Part shown: positions 1-64,000 of the stretch, in pieces
Layout: every line of letters begins with the position of its first letter
How positions within the stretch are numbered: position 1 is the stretch's first letter
Source: Bryoerythrophyllum caledonicum
Taxonomy: Eukaryota; Streptophyta; Bryopsida; Pottiales; Pottiaceae
Assembly (NCBI GenBank): GCA_963971425.1
Contig: OZ020515.1
Coordinates: 6,154,291-6,218,290 of the forward strand
Reading direction: 5' to 3'
DNA: 64,000 bases
Notes under the pieces: generated by a model
Seen by the model: only the letters and a program-made list of their open reading frames with translations
The model's database searches: none
What the model was told of the DNA's origin: nothing
Made by a program: the position numbers and the translations under genes

Positions 1-127
1 GATATCAACCGGGCAACTTGGCCACGTCCGGGCAGACCCGGGTACCGACCTTTCTCCACCCCATATCGACCTTCTTCTCCCTCCCTCCCTCTCTCTCTCT
101 CTCTTCTTTTCTCTCTCTTTCTCTTTA

Positions 128-240
128 GAAGTTGGGAGTTTGAAGAAAGAAGAAGTTGGGGATTCAAAGAAGAAGAAGTTGGGGATTCAAAGAGGAAGAA
201 GTTGGGGTTTCAAAGAAGAAGAAGTTGGGGTTTCAAGGTA
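128..240. repeat. minisatellite, ~27-bp unit
   Basis: About four to five imperfect copies of a unit reading GAAGAAGTTGGGG followed by ATTCAAAGAA or TTTCAAAGAA run head to tail. A CT-rich tract (84-125) lies directly before it. No coding role is visible. Confidence 0.8.
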
Positions 241-400
241 GGAGAAGTAGAAAAAGTCATCTTTGATGTAGGATTTCTTACAACCTGTGATAGATCTTAA
301 AGACATTTTGTTAGAGTTTGTAGATTAAAAAGTCTTGTTTCCAAAGACACCTTACACAAGTGTTTTGGATTAGAAACAAGAAAGTTATTGCCATCGGAGT

Positions 401-750
401 GCAAGGGGGTTGGCGGCCGGCGTGTTTGAGTCAGCGTACTTTAAAGCCCAAGATCTTCTTGATGGTAGTAGATTCTGAGGTACTTTTTGCGCAAGCTGAA
501 GGTCCTTCAAGTCTCCTAAAACATACTTGAATTTCGTGTTGATTGAAGTAGAGACTAGAGAGCGGTGCTCGTCGAAGTGCAAGGGGGTTGGCGGCCAGCG
601 TGTTGGAGACAACGTACTTTAGAGCGCGAGATCTCCCTGATGGTAGCACATTTTCAAGAGATTTTTGCGTGAGCTATAGGTAGCTAGAGTCTTTGATACG
701 GTGGTCAAGTTTCATTCCATTTGGAGCTAAGATGAAGGCAGCGTGGTTGT
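401..750. repeat. 178-bp direct duplication
   Basis: The segment starting GCAAGGGGGTTGGCGGCC at 401 recurs at 579. The sequence that follows is recognisably the same in both copies (GCGTACTTTAAAGC versus ACGTACTTTAGAGC, then a shared GATGGTAG block). Two imperfect copies stand in tandem. No gene is supported here, and the short open frames over it are by-products of the duplication. Confidence 0.7.
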
Positions 751-3180
751 CGAAGCAAGGAGGGGTTCTATTGTAGTGCGGAAGCTAGGGTTTTAAAGGA
801 GAGTGGTGGCACCTAGGGTTTGGTCGTGGAGGAGCCTTTTTGACAAGTCTGTGGAGATACCTAGGATTTGGTGGTGCAAGGAGGACGTGACCACAACGAG
901 AAGATTAAAGAGACAAAAGTTTACGGAGGTTGCGGGTGCAACAAGGAGTTGAAAAACAAAGGTGATTCTTGCCCATGTTGGATTTTTCTTGTTTGTACAA
1001 ACTTCTTTATTTGTAAGTCTTTTTCTCTTTTTTTACACCGGATGACCTCCGGTAACATCCTCTCCGGTTTAGAGAAAAAGTCCGCCGGTGGACTCTATCT
1101 AGACCATATTGTGACTTCTTATACGTGTGAGTCTACGTTGGTGTCATATTATTTGTTTTCTATTGTCTTAGACTTGTGGCAAGTCTTTCCTTTAGGTTTT
1201 TTCCATCCTCCTATCCTCTTTAAATCTTGTCCTAATTTTCTATCATTTTTTCCGGTCAACCGGAAAAATCTCTTTCTAAATCTTCGTCTCCCAAGTTCTC
1301 TCCTTGTAATGATCATATGTGATTTTGTTTCGTTAGTGTGTTGTTAGATATGTGAGACACCTACATCCACGTATTCTAGCAAAGTGTTCCAGAGTAGTAC
1401 ACCGGTTGTCCGATATACTTATGTTTTTCGGACTAGACCGAAGTTTGTGATAATTTGTGATAGGTGATTGGTGTAAATACAAGGTACATCCAGGAATAAG
1501 TCCATCCCGGATAGCATCACTCCATCAATAATACGGACGCTTTTCAAGATTGATCCAAACAAGCGGGAAGAGATTGCAAAAGGAGAATATTTTGAGGAAA
1601 GTGATTGACTTTTTAAACTCAATCTTCCTGTCGATCCTTCCATAGATCTATCGAGAGATAATTCCTCTCTTCCAGATCGGTCTTCCGGTTGAGCCTTTGT
1701 TATATGTTATGTATATTCTTGATTTATTCCACCGGTTGGTGGAATGTTGTTAAAAATTGCTAGATTTAAACACTAGGGTGGGAGTAGTGATGTTGATAGG
1801 GCCCTATTGTGTACCCGGTCATTACCACTTAACTGGTTTCTCTGACTATTTACTTTTGTAAAGAAAAGGTTCACCAGTCGTGGACCGGAAGTCTTCCGGT
1901 TTACCGATCTACCGGTAATCTGCCAGTGACTAAGCTATCCCTAATTTAAGGATCTAGATGCCATTTTATTCTTTTGTGGATCTACTTTTGAAGGGTAGCT
2001 ATTGACTTTAGTGCACTCTCTAGATGCCATTTCCAGCTTTTGGGGATTCAGTTTTAGAGGGTAGCTAGTAGCCTTTGTGTACTTAAGGAACCGTAGGCCT
2101 TTGTATTAAGTACTTTTCTCTTTGTTGATTTGCTCGTAGTTTGCCTTCATTACTTGTGTCTAGAGTCTTTGTTGAGCTTGTGTGAGTAGACCGGGAGAAA
2201 GTTGAGTCCTCCTAGTGTGTTTTTGCTAGGTGTGCAAGGTTGTGATTTGTTGTGTGTTATGTGATGGAGTGTGAGTAAAGACTTCCCAAGGGTGTAGGAT
2301 ATCCAGGTTAGATAGGTGGAGTGAGATGCGGGATCTATGCTCCAGACCCTTCAGCGATGGAACCGGAAAGAGTTGCTTCACCGGATGGGATCCGGCAAGC
2401 CCACGGCTATTCATGATAGCCTTCTTTAAATGAGAAGTGTTTGGATTGGTAGGGAGGAGGGGTGATATCCCCCCTCTTGGTACACCGGGATAGATCCCGG
2501 CTAAACCTGAGTCCGGATAATTCCGGATTTTCTACCCTTGCAGTGGACAAGTTCCAACGAACCCCATGGAAAGTTGTCTTGCTCATATGATTTGCTTAGT
2601 ACTAACTTGTTGTAAGTCTTGTATATATTCTTTGTTTGATTCATTCGGTATGGTTGTAGTTGGAATCTAGGCTTGCGTGATCGGTTTACCGAGACAAGTT
2701 CCCGATGGATTATGTAGACCGGTAAACCGTCTGCGACGTTCTTAACTCTTTCAAGGTGTAGGATTAGATTGTGGATATTGTGGCCTCTGGGTTGTGAGAA
2801 CGGAGGGTAGTGACTTTCTGGACACCATAAAAACTTACCGGAAAACTACTCTAACGCTCAACAAAGTTTAACTGAAACACTTGTGGTTATTTGTGACCGG
2901 TTACTAAGGTACCGGGTAAGCCATCTTCCGGGATGTGCTGAGGTATCAAGTTTGAATTGTTGTTAAGATTTAAAGAGTTTGATGCACAATAAAAATCCCT
3001 GGAAACGATCTGGTTAGGTGGGCTCACTTAAAGCTAATTTCGGTTAATTTTGAGAATTTTGAAGCACTAAACTATGACACATAGTATGCTTAGTTAAAAT
3101 CGGCATTACAATGACATCTTTGGATTCCACATAATTATCGAAATAACCATGGAGGCCCACCATATTATCTTATGGATTGT
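751..3180. other. no gene recognised; ACCGGT/CCGGAA-rich repeat-like DNA
   Basis: A 159-codon open frame (868-1347) has no ATG at its start and no recognisable domain. The stretch is rich in scattered CCGG-containing words and contains a short internal repetition at 1950-2060 built on GATGCCATTT and GGGTAGCT. It looks like the remains of an old retroelement, but no protein signature could be read. Confidence 0.4.
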
Positions 3181-3189
3181 TGTTAAAGG

Positions 3190-5570
3190 TACCAGCGTGT
3201 TGGAGTTAACAGTTGCTCGTAGTTATTACGGCATTGTAAAATAATTATTGAGGTAGATTTAAATGGGAAAGTAAATGGGGAGAAAATGAGGACAAGTGAA
3301 ACGAACTTGAGAGGTACATGCATGGCGCAAGGTTAAAGACTCGGTAGGACTAGCCCACATGTCTTGCATGGGACAAGCGAAGACAAGTGGGTGGCCATGT
3401 GGCCCATGAGTTGGCAAATGTGAGCTTGCAAGGTGCTTGAAAAGCCACTTGCAAGATTCTTTAGATAGCACTCGTAAGATGCTTGAAAAACCATTTGCAA
3501 GATGCATGAGACGCCACCATGTGGTAGTATAAGTAAAGGCCTTTGAAAGAAGACAATATTTCACTCGAAGCATTGTTTGTACTCTTTTGTGTGCTTCTTT
3601 GCTTGTGCAATCATCTCTCTACTTCCTTTTACTTCAATAGGTTATAGGCCCACTCATGTAAGTTGCGAGTGTAGAGTTTTTTTGTTATTCTTGGTTGGAA
3701 GAGGTCTTGAGAAGTTTTTTTGTGATTGAGGAGCATGAGGGCCAATTTGAAGCATTGGAGGTGTATAAGGTCTCATTTGAAGCAATGTAGTGCACAAGGG
3801 CTCAATTGAAGCATTTGAGGTTTATTTGAAAAGGCACAACGAATTGCAAGAGCGGCGGCGGTGTACATTGAATCATTTGAACCTTGTAAGTGTTCAATCC
3901 TAATGGATGTGCTTGCTCTTAAAAGGTGTTGATTTGAGTGTTTGAAGTGATTAGATGGACATTGGAGTCTAGGTGAAGCTTTTTTACATCATTAAAGTCC
4001 AAACTTGCATGTATGAACAAAGAAGGAACTAATGTGATTGATTGAGGTGGAAAGGTGTTCATTTGAATCTAGAAGAAATGGGCTTGAGTGTTTGAGTTGT
4101 ACCTTTGCACATTTGAGCTTAGAAGGGAGTCATTATATTGTTCTTATACATTAGAGCCTTGAAGAGGTTGAATTGAGTGGGTGAAGTGCCTAGTTGTCTG
4201 ATAGAGCTTCTTAAAAGGGGCTAATGTGAGTGTTTGAGGTGCATATATGCACCTTAGGGCCTAGAAGGGGCCCAATTGAGTGATTGAGATGCATCAATGT
4301 ACATAAGAAGCATCAGAGGGTTGCTCTTGGCCATTTGAGTGTCAACATGGCCACATTTGAATGAAAGTGCTAGGATCATCGACAACTTCATAGGGGACAA
4401 CTTCAACTTTTGGAAGTTCAAGATGGAGATGGTGTTGAAGTCCATGAACCTTTGGAAGATTGTTGAGGACTCCGAGGAACCTCCATCCTCCAATGATGAT
4501 CCAAAGGTGATAATGGACTACAATTGGCGTGTGAAGAAGGCCATGTCCATCATTAGGCTCAATTTGATAAACAACTAACTTGCCCACATCAAGAGTTGCA
4601 AAGGATCAGCGGAAGCATGAAAGACTTTATGCAACATCTACAAAATCAAGAGCTTGTCTAAAATCCTCTTCATTTGTCACAAGGTCCCTCATAATCAAGA
4701 TGCAAAAATGTGATGACTTGTTGATCCACATCAACCAAGTGAAGGCACTTGCGGATCAACTCGATTGCTTTGAGGTACATGTCAAAGATGAAGATGTGGT
4801 GATGACGTTGCTTGAGAGCTTGCCGCCCTCATTTGAGCACTTGATCACCGCCTTGGAGACGTTGCACATGAAGGACCTCACTATGGAATTTGTGGTTGCA
4901 CGGATGATGCACGAAGTGTCCAAGTGTAAAGAAAAGGATGCACATGGCGATGATGCAGCCTTGGTATCAAGGCTAAGTAAGGGGGGCAGCTCATCCTCAC
5001 GTGGGGAGCTCAAGGTATGTTACAATTGTGGCAAACCGGGCAACTTTGCACGAAATTGCTTCAAGCCGAAGAAAAGGGAGTGGCACAACGCAAACCAAAC
5101 AAAAGAGAAGGAGAATGCCAACCATGCTAAGGACGACGATGACTATACATTTGCAACTCAAGATGGACCTCATTCCAAGTCCATTTGTAAGTGGATTTTG
5201 GATTCGGGCGCCATAAAACACATGACACTTCATAGAGCAACATTTGATATGTATGAGGTAATTCCATCACGCAATGTGCATTTGAGTGATGATAGCGTTG
5301 TGGATGTTGTTGGAGTCGATGCCACTGTTGTCGAAGTGCTTGTGAGGGGGTGTTTGAAGAGGATGACAATCAAGGACGTCCTCCATGTGCCCATGTTGCA
5401 AGCAAACTTGCTCTTGGTGAGCAAGCTTGTATCAAGCGTTAAATGGTGCAATTCAGTCTAGACGGGTTCACAATGAAGACACAAAATGGAGATGTACTTG
5501 CGGTAGCATCTCGTGAAGACAATAAGAAAAGCTTGTATGTAAGTGGTAAGAGGTGAGCGGAGAGGGGGGG
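3190..5570 (+). mobile_element. truncated Ty1/copia-like retrotransposon remnant
   Basis: This contains a repeat at about 3190-3640 that recurs inverted at 10447-10872 and may be LTR sequence (it begins TGTTAAAG), a leader at 3640-4340, and a decayed gag-protease region. The leader holds loose repeats of words such as CATTTGAAGCA. Integrase, reverse transcriptase and RNase H are missing: recognisable copia coding stops near 5560 and unrelated AT-rich DNA follows. No 3' LTR was found in direct orientation, so this is a 5' fragment. The LTR ends are inferred only from where the two copies stop matching. Confidence 0.65.
4348..5560 (+). pseudogene. copia gag plus N-terminal protease, decayed
   Basis: The likely start ATGGCCACATTTGA (4348) is followed within a few codons by a frame break. 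The gag N-terminal block (DNFNFWKFKMEMVL) is then readable, and in-frame stops occur near 4576 and 4613. After another frame change the UBN2-type gag core is read (for example VKALADQLDCFE and LESLPPSFEHLITAL, about 4735-4860). A zinc knuckle follows at about 5020-5061 as CYNCGKPGNFARNC, where the canonical His is Asn. An aspartic protease site follows as WILDSGAIKHMT, where the residue after GA is normally Ser or Thr. The frame stops at 5459 and a short continuation in another frame ends near 5555. Family assignment is firm; the gene is dead. Confidence 0.85.
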
Positions 5571-7085
5571 AGTAGAAAAAAAAAGCTAATTTTTTAATTC
5601 ATTGAGGTGCATTTTATGAATTAAATGGCCCTTATTACCATGGACTATATTTACAAAAGACAAAATTTTAGCAACAATTTTTTTATTATAGCATCTTTAT
5701 AGAAATTAGGGCTGACATCAGAATGTATGAATTTTTTGAAAAATGATGTCATCATTGTAATATGATAATGATAATGGATTTTCTTCTACATACTTTGGTC
5801 CTTTTTTAATTTACGTATCTCCTTGCGTACCTCCTTGGTATCGAGAGGGTGTGCGTCTTCTTTTCAAATCATTATACAAAATGTTTATAGCATATCCCTC
5901 AGTATTGAAAGGATATGTATTCTTCTTTCTAGATCATCATACTAATGTTCATAGTGTATCTTGAATTTTTTTTAATCCCTAAAGTTCCCAACAATTTCCA
6001 TAAAAAACTAGTCCAAAACTGCTATAGTTAAGAAAAGGCACAAAATTCACATTTTAAAGTGATATTTTGGAATCTAAACCGTAAAATTTTTAAAAAGATT
6101 TATTTATGAATATGCCATATTTTTATTGTAGCAATCCATGGCACGGATATGAAGATCTCAGCGTTTGAAGTGCAAAATATAGCTTTTCTTCCCCCTTGCC
6201 CGGCAAGATCAACACACTTTGACTAGGCATATTTTGTATCAATAACACTAAAGTGTATTTGAAACTATTATTGATATGACCCATATAGTGGTAGCTAATT
6301 ATGTGCAAAATTAAGGGTCAAATTGAGGGGTATAACATTTGGAAATAAATACTTTCCTGAAGGGGGTATGAAACCATGAGAATGAGTTCAATAGTGGCAA
6401 ACTATTTCTTGGTACATCAAATTATACAAATTTGAGAATTCCAACGGCTCATGTTTGTCATTTCTATTCCCACTAATTTTAGATTTTTTAAATTAAAAAA
6501 ATAGTGCAAAACTCTAATTCTTATGAATTTATTGAATTATTCAAGCATTATGGAGGAAGGCAGGGCTTGAAATTGGGGACCCTTCATGAAATAAAGAGCG
6601 ACATCATTCACCCACATCCTTCTAGAAATCAGGGTTTTATAAGATTTGACTTCAAGTCAAGATCATTTTTTTTATTTATCTTTAATCCGTCCAAACTTCT
6701 TGGACTCTATAGGGTCTTCTCTTGCACTTTCTATTCCATGATTTGGGGTGCTCTACTCTTCGTCCCCTTTGTGCCCCTACTTATTGGCCCTCTTTGGCAC
6801 TTGTGTTTCAGTGGTTCATTGGTGTGAACCTATATTCACACTAAGTAATTTCAACAAAACCCTAACTCTAATGGATGAATCCAAATTCTAATGGATGAAC
6901 CCTAACTTTTATACATGGAATTCACTCGATGGGTTAAAGTTTACAGATTTCAACCATACAAAGTAAAGTGGAAGTGAAATTGAATATGAAAGTAAACAAA
7001 TAAGTAAAGTAAATAAAATTCAAGGATTAAAGTATCGAATTCAAAAGAAAAAAATAAACATTAAGGTAGAAGTTAAAAGTAAAAA
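5571..7085. other. no gene recognised
   Basis: AT-rich DNA. A 107-codon frame at 6504-6827 shows no domain and no gene context. Nothing else is visible. Confidence 0.5.
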
Positions 7086-7089
7086 AGAT

Positions 7090-7740
7090 AGGACGCCGAA
7101 TCTCCCTTCAGCAGACACCTTGCCACTAAATTGGCCGCAACTCCTTTGGCATTTAGCATCTTAAAGCGTACTAGATGTCTTTAGAAAGCTAACTTGAATG
7201 AACACATGCTCCAAAAATTTCAGCTTTGAAACCTTTCTGGTTTGAAAGTAATCGCCCTCCAAAGTAGGACGTCTAAATCTGCCTCACAATAGGTCCCTTG
7301 TCACTAAATTGGCCACAAATTCATTGTTTATACTTGAACTTAAACATGGTGCAAGTCCTTAGAAAGAAAACTTTACAATCATCAAACCCAAAAAATTGTA
7401 GTGTCAAATTTGGTATTGTCTATTAGCAGTTTCTCGTTAAAATCCGCCCTTTGAATCTAGCTGACAGTAGACCTCGTAACATAAAATAGGCCACAACTTC
7501 TCCGTCTCTTCTTGGATTTAAGCGTGATTAGAGTGTCTTTAAACCTAATCTACAGTTCTATGTGCTTGCAAAAGCTTAGCGCCAAAGTCATTGTACTTTG
7601 CCCGCAGTAGACAGCCAAAGTTGATGCTTAAGATCTGCTAGTAGTAAGACTTTCTTGACATCTAAAACACCATAATTTCATTGTCTTAGCTCCAAATCAA
7701 GTGTGCTTATCGTCCTTAGAAAACTTACAACGAGATCTAA
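7090..7740. repeat. degenerate tandem array, ~180-bp unit, about four copies
   Basis: Each unit contains a block like CACTAAATTGGCCRCAA followed 50-70 bases later by a TTTAGAAAG or CCTTAGAAA block, at about 7130, 7300, 7470 and 7670. Divergence is high, so the array is old. It is non-coding. Confidence 0.6.
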
Positions 7741-10446
7741 CTACTCATGAAAAATCACATCTTACTTTTAAGTATGTACTCTATAATAGCAATGTAATCG
7801 CAGCTCATAAATGAAGGATAAGATTGGAAATTTTTTGGCATAGCTTCGTCTTAGAGAAGAGAGAGAGAGTGGCCGCCAAAGCCCTCTTATAGAATTATAC
7901 AATTTTGGAGAAAGCCTTAGGATGGTGGCCACATCTCCACCATCCAAGTCAAGGACCCTAATCAAGATCAAAGGCCCATAATCAACCAACTACCTAAGCC
8001 CAATTTTAAGGCTATACATGCCAATAACTCCTAATCTTAAACATTTTGACAAAAATAACATCACATACCTGTTCAAAAGACAGTTAAATCTCTAGTTTGA
8101 CTTTTCAGAAGTCTTAATCCGGGTTCTAAATCATTGGAAACGAAACAAACTACTAAACTAATTGCTAGTCCTACCATAATTGCAACTCAACTAATCTATG
8201 CAAGGAGTAGCAAGGGTTCTTCCCATGGAGCCTTTTGACCATTTTTTTCCATCTCTTTTAATATTTTCCTTTCTTTACTCCCAATTTTTTTTCTTCTCTT
8301 TCTTAATATGAAACAAGTGTCTACACTTCTTCCACTAACAGAAGCTCTAATTCACTAATTTGTCTTCAACTAAACTATGGGCACATCTAAAGTCTAAGTC
8401 AAATTTTACCCTTCACGCTAATTCATAGTCACTTGGAGTTCAGTTAACTAACAAATACTAATTAACACTAGGTGGCGCTATCAACCACTAACCTAACTAT
8501 TTATTGCAGCGAACGAGGCCGGTTCCAATTAAGTAATTATTAACTAAAATTGTGGCACTTTTAAGCGTTCACAATAGGGTTGCCTAAGCTTCTTCATGTC
8601 CCCATTTCTTACTTTGAGTGGTACCAACTTTCAAGCCATAAATCGAACAAAATTAATATAAATACCTCCACGAAGCTCTTATTAGGAACAATCTAGTCTA
8701 AATTAAATGTTTTAAAAGGGTTTTTTTAAATTTTAGGAACCTATCCAAAATCAAAATTGCCTTCCCGAGAGACACTTGGTCTTTCAGCGGTTAATTTACC
8801 CTAGACCTTGATTCAAGAGAAAGAACCAAAATTAAATATGGAGCGGAAGAAAAAATATTGGAAAAAACAACAAGCACAAAATCATCCATAGAGAAGTGGA
8901 ATAGTGATTAATGCGTCTTTACTAAAAACGGGAATGATCACAATAGGTACATAATCATTGGTCTCCCAATAGACACCTAAATCACCTAAACTACTATACG
9001 CGGTCATTTGGATTGGTAGGCACAAAAGTAGGTCATCAAATTCTTGGATGCGTAGGCCCGCGATAGCCACAATTATGACGCCACTTGGACAATTTTGGGT
9101 CTAGTACCGGAACGCGAGGTCATTGACAAGCCATGCTTCTTCATACACTTGTTGCTTCCGCTTGAGCGTGCGAGGATGTATAACCTCGGTGTATTTTATT
9201 CCGCTACTTTCTATCTTGATTTAAAACATGGTGGGAAAAAAGGCAAGGAAGAAGAAGAGGACATCTTAATAGAAGACATCAAGGACATGTATGCAAGCAA
9301 CAATGATGGAGTTTTTGAGATCGAATGTGACACTGGATCGGATGTAGACTTGGATATATGAGCACCTTTGTGGTGGAATAATCTCTAGAGTTTAGAGGTA
9401 ATTTTTGGAATGCGGTAGTGGATAATTACATTGTGATGGCCATTGCGGTTATGTAACGCATTATATTTTTTTACATATAATGGAATGAATATTATGCATT
9501 GTATTTTTTTAACATTGTATTTTTTAACATAATGAGTACCTTCTAGGTAGTGAAGAGATTCCCACTATGAAAGGCGTATTTGCTTTGAATACCCTCTTGG
9601 CTCCAGAAGATACTTGAGAGGATTTTTGTACCTTGATGTAATCCCCTTGGGTACCAAGAGAATATCGAGGAAATTCATGATGGTGGAAAAATCCAACACA
9701 GCGGGCGACCTTTATAATGATATAGAGGGGGTCCTTTGTCGGCGCTTTGTATAATACAAAGATCCAAAAAGACAGTGTATCCATGACTGGACGAAGGCAT
9801 GTTGGAGGACCGGGGGAGAAAATAATCTTCGGAAACTTTGGTAGGCTTATGTCTTCTTGGTGTGAGGAGGTGGAAGACGGCGGTGAGAGTTGCAAAGAGT
9901 CTAGGTGACAAGTTATGGTGTCAAGGGATAGTTGAGATGTAAGAGGCTGTGAAAGACATGTGTGAGGTGAGCGTTGTGGGTGAGAAAGGGTGCAAGTTGA
10001 TGTGAGTGGTTAGTATGGGAGGGATAAGAAGGGAAAATAATTAATTGGAGGTCAACGGAGGTCAACAACTGAAGACGTTGGGTGGGATACGTCAAATAGA
10101 AGAAGAGCTTCTTGAGGGTGGGCAGAAGAGGTCTAGGGAGGTTGGCAATAGAGTTGAGGCGGATAAGGTCAACTTGAGGAGGTTAGTAAAGGTGTGAGGA
10201 ATGACCACAAGGAGGTTGGTGAGGAGCTGCGACGAGCATAGAAAATCTTGAAGTTGATCATCGTCCAAGAGAGTTAAAGAAAGAATATGCTAGTTAGTTG
10301 TAGGAGGACTATGCAGGCGCTATGCCTTTGACACGTTGTGCATACCCCCTCGATACTGATGAGGTACTCCTCAAGCGTATTTAGGCGTACACCTTAGATG
10401 CATCGTCAGTGTTCTTTTGGAATAGAGTGGATACGCTCAAAGTATT
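7741..10446. other. no gene recognised; one member of a dispersed repeat at 8585-8795
   Basis: The stretch 8585-8795 is one of three copies of a dispersed repeat (others about 20915-21100 and 26640-26850). They share CCCCATTTC, CATTAGGGACAATCT and TAGGAACCTGCC-type words. A frame at 9095-9361 encodes 88 residues with an acidic C-terminal part, but I recognise no family. The rest is AT-rich and non-coding. Confidence 0.45.
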
Positions 10447-10872
10447 GATGTTAAAAGAAGTAGAGAGATGGTTGCACAAGCAAGTGAATGACACACAAGG
10501 TAGTACAAACAATGCTTGGAGTAAGATGTTGCCTTCTTTCAAAGGCCTTTACTTAAACTACCACTTGATGGCGTTACATGCATCTTGCAAGTCGCTTCTC
10601 AAGCATTTTACAAGTGCCTTCTAATGTATCTTGCAAGTGACTTCTCAAGCAACTTGCAAGTTCCTCTATGCCAACTCATAGCCACCCACTTGTCTTTGCT
10701 TATCTTATGCAAGACATGTGCATTGGTCCTACCTCTTTGACCTTGCGCCATATATATACCTCTCAAATTCCTTTCACCTCTCCTTCGTTACTCTCCATTT
10801 ACTTTTCCTTCTAAATCTACCTCAATAACTATTTACAATGTCGTAATAACTATAAGTAATCTTTAACACCAA
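10447..10872 (-). repeat. solo, inverted copy of the copia-associated terminal repeat
   Basis: Read on the minus strand this aligns along its length with 3190-3640 on plus. Shared landmarks are TGTTAAAG at one end, ATTGAGGTAGATTTA, GAGGTA followed by GGCGCAAGGT, CATGTCTTGCAT, the AAAGGCCTTTACTTA block and CATCTCTCTACTTC. No coding sequence adjoins it, so it is probably a solo LTR. No target duplication was identified. Confidence 0.6.
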
Positions 10873-11222
10873 CATAAAGCATGCATGAGGCAAGTCCTAC
10901 ATGCATCATTGATGCACTTGCTGCTCATGGTGGCCGTATGGATCGAAAAGATACTCGAACAGGATACCACTCTATCAGAGGAGTGCATTGAAGGTATGAT
11001 CATTGATGCATTGAACACACTTCTTTGGTATTGAGAGGATACGATTCTCAGAGCTCTAATGAAGACGTGATGAGCGCCATCAACAACATCCATTCCATTT
11101 GGCGTCCTAATAAGATGTGGTGGGAGCTTATAGTGGGATCTTTAGACATCACAACAATTAGAGGATCATTGCACATGGCGCGGGTTTGTCAAGGCCGAGA
11201 TCAATGTCGAAGGGACGTGATG
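10873..11222. other. no gene recognised
   Basis: Short open frames on both strands show no domain. This is the left flank of the Tc1-like element, whose TA target dinucleotide is at 11223-11224. Confidence 0.5.
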
Positions 11223-11224
11223 TA

Positions 11225-11800
11225 CAGTGGGGTACCAATCAATATGTCGTTTTTGAATTTGCAGTGAGAAAAATTTCAGTACTGCCAACTTTGAAAGCCT
11301 CTTGAGAGCTCAAAAATTGGTATTTTACCACAAAATTTTTACCGAAGAATTATCTTTAAGTTAATTACATTCATGCCAAATTTCAAGGCCAAAAGATTTA
11401 CCAAAAAATAATTATTCAAAATCTACCAACATTGGTAGCTGTGGAAATTTTTTCACTACTGCCAACTTTGACAGGCTTTCAAAAATTGAATTATTTTTTT
11501 TTGCCATGAAATTCTTGGAACAAAAACCTCTTTATGTTAATAACATATGATAAAAATTTCAAGGTCAAAAGATTAATACAAAAAAAAGAAATCCACAATC
11601 TATCAATATGTGTAGTTGTGGGAAACAATGGGGGAAACCATTTCATTGCTACCAACTTTGACACCCTTCCAACGGTTGAGAAATTGTCTATTTGCCATGA
11701 AATTTTTGGCACAACATGATCTTTATGATAACAACATTCTTGCCAAATTTCAAGGTCAAAAAATTTATACAAAAAAAAATATTTACAATCTACCAACGTG
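11225..11800. repeat. left terminal inverted repeat of the Tc1-like element
   Basis: About 575 bp, matching the complement of 13370-13943. It is itself made of about three imperfect units of roughly 175 bp, each with the order CTGCCAACTTTGA, a TTGCCATGAAATT-like block, TTTCAAGGTCAAAAGATT and AATCTACCAA. Units start near 11263, 11440 and 11611. Confidence 0.85.
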
Positions 11801-12796
11801 CATGTCCTCCATTTGCCTCAATCACTGCTTGTAACCTAGAGGGCATAGAATGACATAGTTGAAGGAGCTTTGTAGCATTGATTAACCTCCACTCTCTTTC
11901 AGTAACTACCTTCAAGTCATCTAAAAATTTTGGACATATTGGGGCATGTTGCACAGCATCTTTCAAAATCTTCCAAAGGCTCTCAATTGGATTGAGATTG
12001 GGAGAATTTGTAGGCCAATCGAGCTTCTCCAAAAGGTGTGTTTGTCTCCATTCTTCACATACTTTGCTACGATGGACAAGTGCGCGATCTTCCATGAGCA
12101 ATCCCTGTGGCACTCTACTCATAAAATGAAGCAACTCGACATTGTAGACTACTTCAACAAAATCCTTAGCAGAATGTCTATCTTTGGGCATAAAAACAAG
12201 TTGTGACTTTTGCCCTCCAGCAAATGCACCTCAAATCATCAAAGAAGTTATCCACTCTTAAAAGTTGGAACTATACAACTTGATGAATAGCGCTCATATG
12301 CATTTCCCCAAACATGAACTTGTTTAGAATTTTTTCCAACTTCAAAGGTAGACTCATCTGTCCAAACAACTCTCTCCCATTCTTTTATAGTCCACCCGCA
12401 ATACTTTTGAGCAAATGCCAATCGTTTAGACATGTGACGATGTGTCAAAAAAGGTTTTTTAACAACAATTCAATTGAAAATGCCACTCTGATGTAAGGCC
12501 CTTCGAATAGTCGATCTAGACACTTGAGTAGAACATATATTAGTGATCTCAGAGAGTGTCGAGCGACGATCAGTTTTTGAGACACGTATAATAGCACGGA
12601 CATCTCTATCACTAAGCTTTTTAGCATGACTTCCACCACAAGGTTTGCACTTATAAGTTCCACCTTCTCGAAATTTCTTCACTACCCTCTGAACTGTTCT
12701 AACATGGACTCTAACAATAGCTGCAATGTCAACTCATGTCTTCCCTGCCTCACTCAAACCTATTATGCGAGCACAAGTTTCATCTGAAATAGCCAT
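11790..12796 (-). pseudogene. Tc1 transposase (DD34E), inactivated
   Basis: Read from an ATG at 12796. The N-terminal paired-like helix-turn-helix region follows (MAISDETCARIIGL, then RRSTLSEI and STQVSRSTIRRAL). The catalytic core shows WTDEST with the first Asp (about 12365), LMEDRALVHRS with the second Asp (about 12090), and SPNLNPIESLW with the Glu; 34 residues separate the second Asp from the Glu. The frame is broken by a TGA after the first 20 codons (a CGA-to-TGA type change), a TGA near 12468, and a frameshift with stops at about 12215-12250, just before the FAGGQKSQLVF stretch. In the intact state it would encode about 335 residues, typical for the family. It cuts and pastes at TA. 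Family is certain; this copy is dead. Confidence 0.93.
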
Positions 12797-13369
12797 CACT
12801 TAGTGACCATGATCTAGCCTTCACTCAATCACCATGATCCAGCCTCACTCACCGAGCACATATATAACCTCACTCAGTCATCAGAAAGAAATCTCACATA
12901 CCCTCAATCACTCACCATCATCCTGCCTGACAGCCTTCACTCATTCACCGACCTCACTAGTTACCACATATAAGTTATAACCTCACTTACTCTTAAAGAA
13001 AATCTCACATACCTCCATATATCCTCAGACACTCATCCCATGCCTCATCCACTCAGTTATCACATAGCCTAGACTTACTCAGTTAACTCATCTTTCATGC
13101 ACTCAATCACTCATGTACACAAAGTTTCAATCATGTGCTTAGAAAATAATCACCCATCACTTGCTTCTCTCATCATCTCACATCCCACCTCCTATAATGC
13201 TCTTTGAGATGTGACAAGTGCACACAACTAAATTTGGCTATCCTTGATTTTTTTGAGAAGTATTTATGATTAGAGATTGCATCATCTGGAGAATTTCAAT
13301 CTAGAAGCATGATTGTCTAACATACTTCAACAATTTCAATGTCTCTAATAAAAGGTATCTCACAACTAC

Positions 13370-13943
13370 ACACATTGGTAGATTGTAAATGTTATTTTTG
13401 TATAAATTTTTTGACCTTGAAATTTGGCAAGAATGTTGTTATCATAAAGATCATGTTGTGCCAAAAATTTCATGGTAAATAGACAATTTCTCAACCGTTG
13501 GAAGGGTGTCAAAGTTGGTAGCAATGAAATGGTTTCCCCCATTGTTTCCCACAACTACACATATTGGTAGATTGTGGATTTCTTTTTTCGTATTAATCTT
13601 TTGACCTTGAAATTTTTTTCATATGTTATTAACATGAAGAGGTTTTTGTTCCAAGAATTTCATGGCAAAAAAAAATAATTCAATCTTTGGGAGGCTGTCA
13701 AAGTTGGCAGCAGTGAAAAAATTTCCACAGCTACCAATGTTGGTAGATTTTGAATAACTTTTTTTTGGTGAATCTTTTGGCCTTGAAATTTGGCATGAAT
13801 TTAATTAACTTAAAGATAATTCTTCGGTAAAAATTTTGTGGTAAAATACCAATTTTTGAGCTCTCAGGAGGCTTTCAAAGTTGGCAGTACTGAAATTTTC
13901 TCACTGCAAATTCAAAAACGACATTTTGATTGGTACCCCATTG
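13370..13943. repeat. right terminal inverted repeat of the Tc1-like element
   Basis: Inverted partner of 11225-11800, with the same three-unit internal structure in reverse order. The arms are still close in sequence, with scattered substitutions and small indels, so the copy is not very ancient. Confidence 0.85.
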
Positions 13944-14036
13944 TACATTTGAATTCTACAATTTAAAAGGAATTCAAAAGAGAATATAGCGTCAATTTTT
14001 TTGATAATTAAGTTTTTTTTGTTATTTTTTTTTTGT

Positions 14037-15095
14037 CATAACATATAAAGACCAACTAATTTAGCACCGTTAAATCAAACTTCGATGACAGGTCTGGATT
14101 CAGAGTTGTATTGTCAAAGTTAGAGGCACAAAATTTTGAGAGATTTCATAAATGTTGATCTTGTTCCACGCCCAAAGATTGAGGCCAAAAAAACCTCCAT
14201 GTATCTCCTCGGTACATGGAGGAGGTATGGTGGGAGAACTCAACGTTAATGTTTTGGAAAAATAAGATTTTTTTCTTTTCATTTACTAAAAAAATATATC
14301 AAAACCAACCAATTTTATATCTTTGAATCCAAATCCGTTGAGAGTTTTGGATTTGGAGTTTTATTTTAAAAGTTACCTGACGTACCTAACATACCCTTTA
14401 GAAACCCCCGAGCATATCCTCCCTAAACCAAGGGCACACACTCCGTGTAGGGGATACACCCCAAATGCACTTCCTCGGATCGAGGAGGTTTATTTTAGAA
14501 GTATCCCTGTACACAGAGTGTACCCTAAACTCCTCTAGGCAAAAAAATATATGATTTTTTTTAATAAAACATATAAAAACCATTTGGGACTTTTGAATCC
14601 AAATCCGTTGAAAATTTTGGATTCGGAGTTGTATTTTGAAAGACATGTGGCGTACCCAGAATACCGTCTAGAAACCTTCTAGCACACCTTGCATGAATCA
14701 AGGAATACACTCCGTGTAGTGTGGATACTTCCATGTAGGGGGGTACTTCCAAAATGAACCTCATGGATCCAAGGAAGTTCAATTGAGGTATACCCCTTCA
14801 TGAAGTGTACCCTCTTTGTTTAGGGATAGTGCACGGAGAGACCTTGCCTAGACACGTTCAGGATAGACTCCATATAGAGGGATACTTCTAAAATCAACCT
14901 CCTTAGGAGGTTTATTTGAGGTGTACCTCCTTACATGGAGTGTACCTCCTCAGTTCAGGGAGGATACACGGGGAGACCTTACCTAGACAAGTTTAGTATA
15001 TACTAGTATATGTAAGGGATTTTTTCCAAAATGAATCTTCTAAGTCCGAGAAGGTTCATTTAGGATGTAATCCCTCACATGGAGTATATTGCTAC
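14037..15095. repeat. satellite-like array, ~280-bp unit carrying hairpins
   Basis: A block reading TTTGAATCCAAATCCGTTG followed by TTTTGGATTYGGAGTT recurs near 14060 (diverged), 14320 and 14595. Downstream inverted repeats of 75-90 bp recur at about 14434-14523, 14709-14805, 14871-14948 and 15005-15090. In each, one arm starts near CTCCGTGTA or CTCCATATA and the other ends near TACACAGAG or TACATGGAG, with a central palindrome. A small perfect 10-bp stem is at 14187-14215. No coding potential. Confidence 0.65.
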
Positions 15096-16579
15096 GAATA
15101 CTATCTAAAAGATAAGGGTACGAACAAGCAGCCTACATTTGCAAAACTACCAAACTCTCTGGTTCATTGGTCATCACCTCTGGCTAGTAGAGGTCTAACC
15201 ACAACCCCCCACATATAAAGGTTTTGCCGGATATGAACCCAACTTCACCCCTATGGTACCCTATCACAATCTAGAACAACAAGAAAATAGAGCCACTAGA
15301 AAAACACCAGCAACAAGCCCGCAACACGGGAGAAGTACCGCACAAGAATTCAGAAATCAAAATTGGATCCTCCCCCCGAACAACATAAAAGCGGTAAATA
15401 AAAATGACTAGTGCCACTAGCACACGCCTGCAGTGGATGGTCACTAGTCGCAAAATCTGCAACAACACAAGGGTAACATTAAAAGGTGTCCTTTCCGAAG
15501 TCTAAAACTAAGGAAGTAGCGAGCTTAAGCGGTCGCGGTGTCTACAAAGACAAGTCCCCTCAATGAAAATCACACATTGGGTGACAAACGCGCTCAATAC
15601 CAATTCAATATCAAAATTGGATTAATAATAAAATGTCCTAAATATAGGCACAAATTTCACTCAAAACCAAGTTAAGTTGCCCTAGTTACATACCTCCAAG
15701 ATTTAGATACTAATTTTTATTTTTATTTTTAACAACCCACAAAAATGTGGTTTTAGAAAAACTATTTCCACTGTAAATTTTCCTTCCCCCTAGGTAGAAA
15801 CCCGTATCTAGAGCTCAAATTTGAAGTCAAAATTTAAAAAATTAAAAAAAATTGAGAGATATTAATTCACAGTTAATGAATTCTACCCAAATTATAGTTT
15901 CATCCATAGTGAATGAAAACTGCCCACAATACATGAATTTGCATAAATGGATGAAAATTGATTGCTGATGAAATTTTGCCATAGATGATAACTGCGCAAT
16001 GGATGAAAAATTGCAGAATCATCTCCAGCAACAATTATTCTTCTTCCAAATCTTGCATTGCTCACATCTTGCTTAAAAATTGTCCAATTTGGGCGTCGTT
16101 TGTTGCATTGGCTCCACTTTGAGGAGCTTTAGAACATCAATCGTAGCACCAAAAATTATTCTAAACTCATCCAAGCTCAATTCTTGAACTAAAAAGACAA
16201 ACGAGGGAGGATCTTTGTCAAGTAAATAACTAGTAAATTACAAGAGTAGTCAAGGGTCTCGTATTCCACAAAGGGAGAATCAACAAGTGCAAGTAGTATA
16301 AGAGAATGCAAAGCCTTTACTAATGATAAACAATCACTTACAAGCAAAGATAATCACTAAACACTTTCAAACTCACTCACAAAGCTTGATTTGACAGAGA
16401 AGTCAAGTCAAGGATGTGTGCGATGCTACATGCACACACACAATCCTAAGTGGATGAAAATCATCCATGAATGAATGCAGTGCGCCACCGTACATTCCTA
16501 AACCCATAGATTAGTAACAAACTAATCTACACTAATACACTACGATGCAGAGAGGCCCTCGATGCCACATCTAGTGACA
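15080..16579 (-). mobile_element. long dispersed repeat, copy A (probable LTR plus leader)
   Basis: The minus strand begins TGTCACTAGATGTGG at 16579 and stays collinear with the plus strand from 35003 to about 37290. Shared landmarks are CGAGGGCCTCT, GTCAAGTCAAG, the TAGTAAAGG and GACACTTGACTACTC-type blocks, CGACTARTGACCATCCACTG, TTGTGCGGTAC and GCGGGCTTGTTGCTGGTG. Starting with TG and preceding a gag-like region in copy B suggests a long LTR (about 1.5 kb) plus leader of a Ty3-like element. No PBS or polymerase was found here. Confidence 0.6.
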
Positions 16580-17399
16580 TAGTAGGAAGCTATATCTTGG
16601 TGTTAGCTTTCCAAAAAGCTCTTACATGCTCATATTGTAGCTTGGACATGGGGAAAATCAACATTTTAGTAACTTGGAGTTTTAAGGGTTGTATTAATGA
16701 CAACTTTCAATTTGTTTTTTGGATTTTGAGTTGTTGTTGTCTTGATTTATATAAAAGATTCTTCTTGTGATGTTACAAATGGCGTGTGGTGGTTGAAAAT
16801 TCTCAAATTTCTCTTATTTTGTGAAGGAGCTAAGGTTGAAGATTTTTGTTAAAGGTTTGTTTTAAAGATTTTCTTACGTTCTTGTGAACATTCTGGGGTG
16901 GTTGAAGGTTTAGAAATTTCTCACTTTTTAAAAAGGTTCTTGTTTTTTCTATTGAAGGTTTTATTTCAAAGTTATTTCTTGTGTTTACTAAATGTTTTTT
17001 AGTAAAGTAAAAAAATTCCACAAATGGAGGATTATTAGTCATTAAATATTCACGCAATTGAACAAGAATTTTTTTTACATAATCTAAACCGAGGTAAGGC
17101 CGGGGTTGGGTTGGGGCTTGGAGACACACACATTGATGTGCATATAGATACAACATGTATAGTGTGCACCTCATTGCATTGCATTGGTTTTGATTGATAT
17201 AGGCTTGTATTTTGATTTGCAAGAATCATGAAGTTGTCAGAATCGTTTGCATCGGTGGGGTGGAGATCATAGGTGCGGTGGCGGAAGTGGTGGCAACTTG
17301 CCTTGGTGAGTGCTTGAGGAATAAGATGAGGAAGAAGCATTCTTGCGGCAAGGGCGTTGTGGAGATCAACAATGGGCGTTGTGGAGATCAACAATGTTG
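16580..17399. other. no gene recognised
   Basis: AT-rich, with open frames on both strands that show no domain. Nothing else is visible. Confidence 0.45.
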
Positions 17400-17720
17400 A
17401 TTGTTAAGCGGCCAGGCAGATGATTTCCTCCCTAGTCAGTTTCATCCATTGGTTGGGTGGATGAACTTGGCCGGGTGGATGAACTTGGCCGGGATGATGG
17501 TTTCTTCCATGGCTAGTTTTCATCCTTTGGCTGGACGGATGAACCTAATTGGATGGATGAATTCCCACTCTCGCTAGATTCATCCAAAGTAGGATATAGC
17601 CAATAAAATCTGACGTGATTTGAAGTTTCTTGAGTATCTTTGAGTAGATCAGCATATCTTGACGTTTTCTAGGTTTGATTGAGAAAAAGGTTAGTAGATC
17701 AATCTCCCTTTAACTTTGAT
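17400..17720 (+). repeat. GGATGA-rich repeat segment related to 36610-36965
   Basis: Matches the plus strand of copy B, sharing GCAGATGATTTCCTCC/GCGGATGATTTCCGTCC, TTTCATCCA, GATTTGAGGTTT-like words and a common ending AGATCAAYCTCCCTTTAAC. It also contains a short local repeat of CTTGGCCGGGTGGATGAA (17468-17505). It appears to be a fragment of the same element family. Confidence 0.55.
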
Positions 17721-18892
17721 GAATCTAGTTCTTGGTCTTCATAGAAAATGTTGCATTCTTGATATTCAACATGGATATATCAGTGTGCATGTGCTACAAT
17801 GTGCATCAAGCTATAATGTGCGTACATAATATTGTCTCTTTGTACATAGGCTAATACATGCATATGCTCAATCCCTTGAGCGCATGGTGATTTGGTGTCA
17901 CTGTTGTGCTTGTCAATTCCATATCTTACAGTTCCATATCATTTCCGTGATGATTCCATATCTTGGTTGAAGGCATGCATTTTTATTTTTTATTTTTTTA
18001 AGCTTGCATGTCAAGGTCTTAGAGCGCATGGTGATTTGAGTATCTATACTTTGCTTGTTGATGGTGTTGTTTATGTGTCTAATGGATGCATTACCATATT
18101 AAATTTCTAATTTCAGCTTTTATAATATTGTATAACTACATAATATTGTAAGCTTAATCATTTGGGTGTTATTTCTCCTCTTGTAGGTACTCCAAGTGGG
18201 GCATGTTTTAGCACCAATGGAAGAAGAAGGCCATTGTAAAAGGCATGGTTTGAGAGCCAGATGGTGGCGATTCAAGGTTAAAATAAAGCGTGAAATAGAA
18301 GGGCTATTGGAGTTTGCTTATAACACATGCTGAAAAAAATATTTGCCAAAATCATTACACATTCTATGCTCTATTTGGGTGAATTTTGTCCAATCATAAT
18401 CTACATCAATTGTAGATTTTGACGACATTTTGTCAAAAGTTTGAAGTTAGATCAAATACAAAAAAATATATCTCATGTGGGAAAAACCTCATCTTTATTT
18501 TCTTGAATACTGATTAGTTCAACTTTATGAATCACTTTGTATATCATTTTAATGACTCAAATTCAGGTTTGAAGCTAACGTTAGAAGTTTCTAAAATTCA
18601 CCATATTGAGATCCAATCATCCATGTCAATTTCATTTACTTCTTTAGATAGAACATGATTATTCTAATGAAGCAAGGTATCTACACATTAAATGAACCGT
18701 CCAGAAGAGCGTTGTATGAAAGACAATGGTTTACAATGATTATCATCTTCAAATGTCATCTGAGAAGCTAATCTTTGGCTACTCCATCTTTTAGAAGTTA
18801 AAGTTTCCTTGGACTAACATGAACTGCTAAACCGTGCAAAATGCATCATTTCAAGTGGTGTTACATTATGGAAGTCTATTTTGCTCTTTGTA
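17721..18892. other. no gene recognised
   Basis: AT-rich non-coding DNA without a convincing frame. Confidence 0.45.
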
Positions 18893-19020
18893 TTTTGTTT
18901 GTTTTTTTAGTTTTGGTTTTGGTTTTGGTTTAAAGTTTTCATTTTCGTTTTCGTTTTTATTTTCGTTTAAGTTTTGATTTTAGTTTTAGTTTTTGATTTA
19001 GTTTAAGTATTAGTTTTTTT
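18893..19020. repeat. degenerate hexanucleotide tract (TTTNGT-like)
   Basis: Starts as TTTTGG repeats and decays into TTTCGT, TTTAGT and TTTGAT variants. It resembles but does not match the plant telomere repeat TTTAGGG; it is a simple-sequence tract. Confidence 0.7.
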
Positions 19021-20914
19021 TTTTCCTAGTTTAGAATAGCATTGCTGTAAAACTTTGGACTGTTAGCATGCATTTATTTTTTACCGCTATGTTGTTAGTT
19101 TACATCATCAAGAAGATTAATGTGCACCAAATTAAGGAGCACATATTTAGTACCAAACCTCCTCCCCCAAAATGGTAAATAAAAGGACCCTACGTTGAAA
19201 TTTGTTGAGGGTTAAGGTGTTGTATATTTTTTCGTGGTTTTTGCGGCATTTATTCGCATTATGGGACAATGTGTACCCTTGTATCTAATCATCATTTTAT
19301 CCACCATGCAATGTTTACCTAGACTCAAATTTTTTTTACAATTAGCCGCTATTGGATTTATGAGCCATCAAACTTGTCCTAATCTATCATATCTCGGAAG
19401 TTCTTGTCTCTCACATAGTTGTTTGGATTGGTAATATGAATATCTCATAATCGAAAGAAATCAGGATCTTGTCATAAGATTTGATATAGTAGAGCAATGG
19501 AAAAATGAGTCTTTTTGGCACCAATAACTTCTCATATTTGGTTATCTTTTCATATCCATGTATAAACAAATGGATAAAAAGACTTTCAAACTTTGAATGG
19601 TAATATCCTTTCAATTGCGTCCGTCAATATTATTTCCAGAAAAATCCATACTTTGAATATAACAATGGTGTCAATTACAATATTGCATATCAAAACCTTA
19701 GGCCAAAATAAATGAAACAATTGCATGAATGATTGGAAGAAACGCCATGATACCATAGGCCCCGAAGCACCAACATACTCCATCAGCATAGGAGAATATG
19801 TTGATATTTCTTCTTGTCATGTTGAATCTTGATTCTTATGCTTTCTTGATGTGTTTCACCACCAATTGTATTATTGTCCTCACTCAAAACTCTAGTGAAT
19901 ATCATTGCTCTTGTCATGGGAATTTGGAAGGTTCAATCCTTTCCTATGAATCATTGGTTGCAAAATTTGCCTGAACTCTAATGGAATCGTCCGCTCATGC
20001 CTTCCTCCCTCACCATACCTCTTGTCTTCAAAATCACTAGAACCCTTGTAGTCACGAATACCCATATCAATAATACATATGTCCTTGTCATTGTCATAAC
20101 CTCTGATTTCAAAATCATGAATAACAATTCCCGCTAGAGGTATGCTCCCTCCGTCGAGGAACCTCCAATCCCTACCAAGTCTGGCCCTACACAGCCTAAC
20201 TCACCACGGCCCAACCCCACACTTGCCTAGCTCCCCCCCCGGCCTTACCCAATCCCAGTCCTAGTCTTGCTAAGATACCTCTGGCATGCCTTGGCCCCCA
20301 AAGGCCTAGCATGGCCCGGCCAAGGCACTTGCCTGCCTGGCAAGCCTGCCCAGGCTGGTCACCAAGGCCTCCATCCTCTCCTCCCTCTTGATGCCAAGTT
20401 TCCCCTCCTCTCTCTCTACGTCAGGCTCTCCTTCCTCCCTCTCTACACCAACCTCTTCCTTCTCCCTTCCTGCAACAGACCTCTCTCCAACATTCTCTCC
20501 TTTCATGAACGCCCCAATGTCTACTTTTTTGTGGCCTACTTCTAGTAACAAAATTGGTATTGTGCAACAACTCCGGAGGCTAGCACAATTCTTCAAGACT
20601 TCTTACCTTTTCATGAGCGTACGTGCCTTTGTCAATATATTCTTGTTCTAACTCTTCACAACTAGATTCCCTGCCATAGATGGAATATCAAAATTTTAAA
20701 AAATGGCTGCGGGCTAGCCCCAAAACAATTTTTGAAATTTCTAATATATTTTAATTCATGGACTTTGGCCCCAAATATCTAGACTTCCTCTAATCTTCCC
20801 TCCCATCCATGATTCACGTTGTCTCCTTTTCTTCGCCCTTCGTGGCCCAACTTACTGCCCTATTTTGTACTTGTATTACATCGGTATACATGGTTGCCCC
20901 TGCTGCCCAGACTC
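19021..20914. other. no gene recognised; C/T-rich block at 20150-20640
   Basis: The stretch 20150-20640 is markedly pyrimidine-rich and GC-rich compared with its surroundings, giving long open frames on both strands. None has a recognisable domain, and the residue composition is of the low-complexity kind. A gene is not supported. Confidence 0.4.
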
Positions 20915-21100
20915 CCCATTTGAGCTTTGAAGGCTAATACATTAAGAACTTTCCAACCATAAAGCCAAATACATTTTCAAAAACATATCCATAAAGATTT
21001 CATTAGGGACAATCTTGTTTAAAAGTTTCCAAATAATTAAAGTTTTTTTTCCAATCATAGGTACCTGCCCAAAATGCAGATCGTCCCCCAAAGGTTAAAT
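20915..21100. repeat. dispersed repeat, copy 2
   Basis: Related to 8585-8795 and 26640-26850 in the same orientation. It shares ATTAGGGACAATCT, a T-rich stretch and TAGGTACCTGCCCAAAAT. No inverted ends or coding sequence were found. Confidence 0.55.
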
Positions 21101-21150
21101 TGGCTCTTAGGGATTAAGGGTTACTATAGATTCTAGGAGCTCAGACACTA

Positions 21151-21367
21151 CACTAAACATCGCATTTAGTGTAGCGCCTAGTAAATGACTTGTAAATGCT
21201 ATACGTTTTTACTTTAAGTGAATATTTTTACCAACTATGTTTATAATGATCCTTTTATGTGAATACTATAGAGAGTTGTGCTCTTGGTAAAAATTGGCAT
21301 CAAGAGTAAAAACTTATAGCATTTACAAGTCATTTACTGGGCGCTACACTAAATGCGATGTTTAGTG
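21151..21367. mobile_element. 217-bp MITE with TA target duplication
   Basis: Terminal inverted repeats of about 65 bp start CACTAAACATCGCATTTAG and are flanked on each side by TA (21149-21150 and 21368-21369). Each terminus is itself palindromic: TACACTAAA and TTTAGTGTA are 7 bases apart. The 2-bp TA duplication points to a mariner-type mobiliser despite the CACTA-like first bases. Non-coding. Confidence 0.8.
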
Positions 21368-21929
21368 TACCATCATCTTCCATTGAGAAAGAGAGTACTT
21401 TAATTTTGAAAAGCAAAGGTATCTGAATGAAACTTTGGATGACTATTCAAATATCTCAACTGTTCATGGAAGAGAGTAATATCATCCTCAAATCTGACTG
21501 TTTGAATTTCAATAGGAGAAGTGGAGGTGGTTCTAATTTTGGGTGACACTTTGCTTTTTCTAGAATGGCCAATTCAATCTGTGCAGTAATACGTCACGCC
21601 AAAACTCACTTACGCCAACAAAAGCAAGTCTATCAGATTTTGTTACTAGTAAATTGGTACTTCTAGAACCCTAGCTATTGGCAATTTGTAACTCAACTTT
21701 TCTTATTGGAAAGGTACCAATAAAAGTGCAATAGATTCTTCATATTTTATTTTGTTTTATGACATTGTTATTATATATTTTTTTAAGTGTTCGTTTAGTA
21801 GTGAAGGGTAGATTGTGTTATGACTAATAAATTTCATAGTCAAGGGAGACTCATCAGATATTGTGGCAAGAGTTCATAATTACACATGAAGCTGCCTGAA
21901 CTTCTCCACATATTAAAGGTGTTTGCCAA
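21368..21929. other. no gene recognised
   Basis: AT-rich, no supported frame. Confidence 0.45.
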
Positions 21930-22630
21930 GTGATACTAATTGAATAGTGACGCATAATACACGTATAATAATACATCGTTCCAAGCCTGTGAAGGATGAC
22001 GAATTTGAGCATCACTCATGTGAAACTAGTGCAATATTTGGAGTGATACTAAGTATAATTCACGTAAAAATAAACAACGTTCTAAACCTGTGAAGGATGA
22101 CGTCGAATACGAGCATCACTGATCTGAAGCTAGTGCAATATTTGAAGTATAAACTGAAGTGATACTAATTCAATTGTGACGCATAATTCACGTAAAACAA
22201 AACTGTAACGTTCTAAACCTATGAAGGATGACAAATATGAGCATCACTTGTGTGAAACTAGTGCAGTAGTTGGAGAATAATCTCAACAGTGATACTAATC
22301 CAATAGTGTCTTATAATTCACGAAAAACAGAATCAATGTTCGAAACCTGAGAAGGATGACGTCGAATATGAGCATCACTGATCTGAAGCTAGTGCAATAT
22401 TTGAAGTATAAACTGAAGTGATACTAATCCAATTGTGACGCATAATTCACGTAAAACAAAACTGTAACGTTCTAAACCTATGAAGGATGACAAATATGAG
22501 CATCACTTGTGTGAAACTAGTGCAGTAGTTGGAGAATAATCTCAACAGTGATACTAATCCAATAGTGTCTTATAATTCACGAAAAACAGAATCAATATTC
22601 GAAACCTGAGAAGGATGACGTCGAATATGA
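21930..22630. repeat. 258-bp tandem repeat made of two ~129-bp half-units
   Basis: GATGACGTCGAATAYGAGCA occurs at 22096, 22355 and 22613, giving periods of 259 and 258. Within each unit two diverged halves share GAGCATCACT, AAACTAGTGCA or AAGCTAGTGCA, GTGATACTAAT and the ATAATTCACG block. A more diverged partial copy precedes at 21930-22095. The last copy is interrupted exactly where the kelch-type ORF ends. Confidence 0.85.
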
Positions 22631-22633
22631 GCA

Positions 22634-23689
22634 TCACGGAGGCATGGGGCCCGTCCAAAAATTGAAGGGGCCGGCGAAGAAGCTGTGACAAGCGGATGGA
22701 GGATCCTCAGGCAGAAAGGGCTCCAATTCGTGCCAAGTACCATACAACACGTCCCACCTCCGACGGTGGCCAAGGTAGCTGCACACAACGATGGAGTCGC
22801 CGCATCCGATGGCCGACACTGGACCAATGAGGGTCGTCGGAGATTGACGGTCGCTGGGATCATAGTTGAAAAAATCCGGCAGATGAGCCACCTGCAACCT
22901 ACCCCGCTCAACCTTCCAGATGATCACTGAGATGACCGCCTGCTGTGTCGAGAATTCCACGACGAACAAGCTACCCGAGGCGACCACCGGTTGGGAGCGT
23001 AACTTGATGGATTGCCCCTGTGGTATCAGGACGGTGAGGCGCGACCTGCAGGTGCCCACGTCTAGATCAAACGAGTCGATCCTGGAGTGGCGACCTGGAT
23101 GCAGAAGGTCAAACATGAGGGTGTACAATCTGCCATTGAGGACGACGCTGGGGCCGGGGATCACTTCCTCGGTAATCTGTTGTCTGCAGAGATATGTCCA
23201 TGCCCTGACTCTGGAATCATACACCTCGACGTTCAGGGTTCTTACTGAAGTCCGGTCGTCCACTCCCACGAGGAAGATTCTGTAGTGCTGAGTATCAGTG
23301 TCCACCACCATGGCGACTGAGTAATCGTGACCGGGGACGCGGGGTGCATTTGATGGGGCAGGAATCCGCCGAACCTCTCTCTGTTGGGGGCTGCACACAA
23401 CATGTGTACATCTTGTGTACACCGCGTAGATAAGTCCGCCAGCTGCCGCCATCGTACGCCTAATTTTGTGTAGCGGATGGAAAAGATGCAAACAGCTCGT
23501 GATGAAGGTGTCCGGGATGACATACGTTTGATTGGTTGCGATATCGAGACACTGCCATGGACCTGATTCCATGTCGAGGGGCTCACCGGGGATTGCCCTG
23601 CTCGTCTCTGACATCTGCAGGGGCATCAGTGTAGCCCTGGGCGAGGTGAGCAGGCAGGAGCCCTGCCGCGGTGGCATTGTCCTCGCCAT
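22634..23689 (-). CDS. kelch-type beta-propeller protein (F-box/kelch C-terminal-like)
   Basis: An uninterrupted frame of about 351 codons from the ATG at 23689 (MARTMPPRQG) to a TGA at 22634-22636. The sequence reads like the C-terminal half of plant F-box/kelch proteins: a conserved LHLFHPLHKI patch near residue 70, then repeated strands such as LIYAVYTRC, NVEVYDSRVRAWTYL, VVLNGRLYTLMFDL, SLFVVEFS and AIGCGDSIVVCSYLGH, ending with WHELEPFLP. I see no F-box at the N-terminus or upstream, so it may be a truncated or F-box-less form. The coding part is much richer in GC than its surroundings. Its stop lies at the junction with the 258-bp repeat, and a duplicated block lies upstream. Whether it is expressed is unknown. 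Confidence 0.6.
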   Translation of the reverse strand: MARTMPPRQGSCLLTSPRATLMPLQMSETSRAIPGEPLDMESGPWQCLDIATNQTYVIPDTFITSCLHLFHPLHKIRRTMAAAGGLIYAVYTRCTHVVCSPQQREVRRIPAPSNAPRVPGHDYSVAMVVDTDTQHYRIFLVGVDDRTSVRTLNVEVYDSRVRAWTYLCRQQITEEVIPGPSVVLNGRLYTLMFDLLHPGRHSRIDSFDLDVGTCRSRLTVLIPQGQSIKLRSQPVVASGSLFVVEFSTQQAVISVIIWKVERGRLQVAHLPDFFNYDPSDRQSPTTLIGPVSAIGCGDSIVVCSYLGHRRRWDVLYGTWHELEPFLPEDPPSACHSFFAGPFNFWTGPMPP

Positions 23690-23805
23690 CCCACTAGCTC
23701 GAGATTCTTCACTAAGCAGCCAACTAAGCTTCCAACCCACCACCACCAATGAGCTCTACAATGGCAAACCACAACACAGAATACAACAAGCGATGAAACC
23801 GATGC

Positions 23806-24316
23806 GCGCAGCAAGCACACGCGACGTCTTTCACCACACAAGCGATGAAACCAATGCGTGGCAGCATTTTCAAACACAGCGTAGAACACGATGCAGGAGA
23901 AAGCTAATTCGACCGTTCACCACTCGAAGTAGATCATATCAATCACAAGAAGTCATGCATCGACGTAGAAACTACTGCAAGATATAAATCTAAACGAAAT
24001 TCAAAACGCACGAAGCATTGTGAAACATGAAGATCAGTAACTTCGGTATGGTCTGCATACACTTACGTTCTGAATGCTGCGTCGTCTTCCGCACGACTTC
24101 ACCCCACAACAGCCTTGGCGAAAGATGAGCGGAGCAGCAAGTACACGCGACGTCCTTCACCGCACTAACTTGGCATTCCCAGCGGCAACAATTTCAAACG
24201 TGACACCGTAGAACACGATGCAGGAGAAAGCTAGTTTGACCGTTCACCACTCGAAGTAGATCATATCAATCACAAGAAGTCATGCATCGACGTAGAAACT
24301 AATGCAACGTGTAAAT
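23806..24316. repeat. 326-bp spaced duplication upstream of the kelch ORF
   Basis: The block 23806-23990 is repeated at 24132-24316. It includes CACACGCGACGTCTTTCACC, GTAGAACACGATGCAGGAG and CACTCGAAGTAGATCATATC. Copies are nearly identical, so the duplication is recent. It covers the likely promoter side of the kelch ORF. Confidence 0.8.
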
Positions 24317-24513
24317 ATACTACGTTGAATTGAATAATTTACTTTGATACACACTGGGATTCGGGTTTTAATTTGGTTTCCTAGCGCCTAAGGATTTAGA
24401 AAGGTTGACCTTATTAGTTTCTGCTGCTTCAATTGGGATGCAGAATTGATCAATGAATATTTGAACTTCCACAGTGGCTCAATTCATGTGATTGTTGTCG
24501 CATGATGCATTTA

Positions 24514-24866
24514 AGGTAAGCCCCCCTAAAACCGACAAGTTAAGGAATGTGCATGTATGGAGATAGGAGATAATTATACTCCTATTTTTCAGTGATAGTC
24601 AATAGAATTAGAATTCCAAGTCAAGTGATTTCATATTTTTTGGATGAAAACAAATTAGTTATGAATTTTCAAACTGTGCAGCCATGTTTAGTGGGTGGCC
24701 AACAATAGGTACCCCCCATAACCAACGACCAAAAGTAAGGGTCTTGACTAATACCAAACCTCCATTTGGAGCTGAGTTGGTGGTAATGGGATGGAAGAGG
24801 GTTGGATATACCCCAATTTTACAGGCGTTGGTTATGGATTTTTGTTGGTTATTGGGGGGCTTACCT
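24514..24866. mobile_element. MITE with AGGTAAGCCCCCC ends and TA target duplication
   Basis: Inverted termini AGGTAAGCCCCCC and GGGGGGCTTACCT are each flanked by TA. Length is about 353 bp. The left 180 bp resembles the left part of the element at 33185-33681, so both belong to one family. No coding capacity. Confidence 0.75.
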
Positions 24867-25049
24867 TAGTAGTTGTGGTTGGTGAAAGGGAGAGTAATCA
24901 AGGTATTCATTGCGAGAAATCTTACCATTTGTTCTTTGTTAGCCAATGTCAGAAAGTCAATCTAAAAAAATCAATGAGGTGAGAAATCATGTATCATGAC
25001 TTTTACTTGGTTGCTTGCAACTAAAAAGCAATACCGCACCGTGCATTAA

Positions 25050-25325
25050 CCCTTTAATACCTAAGTGGAGTAACTATGAGGGTAATTGATTATGCTTAGC
25101 ATCATCTACACATTTAATACATTTCATGGCAAACCTACTTCTCGGAAATCATTGTAATTTGTCGATGCATGCATTGATTGGAAATTAAAGAGATGGGTTG
25201 AAAAGCTCTCTCAAAGCTCCAAATGCATTTGTAGTACGTGTGACGACAACATGCAAGCGTGGTGAAAGATACAGCACCAGATGCTCAAAAATCGATCCCG
25301 CGTGGACCTCATAGGCATTAAAGGG
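25050..25325. mobile_element. piggyBac-like MITE (TTAA target)
   Basis: TTAA (25046-25049 and 25326-25329) flanks an element of about 276 bp that starts CCCTTTAATACCTA and ends TAGGCATTAAAGGG. The TTAA duplication and CCC/GGG termini match the piggyBac superfamily pattern. Termini are nearly perfect over about 16 bp. Confidence 0.65.
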
Positions 25326-25496
25326 TTAATGAACTTGAGTTTGAGGTGGACAAGAGGAATTACATAGAAACCAATGTGCGCCTACAAAGCAAACATCAAG
25401 ACAAAAGTAAGAGTCTACCCTATGCAATAGTCATTTCTGTATACAATTGATTCAAAATAGAGAATGTACAAAAAAATGGAATTTTCAAGAGATTTG

Positions 25497-25580
25497 TCTA
25501 GGTGATACCCATGTAATGTCAATGTGATACTCGTGTAATGCCTGGGTGATACTCGTGTAATGCCTAGGTGATGTCCATTG
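25497..25580. repeat. 21-bp minisatellite
   Basis: About four copies of a unit like GTGATACYCGTGTAATGCCTA. Non-coding. Confidence 0.75.
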
Positions 25581-25935
25581 ATACCAATTGTGTTTGAACC
25601 ACTACAATCACTAGAAAATTAATTACTTCGGCAAGTAGTGTCCAAAAGTGACAACTTTGTACGGTACTTCTCAACGTCCTAACATGCTTTTGAAAGATAT
25701 ATATTGAACAAAGCACAAGCACGTACTAACTTCAAATGACCCGTAACTATTGACCTCAACCCTAATTGAAAAAAGTTCTGAGATAGGCTTTTGCAAATCT
25801 TGGGCACGTTCCCATGGTTGCAATTTATACTTGCAATCCTCAAAACGTTGTACAAAGATGCAAGAAGACAAGAGATACATGGGAGTGTAATTTTTATTCT
25901 CATCAAACTTATAAAAAAGAGTTATGCCATGTTAA

Positions 25936-27545
25936 CCCCTAAAAGCCCGAGGCGATTTCACACCAAAAACACTTCAAAATTGTTGATTCTACTACAATGA
26001 ATAAGGAAGGAAACAAAACCTTATATTTATCTTTTTGACCATAGGATCTCCATAAAGACTTACATCCTTACAAAATTTCATAAACTTTGACCACACGAAT
26101 CGAAAGATTATAGTATTTGAAGTCAAGAAAATGGTTCATTTTCTTCCCTCCATTGAGTGGATTAGCAGACTTTGACTTCACTTGGTATTAAATTTTTGCA
26201 CTACACAAGGTCTAAATCTTTTACCATTGTGTTGAACATGATATTAGTTCCATATACAACAATTTTTAGAGGTAGAGAAGGCATGTAGCATATTAAAAAA
26301 CAAGTGTGCAAAGAGTGGAGGTTCAAAAATTGTCAATTCACAAATTATTTTTTTAAGAATTTAATATGTTTTTGAATGACAATCTAAACGGCTAATGAGA
26401 AGGTTCACACCACATATTTCTGTAGAAAGAATAAAAAGTGAAAAATACGAAGATCTCTAGGTTTTATGTTAAAAAGATGAAGTTTTTGTTCCTACTTGTC
26501 CGAAATGTGTAAAAATGTGTTAAAATGTTTTTTTACACTGAAGACGAGTATTTTTTTTGACATCTGTAAAGAACATAATATTCTCTACATGCATGAAAAA
26601 TCTCAATGTCAATAGAGACTTCTAGCAAAAAAATTTGGAGCTGCCTTGAGTCCCCATTTCTAACTTTGAGTGGTACTAACTTTGAGTGGTACTAACTTTT
26701 AAACCATGAATCCAAAAACAATAATAAAATAATCTCCATGGAGCTCTCATTAGGGACAATCTAGTATAAGAGTTTCAGAAAAATAAGTTTTTTTTCCGAA
26801 TTGTAGGAACCTGCCAAGAATCCAAAACGTACACCCCACATACATTTGGGATCTTAGGGAGTAAAGAAAAATTTGTCAAATGTGGGCACATTGGGCAACT
26901 CCAAAAACTTTTGCTAGGACACTTTAGTAAATTTGAGATTTTGACTACTAGCAAGTAATATTATTTCCTATCATATTGTCAAAAAAAAATCTTGTTTGTA
27001 GTGGGAAAATGCATTTTATCCCAATTCAAAGATTTTCACACATTGCCACACATTGTTGGGCAAGGAACCAAAAAAAATTCTTTTCTTCCACATAAAACTT
27101 GAGATCTTCATTTTTACTTACTATTTTTCCTATTACAAGACATGGTGTAAAAGAACCTCCACTACTTGCACAATTTTTTTGAATATGCTACACCTCTTCT
27201 TTACCTGTAAAAATTGGTGTACAAAGAGTTCATATCATGGTCAACATGATGACATATATTTAGACCTTGTGTAGTGCAAAACCATGACACCAAATGAAGT
27301 CAAAGTCTGTTGATCCACTCAACACAAGGATGAAAATGAACCAATTTTTCTACTTCAAACACTATAATCTTTGAATCCGTGCTATCAAAGTTGATGAAAT
27401 TTTGTGAGTATGTTAATCAAGTGTTAAATGAGATCCTATGGTTTAAACTAGATATTCAATTTTTTTGTTTCCTTCCTTACTCATTGCACTAGAATCAATA
27501 GTTCTAAACTGCATTTGGTGTGAAATTGTCAAGGGAATTCAGGGG
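25936..27545. mobile_element. 1.6-kb fold-back element flanked by TTAA
   Basis: The outer ends read TTAA-CCCCTAAAAGCCC on the left and CAGGGG-TTAA on the right. The complement of 27090-27545 aligns with 25936-26470 over about 450-530 bp with perhaps 75-80 percent identity. Shared landmarks are CAATTTCACACCAAA/CGATTTCACACCAAA, AATRAGGAAGGAAACAAA, CATAGGATCTC, GACTTTGACTTCA and GCACTACACAAGGTCTAAAT. The centre carries no transposase and includes dispersed-repeat copy 3 (26640-26850). TTAA flanks and a C-rich terminus suggest a non-autonomous piggyBac-type element, though diverged arms make the ends less certain. Confidence 0.6.
26640..26850. repeat. dispersed repeat, copy 3
   Basis: Same family as 8585-8795 and 20915-21100, here inside the loop of the fold-back element. 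It shares CCCCATTTC, a locally doubled ACTTTGAGTGGTACTA, CATTAGGGACAATCTAGT and TAGGAACCTGCC. Confidence 0.55.
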
Positions 27546-28114
27546 TTAAGGGATAGAATGGAATCTTTAGAATCTGTTTATGGAAAAAAAAGTATTCTTG
27601 TAGCAGAATAAGGGTCCAATTTAATGTGTTTTTGGAGGGGGGGGGGAAATTATCCATAATATCAAAAACCTCCATTTGTTGGGCCTTGACACTTGACAAA
27701 TTTATCAAAAACCTCCATATGTTATAAACTTGGACATGCTATAAACTCCACCACTCCTTGTCTAATATTAGACTATACCCGACAATAAAAATCACAAAAC
27801 TGCAAAGAGCATTTTTCCTGAGATAAACCTTATTTCTACCTTAAGACGCTGATGTTGAAGCTTGCCTGAAACAAATTCCCAACTTCTAAGATCCCACTAA
27901 AAAGATATAACAAAGCCTATGCTCTATTCATCAAACAGAACTTGTGCAAATCAACCTAGATTAAATACTGCCATGTCTACTAATAATGAACTGAAGAGAA
28001 AACGGTAAAGGCTTGTAATTTACAAAAGGCAGTAAACTGCTAACTGTACATCTGTATATACTACGAATCGACAAATGCTAAGTAAAAAAACTAAGTTAGG
28101 TAGAGCGAGACTTG
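27546..28114. other. no gene recognised; 3' side of the RING-CH gene
   Basis: AT-rich. A run of ten G occurs at about 27637-27646. The stretch 27850-28114 may hold 3' UTR and polyadenylation signals for the longer form of the RING-CH gene. Confidence 0.4.
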
Positions 28115-29501
28115 CTAGAAATAGGCGATGCGGAAGAACCAGGGGACCATGAAGACGACAATCATGGATGCGAGGAGTGAGTTTCTGATGAGCTGATTTG
28201 CCCATAAGTACCTAAACAACCACACAACCAAAGCATTGACAGGATGTAAGTTTCTTGCAAATGGACATTAATCTCTCAAAACCAAGGCCATTAAATGGTG
28301 AATGGTACCAAACCTATCCTGACAGGAAAACACTAAAAGGCATATGCACGTTGAATCCATAATCAACGATTACACTTAACATTTACCGAAGGCCCAACTA
28401 CAACAAGCCCTTTTTGAAGAAGCCACAAGCGAGAATGAGATAGGCAAAATGCAAAGTCATAACCATGTGGTATTACTCATACTTGAACCAGAGCTTTCAT
28501 TAGGTAACGGACTTCCTGAAATAGAGGATACATACCCTGGAGATAAAAAAAATAAAAATGGATGTGCAAACAGATCTAGTCCCAAACAGTAATTCTACAA
28601 TCTGACCATAATTTCTGTGCTGATATCTGAGCCTCAGTACTGCTATATGACGAACACAAAATTTTAAGCCAAGTGAAAACAATTTGTTTGAGGTTATGAA
28701 TTAAGGACGCCAATCAGATGTGATGGTTGAGAAGTAGAGCAAGCAGAGATAGAGAAGAAAGGAAAAAAATGCCAATGAATAAAGTGGGGGCATACACTAC
28801 ATGCCGAACTTGACAACACGGAAGAACCAAGGGACAGTGCAAACCACAACAAGAGAAACCAAAAGTGCATTTCGCACCAGCTGACGCGTCCAGCAGTACC
28901 TAAGTCTCGTCATGGCGGTTGCATTGGCAAATTCCCTGTGCGAGTACGGCTCCGCTCCATTGGCCTCTAGATGCGCAGCAGTGCTCTCCGTAGGCGCAGG
29001 GATGTGCACGTTCTTTGCGGTTTCACCACAAATCTCGCACACTGTGTTGCCTCGGATCTTGAACCACTCCTCGGCGCAGTTGCGGTGGCAGAGGGCCAGG
29101 TCTTGCTTGCAGGCACAGCCGAGCTCAATGCTCTCGCCGCTCCCAGAATTGAGCCCCAGATGACACACTCTACAGACCGTCTCGCCGTCCGCTGCGTCGT
29201 CCTTGGATGCATTACTCACATGCTTCGGGCCAAGCTCGACATCGTCACCAACGGCGCCATACTTGGGTTTCGCCTTCTTCAAATTCGACCCTTCTCCTTT
29301 CGTCCCTCGCACCTGCGGTGGGAAAGATTCCCCCAGATTTACAACCACAAACTCTCCGTCCTGGTGACTATCACGGGGTGCTCTCGGGTTCACCGAGGCT
29401 AGCTCCAACGCATTCTCCAGAACCGGATCTCCCCGGAAGGACGCTCTTCCAGCGCCTTGCAACGGCAACTGCTGCTGCTGCGCCGCCGGACCACCACTCA
29501 T
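28115..29501 (-). CDS. RING-CH (RINGv) membrane E3 ubiquitin ligase
   Basis: ATG at 29501; open frame of 234 codons to TAG at 28797-28799. A Gln-rich N-terminus leads to a C4HC3 RING-CH domain at about residues 110-165: CRVCHLG, ELGCACKQDLALCHRNCAEEWF and CEICGE. This is followed by a C-terminal hydrophobic segment (LLVSLVVVCTVPWFF), so the protein is probably tail-anchored with the ligase domain in the cytosol. A second ending exists: splicing at the GT after CTTAG (exon end 28900) to the AG before 28211 replaces RYCWTRQLVRNALL with RYLWANQLIRNSLL and another WFFR anchor, ending at TAG 28115-28117. The two ends are clear duplicates, giving alternative terminal exons. A 5' UTR intron acceptor (TTATTGCAG) lies just before the ATG. 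Confidence 0.88.
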
Positions 29502-31124
29502 TGTCGCTGCAATAATAATTCGGTCTCACTGGCCCCCCTACTACGCGTTGCTCATTGATCCACTTCGCATCTCAACATATCAACTACAAAGCCTCACAAA
29601 CAATTTCAGGTAATCCTCCTTCGCATTGCCACGGCATCCCAGATCCCAACCTAAGAACCCAACGTAGCTCCACAGCACGTCAACCCTCTACCAACAGCCA
29701 ACTGTTATCCCACCACAACCTTAACAGACGCAACACAACACCTGCACCAAATTCATAGCAGAGGGTAAGAATCAGGGCTTCATATCCGTACCCGAATCCA
29801 AGAAAAACCTCTCACCCATCAACCCAACAACAACTCTCCAGATCCGACACCCTCTCACAACAATTTCGAGGCTCACGACTATCCGAAACCCTTAACTAAC
29901 CGGAGAAACCACAGAAACTCATCAACTCTCGTGTTCACATAACAACAGTAGTGAACTCTCCAAACCCGCCAGCCCTCAAAACACCTTCGCACTCAACTTC
30001 TCATATCAAAAAGACCTGCTCCTTACCAATCCACCATCCAAAAACTTACCCACCGACGCATCACTCTGCATCCCTAAAAACCATGACTCGACTTCAGCGC
30101 ACGAGTATATTCTCGCAAACAACTTCCCAAGCACCTCGCAAGCACCCTCGCAAGTTGGTGGTGTGGTCCACAGCGCCCAAGTTGACAGAAAACCCTTCCA
30201 CCGTCCTCGTAAACATCAGCTCATCACCTCTTCAATCATATGAAACCCCTGGCATCGCCAACCTTGCTGACCGTGTGCGGAATTACCAGAAATGAATAAA
30301 ACAACGGCAACTGAGTGAAGAGGTCGGTACGCATCGTGTGGTAAAAAGAAGGTAGCATCATCAACTTATGATAGAGTATCATGCTGATGATGCTCCTTAC
30401 TAGAAATGAGGGTCAGAAAAAGCATGCGTTTCTCGGTGGTGGCTCGGCTTTCGGTGAGAACAATGAATATGGGCGCCACTTAACACGGGCATTCTGTTCA
30501 CATTGATGTGGTCAACTTCACAAATCACTTACTTCACAAATCACTTACTATGGAATGACGTAACAGCAGCTCCGTCGTAATCTGAATATGCAGTCACGAA
30601 ATCAGCGATGTTAGCTGTGAGCGCAAGACATGCTCCAGAACTACAAGATTTTAGATTAGGATACAAATACACCAGTCAAGATGGTGGTCATGACTCGGGT
30701 AATAATTAGTGACTCTAACCCCTACCCTGTAAAGTTTCAGTGTTGAGAACCCGGACGATGAGTGGTGGTGAATTTTACACAAAATATAGGGGAGTTGAAG
30801 TAGGGCACTCTTCAAGCAAAAGGATTGATGTGAACCTCGTAGTTTTCCGAGCTGACACCGCCAGTTGGTTTGGGAAGGATGCAGATAGTTCAGCGGGGAT
30901 AATCTGTTGTAAAAATTGGGTACAGACAGGCAAATTATGCCAGCTCCAAGGGTATAACCTGGCAGTGAGAGTACACGGAGAAGAGAAGAGCCAGATCCTC
31001 TTTGCAGGCATGCAGGAAGGCTGCGAACATGTCTAACGTAGAAGTTTTCTGCAGATTCAAACAGAACACCCTGCTGGACATGCACATGGTGAAAATGGAT
31101 CTGTGATCCGGGCAAACACCTTGG
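29502..31124. other. intergenic: 5' side of RING-CH gene and 3' UTR side of GTF2H2
   Basis: 29520-30290 is C/A-rich on plus and probably holds the 5' UTR, a leader intron and the promoter of the RING-CH gene. 30650-31124 is probably the 3' UTR of GTF2H2. A direct repeat AAATCACTTAC is at 30534-30550. No further gene is supported. Confidence 0.4.
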
Positions 31125-32868
31125 TTATTGAGAAGGTTGTGATGATGAGATTGAAGTACTTTCACAACCAGGGCAATTATGAAGACTTTCGTGAATGTAA
31201 TTGTCACAATCGAAGCAGAAATGCTGTCTACAACGCGGGCATGCCAGTCGGACCCCTTTGACCTTCCCTCCTGCAATTCGACAAACAGAGTCTGTTAGTG
31301 CTCCAAATAACATTATGCACTCACTCAAAAAGTTCGGTGCATGCTGACGGCGAGATCGTGCACCTGTCTAGTATTAGAAGGCAACAGATTCTACCTGGGG
31401 TGGGAAGCTCCTGCAGACACCCATAGCAATTCCCAGACAAGTTTTGGCGTCCATTGGAGACAGCCATGTTCGCAACCTCTTCAAAAGGGGGCACAGGGAA
31501 GAGATGATGGTAGGAACGCGCAAGGTGTGGAGAAGAAACCAGAGTTAAGCCACATATGTGACACTGGGTTGGAAGCTCGCAGACTCTCGCCTTACAACGT
31601 GGGCAAGTGTAGCCCCCTCCTATCTTGACTTCTCTATGGCACGCACAAAGAGCCACTGCATCTTCAGCCCCCCTTTGCGGAAACCCCATGCGTACTAAGC
31701 TTGCCACAGAAACCTCCGCTTGCACTGGAGGTGGAGGGGCATGCTCCATGATCAATTCTTTCAAGTGGGCCTGTTAGGGACGTTATTGTCAAAAATATTC
31801 AAGGAGGAATGCTTCAGAATTACCAAACCACTCCAAATGAACTTCTAATGCAAGAGCTAGGGATCTATGAAGGAGACATTTGACATGTAGATTTCTCTAA
31901 TTGACCACTCTAACACAACTCTGAAACATTCACAATCTCTCGGACCCTTACACTGCCATTGAACGATACGTGACGGGAATCCAAGAACTAGAAAGAAAGC
32001 CGAATAACTACAGCATTGTGCAGCAAGAACTGCACAGCTCCAAAAAGCATACCTCGTTTGTTGCCACGGAATATATGCCTCCAGTTTGATCACACAAGAG
32101 TTTACAAATGTAAATCTCCGCGGACAGGCCCACAACAGAGCAACGAATATTGGCCTCTTTACACTTCTGCACGGCTTCCAGTATGTCCCCTGGATCAATT
32201 GTGCTTAGAGCCGAAAACACAAGCATGACTTCTCGATGCCCGTAACTTGGAATCTGCGTCAAATAACCCCGCGCCAGATCCAAAGCATTTTGTATCGACG
32301 CATCTCCTGCGCACTCCATGTTGCTCCGGAGCGCCTTGATATGCGTCTCCGGGCTGCCGCTCAAATCCGTCAGGCGGTGCGCAATCCCGTTCCTCAGAAG
32401 TATAATCCCGAAATGACTCAACGGATTCTGGTCGAAAAACTCCCGCACGAACGCCTCCACGCAATCAGCCACAATTCCCATTCGACTCGGCCGCAGATCC
32501 ATCTCTGCCGCTGCCTGCAAAACCCTAAATAAGTCATTCCTGCCTGTCTCGTGATGGAGCCCTAGGAAAAGAAGCGAGACACTCACTCGCGAGAAGTCGA
32601 GCAGGACGTAGAGGTAGCGGATGATGCCGCGCTGGATGTGAGGGCCGGCCATGGCGGCCACGCGCTTGCGGTGCTGGCGCTGCTGCTGCGCGACGTCGAG
32701 CGGGCGAAGCAGCCCGGACTCGTCCTCCTGGAGCTCCTCCCAGGAGCGCTCGTCGGCGTAGTGGCGCTCGAACGCGCCGCGGTCCGCCATCGCCTCGTCC
32801 TCCTCCACGCCATCGTCGTCCATGTCCAGGCGCAGCGGCGCCTGCCTCTCCATGTCCACGTCCATCAT
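31125..32868 (-). CDS. GTF2H2: TFIIH core subunit p44/SSL1 (GTF2H2)
   Basis: Four exons inferred by splice sites and family conservation: 32868-32587, 32514-32053, 31770-31395 and 31270-31125, giving 421 residues, the usual plant length. Exon 1 starts with two adjacent ATG codons (MMDVDMERQ) and ends at YVLLDFSR. Exon 2 holds the von Willebrand A-like SSL1 domain (AAAEMDLRPSRM, FVREFFDQNPLSHFG, GSPETHIKAL, SYGHREVMLVFSAL, CSVVGLSAEIYICK). Exon 3 holds the first zinc region (CPRCKARVCELPTQCHICG, then LVSSPHLARSYHHLFP). Exon 4 encodes the C-terminal C4-type finger (CPRCRQHFCFDCDNYIHESL, CPGCES). It acts in the nucleus in transcription initiation and nucleotide excision repair, where p44 stimulates the XPD helicase. 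All junctions keep frame; introns are 72, 282 and 124 bp. The gene appears intact. Confidence 0.96.
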
Positions 32869-33182
32869 CGCTCCTCGTGCAATGGCGAGAACAGGCAACT
32901 ATCGCAGAGGTTTGTATTTACAATCTCACCTCCCAAGTTCGTGTCTGACACGCTAGTGTTTGTCGAGAGAATTGAGAGACCCTAAACCCTAAAACCCTAA
33001 ACCCTTGGGACTGGTTCCGACAAGCGATAGGAGGAAAGAGAAGTGGTTTGTTTTCTTTTAACTCTAAACCCTTAAACGAAAGTCGGGAAACGTATATACA
33101 GGCACGTATTTTACTCTCTAGAATATAGAAAATGTATTAAAGTTTAGCAAGACTTACACCTTTGGAGTGAAAATTCTTCAAC
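32869..33182 (-). promoter_or_regulatory. GTF2H2 upstream region with telo-box cluster
   Basis: About 110 bp upstream of the start codon, 32980-33006 carries three linked CCCTAAA units (telo-box AAACCCTAA on plus), with a further CTAAACCCTTAAA at about 33063. Such interstitial telomere motifs are common near transcription starts of plant growth and translation genes. Placing it in the promoter or 5' UTR of this gene is inference. Confidence 0.55.
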
Positions 33183-33184
33183 TA

Positions 33185-33681
33185 AGGTAGTTCTGCCTAA
33201 AACTGTCAAGTTAAGCAATGTGTATGTATGGAAAGCCCAAACAATATTACATTTATTTTTCAGTATTAGCCAATAGACTTACAAATTTAACCCAAGTGAT
33301 TTTATATTTTTCCGATTAAATGTGAATTAGTTATGATTTTTCAAAGATCCATGTGAAGAATGTTGGGTCACCGTCAGTAGAAGGGGGCCATGACCCTCGC
33401 ACAAATGGCCTAAAACGGCATGCATAACAACTAAAAACTGGCAATGAGTCAACCTTGAACTAATTCTAGAAATATTCTATTTTCTACACTCTTGCATGTA
33501 CAATAAGTCTAGAAGATCCCATTTTCCTAAAACCACCAACTGTGCATCCAATTTATGCCACCCTAGCCTTTTCTCCCGCCATTAAAAATAGAGAGTTGGT
33601 TACATGTGCAAATAGTGGCGGTTTCTGGTGAAAAAATAGTTGGCGGCCATGGAATATTGGCGGATTTAGGCATAACTACCT
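33185..33681. mobile_element. MITE related to the 24514-24866 element, TA target duplication
   Basis: Ends AGGTAGTTCTGCCTAAA and the complement of TTTAGGCATAACTACCT, each flanked by TA. Length is about 497 bp. The first 170 bp aligns with 24514-24690 (for example AAGTTAAGCAATGTGTATGTATGGA and TTAGTTATGATTTTTCAAA against similar words). Non-coding. Confidence 0.65.
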
Positions 33682-33683
33682 TA

Positions 33684-35002
33684 ACATCTTTCATTTGGAT
33701 GTCAATTCAATATCTCAACCTTATCATGTTCACATATAACACCATACATGCAGAATATTGTGGCTACAAGTGGCACCTTATGACGTTTAAGGATTAATTA
33801 AACCAAATAACTTTGATTTATGGAGTACATTATTTATTTTTTTAGAGACATTTATTGCAAGAGCATAATGCTAGAGAGACCAAAGGAATCCAAACTTTTC
33901 CTTGTTCCCCGCATTTAGTCAATATAATTTAAACAAGGTTGTTGTGTTTCTATTCAATTTCAACAACAAACAAATACTTATGATATATTTGGAAGAGTTT
34001 GCGCCTACAAGGGGAAGATAAGTTCATGAAATAAACATCCTTCTATCCATTTAGTTGTTCTAGATCCTTTGTTGGCTCCTTTACTTATTCATAATAGTGG
34101 AACATATAGAAAGCTTCATTGGACCCTTTATATGTGATAATAGTCACGTTTACTCCAATCACGTAATCAAGAACAATGTTCACCAAGTCGTTTCTTTTCA
34201 AGTGTCATAAATAGCTAGTGAAACAAATATCTGTAAGATTTTTTATAAAGCATGAAGAAAAGTCATTGACAAAGTAGGTCTTTACACTAAGCCAATTTTT
34301 ATATACAAAGTAGTCAACCCAATCCTCATAGTCTTTTAATGTCTATAAAACCAAAAAAATAGCAAGGGTTTGTCCACATCAAAGAATACCACCTAATCTT
34401 TGTTGTAGATAAGAATGAAGTCTTGCTTTTTAAAATGTATTCCAAAATAAGCTTGATTTATTCAATAGGGCATATTACGTTTCCAATTTATTATTACTTC
34501 GAATTGTCCATTGAACGACTTGGATTGAGTTTTGAAGGAGTAGGCCCTAGTACACCTCTTCCTAGTCTATACGCATCCTTTAGTATAAGTTCTTAGGTCA
34601 ATTCACCAAAGGCATTTCAAACAACACTTTTAAATTCTATTGTCTTTTATATGAAACGTTGATCATGATTCTTCATGGCGTAGAAGTGACTAATCCAAGT
34701 CTTTGCCTCGTCCAACAGATCTTGTAGTAATGTATCCACCCCGCCACCCTTACACAATGGGTGCCTATCCAAACATCCACGTGATATCGCACTTGTCTCA
34801 TGCTCTCTACTAGGATGCTCAAACAACTTATTTTTAAGTTGCTTCAAAATTTTTTATTGAGTTCTTCACATTGGAAAAGCTGAAACTCATATCGGCTAAT
34901 AATTCTGAAATTCCTTGCACATTTAACATTTGATTCAACCTAGTCATGTTCCAGTGGAAGATCAATTTGTTCTTCAACTCCAGTTGCACTTTCTTTCCAT
35001 TT
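33684..35002. other. no gene recognised
   Basis: AT-rich. A 66-codon frame on minus (34647-34847) has no recognisable domain. No RNA gene was recognised. Confidence 0.4.
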
Positions 35003-38000
35003 TGTCACGGGACGTGGCGTCGAGGGCCTCTCCGCATCATAGTGTTTTAGCGTAGATTAGTTTGTTGCTAATCTACGGGTCTAGAAACGTATGGCGGCAC
35101 ACCGCATTCATCCATGGATAATTTTCATCCACTTGGGGTTGTGTGTGTGTGCGTATAGTGCCGCATACGTCCTTGACTTGATGTCTTTGTCAAGTCAAGC
35201 TTTGTGAGTGAGTTTGAGAGTGTTTAGTGATTACCTTTGCTTCTAAATGATTGTTTATCATTAGTAAAGGGTCCGCATTCTCTTATATTACTTGCACTCG
35301 TTGATTCTTTCTTTGTAGAGTGCGAGACACTTGACTACTCTTGTGATTTACTAGTTATTCATTTGACAAAGACCTCTCTTTTTCTAGTTGTTTAAGAGTT
35401 TCGACATCATGATTTGGTTGCTTCCTACAACATTAGTAGTTAGGGTAAAACAAATAGACTCTCAAGGTTTTGGAGAGCGTGCACATGCAAATTTGTGAAG
35501 AGCTCTTTGAGAAGGTCGTTCTGTAGTGGAGAGGCTGCTAGAGTTTAGTGCTGAGGGTGCTAGAGTTTGTGGAAGGTGCTCTGCGGAGGAAGAATCCAAT
35601 TTTTCATCCGTTGTTGTTTATTCATCCATGAGGAGGGCTAACAGAGACTGTGGGCGATTCAAGTGGGCTCACGTGGGTACGACGTCACACTGGGCCCATT
35701 CAATTCTTGCAAGTCTGGCTGCGGCATCGGGTCAAGGAATCGTAGCCAAAATTGGAACGGGCTTGGAAAATCCACGAGGAGTGTTGGGACGTGATAGCGA
35801 GGGTGACTTTGGCGGAGCCCATTGAGAGGCTGCAACACGTGGAGCTCGGGATACTCAAAGACAACAAATATTCGACGGAGTCAGCAAATGCCAAGAAGAA
35901 CCAGAGAGGACGACTAGAAGAGACTCGACGAAATTAGGCCCACGTTGGCATGAGCTCGGCCACGGGCTAGGGGTCCACGCTGAAAGGCAAGGCATAAGGG
36001 CTCAAAACCGGAAAGGCTTCCAATTGCAAAGGTACTCCTATTCCGCGCCACAAATCTCAATTGTGTCAGTTTGAATGCCAAAGTTTCAGAACTCGTAGGA
36101 ATGAGCACCTTAAAAATCCAACTTTTGCAATTTTAGTGATTTTACTATTCCAATTGCAGATTTGAGTTTGTGGAGGAAATATAAGAGTTTTTAAAACTTT
36201 GAAAAACAATCACATGTTTATGTGGTTTTTATAAAAAATTTAAAAAATATTAATGCCTAAACTTTGGAGGTAGTTTGCGAGGGCATTTTGACTCAATTTG
36301 AGTACAATTTGCACCTACAGCTAGGGCATTCCGCCATTTGTCCGATTTTAGTGTTAAATTGGCATATTGGCGCGTTTGTTACTCAATGTGTCATTATCAT
36401 TTGGGGGACTTGTATTTTTAAACACCGTGGCCTCATTAGGGCTACTTCCTTAGTTTTAGACTTAGAAACGGACACCTTTGGATGTTCCCCTTTTGTTGTT
36501 GCAGTTTTTTGCGACTAATGACCATCCACTGCAGGCAAGTACAAGTGTTAAGCGGAGAACCAGGATTAGAAAAATTGAGTAGTAATTCTCTTTTTTGAAC
36601 AGCGGGTGAGTTTCTAGCTCTCCAATGGATGAACCTAGACAAGCGGATGATTTCCGTCCTGGCCAATTTCATCCACCGGATGAAACCAGTTTGGATTTGC
36701 TGCATATATTGGGAGGGTTTTAAAAAAAGCTTTCTCTCTTGCAACTGTAAGCTAGAGCATAGACACACTAGAGTTGGAGGATTTTTTAGAGTGTTAGAAG
36801 GTTACATTGAGGTTGGGAGACTTTGGTATGTACAAACTATGAGCTAGCCAAAAAAATCCAATGTGATTTGAGGTTTTATGTGAGATTTTTGAGTAATCAG
36901 GGTTTCTTCGGGGTTTCTAGGGTTAATGAAGAAGAGAGTTTGTAGATCAACCTCCCTTTAACAACCAACAACTTTGGTAATTTTTCATTTACCGTTTTAT
37001 GTTGGGGGGGAAAATTTGGTTTTGATTTCTTGATTCTTGTGCGGTACCTTCCCCGTATTGCGGGCTTGTTGCTGGTGTTATCCGTTGGCCCCATTTCTTT
37101 TTGTCTTAGATTGAGATAGAGTACCATTGAAATGAAGCCAGGTTCATGGCCGACAAGACCTTTTTATGTAGAAGGTTGTGGTTGGATCTATGCTAGCCGG
37201 AGGTGATGATTGGTGAACCACAAAGTTTGGTGGTTTTCCAGGTGTAGGTTGCCCGTTCATACCCTTATCTCTGGATAGTAATTGTAGATAAATCCCGAGG
37301 TGGTTTTTGTTTATGGTGAGTACCCGGAGTCGGTATTACCGCCCCCCCCTCGGAAGACCACCCGGAGAGTGCTTCCATCACAGACTCTGGGCCAAGGTCG
37401 GATATCAACGAGGCTTTTGAGCCTATTTCGACATTGAATACCGATCGTGGGATTTGGGTCTAGGGTGTGGGCACGTTTGATGGCATGAAAAACGATCACC
37501 GTTGTGTTGAGCAAGACGAATTCTTGCGATGGGCTAGGGACATTTTCTTGCCTGATTGGCAGCTCCAATTCCAGACTTGGATGAAAGAGAAGCGTCATCA
37601 GACGTCGTCATTTAACAACTAGTATACGTTTGAATTGTTGCCCTAATAGTAGGAGCTGAAGGCCCTTCATACATATGATAGGTTGACTTTGTAGCACGAG
37701 GCAGAGTTGCTCCCGGTTGAAGAGTACTAGAGCCATCGTGTGGAGTTGATGATTGTGCTCAAGGAGAATGCGGTTGCCGAATCTTGGACTTCTATCGAGC
37801 AGCCCAAGGTGGAAGAGGATTTCTTTGGTGAAAACTCTAGGGGCAAGGGCGTTGCCGTTGTGGTCAAACGTTCTAGCATGGGGGCCATGTCACGTTTGGC
37901 CATGGGAACACGTGCGACATTGATGGTGGTTGGTAATTTGCCACCTATCAATCTTCTAGTGCAGTCCATGGCGCATCTCGAGGTGGAGTACAGGGATTCA

Positions 38001-38360
38001 TGCGAGAATAGATGCAGCGCATCCAAGATTTTTGCCGCAAGAAGAAAGATATTCCTAGCATTATATATACTCGGTTGGCATGATTGTTAGCGAAAGCGTG
38101 ATGTGTTCAAGGAGCGCCACCTGGTGAAGATCTTCATCTTTAAGCTAGATAAGTGGATGGTGGAATCAATTGGTCCGCATTTTCTATTCCGGTATAACGG
38201 AAACGCTACTTTAGCGCAGGCGTTGGCCGAGATGGAGACGCTTGATAGAGCGTTGGGCGTGAGTAAGGCCACAAAATTGATCACGGCGTTGATGGACGCT
38301 CCTAAGCCCAAAAAGCTTGCCACTATGACCAGTAGCTTGGCGGGGAATGCTATCTTGTGA
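35003..38360 (+). mobile_element. long dispersed repeat, copy B, with gag-like remnant (probable Ty3-type LTR element)
   Basis: Starts TGTCACGGGACGTGGCG and is collinear with the inverted copy A (15080-16579) up to about 37290. The stretch 36540-36965 is extra relative to copy A and matches 17400-17720. A decayed gag-like coding stretch follows at 37310-38360. No protease, polymerase or second LTR is visible before 38360, so this is a 5' fragment. Classification as LTR element rests on terminal TG, length and position of the remnant, not on a polymerase match. Confidence 0.55.
37310..38360 (+). pseudogene. gag-like remnant, broken
   Basis: From about ATG 37314 (MVSTRSRYYRPP), pieces in different frames read like a retroelement gag: a block with GVGTFDGMKNDH and FLRWARDIFLPDWQ (about 37460-37570), then HRVELMIVLKENAVAE (about 37738) and, after stops, a block ending with KPKKLATMTSSLAG at 38358. 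Several stops and frame changes occur. I do not recognise a specific family domain, so the call rests on context and overall look. Confidence 0.4.
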
Positions 38361-39017
38361 GCGGTGCGACGTGAGCGGTGAGCGGTAAGGGGTAAAAACT
38401 TTAAAGTGCATTTACTTCCAAAAATATCCTAATTTTTAGATGATATCATCTAATACATCTCAAATATCCTAATTTTTAGATGATATAATTTTAGGTGACA
38501 CCCGGCAAGACTCCTATGATATCAGTTAACAAAAGAGGTTATCGGATGGTTATCAAAGATCCAAACATGGATGCCTATGAGAATAGAGAAGGGCAATAAG
38601 TAATACTTTGGTCCTATGAAGATCTAAAAAGATTTTGGGGGGATCATAGATGTTTCGTACATGAAGGATATATTAAGAAAATGTAATAATGTGCGATATT
38701 AAAAGAATAAGGGTGAGGGTGTTTAGGGTTGGCAAATGACAACATGCCAAGGGCATTTGAATTGGCGTTGATTTAGTGCAAACAGTGGGAGGTTGACGAT
38801 AACAAAATAGAAGCGGAATACGATAGTTCACAAGAGAGAGGTGTACGGTTTTTAGGGTTGATGGGTCGAATATTGTGCTAGAGTAGTATGAACCGCAAGA
38901 AGGGAAGACAAATTTGAAAACGCAAGAAACAGCAAAAACACTCGAGGGGAAATGCTTTGAGATGCATAGTCACCAGGGAAGTTGTTGCCAAGAAATAGGG
39001 TAGCACATCTAAATTAT
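38361..39017. other. no gene recognised; short tandem duplication at 38420-38490
   Basis: ATCCTAATTTTTAGATGATA is repeated about 45 bp apart. The rest is AT-rich. This is where the left end of the methyltransferase/MULE unit should lie, but I could not identify a terminal inverted repeat. Confidence 0.4.
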
Positions 39018-42000
39018 CTATGTAGAGTTACAGTAACTATCCGACGATGAAAGGAGAATATCGGACTCCTCTAGTGCTTCGACATCAAGAAAATCGATAA
39101 TACTAAAACTTGAACTAGAGGAAGTGGATGTAGAAGAAGGGGAGACTACATTTGCCATCTGGTTTGCAGCTTGGCTCGCATACGAAGGGAGCAAGAAATC
39201 CCTTTCCGGTGAAACCGCCAACGCCATCAAACTGAAACAAAACGAGACAACACAAATTAGAATGAGTGAAAAAGGAAATATTAGAAGTGAAATTCAATGT
39301 TCAGACTTACTTACTCAAGCGGTTTCTCTTCGTGATCTTGCGGATTGGGGGATCTTCGTCAGTCGTGAGGTCCACAGAGGTGGTCTGAACGGGAGTAGCT
39401 CGAGGAGGCTTTGGCATAAAAAGTGGCTTCAACACCGCCTCAAATACCACCTTATCGGATTCGAAGCCCACGAAGTGCCGACCAGCAGCACGACACGCGC
39501 GAAGGGAGTTTCCTAGATGATCAGAGAAGATGATATTCGGTCATTTATAGAATATTGGAGAAGTCAAAGTAGTAAATCAGAGACTAAAAGTTAATAAAGT
39601 GATACCTGTAGAAGCAAATGCATCGAAGATCACAGTGCCTTGTTTTGTGAGGGCCTCGAATAGCATCTGAAAAAAGATGACGCCCTTCTCCCGTCCAGCC
39701 CTCCTAGGAACATTTCTACGTATAGACTGGGAAGCAAAGTCGTTGTGGTTGAGAAGGACGTTGGTCTCTTCAACTCCCCATCCAGTCTTTGTCAGCTCAA
39801 CATTCACAATGTATGGAAAGGACTCCATTAGTAACGCGTTCCTCACGTATAGGAGGACACGGAATCGATGGGTCTGAAATTGAAAAGAGAAGGAAAAAGA
39901 TCAGAATGAGGTTGAATGTAAATAAAATATGGAGCTCCGAAAGTAGCAAAATAATCACATACCTTCTTTGATGGATTAGATGGCAATGCCAGTGGTAGTT
40001 CGTTCACACCCCACCACTCGCGAAATAACTTGAAGTCGTAGGCTGAAGCGTATGACCGGATGTCGGTGCGGATCTACACAGACTCTGGAATGATAACCAT
40101 AATGGATCCCTGTTCATGAAGAATTGAATCAGCAAATTCAAAGACGGCCTCAACAATCGATTCAGCATAAACATTCCAAGATGGAACATCTTTTGCATCC
40201 CTTGAAATTGATGGGACCCACAGGCCTTCCGGGATGTCCCCGAGGATGAGATCAAAACGACGGTGTGGACATATTGCGCTGCGCGCCGAATTCGATGAGG
40301 TAGGACACACCTGCAAGAACAAATACAACAAGAGAAAACTTGAATTAAAATCAAGGAACTGAAAAAAAAAACATGCCATAAATACACGTAATAATAACTG
40401 AACTTCACTGGTTGAAATAATTAGCGGCTAACCGAAAGCGGCAGTATCCCAATGACTGCCACTTTCGTTATATTAGAATTGCAAACTAAGGCAAAAGCTC
40501 TCAAGCTTCAGAAAGTGTTTCAGGGTACTAATCGAAGAGAGAAGTGTATGATAAACTAGTTGAAGTGCGGAATGAGAGTGCCGCCAACGGCAGTTCAACA
40601 AGTTCCGAATTAAAATAAAAAAATAGGGCACGACTTGCTGAAATGTATAATATTTGGCGTAATAAACATGGAGAGGCTTACCTTCAACATGAACTCGTTC
40701 ACTCGTAACATGCAAGGGTGATCTTTTCCACCATTCACCATATCCTGGAGAGATGAAAGCTCCACTCTGATTCCCATCTTAGGAGTTGTCGCACTTGGTG
40801 GAGAGAAGGCATCATGAAACGCCTTTCTCTTCATCACATGGGATGGTTGAGGCGGAGGGGAGACCTTAAGCTCTGGAGAAGGATCTTCATCTGGAAAGGC
40901 CAGCCCGGCAGCTTCAGTGGAGTCGGCCTCGAGAACCGCTGAAGGAATGACGACCTCGACTTCAGACTCGCGCGATGAAGATCCTCGAGTCTTCTTTGCG
41001 GCTGCCTTTCCCTTCCCCTTTGCTCTAGTTGCTGCAGCAGTTGACTGTACATTGCTCTCCACACCTTTGAGCTCTGGCTGAATGCCATCTCATAGTGCAA
41101 TGTCAAAATGAGGCGGACTCTGGAGAGGGCAGTCCAGATACCAGCCGCAGCGCTCCCAATGCTGAGGGCCCCAATCAGCCTGAATTCCCTCAGATATCAT
41201 CGTGGATGGGCTCTTGGGATCCAGGTAGGACGCAAAGAAAGGAGGGTTGCGGGTCACGGCCCTTGCCGGCATGAGGATGTACTTGAAGTACCGGTATAAT
41301 GTACGCCGCAATGCTGATGTGAACCCGAACTGATCAGTAGGTTCAAAGTTCTTGTGTACGCCCTTGTCGACGTTGAACTCCCGATAGAAGGCTGAATCCC
41401 ATAGCTGAATTCGAAGTTCTTCAATGTAGTCCGCAATTTGTGTAATGGGCTCGCCATTGTCAGGGTCGTAGTTGACATCCACACCAATATCCGAGAGTGA
41501 GCCTTCCAACAGCCGCTCCGCTTCGATAGACAACTGCGAAATGAATCCATGCACTTAGAATAACAGACTCCTACTTCAATGTAGAAGCAAAAAAGAAATC
41601 TTGCTTACCTGCGCCCACCAAGTAGCGCGGTGAAGCCGATCAGGAAACTCACTGTCCGGAAACTTCGACTTTGGAAACCTGATAGATTCCCGAAGATTCC
41701 CATCTCTATTCCAACGCTACAGCCATTTCACTTTCATTAAAGGATCCATGGCAAAAGTTGCGAGCATACTTAGCTTCTCTTGGGTCATCTCCGCGTCGTC
41801 CTCATGAGCTTCGTATGAAGCTTAACTTGTCCCAGGAATGAAGGCGTATGCTTCGGATCAGCAACTGGAAGTTGCTTCTGAAGCTTAGAAAGGGTGGATA
41901 ACTTCATTTTCTCCACAGCTTTCTTTACGAAGTCTTGCGCATTCGTTGAAGTCCACTCATTTGGATCTGGGAACTTCTCAGCAAATTTCCTTTGCGCCAC

Positions 42001-42024
42001 CGCTGCGGCTTCTCCGATTTCTTG

Positions 42025-43577
42025 CTGTTAAAATTTCAGTTTGTGAAACAGAATTCATATTAGATCAGGGTTAATGAAATTAAGTAGCCCAACCTACAAA
42101 TGCCACAGCCTTGAAAATGAAGATTACTGTTCAGGTTTAGGGTATGACGCTGCCGGCAGACTACAGATACCACAGCTGAATTCCGGTAATTAGTTACAAG
42201 CTCAACCGACTGATAAATTCTGCCTATTCATTGGACTGCAATATCCTAACAGGGTCAAGCATTTACATAAACCAGATGCACAAATTATCAAGTCGCATAA
42301 TTGGATCGTGTCGCAAAATAAACATTCCAGTGAATGCAAAGCTCATCGAACCACATTGGATCTTCATATATAAGTTCGGCACTCTGAATAACAAGGCCAT
42401 GTCTGTAGCGGCAGACCTCTATAGCCCAGCCCCCCCTGACCATACCATGTTGTTTACAGGTAGTGAGGACATCCTATATTTGCGAGTGGAGTCATATTTA
42501 TGATCTAAAGATGGCGTAGTTAGTATGCCGGCAGCGGCAGACGTATACAGAGCCATTAAAAAATGTAGATGCCATGTGCCGATAAGCACCTGCCGCTGTC
42601 GGCAGACCTTAAGCAAACAGATCATAGCTTGAATTAGGAGTCTAAACGACTTTATCACGGTACCGCAAGATGCAGATGAACTAGAATCAAGGTCGGCAAT
42701 AAGGGACTGAACCTCCACCAAGTCAAACTCACACATGAGCTCTGTGTTCCAAGCGCCGAAAAGAAGTGCCACAAACAGCTTATTCCAATCAACAACTCCA
42801 TAACCAGAGTCCACGGAATCATGATAACGATGTCGGTATTGACACATAGGACTCCCGCTGGCGGTAGACCTACCAGTTGCCAAGCTCTCACCCTAAATCT
42901 AACCACCTAGGAGGTATGCCACCAGCGACATACCTCCGACCCGACACATTTTCAATAGAGAACGTATATTTCATGATTATGGACGAGGTTGATTAGGGGG
43001 CGAGAGTTGGAGCCGGATGGTCTGCCGCTAGCGGCACACCTTCAAAGCGCAAAGCAATCACTGCTTTACATGGCGCTATGGTGGTGTGCCGCTAGCGGCA
43101 GACCATCCTGCAACCACTCTCCCCCATTGATCAACCTCGGACATTGTATCTTGAACCATTTTACAGTATAAGTTGACCAACACATGCGGCGTGGAGGTAT
43201 GCTGCTGACGGCACACCTCTCATAGCCCACGCCAGCATGGGCAATATGAGGTGTGCCGGCAGCGGCACACTCGTCAGCGCTCACGCCGTGACACGATTTC
43301 ATATCCTAAGAACATCCTCAGACACCAAAATCGTGTCACGGCTTGGGCAATAAGAGGTGTGCCGGCAGCGGCACATCGCTCAGCGCGCAGGATGACACAA
43401 GAACTCGGGGCTTGAAGATGTTTTTTTGGTCACCGAGTTCTTGTCTCATCCTGCGCGCTGAGCGGTGTGCCATTGCCGGCACACCTTCACGCCAGGCAAA
43501 GAAACTAAAAGCTGCACAACCACATCAAACAAGTAATAAGAAGGAAATTTTCACTACTAATTCAGTCTAATGCATAC
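42025..43577. repeat. intron packed with 12 palindromes, several nested in larger hairpins
   Basis: Copies of a palindrome with half-site GGTNTGCCG and a 3-4 base centre lie at about 42149-42163, 42401-42418, 42522-42546, 42589-42610, 42849-42872, 42910-42937, 43016-43042, 43082-43106, 43194-43220, 43249-43270, 43354-43376 and 43463-43486. They pair into larger inverted repeats: 42988-43138 (arms about 54 bp), 43190-43272 (arms about 40 bp), a perfect 15-bp arm GCCGTGACACGATTT with its complement at 43283-43341, and 43377-43463 (31-bp arms with one mismatch, loop rich in T). This intron lies between methyltransferase exons 6 and 7. Confidence 0.85.
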
Positions 43578-44665
43578 CTGGTATAGGACGGAGTTCAAAG
43601 ACTTCAAAGTCAGCGTGTACCACGTCCGCTTGACGGAGTTCTGCTTCGCTTCAGCCGCATTGATTTCCGCTTTCGAAACGAGCATCTCGAAATAGTTTAA
43701 CGGCTGACCAGCCATTCCTTGTATGCGGTACAGCTTGTGTACAAGATTTGTCGTAACAAAGGACTTCTGGTTTCTCCTGCGCATTTGTTAGAGTACATTG
43801 ATTAGAAAACTATAAATATAAAAGGCAGAAGTTTAGGGAATTGATGCATCTTAGATTCTTACCAGTTAACTTGATGAAGCGCTGAGAGAAGTATAGGAAC
43901 ATATCCATTAACATTTAGCAGGATGGACTCAACCGCATAATGCCAATTGGGGTCATCGCCATGGTCCCGGTTTATAATTGGAAGCCATGCCTAAAGCCGA
44001 TGGTTGCCATCCCAGACATGAAACATCTTTCTCGAAAAGACTTTCATGTCCGGATCCACGTTCAGCCTCAACTAGAACCCCTTGTTCGCCAAAATCCACG
44101 CTGGACTCCAACTCTTTAAGATATCATCTGTGACATCTTCAGTCTTCCCCTCGTGATTCTCTGTCGCGACATAGAACACGCCAGAACCTTCCATGTAGCC
44201 GTTCTTCAAGAAATGCGAGCCGAGGCCCATGACATCGTTCTTCAAGTGAGGTCGAACTATGGGCAGCCCAATCATCCGACAAAGCGGAATGGCAAGCTTC
44301 GACTTCTCTTTAGGCTGAAATCTTAGACCATCCAAAAGAGCTGTCGTATTCACGGCCTCTTTAAGTACCATATCATCCATGTGCTTCTCCAAATCCGCGG
44401 CTGATAGAGGATTTGATGAATTTCGAGCTCGACGTGAAACTTCAGCAACTTCCTCACTTTCTGCCCCATCATCATTCAAATCCAAAGCGTCTGGACCTCC
44501 TGCAAATGACAAACTGTAACTGTTGAAATCACAAGTCCTTTTGAAAATTGGCAAGTCCCAGATTATTACCTGAAGGTTGTATAGAAGAATTCAAGGAGTT
44601 CAGTGTCTCCATTTCCGTATCAGGTTCGTCTTCTCGAGCTGACAAATCTGACAAGCTCTCCATTT

Positions 44666-45645
44666 CTGCAAACGTAGGGAAAATCAGAGGGAGATCAATG
44701 GGAAAGTCATCTTTCAAGGAATGGTGAATAATGTACAAGAAAATTCATAGAATCTTAGTCCAGACGCAGTAAGATCGATCGAATTAGAGAAATTAAAAAA
44801 TCTAGTTTAAAGGTGAGCTGCACTTCTTGAATTCCGATCTACGAATCACTGAGCTGATTTTGCTTAACATAATTCAATACCTGGAGAATAGCAACATGAT
44901 ATATCTCGGTCAGAAAATGACAAGAGTAACATCAACAATCTCAGCGACTATATGATAATGGACCCAACATTAGTACATATGTTGGAAGAGACTGGACACT
45001 TTGCAGAGGGACCACTCCGCTCACAACCTGAGTGCAGGCTTTACAAAATGAGAGAACAATGTCGGTCTAAGTGGAGAAAGATGGACAAACAATTGAAATT
45101 GATCATGGTTTAATCATCCATACAAGCTCCAATTTAATTGACCACAGATGACGTGCACGTGGGTTGGGAATCTCCGAAGTCAGATCCGCGAGGTCCCAGT
45201 CCAAATCCCTACAGTACCGAATTCTGGCGACACCTATTACGAGCCGACCCTTGCCCGTCTGATATAGAGCATGCGCAGGTGGTGTGCCAACGCCGGCAGA
45301 CCTTCCGCGAAGGACCTGTCTATGCAGACATGGACTATGGCAATGCACTGCATAACCTTAAGGCGCGTGACTCAACTGCTGGCGACATACCCATTGACGC
45401 CTTAAACTATGGTGACTAACCCCACGGCGACAAACCCTTTCTCGCCATAAACTCAACTGCTGGCGACAAACCCGCCGGCGACATACCCTCTGACGCCTTA
45501 AAATACAGCGACAAACCCTACTGCGACAAACTCTACGTCGCAATGTTCTGGTGAAAGCAGAGAAGTATGACCGATCATCAACAAACAAAAAGCAAACATC
45601 AACCCTCTACTCCTTACTCAAGCAATAAGCCTAAAGATTTCTTAC
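44666..45645. repeat. intron with one palindrome and a GGCGACAAACCC minisatellite
   Basis: A palindrome copy is at 45279-45303. At 45374-45540 a degenerate unit CTGGCGACAWACCC recurs about eight times. GGCGACATACC is also the right arm of the palindrome at 42910-42937, so the minisatellite appears related to one half-site. Non-coding; the minus-strand open frame across it is Arg/Cys low-complexity. Confidence 0.7.
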
Positions 45646-45960
45646 CTCGGGATCGCGGAGCCGAAGTTGCGTCGCCGCCATCCAACGTCGAGGTTCTCGC
45701 TACCACTTTTGCACGCCCTTCACTATCTCCTGCACCCAATTACAATATGTCTAATTGTCCTCACAGTGCAATGAAATTGATATTTAAGTGAAGTAATACC
45801 CAACCTGTTAAACCCCAAAACTCCTCGACAGCTCACACCTATATGAAATTCAGCATTCGACACGAGAAGTTCGTACCTGCGGTGAGTGGTTCCGAAGATG
45901 CTTCACCGCCCTCCATCCTCGACGATATTGCGACCCCGATCACACGCTGATTTCTGTGTC
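45646..45960 (-). repeat. duplicated 84-bp exons 2 and 3 of the methyltransferase-like gene
   Basis: Exon 45960-45877 and exon 45729-45646 are both exactly 84 bp, share acceptor context (TTGCAG-GACA / GTGCAG-GAGA) and phase, and encode 28-residue blocks that align end to end: GHRNQRVIGVAISSRMEGGE against GDSEGRAKVVARTSTLDGGD. The conserved core is GG-acid-A-(S/T)-S-x-P. This is a tandem exon duplication. Confidence 0.7.
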
Positions 45961-46621
45961 CTGCAACCCCTAGGTGAAGATGGTCAGATAGTCCTCACAA
46001 TCCGTCGACACAAGTGGAACTATAATAACACCTCGGTTGTAGTAAGGTTACTCGACTTGAAATCACTCTAGCCTCACGCACCAAAGCTAACACTTAACCC
46101 TGGAGTACTGGAGTAAGGATTCCGGATACCTTCTTTAAACGAGAAAACCACTCTGAACTAAAAAAGCTAATAGTTTCACTCGCCCTCCACGTTTACTCGT
46201 TATTTAAGAACTTCACCTTCAAACACAAAATTCAATGCAAACCCTAATCCTAAATGTTGTCTGTTGTATACCACGACTGTTCCTTTATCCTACACCAGAA
46301 TGACTATTTCACTCAAGTACCTGTGAGAGTGGTCAATTCTCTCATTTCTGTTCCAACATCGGTCCCCTCGCTCATTTCAGCAACAACTCTATCATTTCCA
46401 ACCTCCTAGAAATTACCCCTTACAACATTGCCTTCTGGAATTCCAGTCTGCAAAGAACTTCTGTCCCTGTCATCACCATTTTGAACTTCACCAAATTCTA
46501 GTTTCTTGGATGTTTCAGGAAAGGAATCCTTAGACTTCCCCATTGCACTTCCCCTGACACATCTACTTCTCATCCGTGTTTTTCGATCACTAAAATAGAG
46601 CTTCTGCTTTCGTCTTTTCAT

Positions 46622-47295
46622 AACAACAAGAAACACATCGGCAAAGAATAACCTCCCTTGTCCTGTTAAGGATGCTTATATTTGGGTCTTTGTTGAATGA
46701 CTCTCCATAAACCCTTTATACCATATCATAAGTAATTTAACCGTTGATATCTTTGTTCTATATATTAAATTATGACCCCCTGTTGGCGACGCCCCCTGCC
46801 AGCATAAATGCCTCGATCCGCCATTGCCAGTTTGATATTTATTTACTTGGCCTTAATGTGCGCGAACCGCCAGATACTCTTATGTACTGCCACCGAAAAT
46901 TTAATTTCATTGTCATTTTAATTTAAATTCACCAATATCATTAACCCCCTGTACCAAACCAGGACTTTAATTAGATGTAATTTCTGTTGAACGTAATCTT
47001 ATATCCCGTGATAAAGAATGACCCCATATTAGATTTACATACCTCTCTTTGATTCTTCTATCATTTTGTAATCATTCACCCTTGAATTTTCTACCTCATT
47101 AACTATTTCGCAGCACAACAATTACACTTTTCAGCTGTTGAGATTTTAGATCTCAATCCCCCGTCAAGATTTCTAATGCAATAAATCAAAACTCGTCTGG
47201 CAATGATCGTGCCATGATACACCTTCCAGCCTTTATATGGAGGACCCCTTCCATCGTCTTGATTCTCTTCAGTAGCAGCCTCGTAATTGTTTAGA
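46622..47295. promoter_or_regulatory. shared intergenic region between divergent genes
   Basis: Separates the two start codons by 674 bp; AT-rich, with TATATATTAAATT near 46758. It contains GC-rich fragments reminiscent of the palindrome half-site (GTTGGCGACGCC near 46786, CCGCCATTGCC near 46818) but no full copy. A bidirectional promoter is plausible, not shown. Confidence 0.4.
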
Positions 47296-50200
47296 ATGGC
47301 TTCCATGGCGGATCATGTTCTGGGATCTGTCGTAATCCGTGGTGATAGTGCATCGGTCCCGATATTTTTTCCTACTGATTCTGAGGGAATTGCGTTTGTA
47401 GGTTCCCTTCAATTAAGGCAGCGTTTCAACATCATTGAGGGGTCCTTGAATGTTGAGAAAGAGGAGCTTGACGTGTTCACAGGAGAGCTCACACACACTA
47501 TAGCGCAATCATCTTGTATTCGGAACAACGTAGTAGTCTGGCCATTTAGGGCCGGGAAGTACATAGTGTATGGAGCTAGGGATAGTCCTGACGATTCCCC
47601 TTCACTTTCCTTAACACCGAAGTTGTCTACTTCTACATCTCAGGTGACACCTTTGATGCAGAAAGTGAAATTAGAACCGGATGTGAATCTTATTCACATC
47701 CTCAGCGATGCCTCTGAAAGTGAGAGTCCAGGTCATAGGCCAGCTGAATCCGAGAAGACATCGTCAATTCCGGCTAAGGCTCTGACTAAGGCTCCGGCAA
47801 CTGCTCCCAATTTCTCTCTGCCTTCAGGCTCCAAGCCATCGGTGATAACTAATCCTGATCAATCTTCTAGTACTTTGGAGTGTCTTCGTAATCTTCGGTC
47901 TCGATCCAGATCAAAATCTATTTTAACGAAGATAGACTTTGATTCCATTAGAATTGAGAAGGTTGACTTCCTTCCAGCTGCTTTCAATGGAGATGTCATC
48001 TTTGAGCTTCCACCTTTGAGAAAAGGAATTTCTTCATCACAGGCAGGGTCGCTCTTCGGTATGGATAAGAAACATGACGGACATAGTTGGACAAGAACCG
48101 TGACCACTCACATTGCCAATGATTCCAACCTCACCTTCAGGACATCTTCCTGCTTGGGACATTTGCAATGTCTCAATCTTCAATGCGAATACTTGCAATG
48201 GAAGCATAGAGGATCAAACGTTAATGAGACTAAATGGTAGGGCACTTCGTCTTTAGTATTTGGGGTCGGTGGAGCTACTCTTCCGGGTTCAACAGTTGTC
48301 TACAAACTTTGCCGAGTTCAGCCAACCTGTTTAGATAGCTGCCCGACAAAAATTTACTATGTGTTGGGAAAGGACACCATGACCCGTCTATGTGTCCATA
48401 TGGGAACTCATGTGCATCCGGTAAAATTAGGCAACTGTCGAGATTCCTCCACAAAGCTGAAGACTCTGATTTTGGAGCAAGTAGAGCGGACCCCTACTAC
48501 CACAAACTCTGCCATTATTTTAGAAGCCAGTAAGGAGTTCCTCGGTGAGCTACTGTTATGTCCAGAGGGAGTTCCACAGAAGCCACTAGTCCTAGACGAT
48601 CTAGTTCCGGTTCTGGAGAAATTTAAGCAAATGACATCTCTTAGTATCCGCAACGAGGTTACAACATTTAGATACTTGCGACGCTTTGGTATAATGGATA
48701 GCATCACAAAACTTCGGGGATCAACCAATTGGGCTTTTGTAGAGCAGAATCGATTTCCGGGCCTAGGCACTGATTTGGACAAGGTGTTCCTGTTTAAGAT
48801 GGCCGAAGTTGGTCATGGGAGTGGCGTAGACCTTGTGAAGCGAATGCAACCTGGAGGAGACCTTGAAGATTCCTAGATCATGTTTGACCATGTCAAACGA
48901 GTTAAAGGATGGACCACGATGGATTGTCATGTGTACGATTCAACTTACTGCAAAGTGATGACGATTGCCGTATGTGACATGCAATCCGAGGACGTCAATG
49001 CTCAGCTAGTGTTTTGAAAGAATTTGAATGCAGTTGCTGCACGACACGATGTTTCTTCAGTTTCATTCAAGGGGTTCATGGCTGATAGCGCACGGCCAAT
49101 TGGAATGCACTCCGCATTCTTTACGGGAGCAGTGATGCGTCAGTACCTATGGACAATCGCGAGAGAACGTGCCTTTTCCACTGGACTCAATCCCTCGAAA
49201 AGCATACAAAGGCTGACATTAGAGCCGACCTTCGAGAGCAACATCGTGAGCTTTGCAAGCAGTACAAAGATGCAAAGACAATGGAGGAAGCCGAAGCAAA
49301 GTACTTGGCGATCAAAGCATGGTGGTTATCTTCGGGTGCAACATCTGATGCCGGTGCCGTGCGTCTTGACTTATGGCTTGCCTTTTGGCATTTTCGATAT
49401 CGACAATGGGGTGGGTTTATGGTATCGGTAAGTCCTCACCTCATTCATGGCACTTAGATTTTAAAAGAGTTGGTTACTACTTAATTGAATATTCAATTTT
49501 TGACAATATTTGTGACCAATGTGACGGCAGTCTGAATCATGCTATCTGCGGGGGGTGTGCCGTCAGCGGCACTCCTTAGATGTGTAGACCTTCATAGTGA
49601 GAACTGTACTACATGATGGGGATCTGCCGTCAACGGCAGACCTAATTGCTGTCATTAATAAACCTTGAGTAGGCTTCATGTGGACTACTCTGCCGGTTCT
49701 GGCACTCCAGTCTTGAACGATTTCACCGCTTCACTTGAGACCACCAATGTTCTTTGCCGCTACCGGCACAACAGATTGGGCTAGTCCACTACGTCAGTAG
49801 TTTTTCCTTCACAACTGATGCGCCGTCTTCTTTCCCTTCACCTTGATTTTCTTTCACTTGTCGACCCGTTTATTTTAGTCTTGCAGATGGGTGTGCCGTT
49901 GACGGCACACCTTTTGGATGGACCATTTCCTTTGGAATGGCCGTACAAATGGACTCCGTTTTTTTTTGGTTTTTTTTTCACAGGTCCTAAATATTGGTTT
50001 CAACTCTTCATGTATTGACTTGCCTCGCCGTCTTGCTCTTTGTGATTTTTTGCAATTTTCAGTTTCAGCTTGTTATCTTCAAGTTCATTGATCATATTAT
50101 CTTGAATGTGGTCTACAGGAACTTTCCGATTCTGAATTGGATGAAATGCCATCTTGCAATTTAGCGGAGATTGTCCACAACAAGTGGTTGGAGCAGTTGG

Positions 50201-51567
50201 GAAAGCGTGGAAATGATTTATACGTTGCCATAGTCGATGACATGGTTCGGGCATTCATGCAAGTCGTGGCTTGCTATCAATACTCAAAAGGTGAGCGAGG
50301 AGGGCAAGGGCCTAGGAAGGAAGAGCTTCGACTTTGTGCTGCTCATCGGATTGCTCAACGTTCAGGGAACTCAAAATCACTTCATGAGGCTTTCTGTAAT
50401 ATGCCTGGCGCTGCTGAATTTTGCACTCGCCCTCCGCATTTGGAAGGAGAAGAAGTCTTCTTGTCCGTGAAACGAAAGCCAGACCTTCCTCCCGGATCGG
50501 AGTTCGATTCTCATCGTCCAGACAAAATCAACGTTTCACGTCCTAGAGTCGCAACAAGGGCGTCTTCACAAATTACCGTGGACCTTACTACTGACGATTG
50601 TGTCTATTCAGCAGTTGCGGAAGCTCCAACGAACCTCGCTAGTATCCCTAGAAAAGGAATTTCAACTAGAGTTACCCACACTATGGGTGTGTTGGAGACT
50701 GCCTGTGACGAGAGCAAGTGGCATATCGCTAGGCTTCCGAGGACATCAGCGAAAGCCTGTTTTGCACAACAGGCTGGTACGAAGAAGAAGTGTACTGCTC
50801 GAATTGTGCAGAATAACAAGAGTACTGCCGCACCGACTTACACTGGCATGATGAAGAACTATAAGAAGACGCGGCTTAATAAGATGCAGTTTTTCTTTTG
50901 TAACGATGACATCAATCGTTGTATGATGGGATGAAAGAGGGACTGGGTTATTTCTAAGCTAGCGGTCCCCGATGTTTGGCCAGTTAAATCTGGCATGTCC
51001 CTCACGAAGGCCGAGGTTCTACGTCTTGGAAATGCGGGTTTTCGACTCGCCGAGCGCGCATTGCTCTCTTCACGGAAGTTGTTCTCTCAGGATGGTGCAG
51101 TCTTTGACTTGAAATCTGTTCCAACTCCGGTGAACTCAGATGAGCATCCAAAGCGGAGATTTGGCAAGAACGTCCGCCGGAACCCGAAGGCCCCTACCAC
51201 CAGACATCGGAACACCTGCGCATCTACACTTTCGGTTCTTGGAAAAATCAGTAATCTTCTTATGCTCCCAGATCCCGCATTTGGCTGCATTATCTCGTTC
51301 GAGTCCAAATCCATTACTAAGGTTTCAAACTACATGATTTCTATCAGTCAATTTCCTAGTTGTGACTGCTTGTCTTTCAAGGAGATGTCTAGCAAGTCTC
51401 TTGGCAGACGTCCTCAATGGTGTTACTGCAAACATCTATATTTTGTCTTCACCATTGTTTGTGAGCTAGATCCAGAGGTGGATGTGTATATGCACGCCCC
51501 TAGTTTTAGCTTCAACGAGATAAAGCGTGTTCTCAAAGTGCTGCTTCAGAAAGAGGGCTGCACGTAG
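47296..51567 (+). pseudogene. Mutator-like transposase with SWIM zinc finger (2 exons), inactivated
   Basis: ATG at 47296 (MASMADHVLGS). Exon 1 47296-49427 and exon 2 50119-51567; the junction ATCG/GTAAGT to CTACAG/G keeps phase. About 1,193 codons. After an unrecognised N-terminal third comes the MULE core: HVYDSTYCKVMTIAVCD with a candidate first Asp (about 48925), FKGFMADSA with the second Asp (about 49068-49094), ERTCLFHWTQSLEKH (about 49156), and a Glu-rich helix before IKAWW. Near the C-terminus CDCLSF and, 12-20 residues on, CYCKHLYFVF form a SWIM finger (about 51360-51450), usual in plant MULE and FAR1-type proteins. In-frame TAG at 48238 and 48874, TGA at 49015 and 50932, and one lost base near 49094 break it. 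Role: cut-and-paste transposition. Confidence 0.82.
49428..50118 (+). repeat. transposase intron with five copies of the shared palindrome
   Basis: Palindrome copies are at about 49553-49576, 49621-49642, 49688-49708, 49752-49771 and 49889-49913 (for example GGTGTGCCGTT followed by GACGGCACACC). These are the same family as in the methyltransferase introns. Donor GTAAGT and acceptor CTACAG bound the intron. Confidence 0.85.
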
Positions 51568-51611
51568 TGTTTGATTTCACGATGTCACCTTTGTATTTAT
51601 TTTCTATGAAG
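51568..51611 (+). other. junction between transposase gene and inserted LINE
   Basis: Only 44 bp separate the transposase stop codon from the LINE tail. No polyadenylation signal or MULE terminal repeat fits in this space, so the transposase 3' UTR and the right end of its element are probably on the far side of the LINE, beyond 64000. Confidence 0.5.
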
Positions 51612-51622
51612 AAGAAGAAGAA

Positions 51623-51647
51623 CGCCGGTTCCCGAAGGGAACCGGCG
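51623..51647 (-). other. 3'-terminal hairpin of the LINE
   Basis: A perfect 11-bp GC-rich stem (CGCCGGTTCCC with its complement) closes a 3-base loop. On the element's sense strand it is followed directly by TTCTTCTTCTTC. Position at the extreme 3' end suggests a structure recognised by the reverse transcriptase for priming; this role is inferred. Confidence 0.75.
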
Positions 51648-54600
51648 TGAATAAAGTGTCTGTTCGTTCCATTGCTAAGACCATGCCCACCGGACAAGGA
51701 ATTAGCGAACTGGAACTACTTCCCCCTTTCGAGGGTAGACACTATGTAACGAGTAGCCAGAAACCACCCAACAACGACCAACCACGACCAAACTAACTAA
51801 ACAACAAAAAACAAAACCAAACAGGCAGCCAATCAGGAAGAGACAGAGTGGCGAAGTTCCTAAGGGGGGTCTTGCCTATCAGGGAGGACTTGGTTGTTTT
51901 TTATTTTGCGTTTATGCACTAAAATAGACATGGCATGTTGAATAGCGATGGTGTTGATATTTTTAAAGGTAGTTTTAATTGTATCAATGGGTATCTTGAA
52001 GGTATCTTCTAGAGTTTTCATAGATGGGATAAAGGTGGTGGCACGAGCGCCGGATGTGATAACAATAAGGGGGTCCACGTTCCAGCCGAGGGCAATGATG
52101 TCGTCTATGAGGGGTTGGTATTTATCTATTTTGTTTTGTATTGTTTCCGGGGAGAATCTATCGTTGCAATATGTAAATTCGATGAATTGAATGGTGTAGT
52201 CTTGGTTGATGTTCTCGGGTGGTGGGTCGTTATATGGTAAACCTTTGACACAAAGAATGTCCGGTTTGAGCCTAGCGTTGCAATGACATCTTTGGGTCAT
52301 ACATGAGCATGGAAGTAGCCATGGGGGGACCGTGTTTTCTTGTGGATTGCTATTAAAAGTGCCGGCGTTCATAAGTATGAAACATCTCGATTTATTGTAG
52401 GAGGTGATTAGTTTTCGGACTTCCCATACCCCTCTGTTATGTCTTTTAACAATTAGGGAGTGTATGTGGTGGTTTTGGCATTTGAGTAGCACATGAAGCC
52501 ATTTGTCGGGGTCCGTTGAGGGGCATATGGGGCATGTTATGGATGGGAATCTTTCTATTCCAAAGAAGAGTTGTTTGCGAGCGTTTCCCATGTACTGACC
52601 CGTACGGAATTTGATGAGGCACGTTATTTGTGAGTCTGAGATGATGGGGTTTTTCCAAAAGTTTGTAGAGAGTTCATTGTCTATGTCGTTATTGTTAGTC
52701 CATTTTTCTATGTTAGGAATATTTTCTGAGATTGTATCCAGGTTGTTGTAGAGGTCTTGTTTTTTGAGATATTTGCCCAGAAATCTAATTGGGCCTTTGT
52801 CGGGGGTATCTTCTTTGGAAGGCCAATCTTCTTTTTGAAAGTAGTATGGGGTGGCATGAGCATGTTCGTGAGGGTCTTTGGCGTTTTTGTGTGTTTTTTC
52901 TCGGCCTTCTTTTGCAAGTTTGTCTGCTTGTTCGTTGCCATCAATGTTGGCATGGGCTCTGACTTTGTGAAGGGTTGTGATTTGTGTACGTTTTTGTAAC
53001 ATTTGTACCATTGATGTTAGTATGGTTTGGTCGGGGTGACTGTTGTGAAGGGTTGGGTGTGTTATTTGAGTGTTTAGTAGGTAGAGTGCATTTATACAAT
53101 CGGTGAATATATGTGCAGGTTCATTTTTGTATTTTGTTGTGATGATTTGTAGTGTTTTGTGAATGGCCATGAGTTCTGCTCTGAGGATATTTTGTAGTCC
53201 ATGGAGTCTTTTGGCTAGTTTAATTTCTTTGGTAGAATTATATATGCCATAGCCAGCTTTTTCTCTTCGCCAAGAGCCCGGGCTAATTTGTTCCGGTGGT
53301 TTAAAGGAGCCGTCGGTGTAATAACTGTATGCGGGGTTAAATTTTGGTGTGGTATAAGTTGGGTAGTCTGGGAGAGGAGGACGTAAGACGGAGTAGTTTA
53401 ATGTGTTGTTGTCATATTTTAATTTTGACCATTTTTTACTTTTGTTTACGGGGGTTTGTATGGGTGTTGGTGGGGCCGGTTTTGTGTATGGTCGTTGTAT
53501 GTCTAGATTGTCTGTTATGGAGGTAAGTTCCGCAAGTTGTTCTAGGGAGCCCAGGTTTTGATTTTGATGATGGACGCATAGTATTTGTAATGTAGATGGC
53601 TCTATTCGGGGTTTTTTTAGCTCGGGTGGGATATTAGGTTCTTCGTATGGTATTGTGTCTGCTTCGAATAATGCAATGATGTGGGAATCTGGGAATGGGT
53701 TTGAATGTTGGTTGTTGTTTTGGTACCAATTGTTGTTCGGTGTGACGATGATTGTTTTTGTGTTATTTGGATTGTGTTTGGCGGCAAGTCTAGCCCAATG
53801 TATGGCTTGTTCTATGTCTTTCTCGTTGTGGGGGTGAGCTATTCCATTTCCGATCCATTTGTGTTCAAAGGCCTTGCCTAGGGATCCAAATATTTTGTCT
53901 CTTTCGTACGGTGAGTAGAATTTATTTAGTTTGGTAGGACATGTGATCGGGGAGGAAAAGTATGAGTGTTCGATGTTAAAGGATGATATTAGTGAGTCTA
54001 AAATGGGGGTGGGTATTGTGTATTGCGCATTTTTGAGGGGGTCAGTTTTTGGTATTCGATATTTATATCTTTGGTAAAGCCATATTAGTTCGGTTTCAAA
54101 GGGTTGGGTTGTTGGTTCAATGTTTGTAGGGGATTGTAATTTTGTATGATATTGGTTCCATAACCATTGGAGCCGGGTAATGGGTATGGTGTGTAAATGT
54201 CGGCCGTTTTCTTCGTATAGATGTGCTTGATTGTTATCTATTTGAATTGTGTTTGAGGATGTAAGGATATCATTTTCGGGGTTGCATTCTGTTGTGTAGA
54301 TGTTTAAGAGTGGGATAATTATGGGTGGCGTTACGGACCTTGAGTCTGAGGATTGTTCTTGTGGATGGTGGGCAAGGATGGTATCTGAGTATATTTTGTT
54401 TTGGATCTTTTGGTAGTATTGTTTTAATTTTTCAGTGTTATGTGTGGAGGTATTGGCGTCATGCCGTGGAAAAAGGTCTCTTTGGGGGAGCCATTTATTG
54501 TATGTATTATCATTGTGTTGCCATTGGCATAGGTATTTTGTGTAGGTATTTTGTATGTTATTTGTGTCTGTGTGTTGGATATGTTTATGGTTTATGATAT

Positions 54601-57600
54601 TATTAATGGGGTATGTGGTAGGGTTTTTGGGGATGTATGTTGGGGGGCGGGGGTGGTATGTATGTGGAGGGTTAGGGGGATTGGTTGGTGTGGGAATATT
54701 TCTTGGGATGATGTTGTTGTTGAGGGTGATGAATGGATCTTTAAGTGTATGAGAGTATGGGTGTATCTTGCAAGGAGTATGACATATAGTGGGGCATGTT
54801 ATGTGGCAAAATAGTTGCTTAGCAACACTTAGGGCACTCTTTATTAGTTTAGATGGGGTGAAGTGGTAGGTTTTGAAGTCATCATTGTTCATGATGTGTG
54901 TACCGTTAGGTAAGGTAATTTGGTTTAGTTCAAAAATATTTTTTGAGAGGAGTTTTTGTAGAAGCATTTGGGAGAGTTGGGCATTGAGTGTGTTATGATT
55001 TAATGTTTCTTGGCGCCATAGTATTTCTAGTGTTGTAGGATGAGTGAGGAAGTTCAGGAGCGTACTTTTAAGATGGGCTTTAGCTATATGTTTCAATAAG
55101 AAGAATGTTCGTGTTATTGGTGATCTTATGCAGTCACTTTTTTTAATTCTTTGTATGTTTTCAGCGCCACCATATTGGGCAAGGACATAGTGAGTTAATC
55201 CATTATATATTTTCCCAAGTCTTCCTTTATGGTTTTAAGCATTTTGCAATTGTTCGCCTATACATCGGAGGTATGCATTTTTGAGGGAGAAAGCTTCAAG
55301 TCCAAATAGGTTATGTGGTAGTTGGGTTATTGCATTTGACATACATTTTGGTAATCCACATATGGTTTTTTGAATGGCTATTATTTTTTTATCAAATTTT
55401 TTGATAGCTGGCATAGAGTATGGTACACCGTAGAAACTGTATGCCACACCTGGGCGTAGTACGGTATCAACCATTTTTATTTTTTGTTTCATGGTGGTTG
55501 GGCATGTTGTTAGTTCTTTGCATTGTTTGATGAGCTTTGTGGTTGTAGTGTGGATTTGGATTTTCCATTTTAGTGAGGGAACAAGATTTGTACCTAGGTA
55601 TATGTATGGTTCGTTTTGGTGTAGTATAGGGATTGGTTGGTTGCGGTAGTTGATGTTGGAGGTTTGCATTAGGGCTTTGAAAGTGGTAGGGTTCAATTTA
55701 GATTTGTTTGGGCATCCGGTAGCGGCACATTTTGGAACTCCCACATCCATGCCAGCCCATTTACAATATCTATCAATTTTATGGAGTTGTATTTGGAGTG
55801 ATTTGATATTGTTAGTTATGGTGGCTAGGTCATCTGCGTATGCGGCGGAGTTTATTGTGACTTGTGATGTGCCGAAAGTATATCCATTATTGCCTCTTTC
55901 TAGCCATCTAAGTAGTGGTTCTAAAAATATAATAAATAGGTATGGGTTGAGGGTGTCCCCTTGTATAGTTCCTCTTTGGATGGGTATAGGTTTTGTTTTC
56001 CCAAAGTGTTCGCCGATATAGCAAGTAGATGATTGGGAATAGATGTTTCCAACAAGTGTAGTTGCCTCTTTTGGGTAGCCAAGGTCTGACATTATTGCTA
56101 GAAGTCTGGCATGATCAATTGAGCCAAAGGCATTTTTGAAGTCCACGTATAGTATGTATATATTTTGGTTAGTAAATTTTGCGTCTTCTAATGCGGCTAT
56201 TATAGTTTGTATTTGCCGTGCGGTACTTCTCTCCGCTCTAAATCCTTCTTGACTATCATGTAGGATTTTGAATTTTTCGCCGTATGAGGATAGTATGTGG
56301 GTGAGTGTACTGGTAAAAAGCTTATATATTGTGTTAGCTAGTGCAATTGGTCTATGATTGGGTAGCATGGATGGATCGCCTTTTTTGTATAGTAGAATTG
56401 TTGCACTTGTTTTCCATGAATTTGGTATTTGTTTTTGTTTATAGCAGTGAGAAAAGAGTAGTTTATGAAATCTTGGAGGCATGTTTTTGAGTATTGAGTT
56501 TGGTATGCGGTCTGGGCCTGGGGCTTTATTATTTCCAAGATTTTGGAGGCATGTGTCGTATGTGGCTCTGTTGAGGTATTTATGTAGTGGAATTTCTGGT
56601 TCGCCCCGTTCGTCAAGGGTATATCCGTCCAGGTCGTGCCAAGGGTATTGGCGTATTGCACATGTGCATTCTATTGTATGTTGTGGCTGGTAATTACATG
56701 TTGGTACTGTTGGTCTATTGGTTTTTGTTTGTTGGTTGAATATTTCATTCGCAATGTCTTCGGGGCTAGTTAGAATATTATTATATTGATCTTTGATACA
56801 ATCCATTGGTGGGGATTCAAGGTTTTTAAAGACTTTTTTGTTAATTTTTTTGGGGCTGGTTTCGTATAGTTGTCTGTATTTTGAGATGGCTTTTTTAATG
56901 TTTTCTTTTGTGTATTTTGTGATTATTTTCCGGGCTTGTATGTTGGCATTTTTTGCAATTATCGCGATATCTTTTATCCATGTATCGTGGGGAAGGTCCG
57001 GAGGCGGCAGGGTAGGGATTTGGATGTGTTGTGTATTTGATAGTTCGTTGTGTATGGGGTGGTTACGCCATTGAGGGTTGTTTTTTACAATTCTAATGGT
57101 TTTACGTATGGTATGGTATGTGGTTAAGTGTTGTTTCCAAATTTTAGAAAGTTTGCGGGGTAGATACCCGCCTTGTTGAGAGGTTTTGTTTGTCATTTGG
57201 GGTATTGGGTGTGCTCTACAAGTTTGTTCTAGTGTATCAGAGATTTTATTGATGAGTTTGTCTAGAGAGTGGCATGCTTCTTGCCATTGTGCTTGTGTTA
57301 ATTGACTATTGATTTCAAGAGTGTTTATGAGGGAGTCTATTTGTAGGGTGTTTTCTTCGAAGAATTTTGTGTTGAATTTTTCTATGTTGGTTTTTGGGAT
57401 GGGGTTGAATATGCGTATAGTGTCTTTGTTTGGAATTGTAGGAGTTCTACTAATTAGTGTGTTATTTGGGATGTGCAGTTGTACGGGTGAGTGGTCCGAA
57501 TTGAGAATACTATCTTTGTTTGTTGTGGAGGTGTATTGTGTGTTGTTGTTTGTATTTATATAGAAACCATCTATTAGACTCCAATCACTATAATTGTAGC

Positions 57601-58879
57601 CACCTTGTCTAGAGAATTGTGTATCGGTATTGATGTAAGTGAAGTTTAAGTTTTCTGTGAAGCGGCGCCATTGGTAATCAATGTTTTGAGGGGGGGTGTG
57701 ATGGTTTCCATTTTGGCGGCCAATTAGCGCTATGTCTCTATTGAAGTCTCCACATAATAGGTATGTATGATTGGGATGATTATTAATATGGGTTGTAATA
57801 GTGTTTTGTATATCTAAGAGAAATCTAGTATCTTCGGGATGGGATGGCATATACATGTGAAAGATTAACCACGATTGTAGTGGGTGATTAGTGATTTTAA
57901 TTATTTGAATGTATGGTGATATGTGCATTGGGGTAGGGATTTTGTTGATGTTGCCGGGGAATGTATATTTTTTGTGTATTAATGTAAGGAGGCCACCGCG
58001 GCCCGGTGTATATGGTCTCCTTTGTTGCATGCATCTTGTAAGTGCATGTGTATTGTTAAAGATGAGTTTATAGTCTTGAAATATATTTTGTATATAATTT
58101 GTAGATTTTGTGGCGGTTAGTTTTGTTTCTTGTATAACTATAAGAGCCGGTGGTGTGTCTGTGTTTGCGACTAGAGTTTGTAAGCTAGGAAGGGCAGTGT
58201 TTAGTGAGGAGGCATTCCATGTGATTATGTATGTATTTTCTTGGTTTGGTCTAATGTTTTGATTTTGGTTTTGAGGAGGGATGTAGGGAGGAGGTGGGGG
58301 TGGGTGGGTGTATTCTGGTATAGGGTCTAGACATTTTAGTGATTCACTTATGAGGTTGTTAGGGAGGTAAGGGAATTTTAGTTTTATTATATCATTTGAG
58401 GGTGGTATGTCTTGACTATGTAAGAAGTCGTATAGTCTTTTATGTATTGAGTTCTCATGGTTTATAATATTTTGGTTGTCTACTAGGAATTCAGTATAGG
58501 GGTGTGGGATGTAAATGTGTCGTTCTGGTGGGTTTTGTAAGGTTAGTAAGGTTTGTAGGAGTGTATTAGTCCATGTAATTGTGTTCCAATCTTGTGGATT
58601 TAGAAGTTGGTTACATTCATCTATGTTTGGATGAGTAGTGATTATTAGTGCATATAAGATGTGAGGTGGTGGATGCGTATTTTTTTGTTGTATGTATTGG
58701 GCAATGTTTGGGTGGGAAGTGTTTTGTATGTGGTGTAATGTATGTGTATTTTTTAGAAATGGTGCGAAGGGTTTTGCAATGTGTTCATATTCTGGTTGGA
58801 GTTTTATGGTATAAGGTATAAAGTAGATTTTGGCATTTTTTTTATGTGATGTAGGATGTCTTTTTAGTATATTGGGCAT

Positions 58880-58903
58880 GGGTCCCGGGTTGGTTTCAAT
58901 GTC
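58880..58903 (-). other. intact 2A-like ribosome-skipping motif
   Basis: The minus strand encodes LLLLLGGDIETNPGP, which fits the 2A signature D-x-E-x-N-P-G-P preceded by a hydrophobic helix. In known 2A peptides the ribosome fails to join Gly and Pro, releasing the upstream protein. Here it would separate the repeat-rich leader from the endonuclease/RT part at residue about 732. Confidence 0.85.
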
Positions 58904-59389
58904 TCCTCCTAGAAGTAGTAGGAGTTTGTGGTATATATGTTTAGTGGTGTATTTTAAAGGCTTTGTTGTGTTATTAATGACTTGTTGGTTTGGGGGTAGG
59001 TGGATGTTTGTATTTTGTGTGTGAGTTGTGGGTTTATTTATTTTTATAGTAGGTGTAGTTGTTTTCGTCTTTAGTTTATTTTTTGTCCTTGTGTTTTTTG
59101 TGGTTGTTTTTGTTTTAGTAGTGTATGGATGTATGTATGATTGGTTGTATTTTATCTTGGTTGTTTTTGTCCGTGTGCATATGTAACTATTATGTTCAAG
59201 ACTATTTGTATGTGGGTTTATGTTGGTTTTTAAAGTGGCTTTTAAGTCCTTTTTTTCATATGCGGTGTTATTATATACTTTGTGGTTTGTACAATTGTTT
59301 GTTTTGGTGTTTATATTAGTATTTGGTATGAAATATGTTTTGGTATTCTTTTTGTGCGAAGCGGGGTGTCTTTTTAATATGTTCGGCAT

Positions 59390-59413
59390 GGGTCTTGGGT
59401 TAGTCTCCATGTC
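59390..59413 (-). other. second 2A-like motif, mutated at the critical Gly
   Basis: Encodes LLILIGGDMETNPRP, where NPGP is changed to NPRP (GGA to AGA). This change is expected to abolish skipping. The next residues (MPNILKRHP, SHKKN) match those after the intact copy, so the two arose by a duplication with a 510-bp (170-codon) period. Confidence 0.8.
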
Positions 59414-59639
59414 TCCTCCAATTAATATTAGTAGTTTGTAGTAGATGGGTTTTTTGTTTTGTTTTAGAATTTTTTGTTTTTGAATGTGGCTTTGGTATTT
59501 GTGTTTTTTTGATTGTATGTGTTTGTCTTTGTATGTGTGTATGTATATGTATGTGTTTCGTTGATGGTGTGTGGTTGTCTTTGTGTGTGTGTATGTAGTT
59601 TTATGTGGTATTATATTAGTATTCTTTTGTATGTTTGTA

Positions 59640-59900
59640 TTAGTGTATGTCACGGTTTTTGTCTTGGTATTTGTATCGGTATTTTTGTTAGTATTTGTGT
59701 TAGTATTCGTATGAGTACACATACCACTATTTGTATTGGTATTTGCATTTGTATAAGTATAAGTATTTGTATTTATATACATACCAGTATGTGTAGCAGT
59801 ATATGTACCAGTATTTGTATCAGTATATTTATAAGTATACTCATCGGTGTATGTATCAGTATAAGTATCGGTATACGTATCAGTATATGTACCCGTATAT
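59640..59900 (-). repeat. Thr-rich dipeptide/hexanucleotide repeat in ORF2
   Basis: On plus a degenerate GTATCA/GTATTT-type hexamer array. On the coding strand it gives alternating Thr with Asp, Asn, Gly or Tyr (for example TDTYTDTYTDTYTDEYT). It stays in frame with ORF2. Confidence 0.8.
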
Positions 59901-60279
59901 TGAAATATTGAGTTTTGTAAAAGATATCTTTCTAAACATATTTTGTCTAAAACTATGGTTTCTAAAAACAGAATGATATTAATTTCAATCAGATTCGTAT
60001 ATATTTTTACTTTTATTAGAATTTCTATTTTTAGTAAGTCTATTTTTGGCGCGTTCGGCGTCCATCCGACCGGCGAGACATCAATCCAACCTCCAATTTT
60101 AATAATCCTATATACTCTCAACAAAATTCTACTATTTAATAGCGAACTCCCCTCATCTTTATATGTAAAATTTTTTATATTACTATTAACTTTCCATTTA
60201 TCCCTGTAGTTTATATTCCAATTTCTATTTTTAGCCTGTATTCTTTTATTACTACTATCTTCTCTATTTATTTTTTCTC

Positions 60280-60900
60280 TTAAATTTTTGTTTTTCATTA
60301 CAAGTTTGGTTAATTTTCCATCCGTTATTTTTGAATTTCTTAGGAAGTATAATCTATTTTTAGAACTGCTGTTTATAGCTATAGCCTTCATCTTTGTATT
60401 CTTATTATATTTGATTCGCATTACTGTTTTGGTGCATTTTTCATCCTTTATTTTTGAATTTCTTAGGAAGTATATTCTATTTTTAGAACTTCTGTTTATA
60501 GCTATAGCCTTCCTATTTGTATTCTTATTATATTTGATTCGCATTACTGTTTTGGTGCATTTTTCATCCTTTATTTTTGAATTTCTTAGAAAGTATATTC
60601 TATTTTTAGTATTGTTGTTTATAGGTATAGTCTTCTTATTTGTATTCTTATTATATTTGATACGCATTACTGTTTTGGTTAATTTTCCATCCCTCATTTT
60701 TGAATTTCTTAGGAAGCATATTCTATTTTTAGTTCTGCTGTTTATAGCTATGTTCTTCATGTTTGTATTCTTATTATAATTAATTCCCATTACTAATTTT
60801 GTTAATTTTCCATCCCTTATTTTTGATTTCCTTAGGAAGCCTATTCTATTTTTACTACTCCTATTTTTTGCTATGTTCTTGTTATATGTATTCTTATGAT
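60280..60900 (-). repeat. 123-bp tandem repeat encoding 41-residue units
   Basis: About four and a half in-frame copies of a unit starting KNRIYFLRNSK and containing TKTVMRIKYNKNTN. The nucleotide period is 123 (for example TTGATTCGCA at 60411 and 60534). Length is a multiple of three, so copy-number change keeps ORF2 open. Strongly basic; may bind nucleic acid. Confidence 0.85.
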
Positions 60901-61268
60901 AATGGTTTTCTACCTGACCCTTTATTTTCTTCTTACATATCCTCTCCGATTTTTTCGTTTTATTATTAATATTTCTTGCGCTATTTGAAACCTTTGAAAT
61001 TTCATAAATATCTATCTTCTTCCTATTTAGTTTATAATATCTCTTTTTACTCTCCTTGATTTTCCTATTTTTAGCCATTTTTTCATCCCTTATCTTCTGA
61101 TGGTTTCTGAATTTAGATTCCCTTCTACCCTTATTTATCTTTATTACAAGATTTCCTTTGTTGTTTTCATTATTATTGTTTCCTTTTTTGTTATATGTAG
61201 TTATGATACTTATTTTCTCTTTCCTTTTATTATTTATTCTAATTCCATCTCTTCTCTTATTTCTTTTA

Positions 61269-62141
61269 TTATTTTTTTTTTTTCATACTTTTGTTTTTTG
61301 TTTGTATATTTAATCTATACCTTTGATTAATTTCATCCATTTCATTTATTTTTGGGTTTGTTTTTATTTTATTATGTGTAGTTGTATTGGTTGTGGTTGT
61401 ATTGGTTTTCGTCTTCACACGTATGTTTTTATTGGTATATGTCTTGGTATTTGTTTTAGTATTAGTATTTGTCTCAATATTTATGTCATTGTTTGTCTTA
61501 GTATTCGTACAAGTATTTGTACCAATATTCATTCCAGCTTTTGTACTAGTGTCCATATCAGTATTTAAACCTGTATTTATATCAGTATTCGATCCAGTAT
61601 TCGTATCAGTACCCGTATCAGTATTTGTTCCAGTGTTTGTACCTGTATATGTAATAGTATGTGCATTATTGTTGGTATTTTCACTATGTATTGTATTGTA
61701 TGTTATGGAATATACTGTCGGTTTCAGTTTTGTGTATGGAGCTTGAGATATGTATATTCCCGTTTTTTTAATACAGTGTAGGTATTTTTTAATGCGAGTT
61801 TTGGTATAATGTTGTATTTTGTATTGAGAGTATTGTTTAATACAATAGAATTGTTTGTGTAGTGCAAGTATTGGTATTTGTTTGTGGCTAAGGTATGTAA
61901 GTGTTTTTGTATAGTTTTTGTATTGCATATAGTAAAAAATACAACGTTTGGTATAGTATGTAGTATGGTATAGTCTACTGTATTTATCATGGTATTGGGT
62001 AAGGTGTCTAATACGGTATGTGTATATTGTTTTCACATACTTGTATGCTATTGCGTATTTAAGACTAGTGTCAATAAAGTATCGTAAACTATAGTATATT
62101 GTAAGATAGGTATGTATTTCCCTGCGGTCTTGGGAGGTCAC
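61269..62141 (-). CDS. middle ORF of the LINE, Tyr/Lys then Thr-rich
   Basis: Open for about 290 codons. It has no ATG near its 5' end; the first possible start is GTG at 62141, which lies inside the ATG-TGA that ends ORF1 (62143-62138). N-terminal half is rich in Tyr, Lys and Ile (for example HTYLTIYYSLRYFID); C-terminal half is a Thr/Asn/Gly/Asp dipeptide repeat (61400-61640 on DNA) like that in ORF2. No known domain. It could be reached from ORF1 by frameshifting, or joined to ORF2 by splicing, or be non-coding DNA kept open by its skewed composition. It is separated from the ORF2 start by about 190 bp and is in another frame. Confidence 0.45.
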   Translation of the reverse strand: MTSQDRREIHTYLTIYYSLRYFIDTSLKYAIAYKYVKTIYTYRIRHLTQYHDKYSRLYHTTYYTKRCIFYYMQYKNYTKTLTYLSHKQIPILALHKQFYCIKQYSQYKIQHYTKTRIKKYLHCIKKTGIYISQAPYTKLKPTVYSITYNTIHSENTNNNAHTITYTGTNTGTNTDTGTDTNTGSNTDINTGLNTDMDTSTKAGMNIGTNTCTNTKTNNDINIETNTNTKTNTKTYTNKNIRVKTKTNTTTTNTTTHNKIKTNPKINEMDEINQRYRLNIQTKNKSMKKKK

Positions 62142-63844
62142 ATGTTTGACTCAATTCTTGGATTGTTGGTTTTCCCCGTGATAGCTCGCATAGTTTGGAG
62201 TGTGGCAAGCATGAATTCCTCAATTGCCTCCATCTTTTCTTTCAAGTCATCGTGTAACTTGTCCGCATACTCCCTATTTTCTTGCCTTAGCTTCTTGTTG
62301 TTCTCCTCCAATAGTTCTATCATGTCCTTCTTGGTGATGACCTCACTTTGCATGTTGAAGGTGGTCATTGTGTTGACAATGGCGGTATTGATGTTGCTAA
62401 ATCCAAAATCCTTCACTTGGTCTTCGGTCGGTGGTTTTAGGCCTTCTAAGCTTCTAATGTGTGGTGCAAAATCCACATAATTTCCTCCAATGACATGTGT
62501 TTTCTTCACAAAGGTTCTATACACGATTGGGTTAGCACAAAGCACATTTGCACTACCATTGTGATTATTGCCTTCGGACCGGTGGAAATAAATAGACCTC
62601 ACATTAACTCCTCCCATTATTCTATAGATTTCGTGGGTGGTGTGTGGTGTGTCCAAACGGAGAGGGAGTGGTGAAAGAGTAAGAGTCAAAGCATCTTTTC
62701 TAGCCTTAGTTTCGAAAATACCTTTTGGTCCTTTTGAGTCAAGGACTTGTTTTGCTTGCACGACCTCCTTTCTCATGGTAATATGGTGCAACAATATCTT
62801 GGCCACTTGTTGAGGTGTGGTGGCCATGATAAAGGCATGGGATTCGCCAAGTACCTTATGTACTCCGGTGATCTCAAACTCGTGTCCCCGATGAAAGCTA
62901 TTTTCGAGTACTTCCTTGAAGAGCACTTGTGCGGAGATGTTCACTAGAGTGTCACACTTAACCTTCACGGAGAGGTTAGAACCATTGGCAATTCCATGAT
63001 ATGTCTTACACACCTTTCCAACTACATATTCACCATCAATCGTTAGAATAAAGGGCTTAATGCCCTTGAGTAGCATTAGACTATCAATCTCCGGTTTAAG
63101 GAGGTGCAATTTAACACTTCCTGCCCATACCCCTTTAATTTTCCCATGCTTAATGCTTAAACATTGGATGTCAATTGGGTCAATAAGGTCTATCCCAAGT
63201 ATAATGTCCATTTTTTTAAGTCTTTCTTCAACCATCTTCTTTACCACATCTTTCATGATAGGAGTTTTGGGAGTTTCAAAGAAGATAGCAACATGAAAAT
63301 CAAGGGAGAGTCCGGAACTCTCACTAGTTTTGATGTCGAAAGGCACTTGAGTGACGTTGTAGTGTTGGCCTTCAACTCCATTCCTTGTCATGGGGTATAG
63401 TAGTTGCGGGATTCGTGGGAAGGGTGTCCTAACGTTGCATACCTCCAAGGCGTCTTCCTCCTTCATTCCCCTTGTCATCATGTCTTCTGCCGTCTCCCCG
63501 CTAAATAGTTCTTCTGCACCTTCTTCAATTGCCAAGGCCTCCATGGCTTTGAAACCCATCCAAAACTTGGGCTTAGTGAGTTCTGGTTCATAGAAGGACT
63601 TACCTTTTTCACTGGGGGTGAACTTGCTCTTCTTACTTGTGCTGTTCTCCTCTTCTGTTCTTCTCTGTGGCCTCATGTTGTGGGTTCTATGAGGTGTGCT
63701 GTCCGGGGATTCAACATCCATGTATGTGGCCAAGTTCTTCTTCGCGTTCCTTGATGGTTGGTCCTCTTGTAGTCTCTCTTCCTGTGAGCTGGTTTCTGGA
63801 TTTCGTATCGTCCTTCCTTCTGAAGTTCTCCTCGAATTCATCAT
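62138..63844 (-). CDS. LINE ORF1 protein (nucleic-acid-binding type, coiled coil)
   Basis: Intact frame of 568 codons from two adjacent Met codons at 63844 (MMNSRRTSEGR) to TGA at 62138. The N-terminal 110 residues are charged and probably disordered. Residues about 140-420 form a folded region of alternating strands and helices (for example VPFDIKTSE, VWAGSVKLHLL, KPFILTIDGEYVVGK), possibly RRM-like as in other LINE ORF1 proteins. The last 90 residues form a coiled coil (MIELLEENNKKLRQENREYA) suited to oligomerisation. No CCHC knuckle is seen. Codon use and composition are ordinary, unlike the A/C-rich ORFs after it, so it may have been acquired separately. Family assignment rests on position and architecture. 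Confidence 0.65.
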   Translation of the reverse strand: MMNSRRTSEGRTIRNPETSSQEERLQEDQPSRNAKKNLATYMDVESPDSTPHRTHNMRPQRRTEEENSTSKKSKFTPSEKGKSFYEPELTKPKFWMGFKAMEALAIEEGAEELFSGETAEDMMTRGMKEEDALEVCNVRTPFPRIPQLLYPMTRNGVEGQHYNVTQVPFDIKTSESSGLSLDFHVAIFFETPKTPIMKDVVKKMVEERLKKMDIILGIDLIDPIDIQCLSIKHGKIKGVWAGSVKLHLLKPEIDSLMLLKGIKPFILTIDGEYVVGKVCKTYHGIANGSNLSVKVKCDTLVNISAQVLFKEVLENSFHRGHEFEITGVHKVLGESHAFIMATTPQQVAKILLHHITMRKEVVQAKQVLDSKGPKGIFETKARKDALTLTLSPLPLRLDTPHTTHEIYRIMGGVNVRSIYFHRSEGNNHNGSANVLCANPIVYRTFVKKTHVIGGNYVDFAPHIRSLEGLKPPTEDQVKDFGFSNINTAIVNTMTTFNMQSEVITKKDMIELLEENNKKLRQENREYADKLHDDLKEKMEAIEEFMLATLQTMRAITGKTNNPRIESNM

Positions 63845-64000
63845 GCTTGGGGGTGTGAGGTCGCTGGCGGATGGGAGGTCGTTAGTGGGTGGGAGGTTTC
63901 TGGTGGGTGCAAGGTCACTAGTGGGTGTGAGGACTGTAATGGATAGGAGGTCGTTGGAGGGTGGGGGGTTGCTAGTGGGTGGTAGGTCGTAAGTGGGTGC
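63845..64000. repeat. ~20-bp tandem repeats before ORF1
   Basis: Seven to eight imperfect copies of a unit like GTGGGTGNNAGGTCGCTAG. It lies in the expected 5' UTR or promoter region of the LINE and runs off the window. Confidence 0.7.

Follow-up and report, generated by a model that had tools for sequence, protein, structure and literature searches.

The window analysed here, a stretch of 64 kb (C2:6154291-6218290 in a 437-Mb genome of 894 contigs, probably that of a moss), contains two decayed genes that lie head to head, one resembling a DNA methyltransferase and the other a transposase. The question raised by this locus is whether the two genes belong to one mobile element and, if so, what a methyltransferase would do there. 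We consider it probable that both are decayed remnants of the core of an autonomous Mutator/IS256 transposon that encodes an amino-type (N6-A or N4-C class) methyltransferase-like protein, in a reading that includes recognition of the element's own palindromes. Its structural part, a Mutator/IS256 transposon with a divergent amino-type methyltransferase-like gene, is very likely when taken by itself. Its functional part, in which the element would encode the recognition of its own palindromes, followed by methylation or displacement of silencing, is by analogy a serious possibility that we would not yet call probable.

On the minus strand, a splice model with GT-AG borders and consistent phases joins 12 exons (46621-39018) into a protein of 1,234 residues, in which six in-frame stops and one frameshift were bridged as X (Table 1). 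The initial annotation had read this gene as a 12-exon gene ending in a methyltransferase block, and the splice model and profile searches bear it out. The last third of the protein matches Pfam N6_N4_Mtase (PF01555) with an E-value of 6.7e-5 and 23.4 bits when the whole protein is scored, below the curated cut-off of 26.7 bits; scored as a domain, it reaches 27.3 bits (4.3e-6) and exceeds that cut-off. Under both scorings the match is limited to the motif I half (profile positions 171-218). The PHROGs DNA-methyltransferase family also matches the protein (2.7e-7), an NCBIfam match (4e-4) lies far under the NCBIfam cut-offs, and a PDB search returned DpnA (5hek, 0.004). The profiles place the C-terminal block inside the DNA methyltransferases, and no placement outside them was seen.

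The canonical catalytic motif IV of amino DNA methyltransferases is (D/N/S)PP(Y/F/W). Exon 9 aligns at 40253-39978 with the motif IV exon of a second element family in the same genome (E 7.6e-5), and the site reads DIPE in the decayed window copy versus DQPF in the second-family copy read. The motif order, IV followed by I, is what we take to be that of the beta class of these enzymes. Further upstream, exon 5 aligns with the second-family exon X1 at 39.8% identity over 166 residues (E 5e-35). Its DGNHRL motif resembles that of ParB/sulfiredoxin-like domains; this reading of the exon found no support, with no Pfam match and a low-confidence model (pLDDT 39), and a PDB profile search for exon 5 gave a single weak, unrelated match (0.052). 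A search of a large protein set found no relatives of the window methyltransferase.

Table 1 Features of the two genes and their palindromes, in window coordinates.
Feature	Position	Strand	Basis
Methyltransferase-like gene, exon 1	46621-46321	-	
Methyltransferase-like gene, exon 2	45960-45877	-	
Methyltransferase-like gene, exon 3	45729-45646	-	
Methyltransferase-like gene, exon 4	44665-44570	-	
Methyltransferase-like gene, exon 5 (conserved block, VWDGNHRL motif)	44499-43863	-	alignment to second-family exon X1
Methyltransferase-like gene, exon 6	43776-43578	-	
Methyltransferase-like gene, exon 7 (carries the frameshift)	42024-41609	-	
Methyltransferase-like gene, exon 8	41533-40682	-	
Methyltransferase-like gene, exon 9 (motif IV region, LILGDIPEGLW)	40310-39963	-	
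Methyltransferase-like gene, exon 10 (motif I region, exons 10-11: VIFDAFASTGNSLRACRAAGRHFVGFESD)	39873-39606	-	
Methyltransferase-like gene, exon 11 (motif I region, exons 10-11)	39512-39311	-	PF01555, DpnA 5hek
Methyltransferase-like gene, exon 12 (least certain of the exons)	39231-39018	-	
Transposase exon 1 (N-terminal domain, zinc-binding block, RNase H-like core)	47296-49427	+	homologues, invariant columns, model
Transposase exon 2 (SCNLAEIVHNKW, C-terminal Cys/His block)	50120-51567	+	homologue P0001; second-family T2a/T2b alignments
Cluster of palindromes GGTGTGCCG-N4-CGGCACACC (about 12, exact or degenerate), methyltransferase intron 6	42135..43489		
Palindrome, methyltransferase intron 8	40575..40596		
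Palindrome, methyltransferase intron 3	45278..45306		
Five palindromes of window type, transposase intron	49551..49915		

The partner is a 2-exon gene on the plus strand, and the start codons of the two genes are 674 bp apart, as annotated; the interval between them (46622-47295) is presumed to be a bidirectional promoter. By reading of frames, the transposase carries four stops and one frameshift, and the earlier observation that both genes are decayed is thus upheld. An altered genetic code, considered for the in-frame stops, which are mostly TAG, was dropped, as related copies include frames that are open in the standard code. Exon 1 holds the first two acidic residues of the RNase H-like core and a C-x2-H motif, and the E in SCNLAEIVHNKW of exon 2 is likely the catalytic residue, judging from the sequence. 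By eye, the C-terminal Cys/His block of exon 2 resembles SWIM.

From the 8,000 candidates with most words in common in the large protein set, 54 homologues of the transposase were obtained at 41-73% identity (residues 280-800 scored). Homologue P0001 covers both halves of the protein at full length. Multi-exon genes are probably poorly represented in this protein set, because 53 of the 54 relatives are only 662-855 residues long and most end near the intron. The Pfam MULE and SWIM models matched neither the window nor the second-family transposase; a member of the Mutator superfamily may lack such a match, and a fold search with the transposase model gave a bacterial IS256-type transposase as the best match. 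The predicted fold supports placement in the Mutator/IS256 superfamily, of the RNase H-like DDE type. The original label of MULE-SWIM transposase thus stands as far as the superfamily, by fold, and finds no Pfam match for either named domain.

The window copy itself shows neither a target-site duplication nor a terminal inverted repeat, and four local alignments of its flanks score within their shuffles. On the right side the flank meets a LINE-like ORF, whose end lies at 51,860.

Borders were found in the second family. A PF01555 search of the same genome, in which 150 of 235 candidates were scored, gave at least eight matches, each exceeding the cut-off, and the eight loci align over about 19 kb, mostly at 95-99% identity with single pieces down to 89%. 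Seven of them contain the head-to-head transposase and methyltransferase. At the eighth (C9), homology breaks off and the stretch searched holds no transposase; an insertion may separate the element's parts there, because the second-family palindromes reappear about 8 kb beyond the fetched end. The left border is common to all eight loci and the right border to seven within a base. Target-site duplications flank each of the seven copies for which both borders are present: six are exact (9-11 bp, measured where the last base is best placed), and the seventh, of 9 bp, contains a single mismatch. The termini, GGGGAATGCTA and GAGGGAGGCTA, resemble each other only loosely and form no long repeat; of the outer borders sought, the duplications were found and the long terminal inverted repeat was not. 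Long terminal inverted repeats are found in many MULEs and are absent in non-TIR MULEs, and target-site duplications of 8-11 bp and extra ORFs belong to the description of MULEs in the accessible text of PMC6446971.

This second family has amplified recently. One copy, 19,154 bp long, is free of stops in all exons tested, which for the methyltransferase are six that follow the first exons; across the eight copies, these six are open in five. The family's methyltransferase matches PF01555 over positions 2-219 of 221 (4.4e-8, 33.8 bits, cut-off 26.7); motif IV reads ADLVIIDQPF and motif I VVDLNASIGASLLA, again in the order IV then I. Of the profile matches expected for the gene pair, N6_N4_Mtase was therefore found, at full length in this family, and MULE was not. 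On whether intact copies keep motif IV, DQPF in the copy read retains the D and an aromatic residue and is not canonical. The window shows no counterpart of G3, a third gene of this family, whose dN/dS is 0.96; it was therefore left out of the shared core.

The pairing of the two genes extends beyond this family. The window methyltransferase query was evaluated on the best 46 loci scored of 5,153 candidates in the genome, and the transposase query on the best 63 of 3,262. A listed transposase lies within 25 kb of 17 of the 46 listed methyltransferase loci and is divergent in every case. Eight methyltransferase loci were probed with 1.5-kb pieces; all three without a listed transposase gave transposase sequence in divergent orientation, and the other five gave transposase in three and methyltransferase exon 1 in two (L037 and L040), where the listed transposase lies just beyond the probed piece. 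The pairing count thus rests on 17 nearby pairs and three probes among the 46 listed loci. A single locus of a third family (C3:36.38 Mb) has the methyltransferase, with apparently one frameshift and an insertion, divergent from the transposase at about 0.6 kb. Across the three families the exons share 26-71% protein identity, with their order conserved. Other copies with both genes, which the initial annotation had anticipated, therefore exist (seven of eight second-family loci, 17 of 17 nearby pairs, three of three probes, and the one third-family locus), and the two genes were not seen apart with different neighbours; the other copies have the same divergent order. Among the loci listed, 46 of the 63 for the transposase lack a listed methyltransferase within 25 kb; the limited length of both lists can account for this, but elements without the methyltransferase gene may exist.

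Pairwise comparison of second-family copies gave pooled dN/dS values of 0.42 for the methyltransferase, 0.31 for its exon X1, 0.65 for the two motif exons, 0.90 for the linker exon X4 and 0.48 for the transposase. Changes in the methyltransferase that are common to at least two copies comprise 11 silent and 6 replacement changes, and those private to one copy comprise 41 silent and 90 replacement changes. Because the shared changes are mostly silent and the private ones are not, we read this, from small counts, as constraint on the second-family methyltransferase during mobility and decay afterwards.

The introns of both window genes share a palindrome, as had been noted initially. TGCCG-N4-CGGCA occurs 11 times exactly in the 64 kb, always between 40579 and 49894, always in introns and never in exons; 0.01 would be expected in 12.6 kb, and none of 200 first-order Markov simulations gave more than one. 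Genome-wide, GGTGTGCCG-N4-CGGCACACC was found at 1,536 places with at most one mismatch, versus 0 for the reversed control. The 50 distinct places listed are all on C1, in 11 clusters by our own count, and 8 of these clusters (37 places) sit at listed methyltransferase or transposase loci, while the other 13 places do not. The second family has its own palindrome, GGTGTTCTGTACAGAACACC: when at most five mismatches are allowed, each of seven copies contains 15-17 matches and the copy flanks 0, and five single-base shuffles of each copy give at most one. With at most one mismatch it has 21 matches in the genome (control 0), of which 18 are inside the seven bordered copies and the remaining three about 8 kb beyond the stretch fetched for the eighth. 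The window type is absent from the seven second-family stretches (at most four mismatches), and the GGTGTTCTGTACAGAACACC type is absent from the window (at most five mismatches). The third-family stretch contains GGCCGTCCG-N5-CGGACGGCC and one palindrome of the TGCCG type. The palindromes are specific to each family and concentrated in the introns and non-coding parts of the elements.

These results bear on two simple accounts of the locus. A chance neighbourhood of two unrelated decayed genes might be proposed from the window alone, which yields no terminal repeats, but the pairing recurs at unrelated sites and common borders come with target-site duplications, which makes this account hardly credible. 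The methyltransferase could also be a passenger, a host gene captured by transduplication and without a role in the element. MULEs tend to pick up fragments of host genes (accessible text of PMC6446971), and for many of the transposase loci listed no partner is on the list; against this, position, orientation and exon order are constant in three families that have diverged as far as described, the introns of both genes carry the family palindromes, and pooled dN/dS is under 0.5. We regard a passenger as very improbable. A DNA transposon with its own amino-type methyltransferase, as initially proposed, is supported by the recurrent divergent pair, the borders with target-site duplications and the PF01555 match, and probably describes these elements.

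As to function, we favour recognition of the palindromes by the element itself, because the layout parallels that of VANC targets: there, an anti-silencing protein encoded by the element recognises motifs that are specific to the family and lie in introns and upstream regions (as described in the main text of PMC5735166). Both genes would be expressed divergently from the short shared promoter, and the methyltransferase-like protein, or an element-encoded partner, would recognise the palindromes of its own family; these would then be methylated, or the host silencing machinery would be displaced there, and the element would stay expressed or be marked for its own transposase. By this analogy the arrangement suggests that the elements may mark or shield their own DNA. 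In a more specific form, which we hold only tentatively, the enzyme would write 6mA or 4mC at the intronic palindromes of its family, and the mark would separate self from host DNA, block or bypass C5-based silencing, and co-diverge with the palindromes. If so, an element-encoded methyltransferase would be a possible source of amino-methylated DNA in bryophytes. Alternatively, and in our view also somewhat doubtful, the methyltransferase fold may have been kept and its enzymatic activity lost, leaving a sequence-specific DNA-binding anti-silencing factor on the family palindromes. Motifs IV and I depart from the canonical form, and the family-specific motifs lie in introns and non-coding parts, as VANC targets do (PMC5735166, main text), but in the second family the above-cut-off PF01555 match spans both motif regions and the D and aromatic residue of motif IV persist. 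It is rather unlikely that an active enzyme instead controls transposition, with methylation of the element licensing or timing excision or marking self DNA for its own transposase. Dam methylation does likewise for some bacterial insertion sequences. The gene is kept beside the transposase in three families and palindromes lie within the transposase intron, yet the palindromes occupy introns and internal non-coding parts and not the element ends. Several young families, an open copy and family palindromes make self-recognition, and a source of 6mA/4mC in plants, testable.

The likeness to VANDAL and VANC is one of organisation only. The VANDAL elements of Arabidopsis are MULE-type, carry extra genes and have family-specific short motifs in introns and non-coding parts, as do the elements here; however, VANC is a motif-binding anti-silencing protein, the word methyltransferase is absent from the main text of PMC5735166, and its motifs are tandemly repeated 9-mers, whereas the palindromes here are dispersed and about 20 bp long. 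Transposons that rewrite DNA marks are already known, among retroelements with DNMTs or Dam-like enzymes and fungal DNA transposons with TET/JBP, according to the accessible texts of PMC5890265 and PMC12730594. The fungal elements likewise carry a DNA-modifying enzyme, but it is a dioxygenase and not a methyltransferase. The main text of PMC12730594 mentions MuDR families, with the words MULE and Mutator absent, and describes MuDR and HarbingerS families of Phytophthora with a SET histone methyltransferase; these combine a transposon (MuDR-type, as here) with an epigenetic-modifier gene, although the SET enzymes act on histones and not on DNA. DIRS retrotransposons with a Dam-like N6-A methylase and dinoflagellate and charophyte retrotransposons with cytosine DNMTs (accessible text of PMC5890265) share with the present elements a DNA methyltransferase encoded by a eukaryotic transposable element. 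Both groups, unlike the elements here, are retrotransposons, and the C5 enzymes are structurally unrelated to the methyltransferase here. The bacterial beta-class enzymes DpnA and CcrM have the PF01555 profile and the motif order IV then I in common with the present gene, which differs in being eukaryotic and split into multiple exons, in its length of about 1,200 residues including long N-terminal parts, and in its variant motifs. In the open-access literature, as far as its texts were accessible (most subscription papers and bioRxiv fall outside it), we found no cut-and-paste element or MULE with an amino-methyltransferase; DNA transposons with a DNMT are mentioned from marine viruses in the accessible text of PMC5890265.

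Neither Rfam models at gathering thresholds nor a tRNA scan gave a match in the 64-kb window. Two scans of viral contigs with transposase queries returned no relative, and prokaryote genome contigs searched with the transposase query gave one, whose 4.1-kb contig is assigned to a cyanobacterial bin.

Both window proteins, the decayed methyltransferase and the Mutator/IS256-type transposase, carry the motif VDLTTDE/VDLTTDD, located near 39.4 kb in the former and near 50.58 kb in the latter, which resembles a SUMO-interacting motif. A relative of the window transposase, with 46% identity, takes up most of the 4.1-kb metagenome contig L001. This contig was assigned to a cyanobacterial metagenome bin, and we consider it probably a misbinned eukaryotic contig.

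The copies of the second family contain a third gene (G3) at their left end, for which a dN/dS of 0.96 was obtained among these copies. The sole match of G3 was Fez1, which was weak and fell under the cut-off, and a search of the window for a G3 counterpart matched none. By eye, the end of G3 is Cys/His-rich and RING- or PHD-like.

Features of the gene pair, its surroundings and the second family (window positions unless stated)
Feature	Position	Strand	Location or basis
G3, third gene	380-1636 (element positions)		left end of second-family copies, e.g. C4:12.9 Mb copy (L025, L034)
Copia-type gag	4571-5461		by eye
Tc1-like transposase fragment	11790-12230	minus	by eye
Tandem array, unit ~45 bp with GGCGACAAACCC	45381-45528		intron 3 of methyltransferase gene
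Perfect hairpin CCGGTTCCCGAAGGGAACCGG	51625-51645		shortly past transposase stop codon
LINE-like ORF	55235-61282	minus	by eye

The tandem array lies near a palindrome. The LINE-like ORF contains GGDMETNPRP and GGDIETNPGP near 58.9 and 59.4 kb, two 2A-like motifs as read by eye, and downstream of both lies an apparent endonuclease/RT region, likewise judged by eye. Ahead of these motifs lie low-complexity repeats of Thr/Tyr/Asp and of Asn/Lys that are very long.
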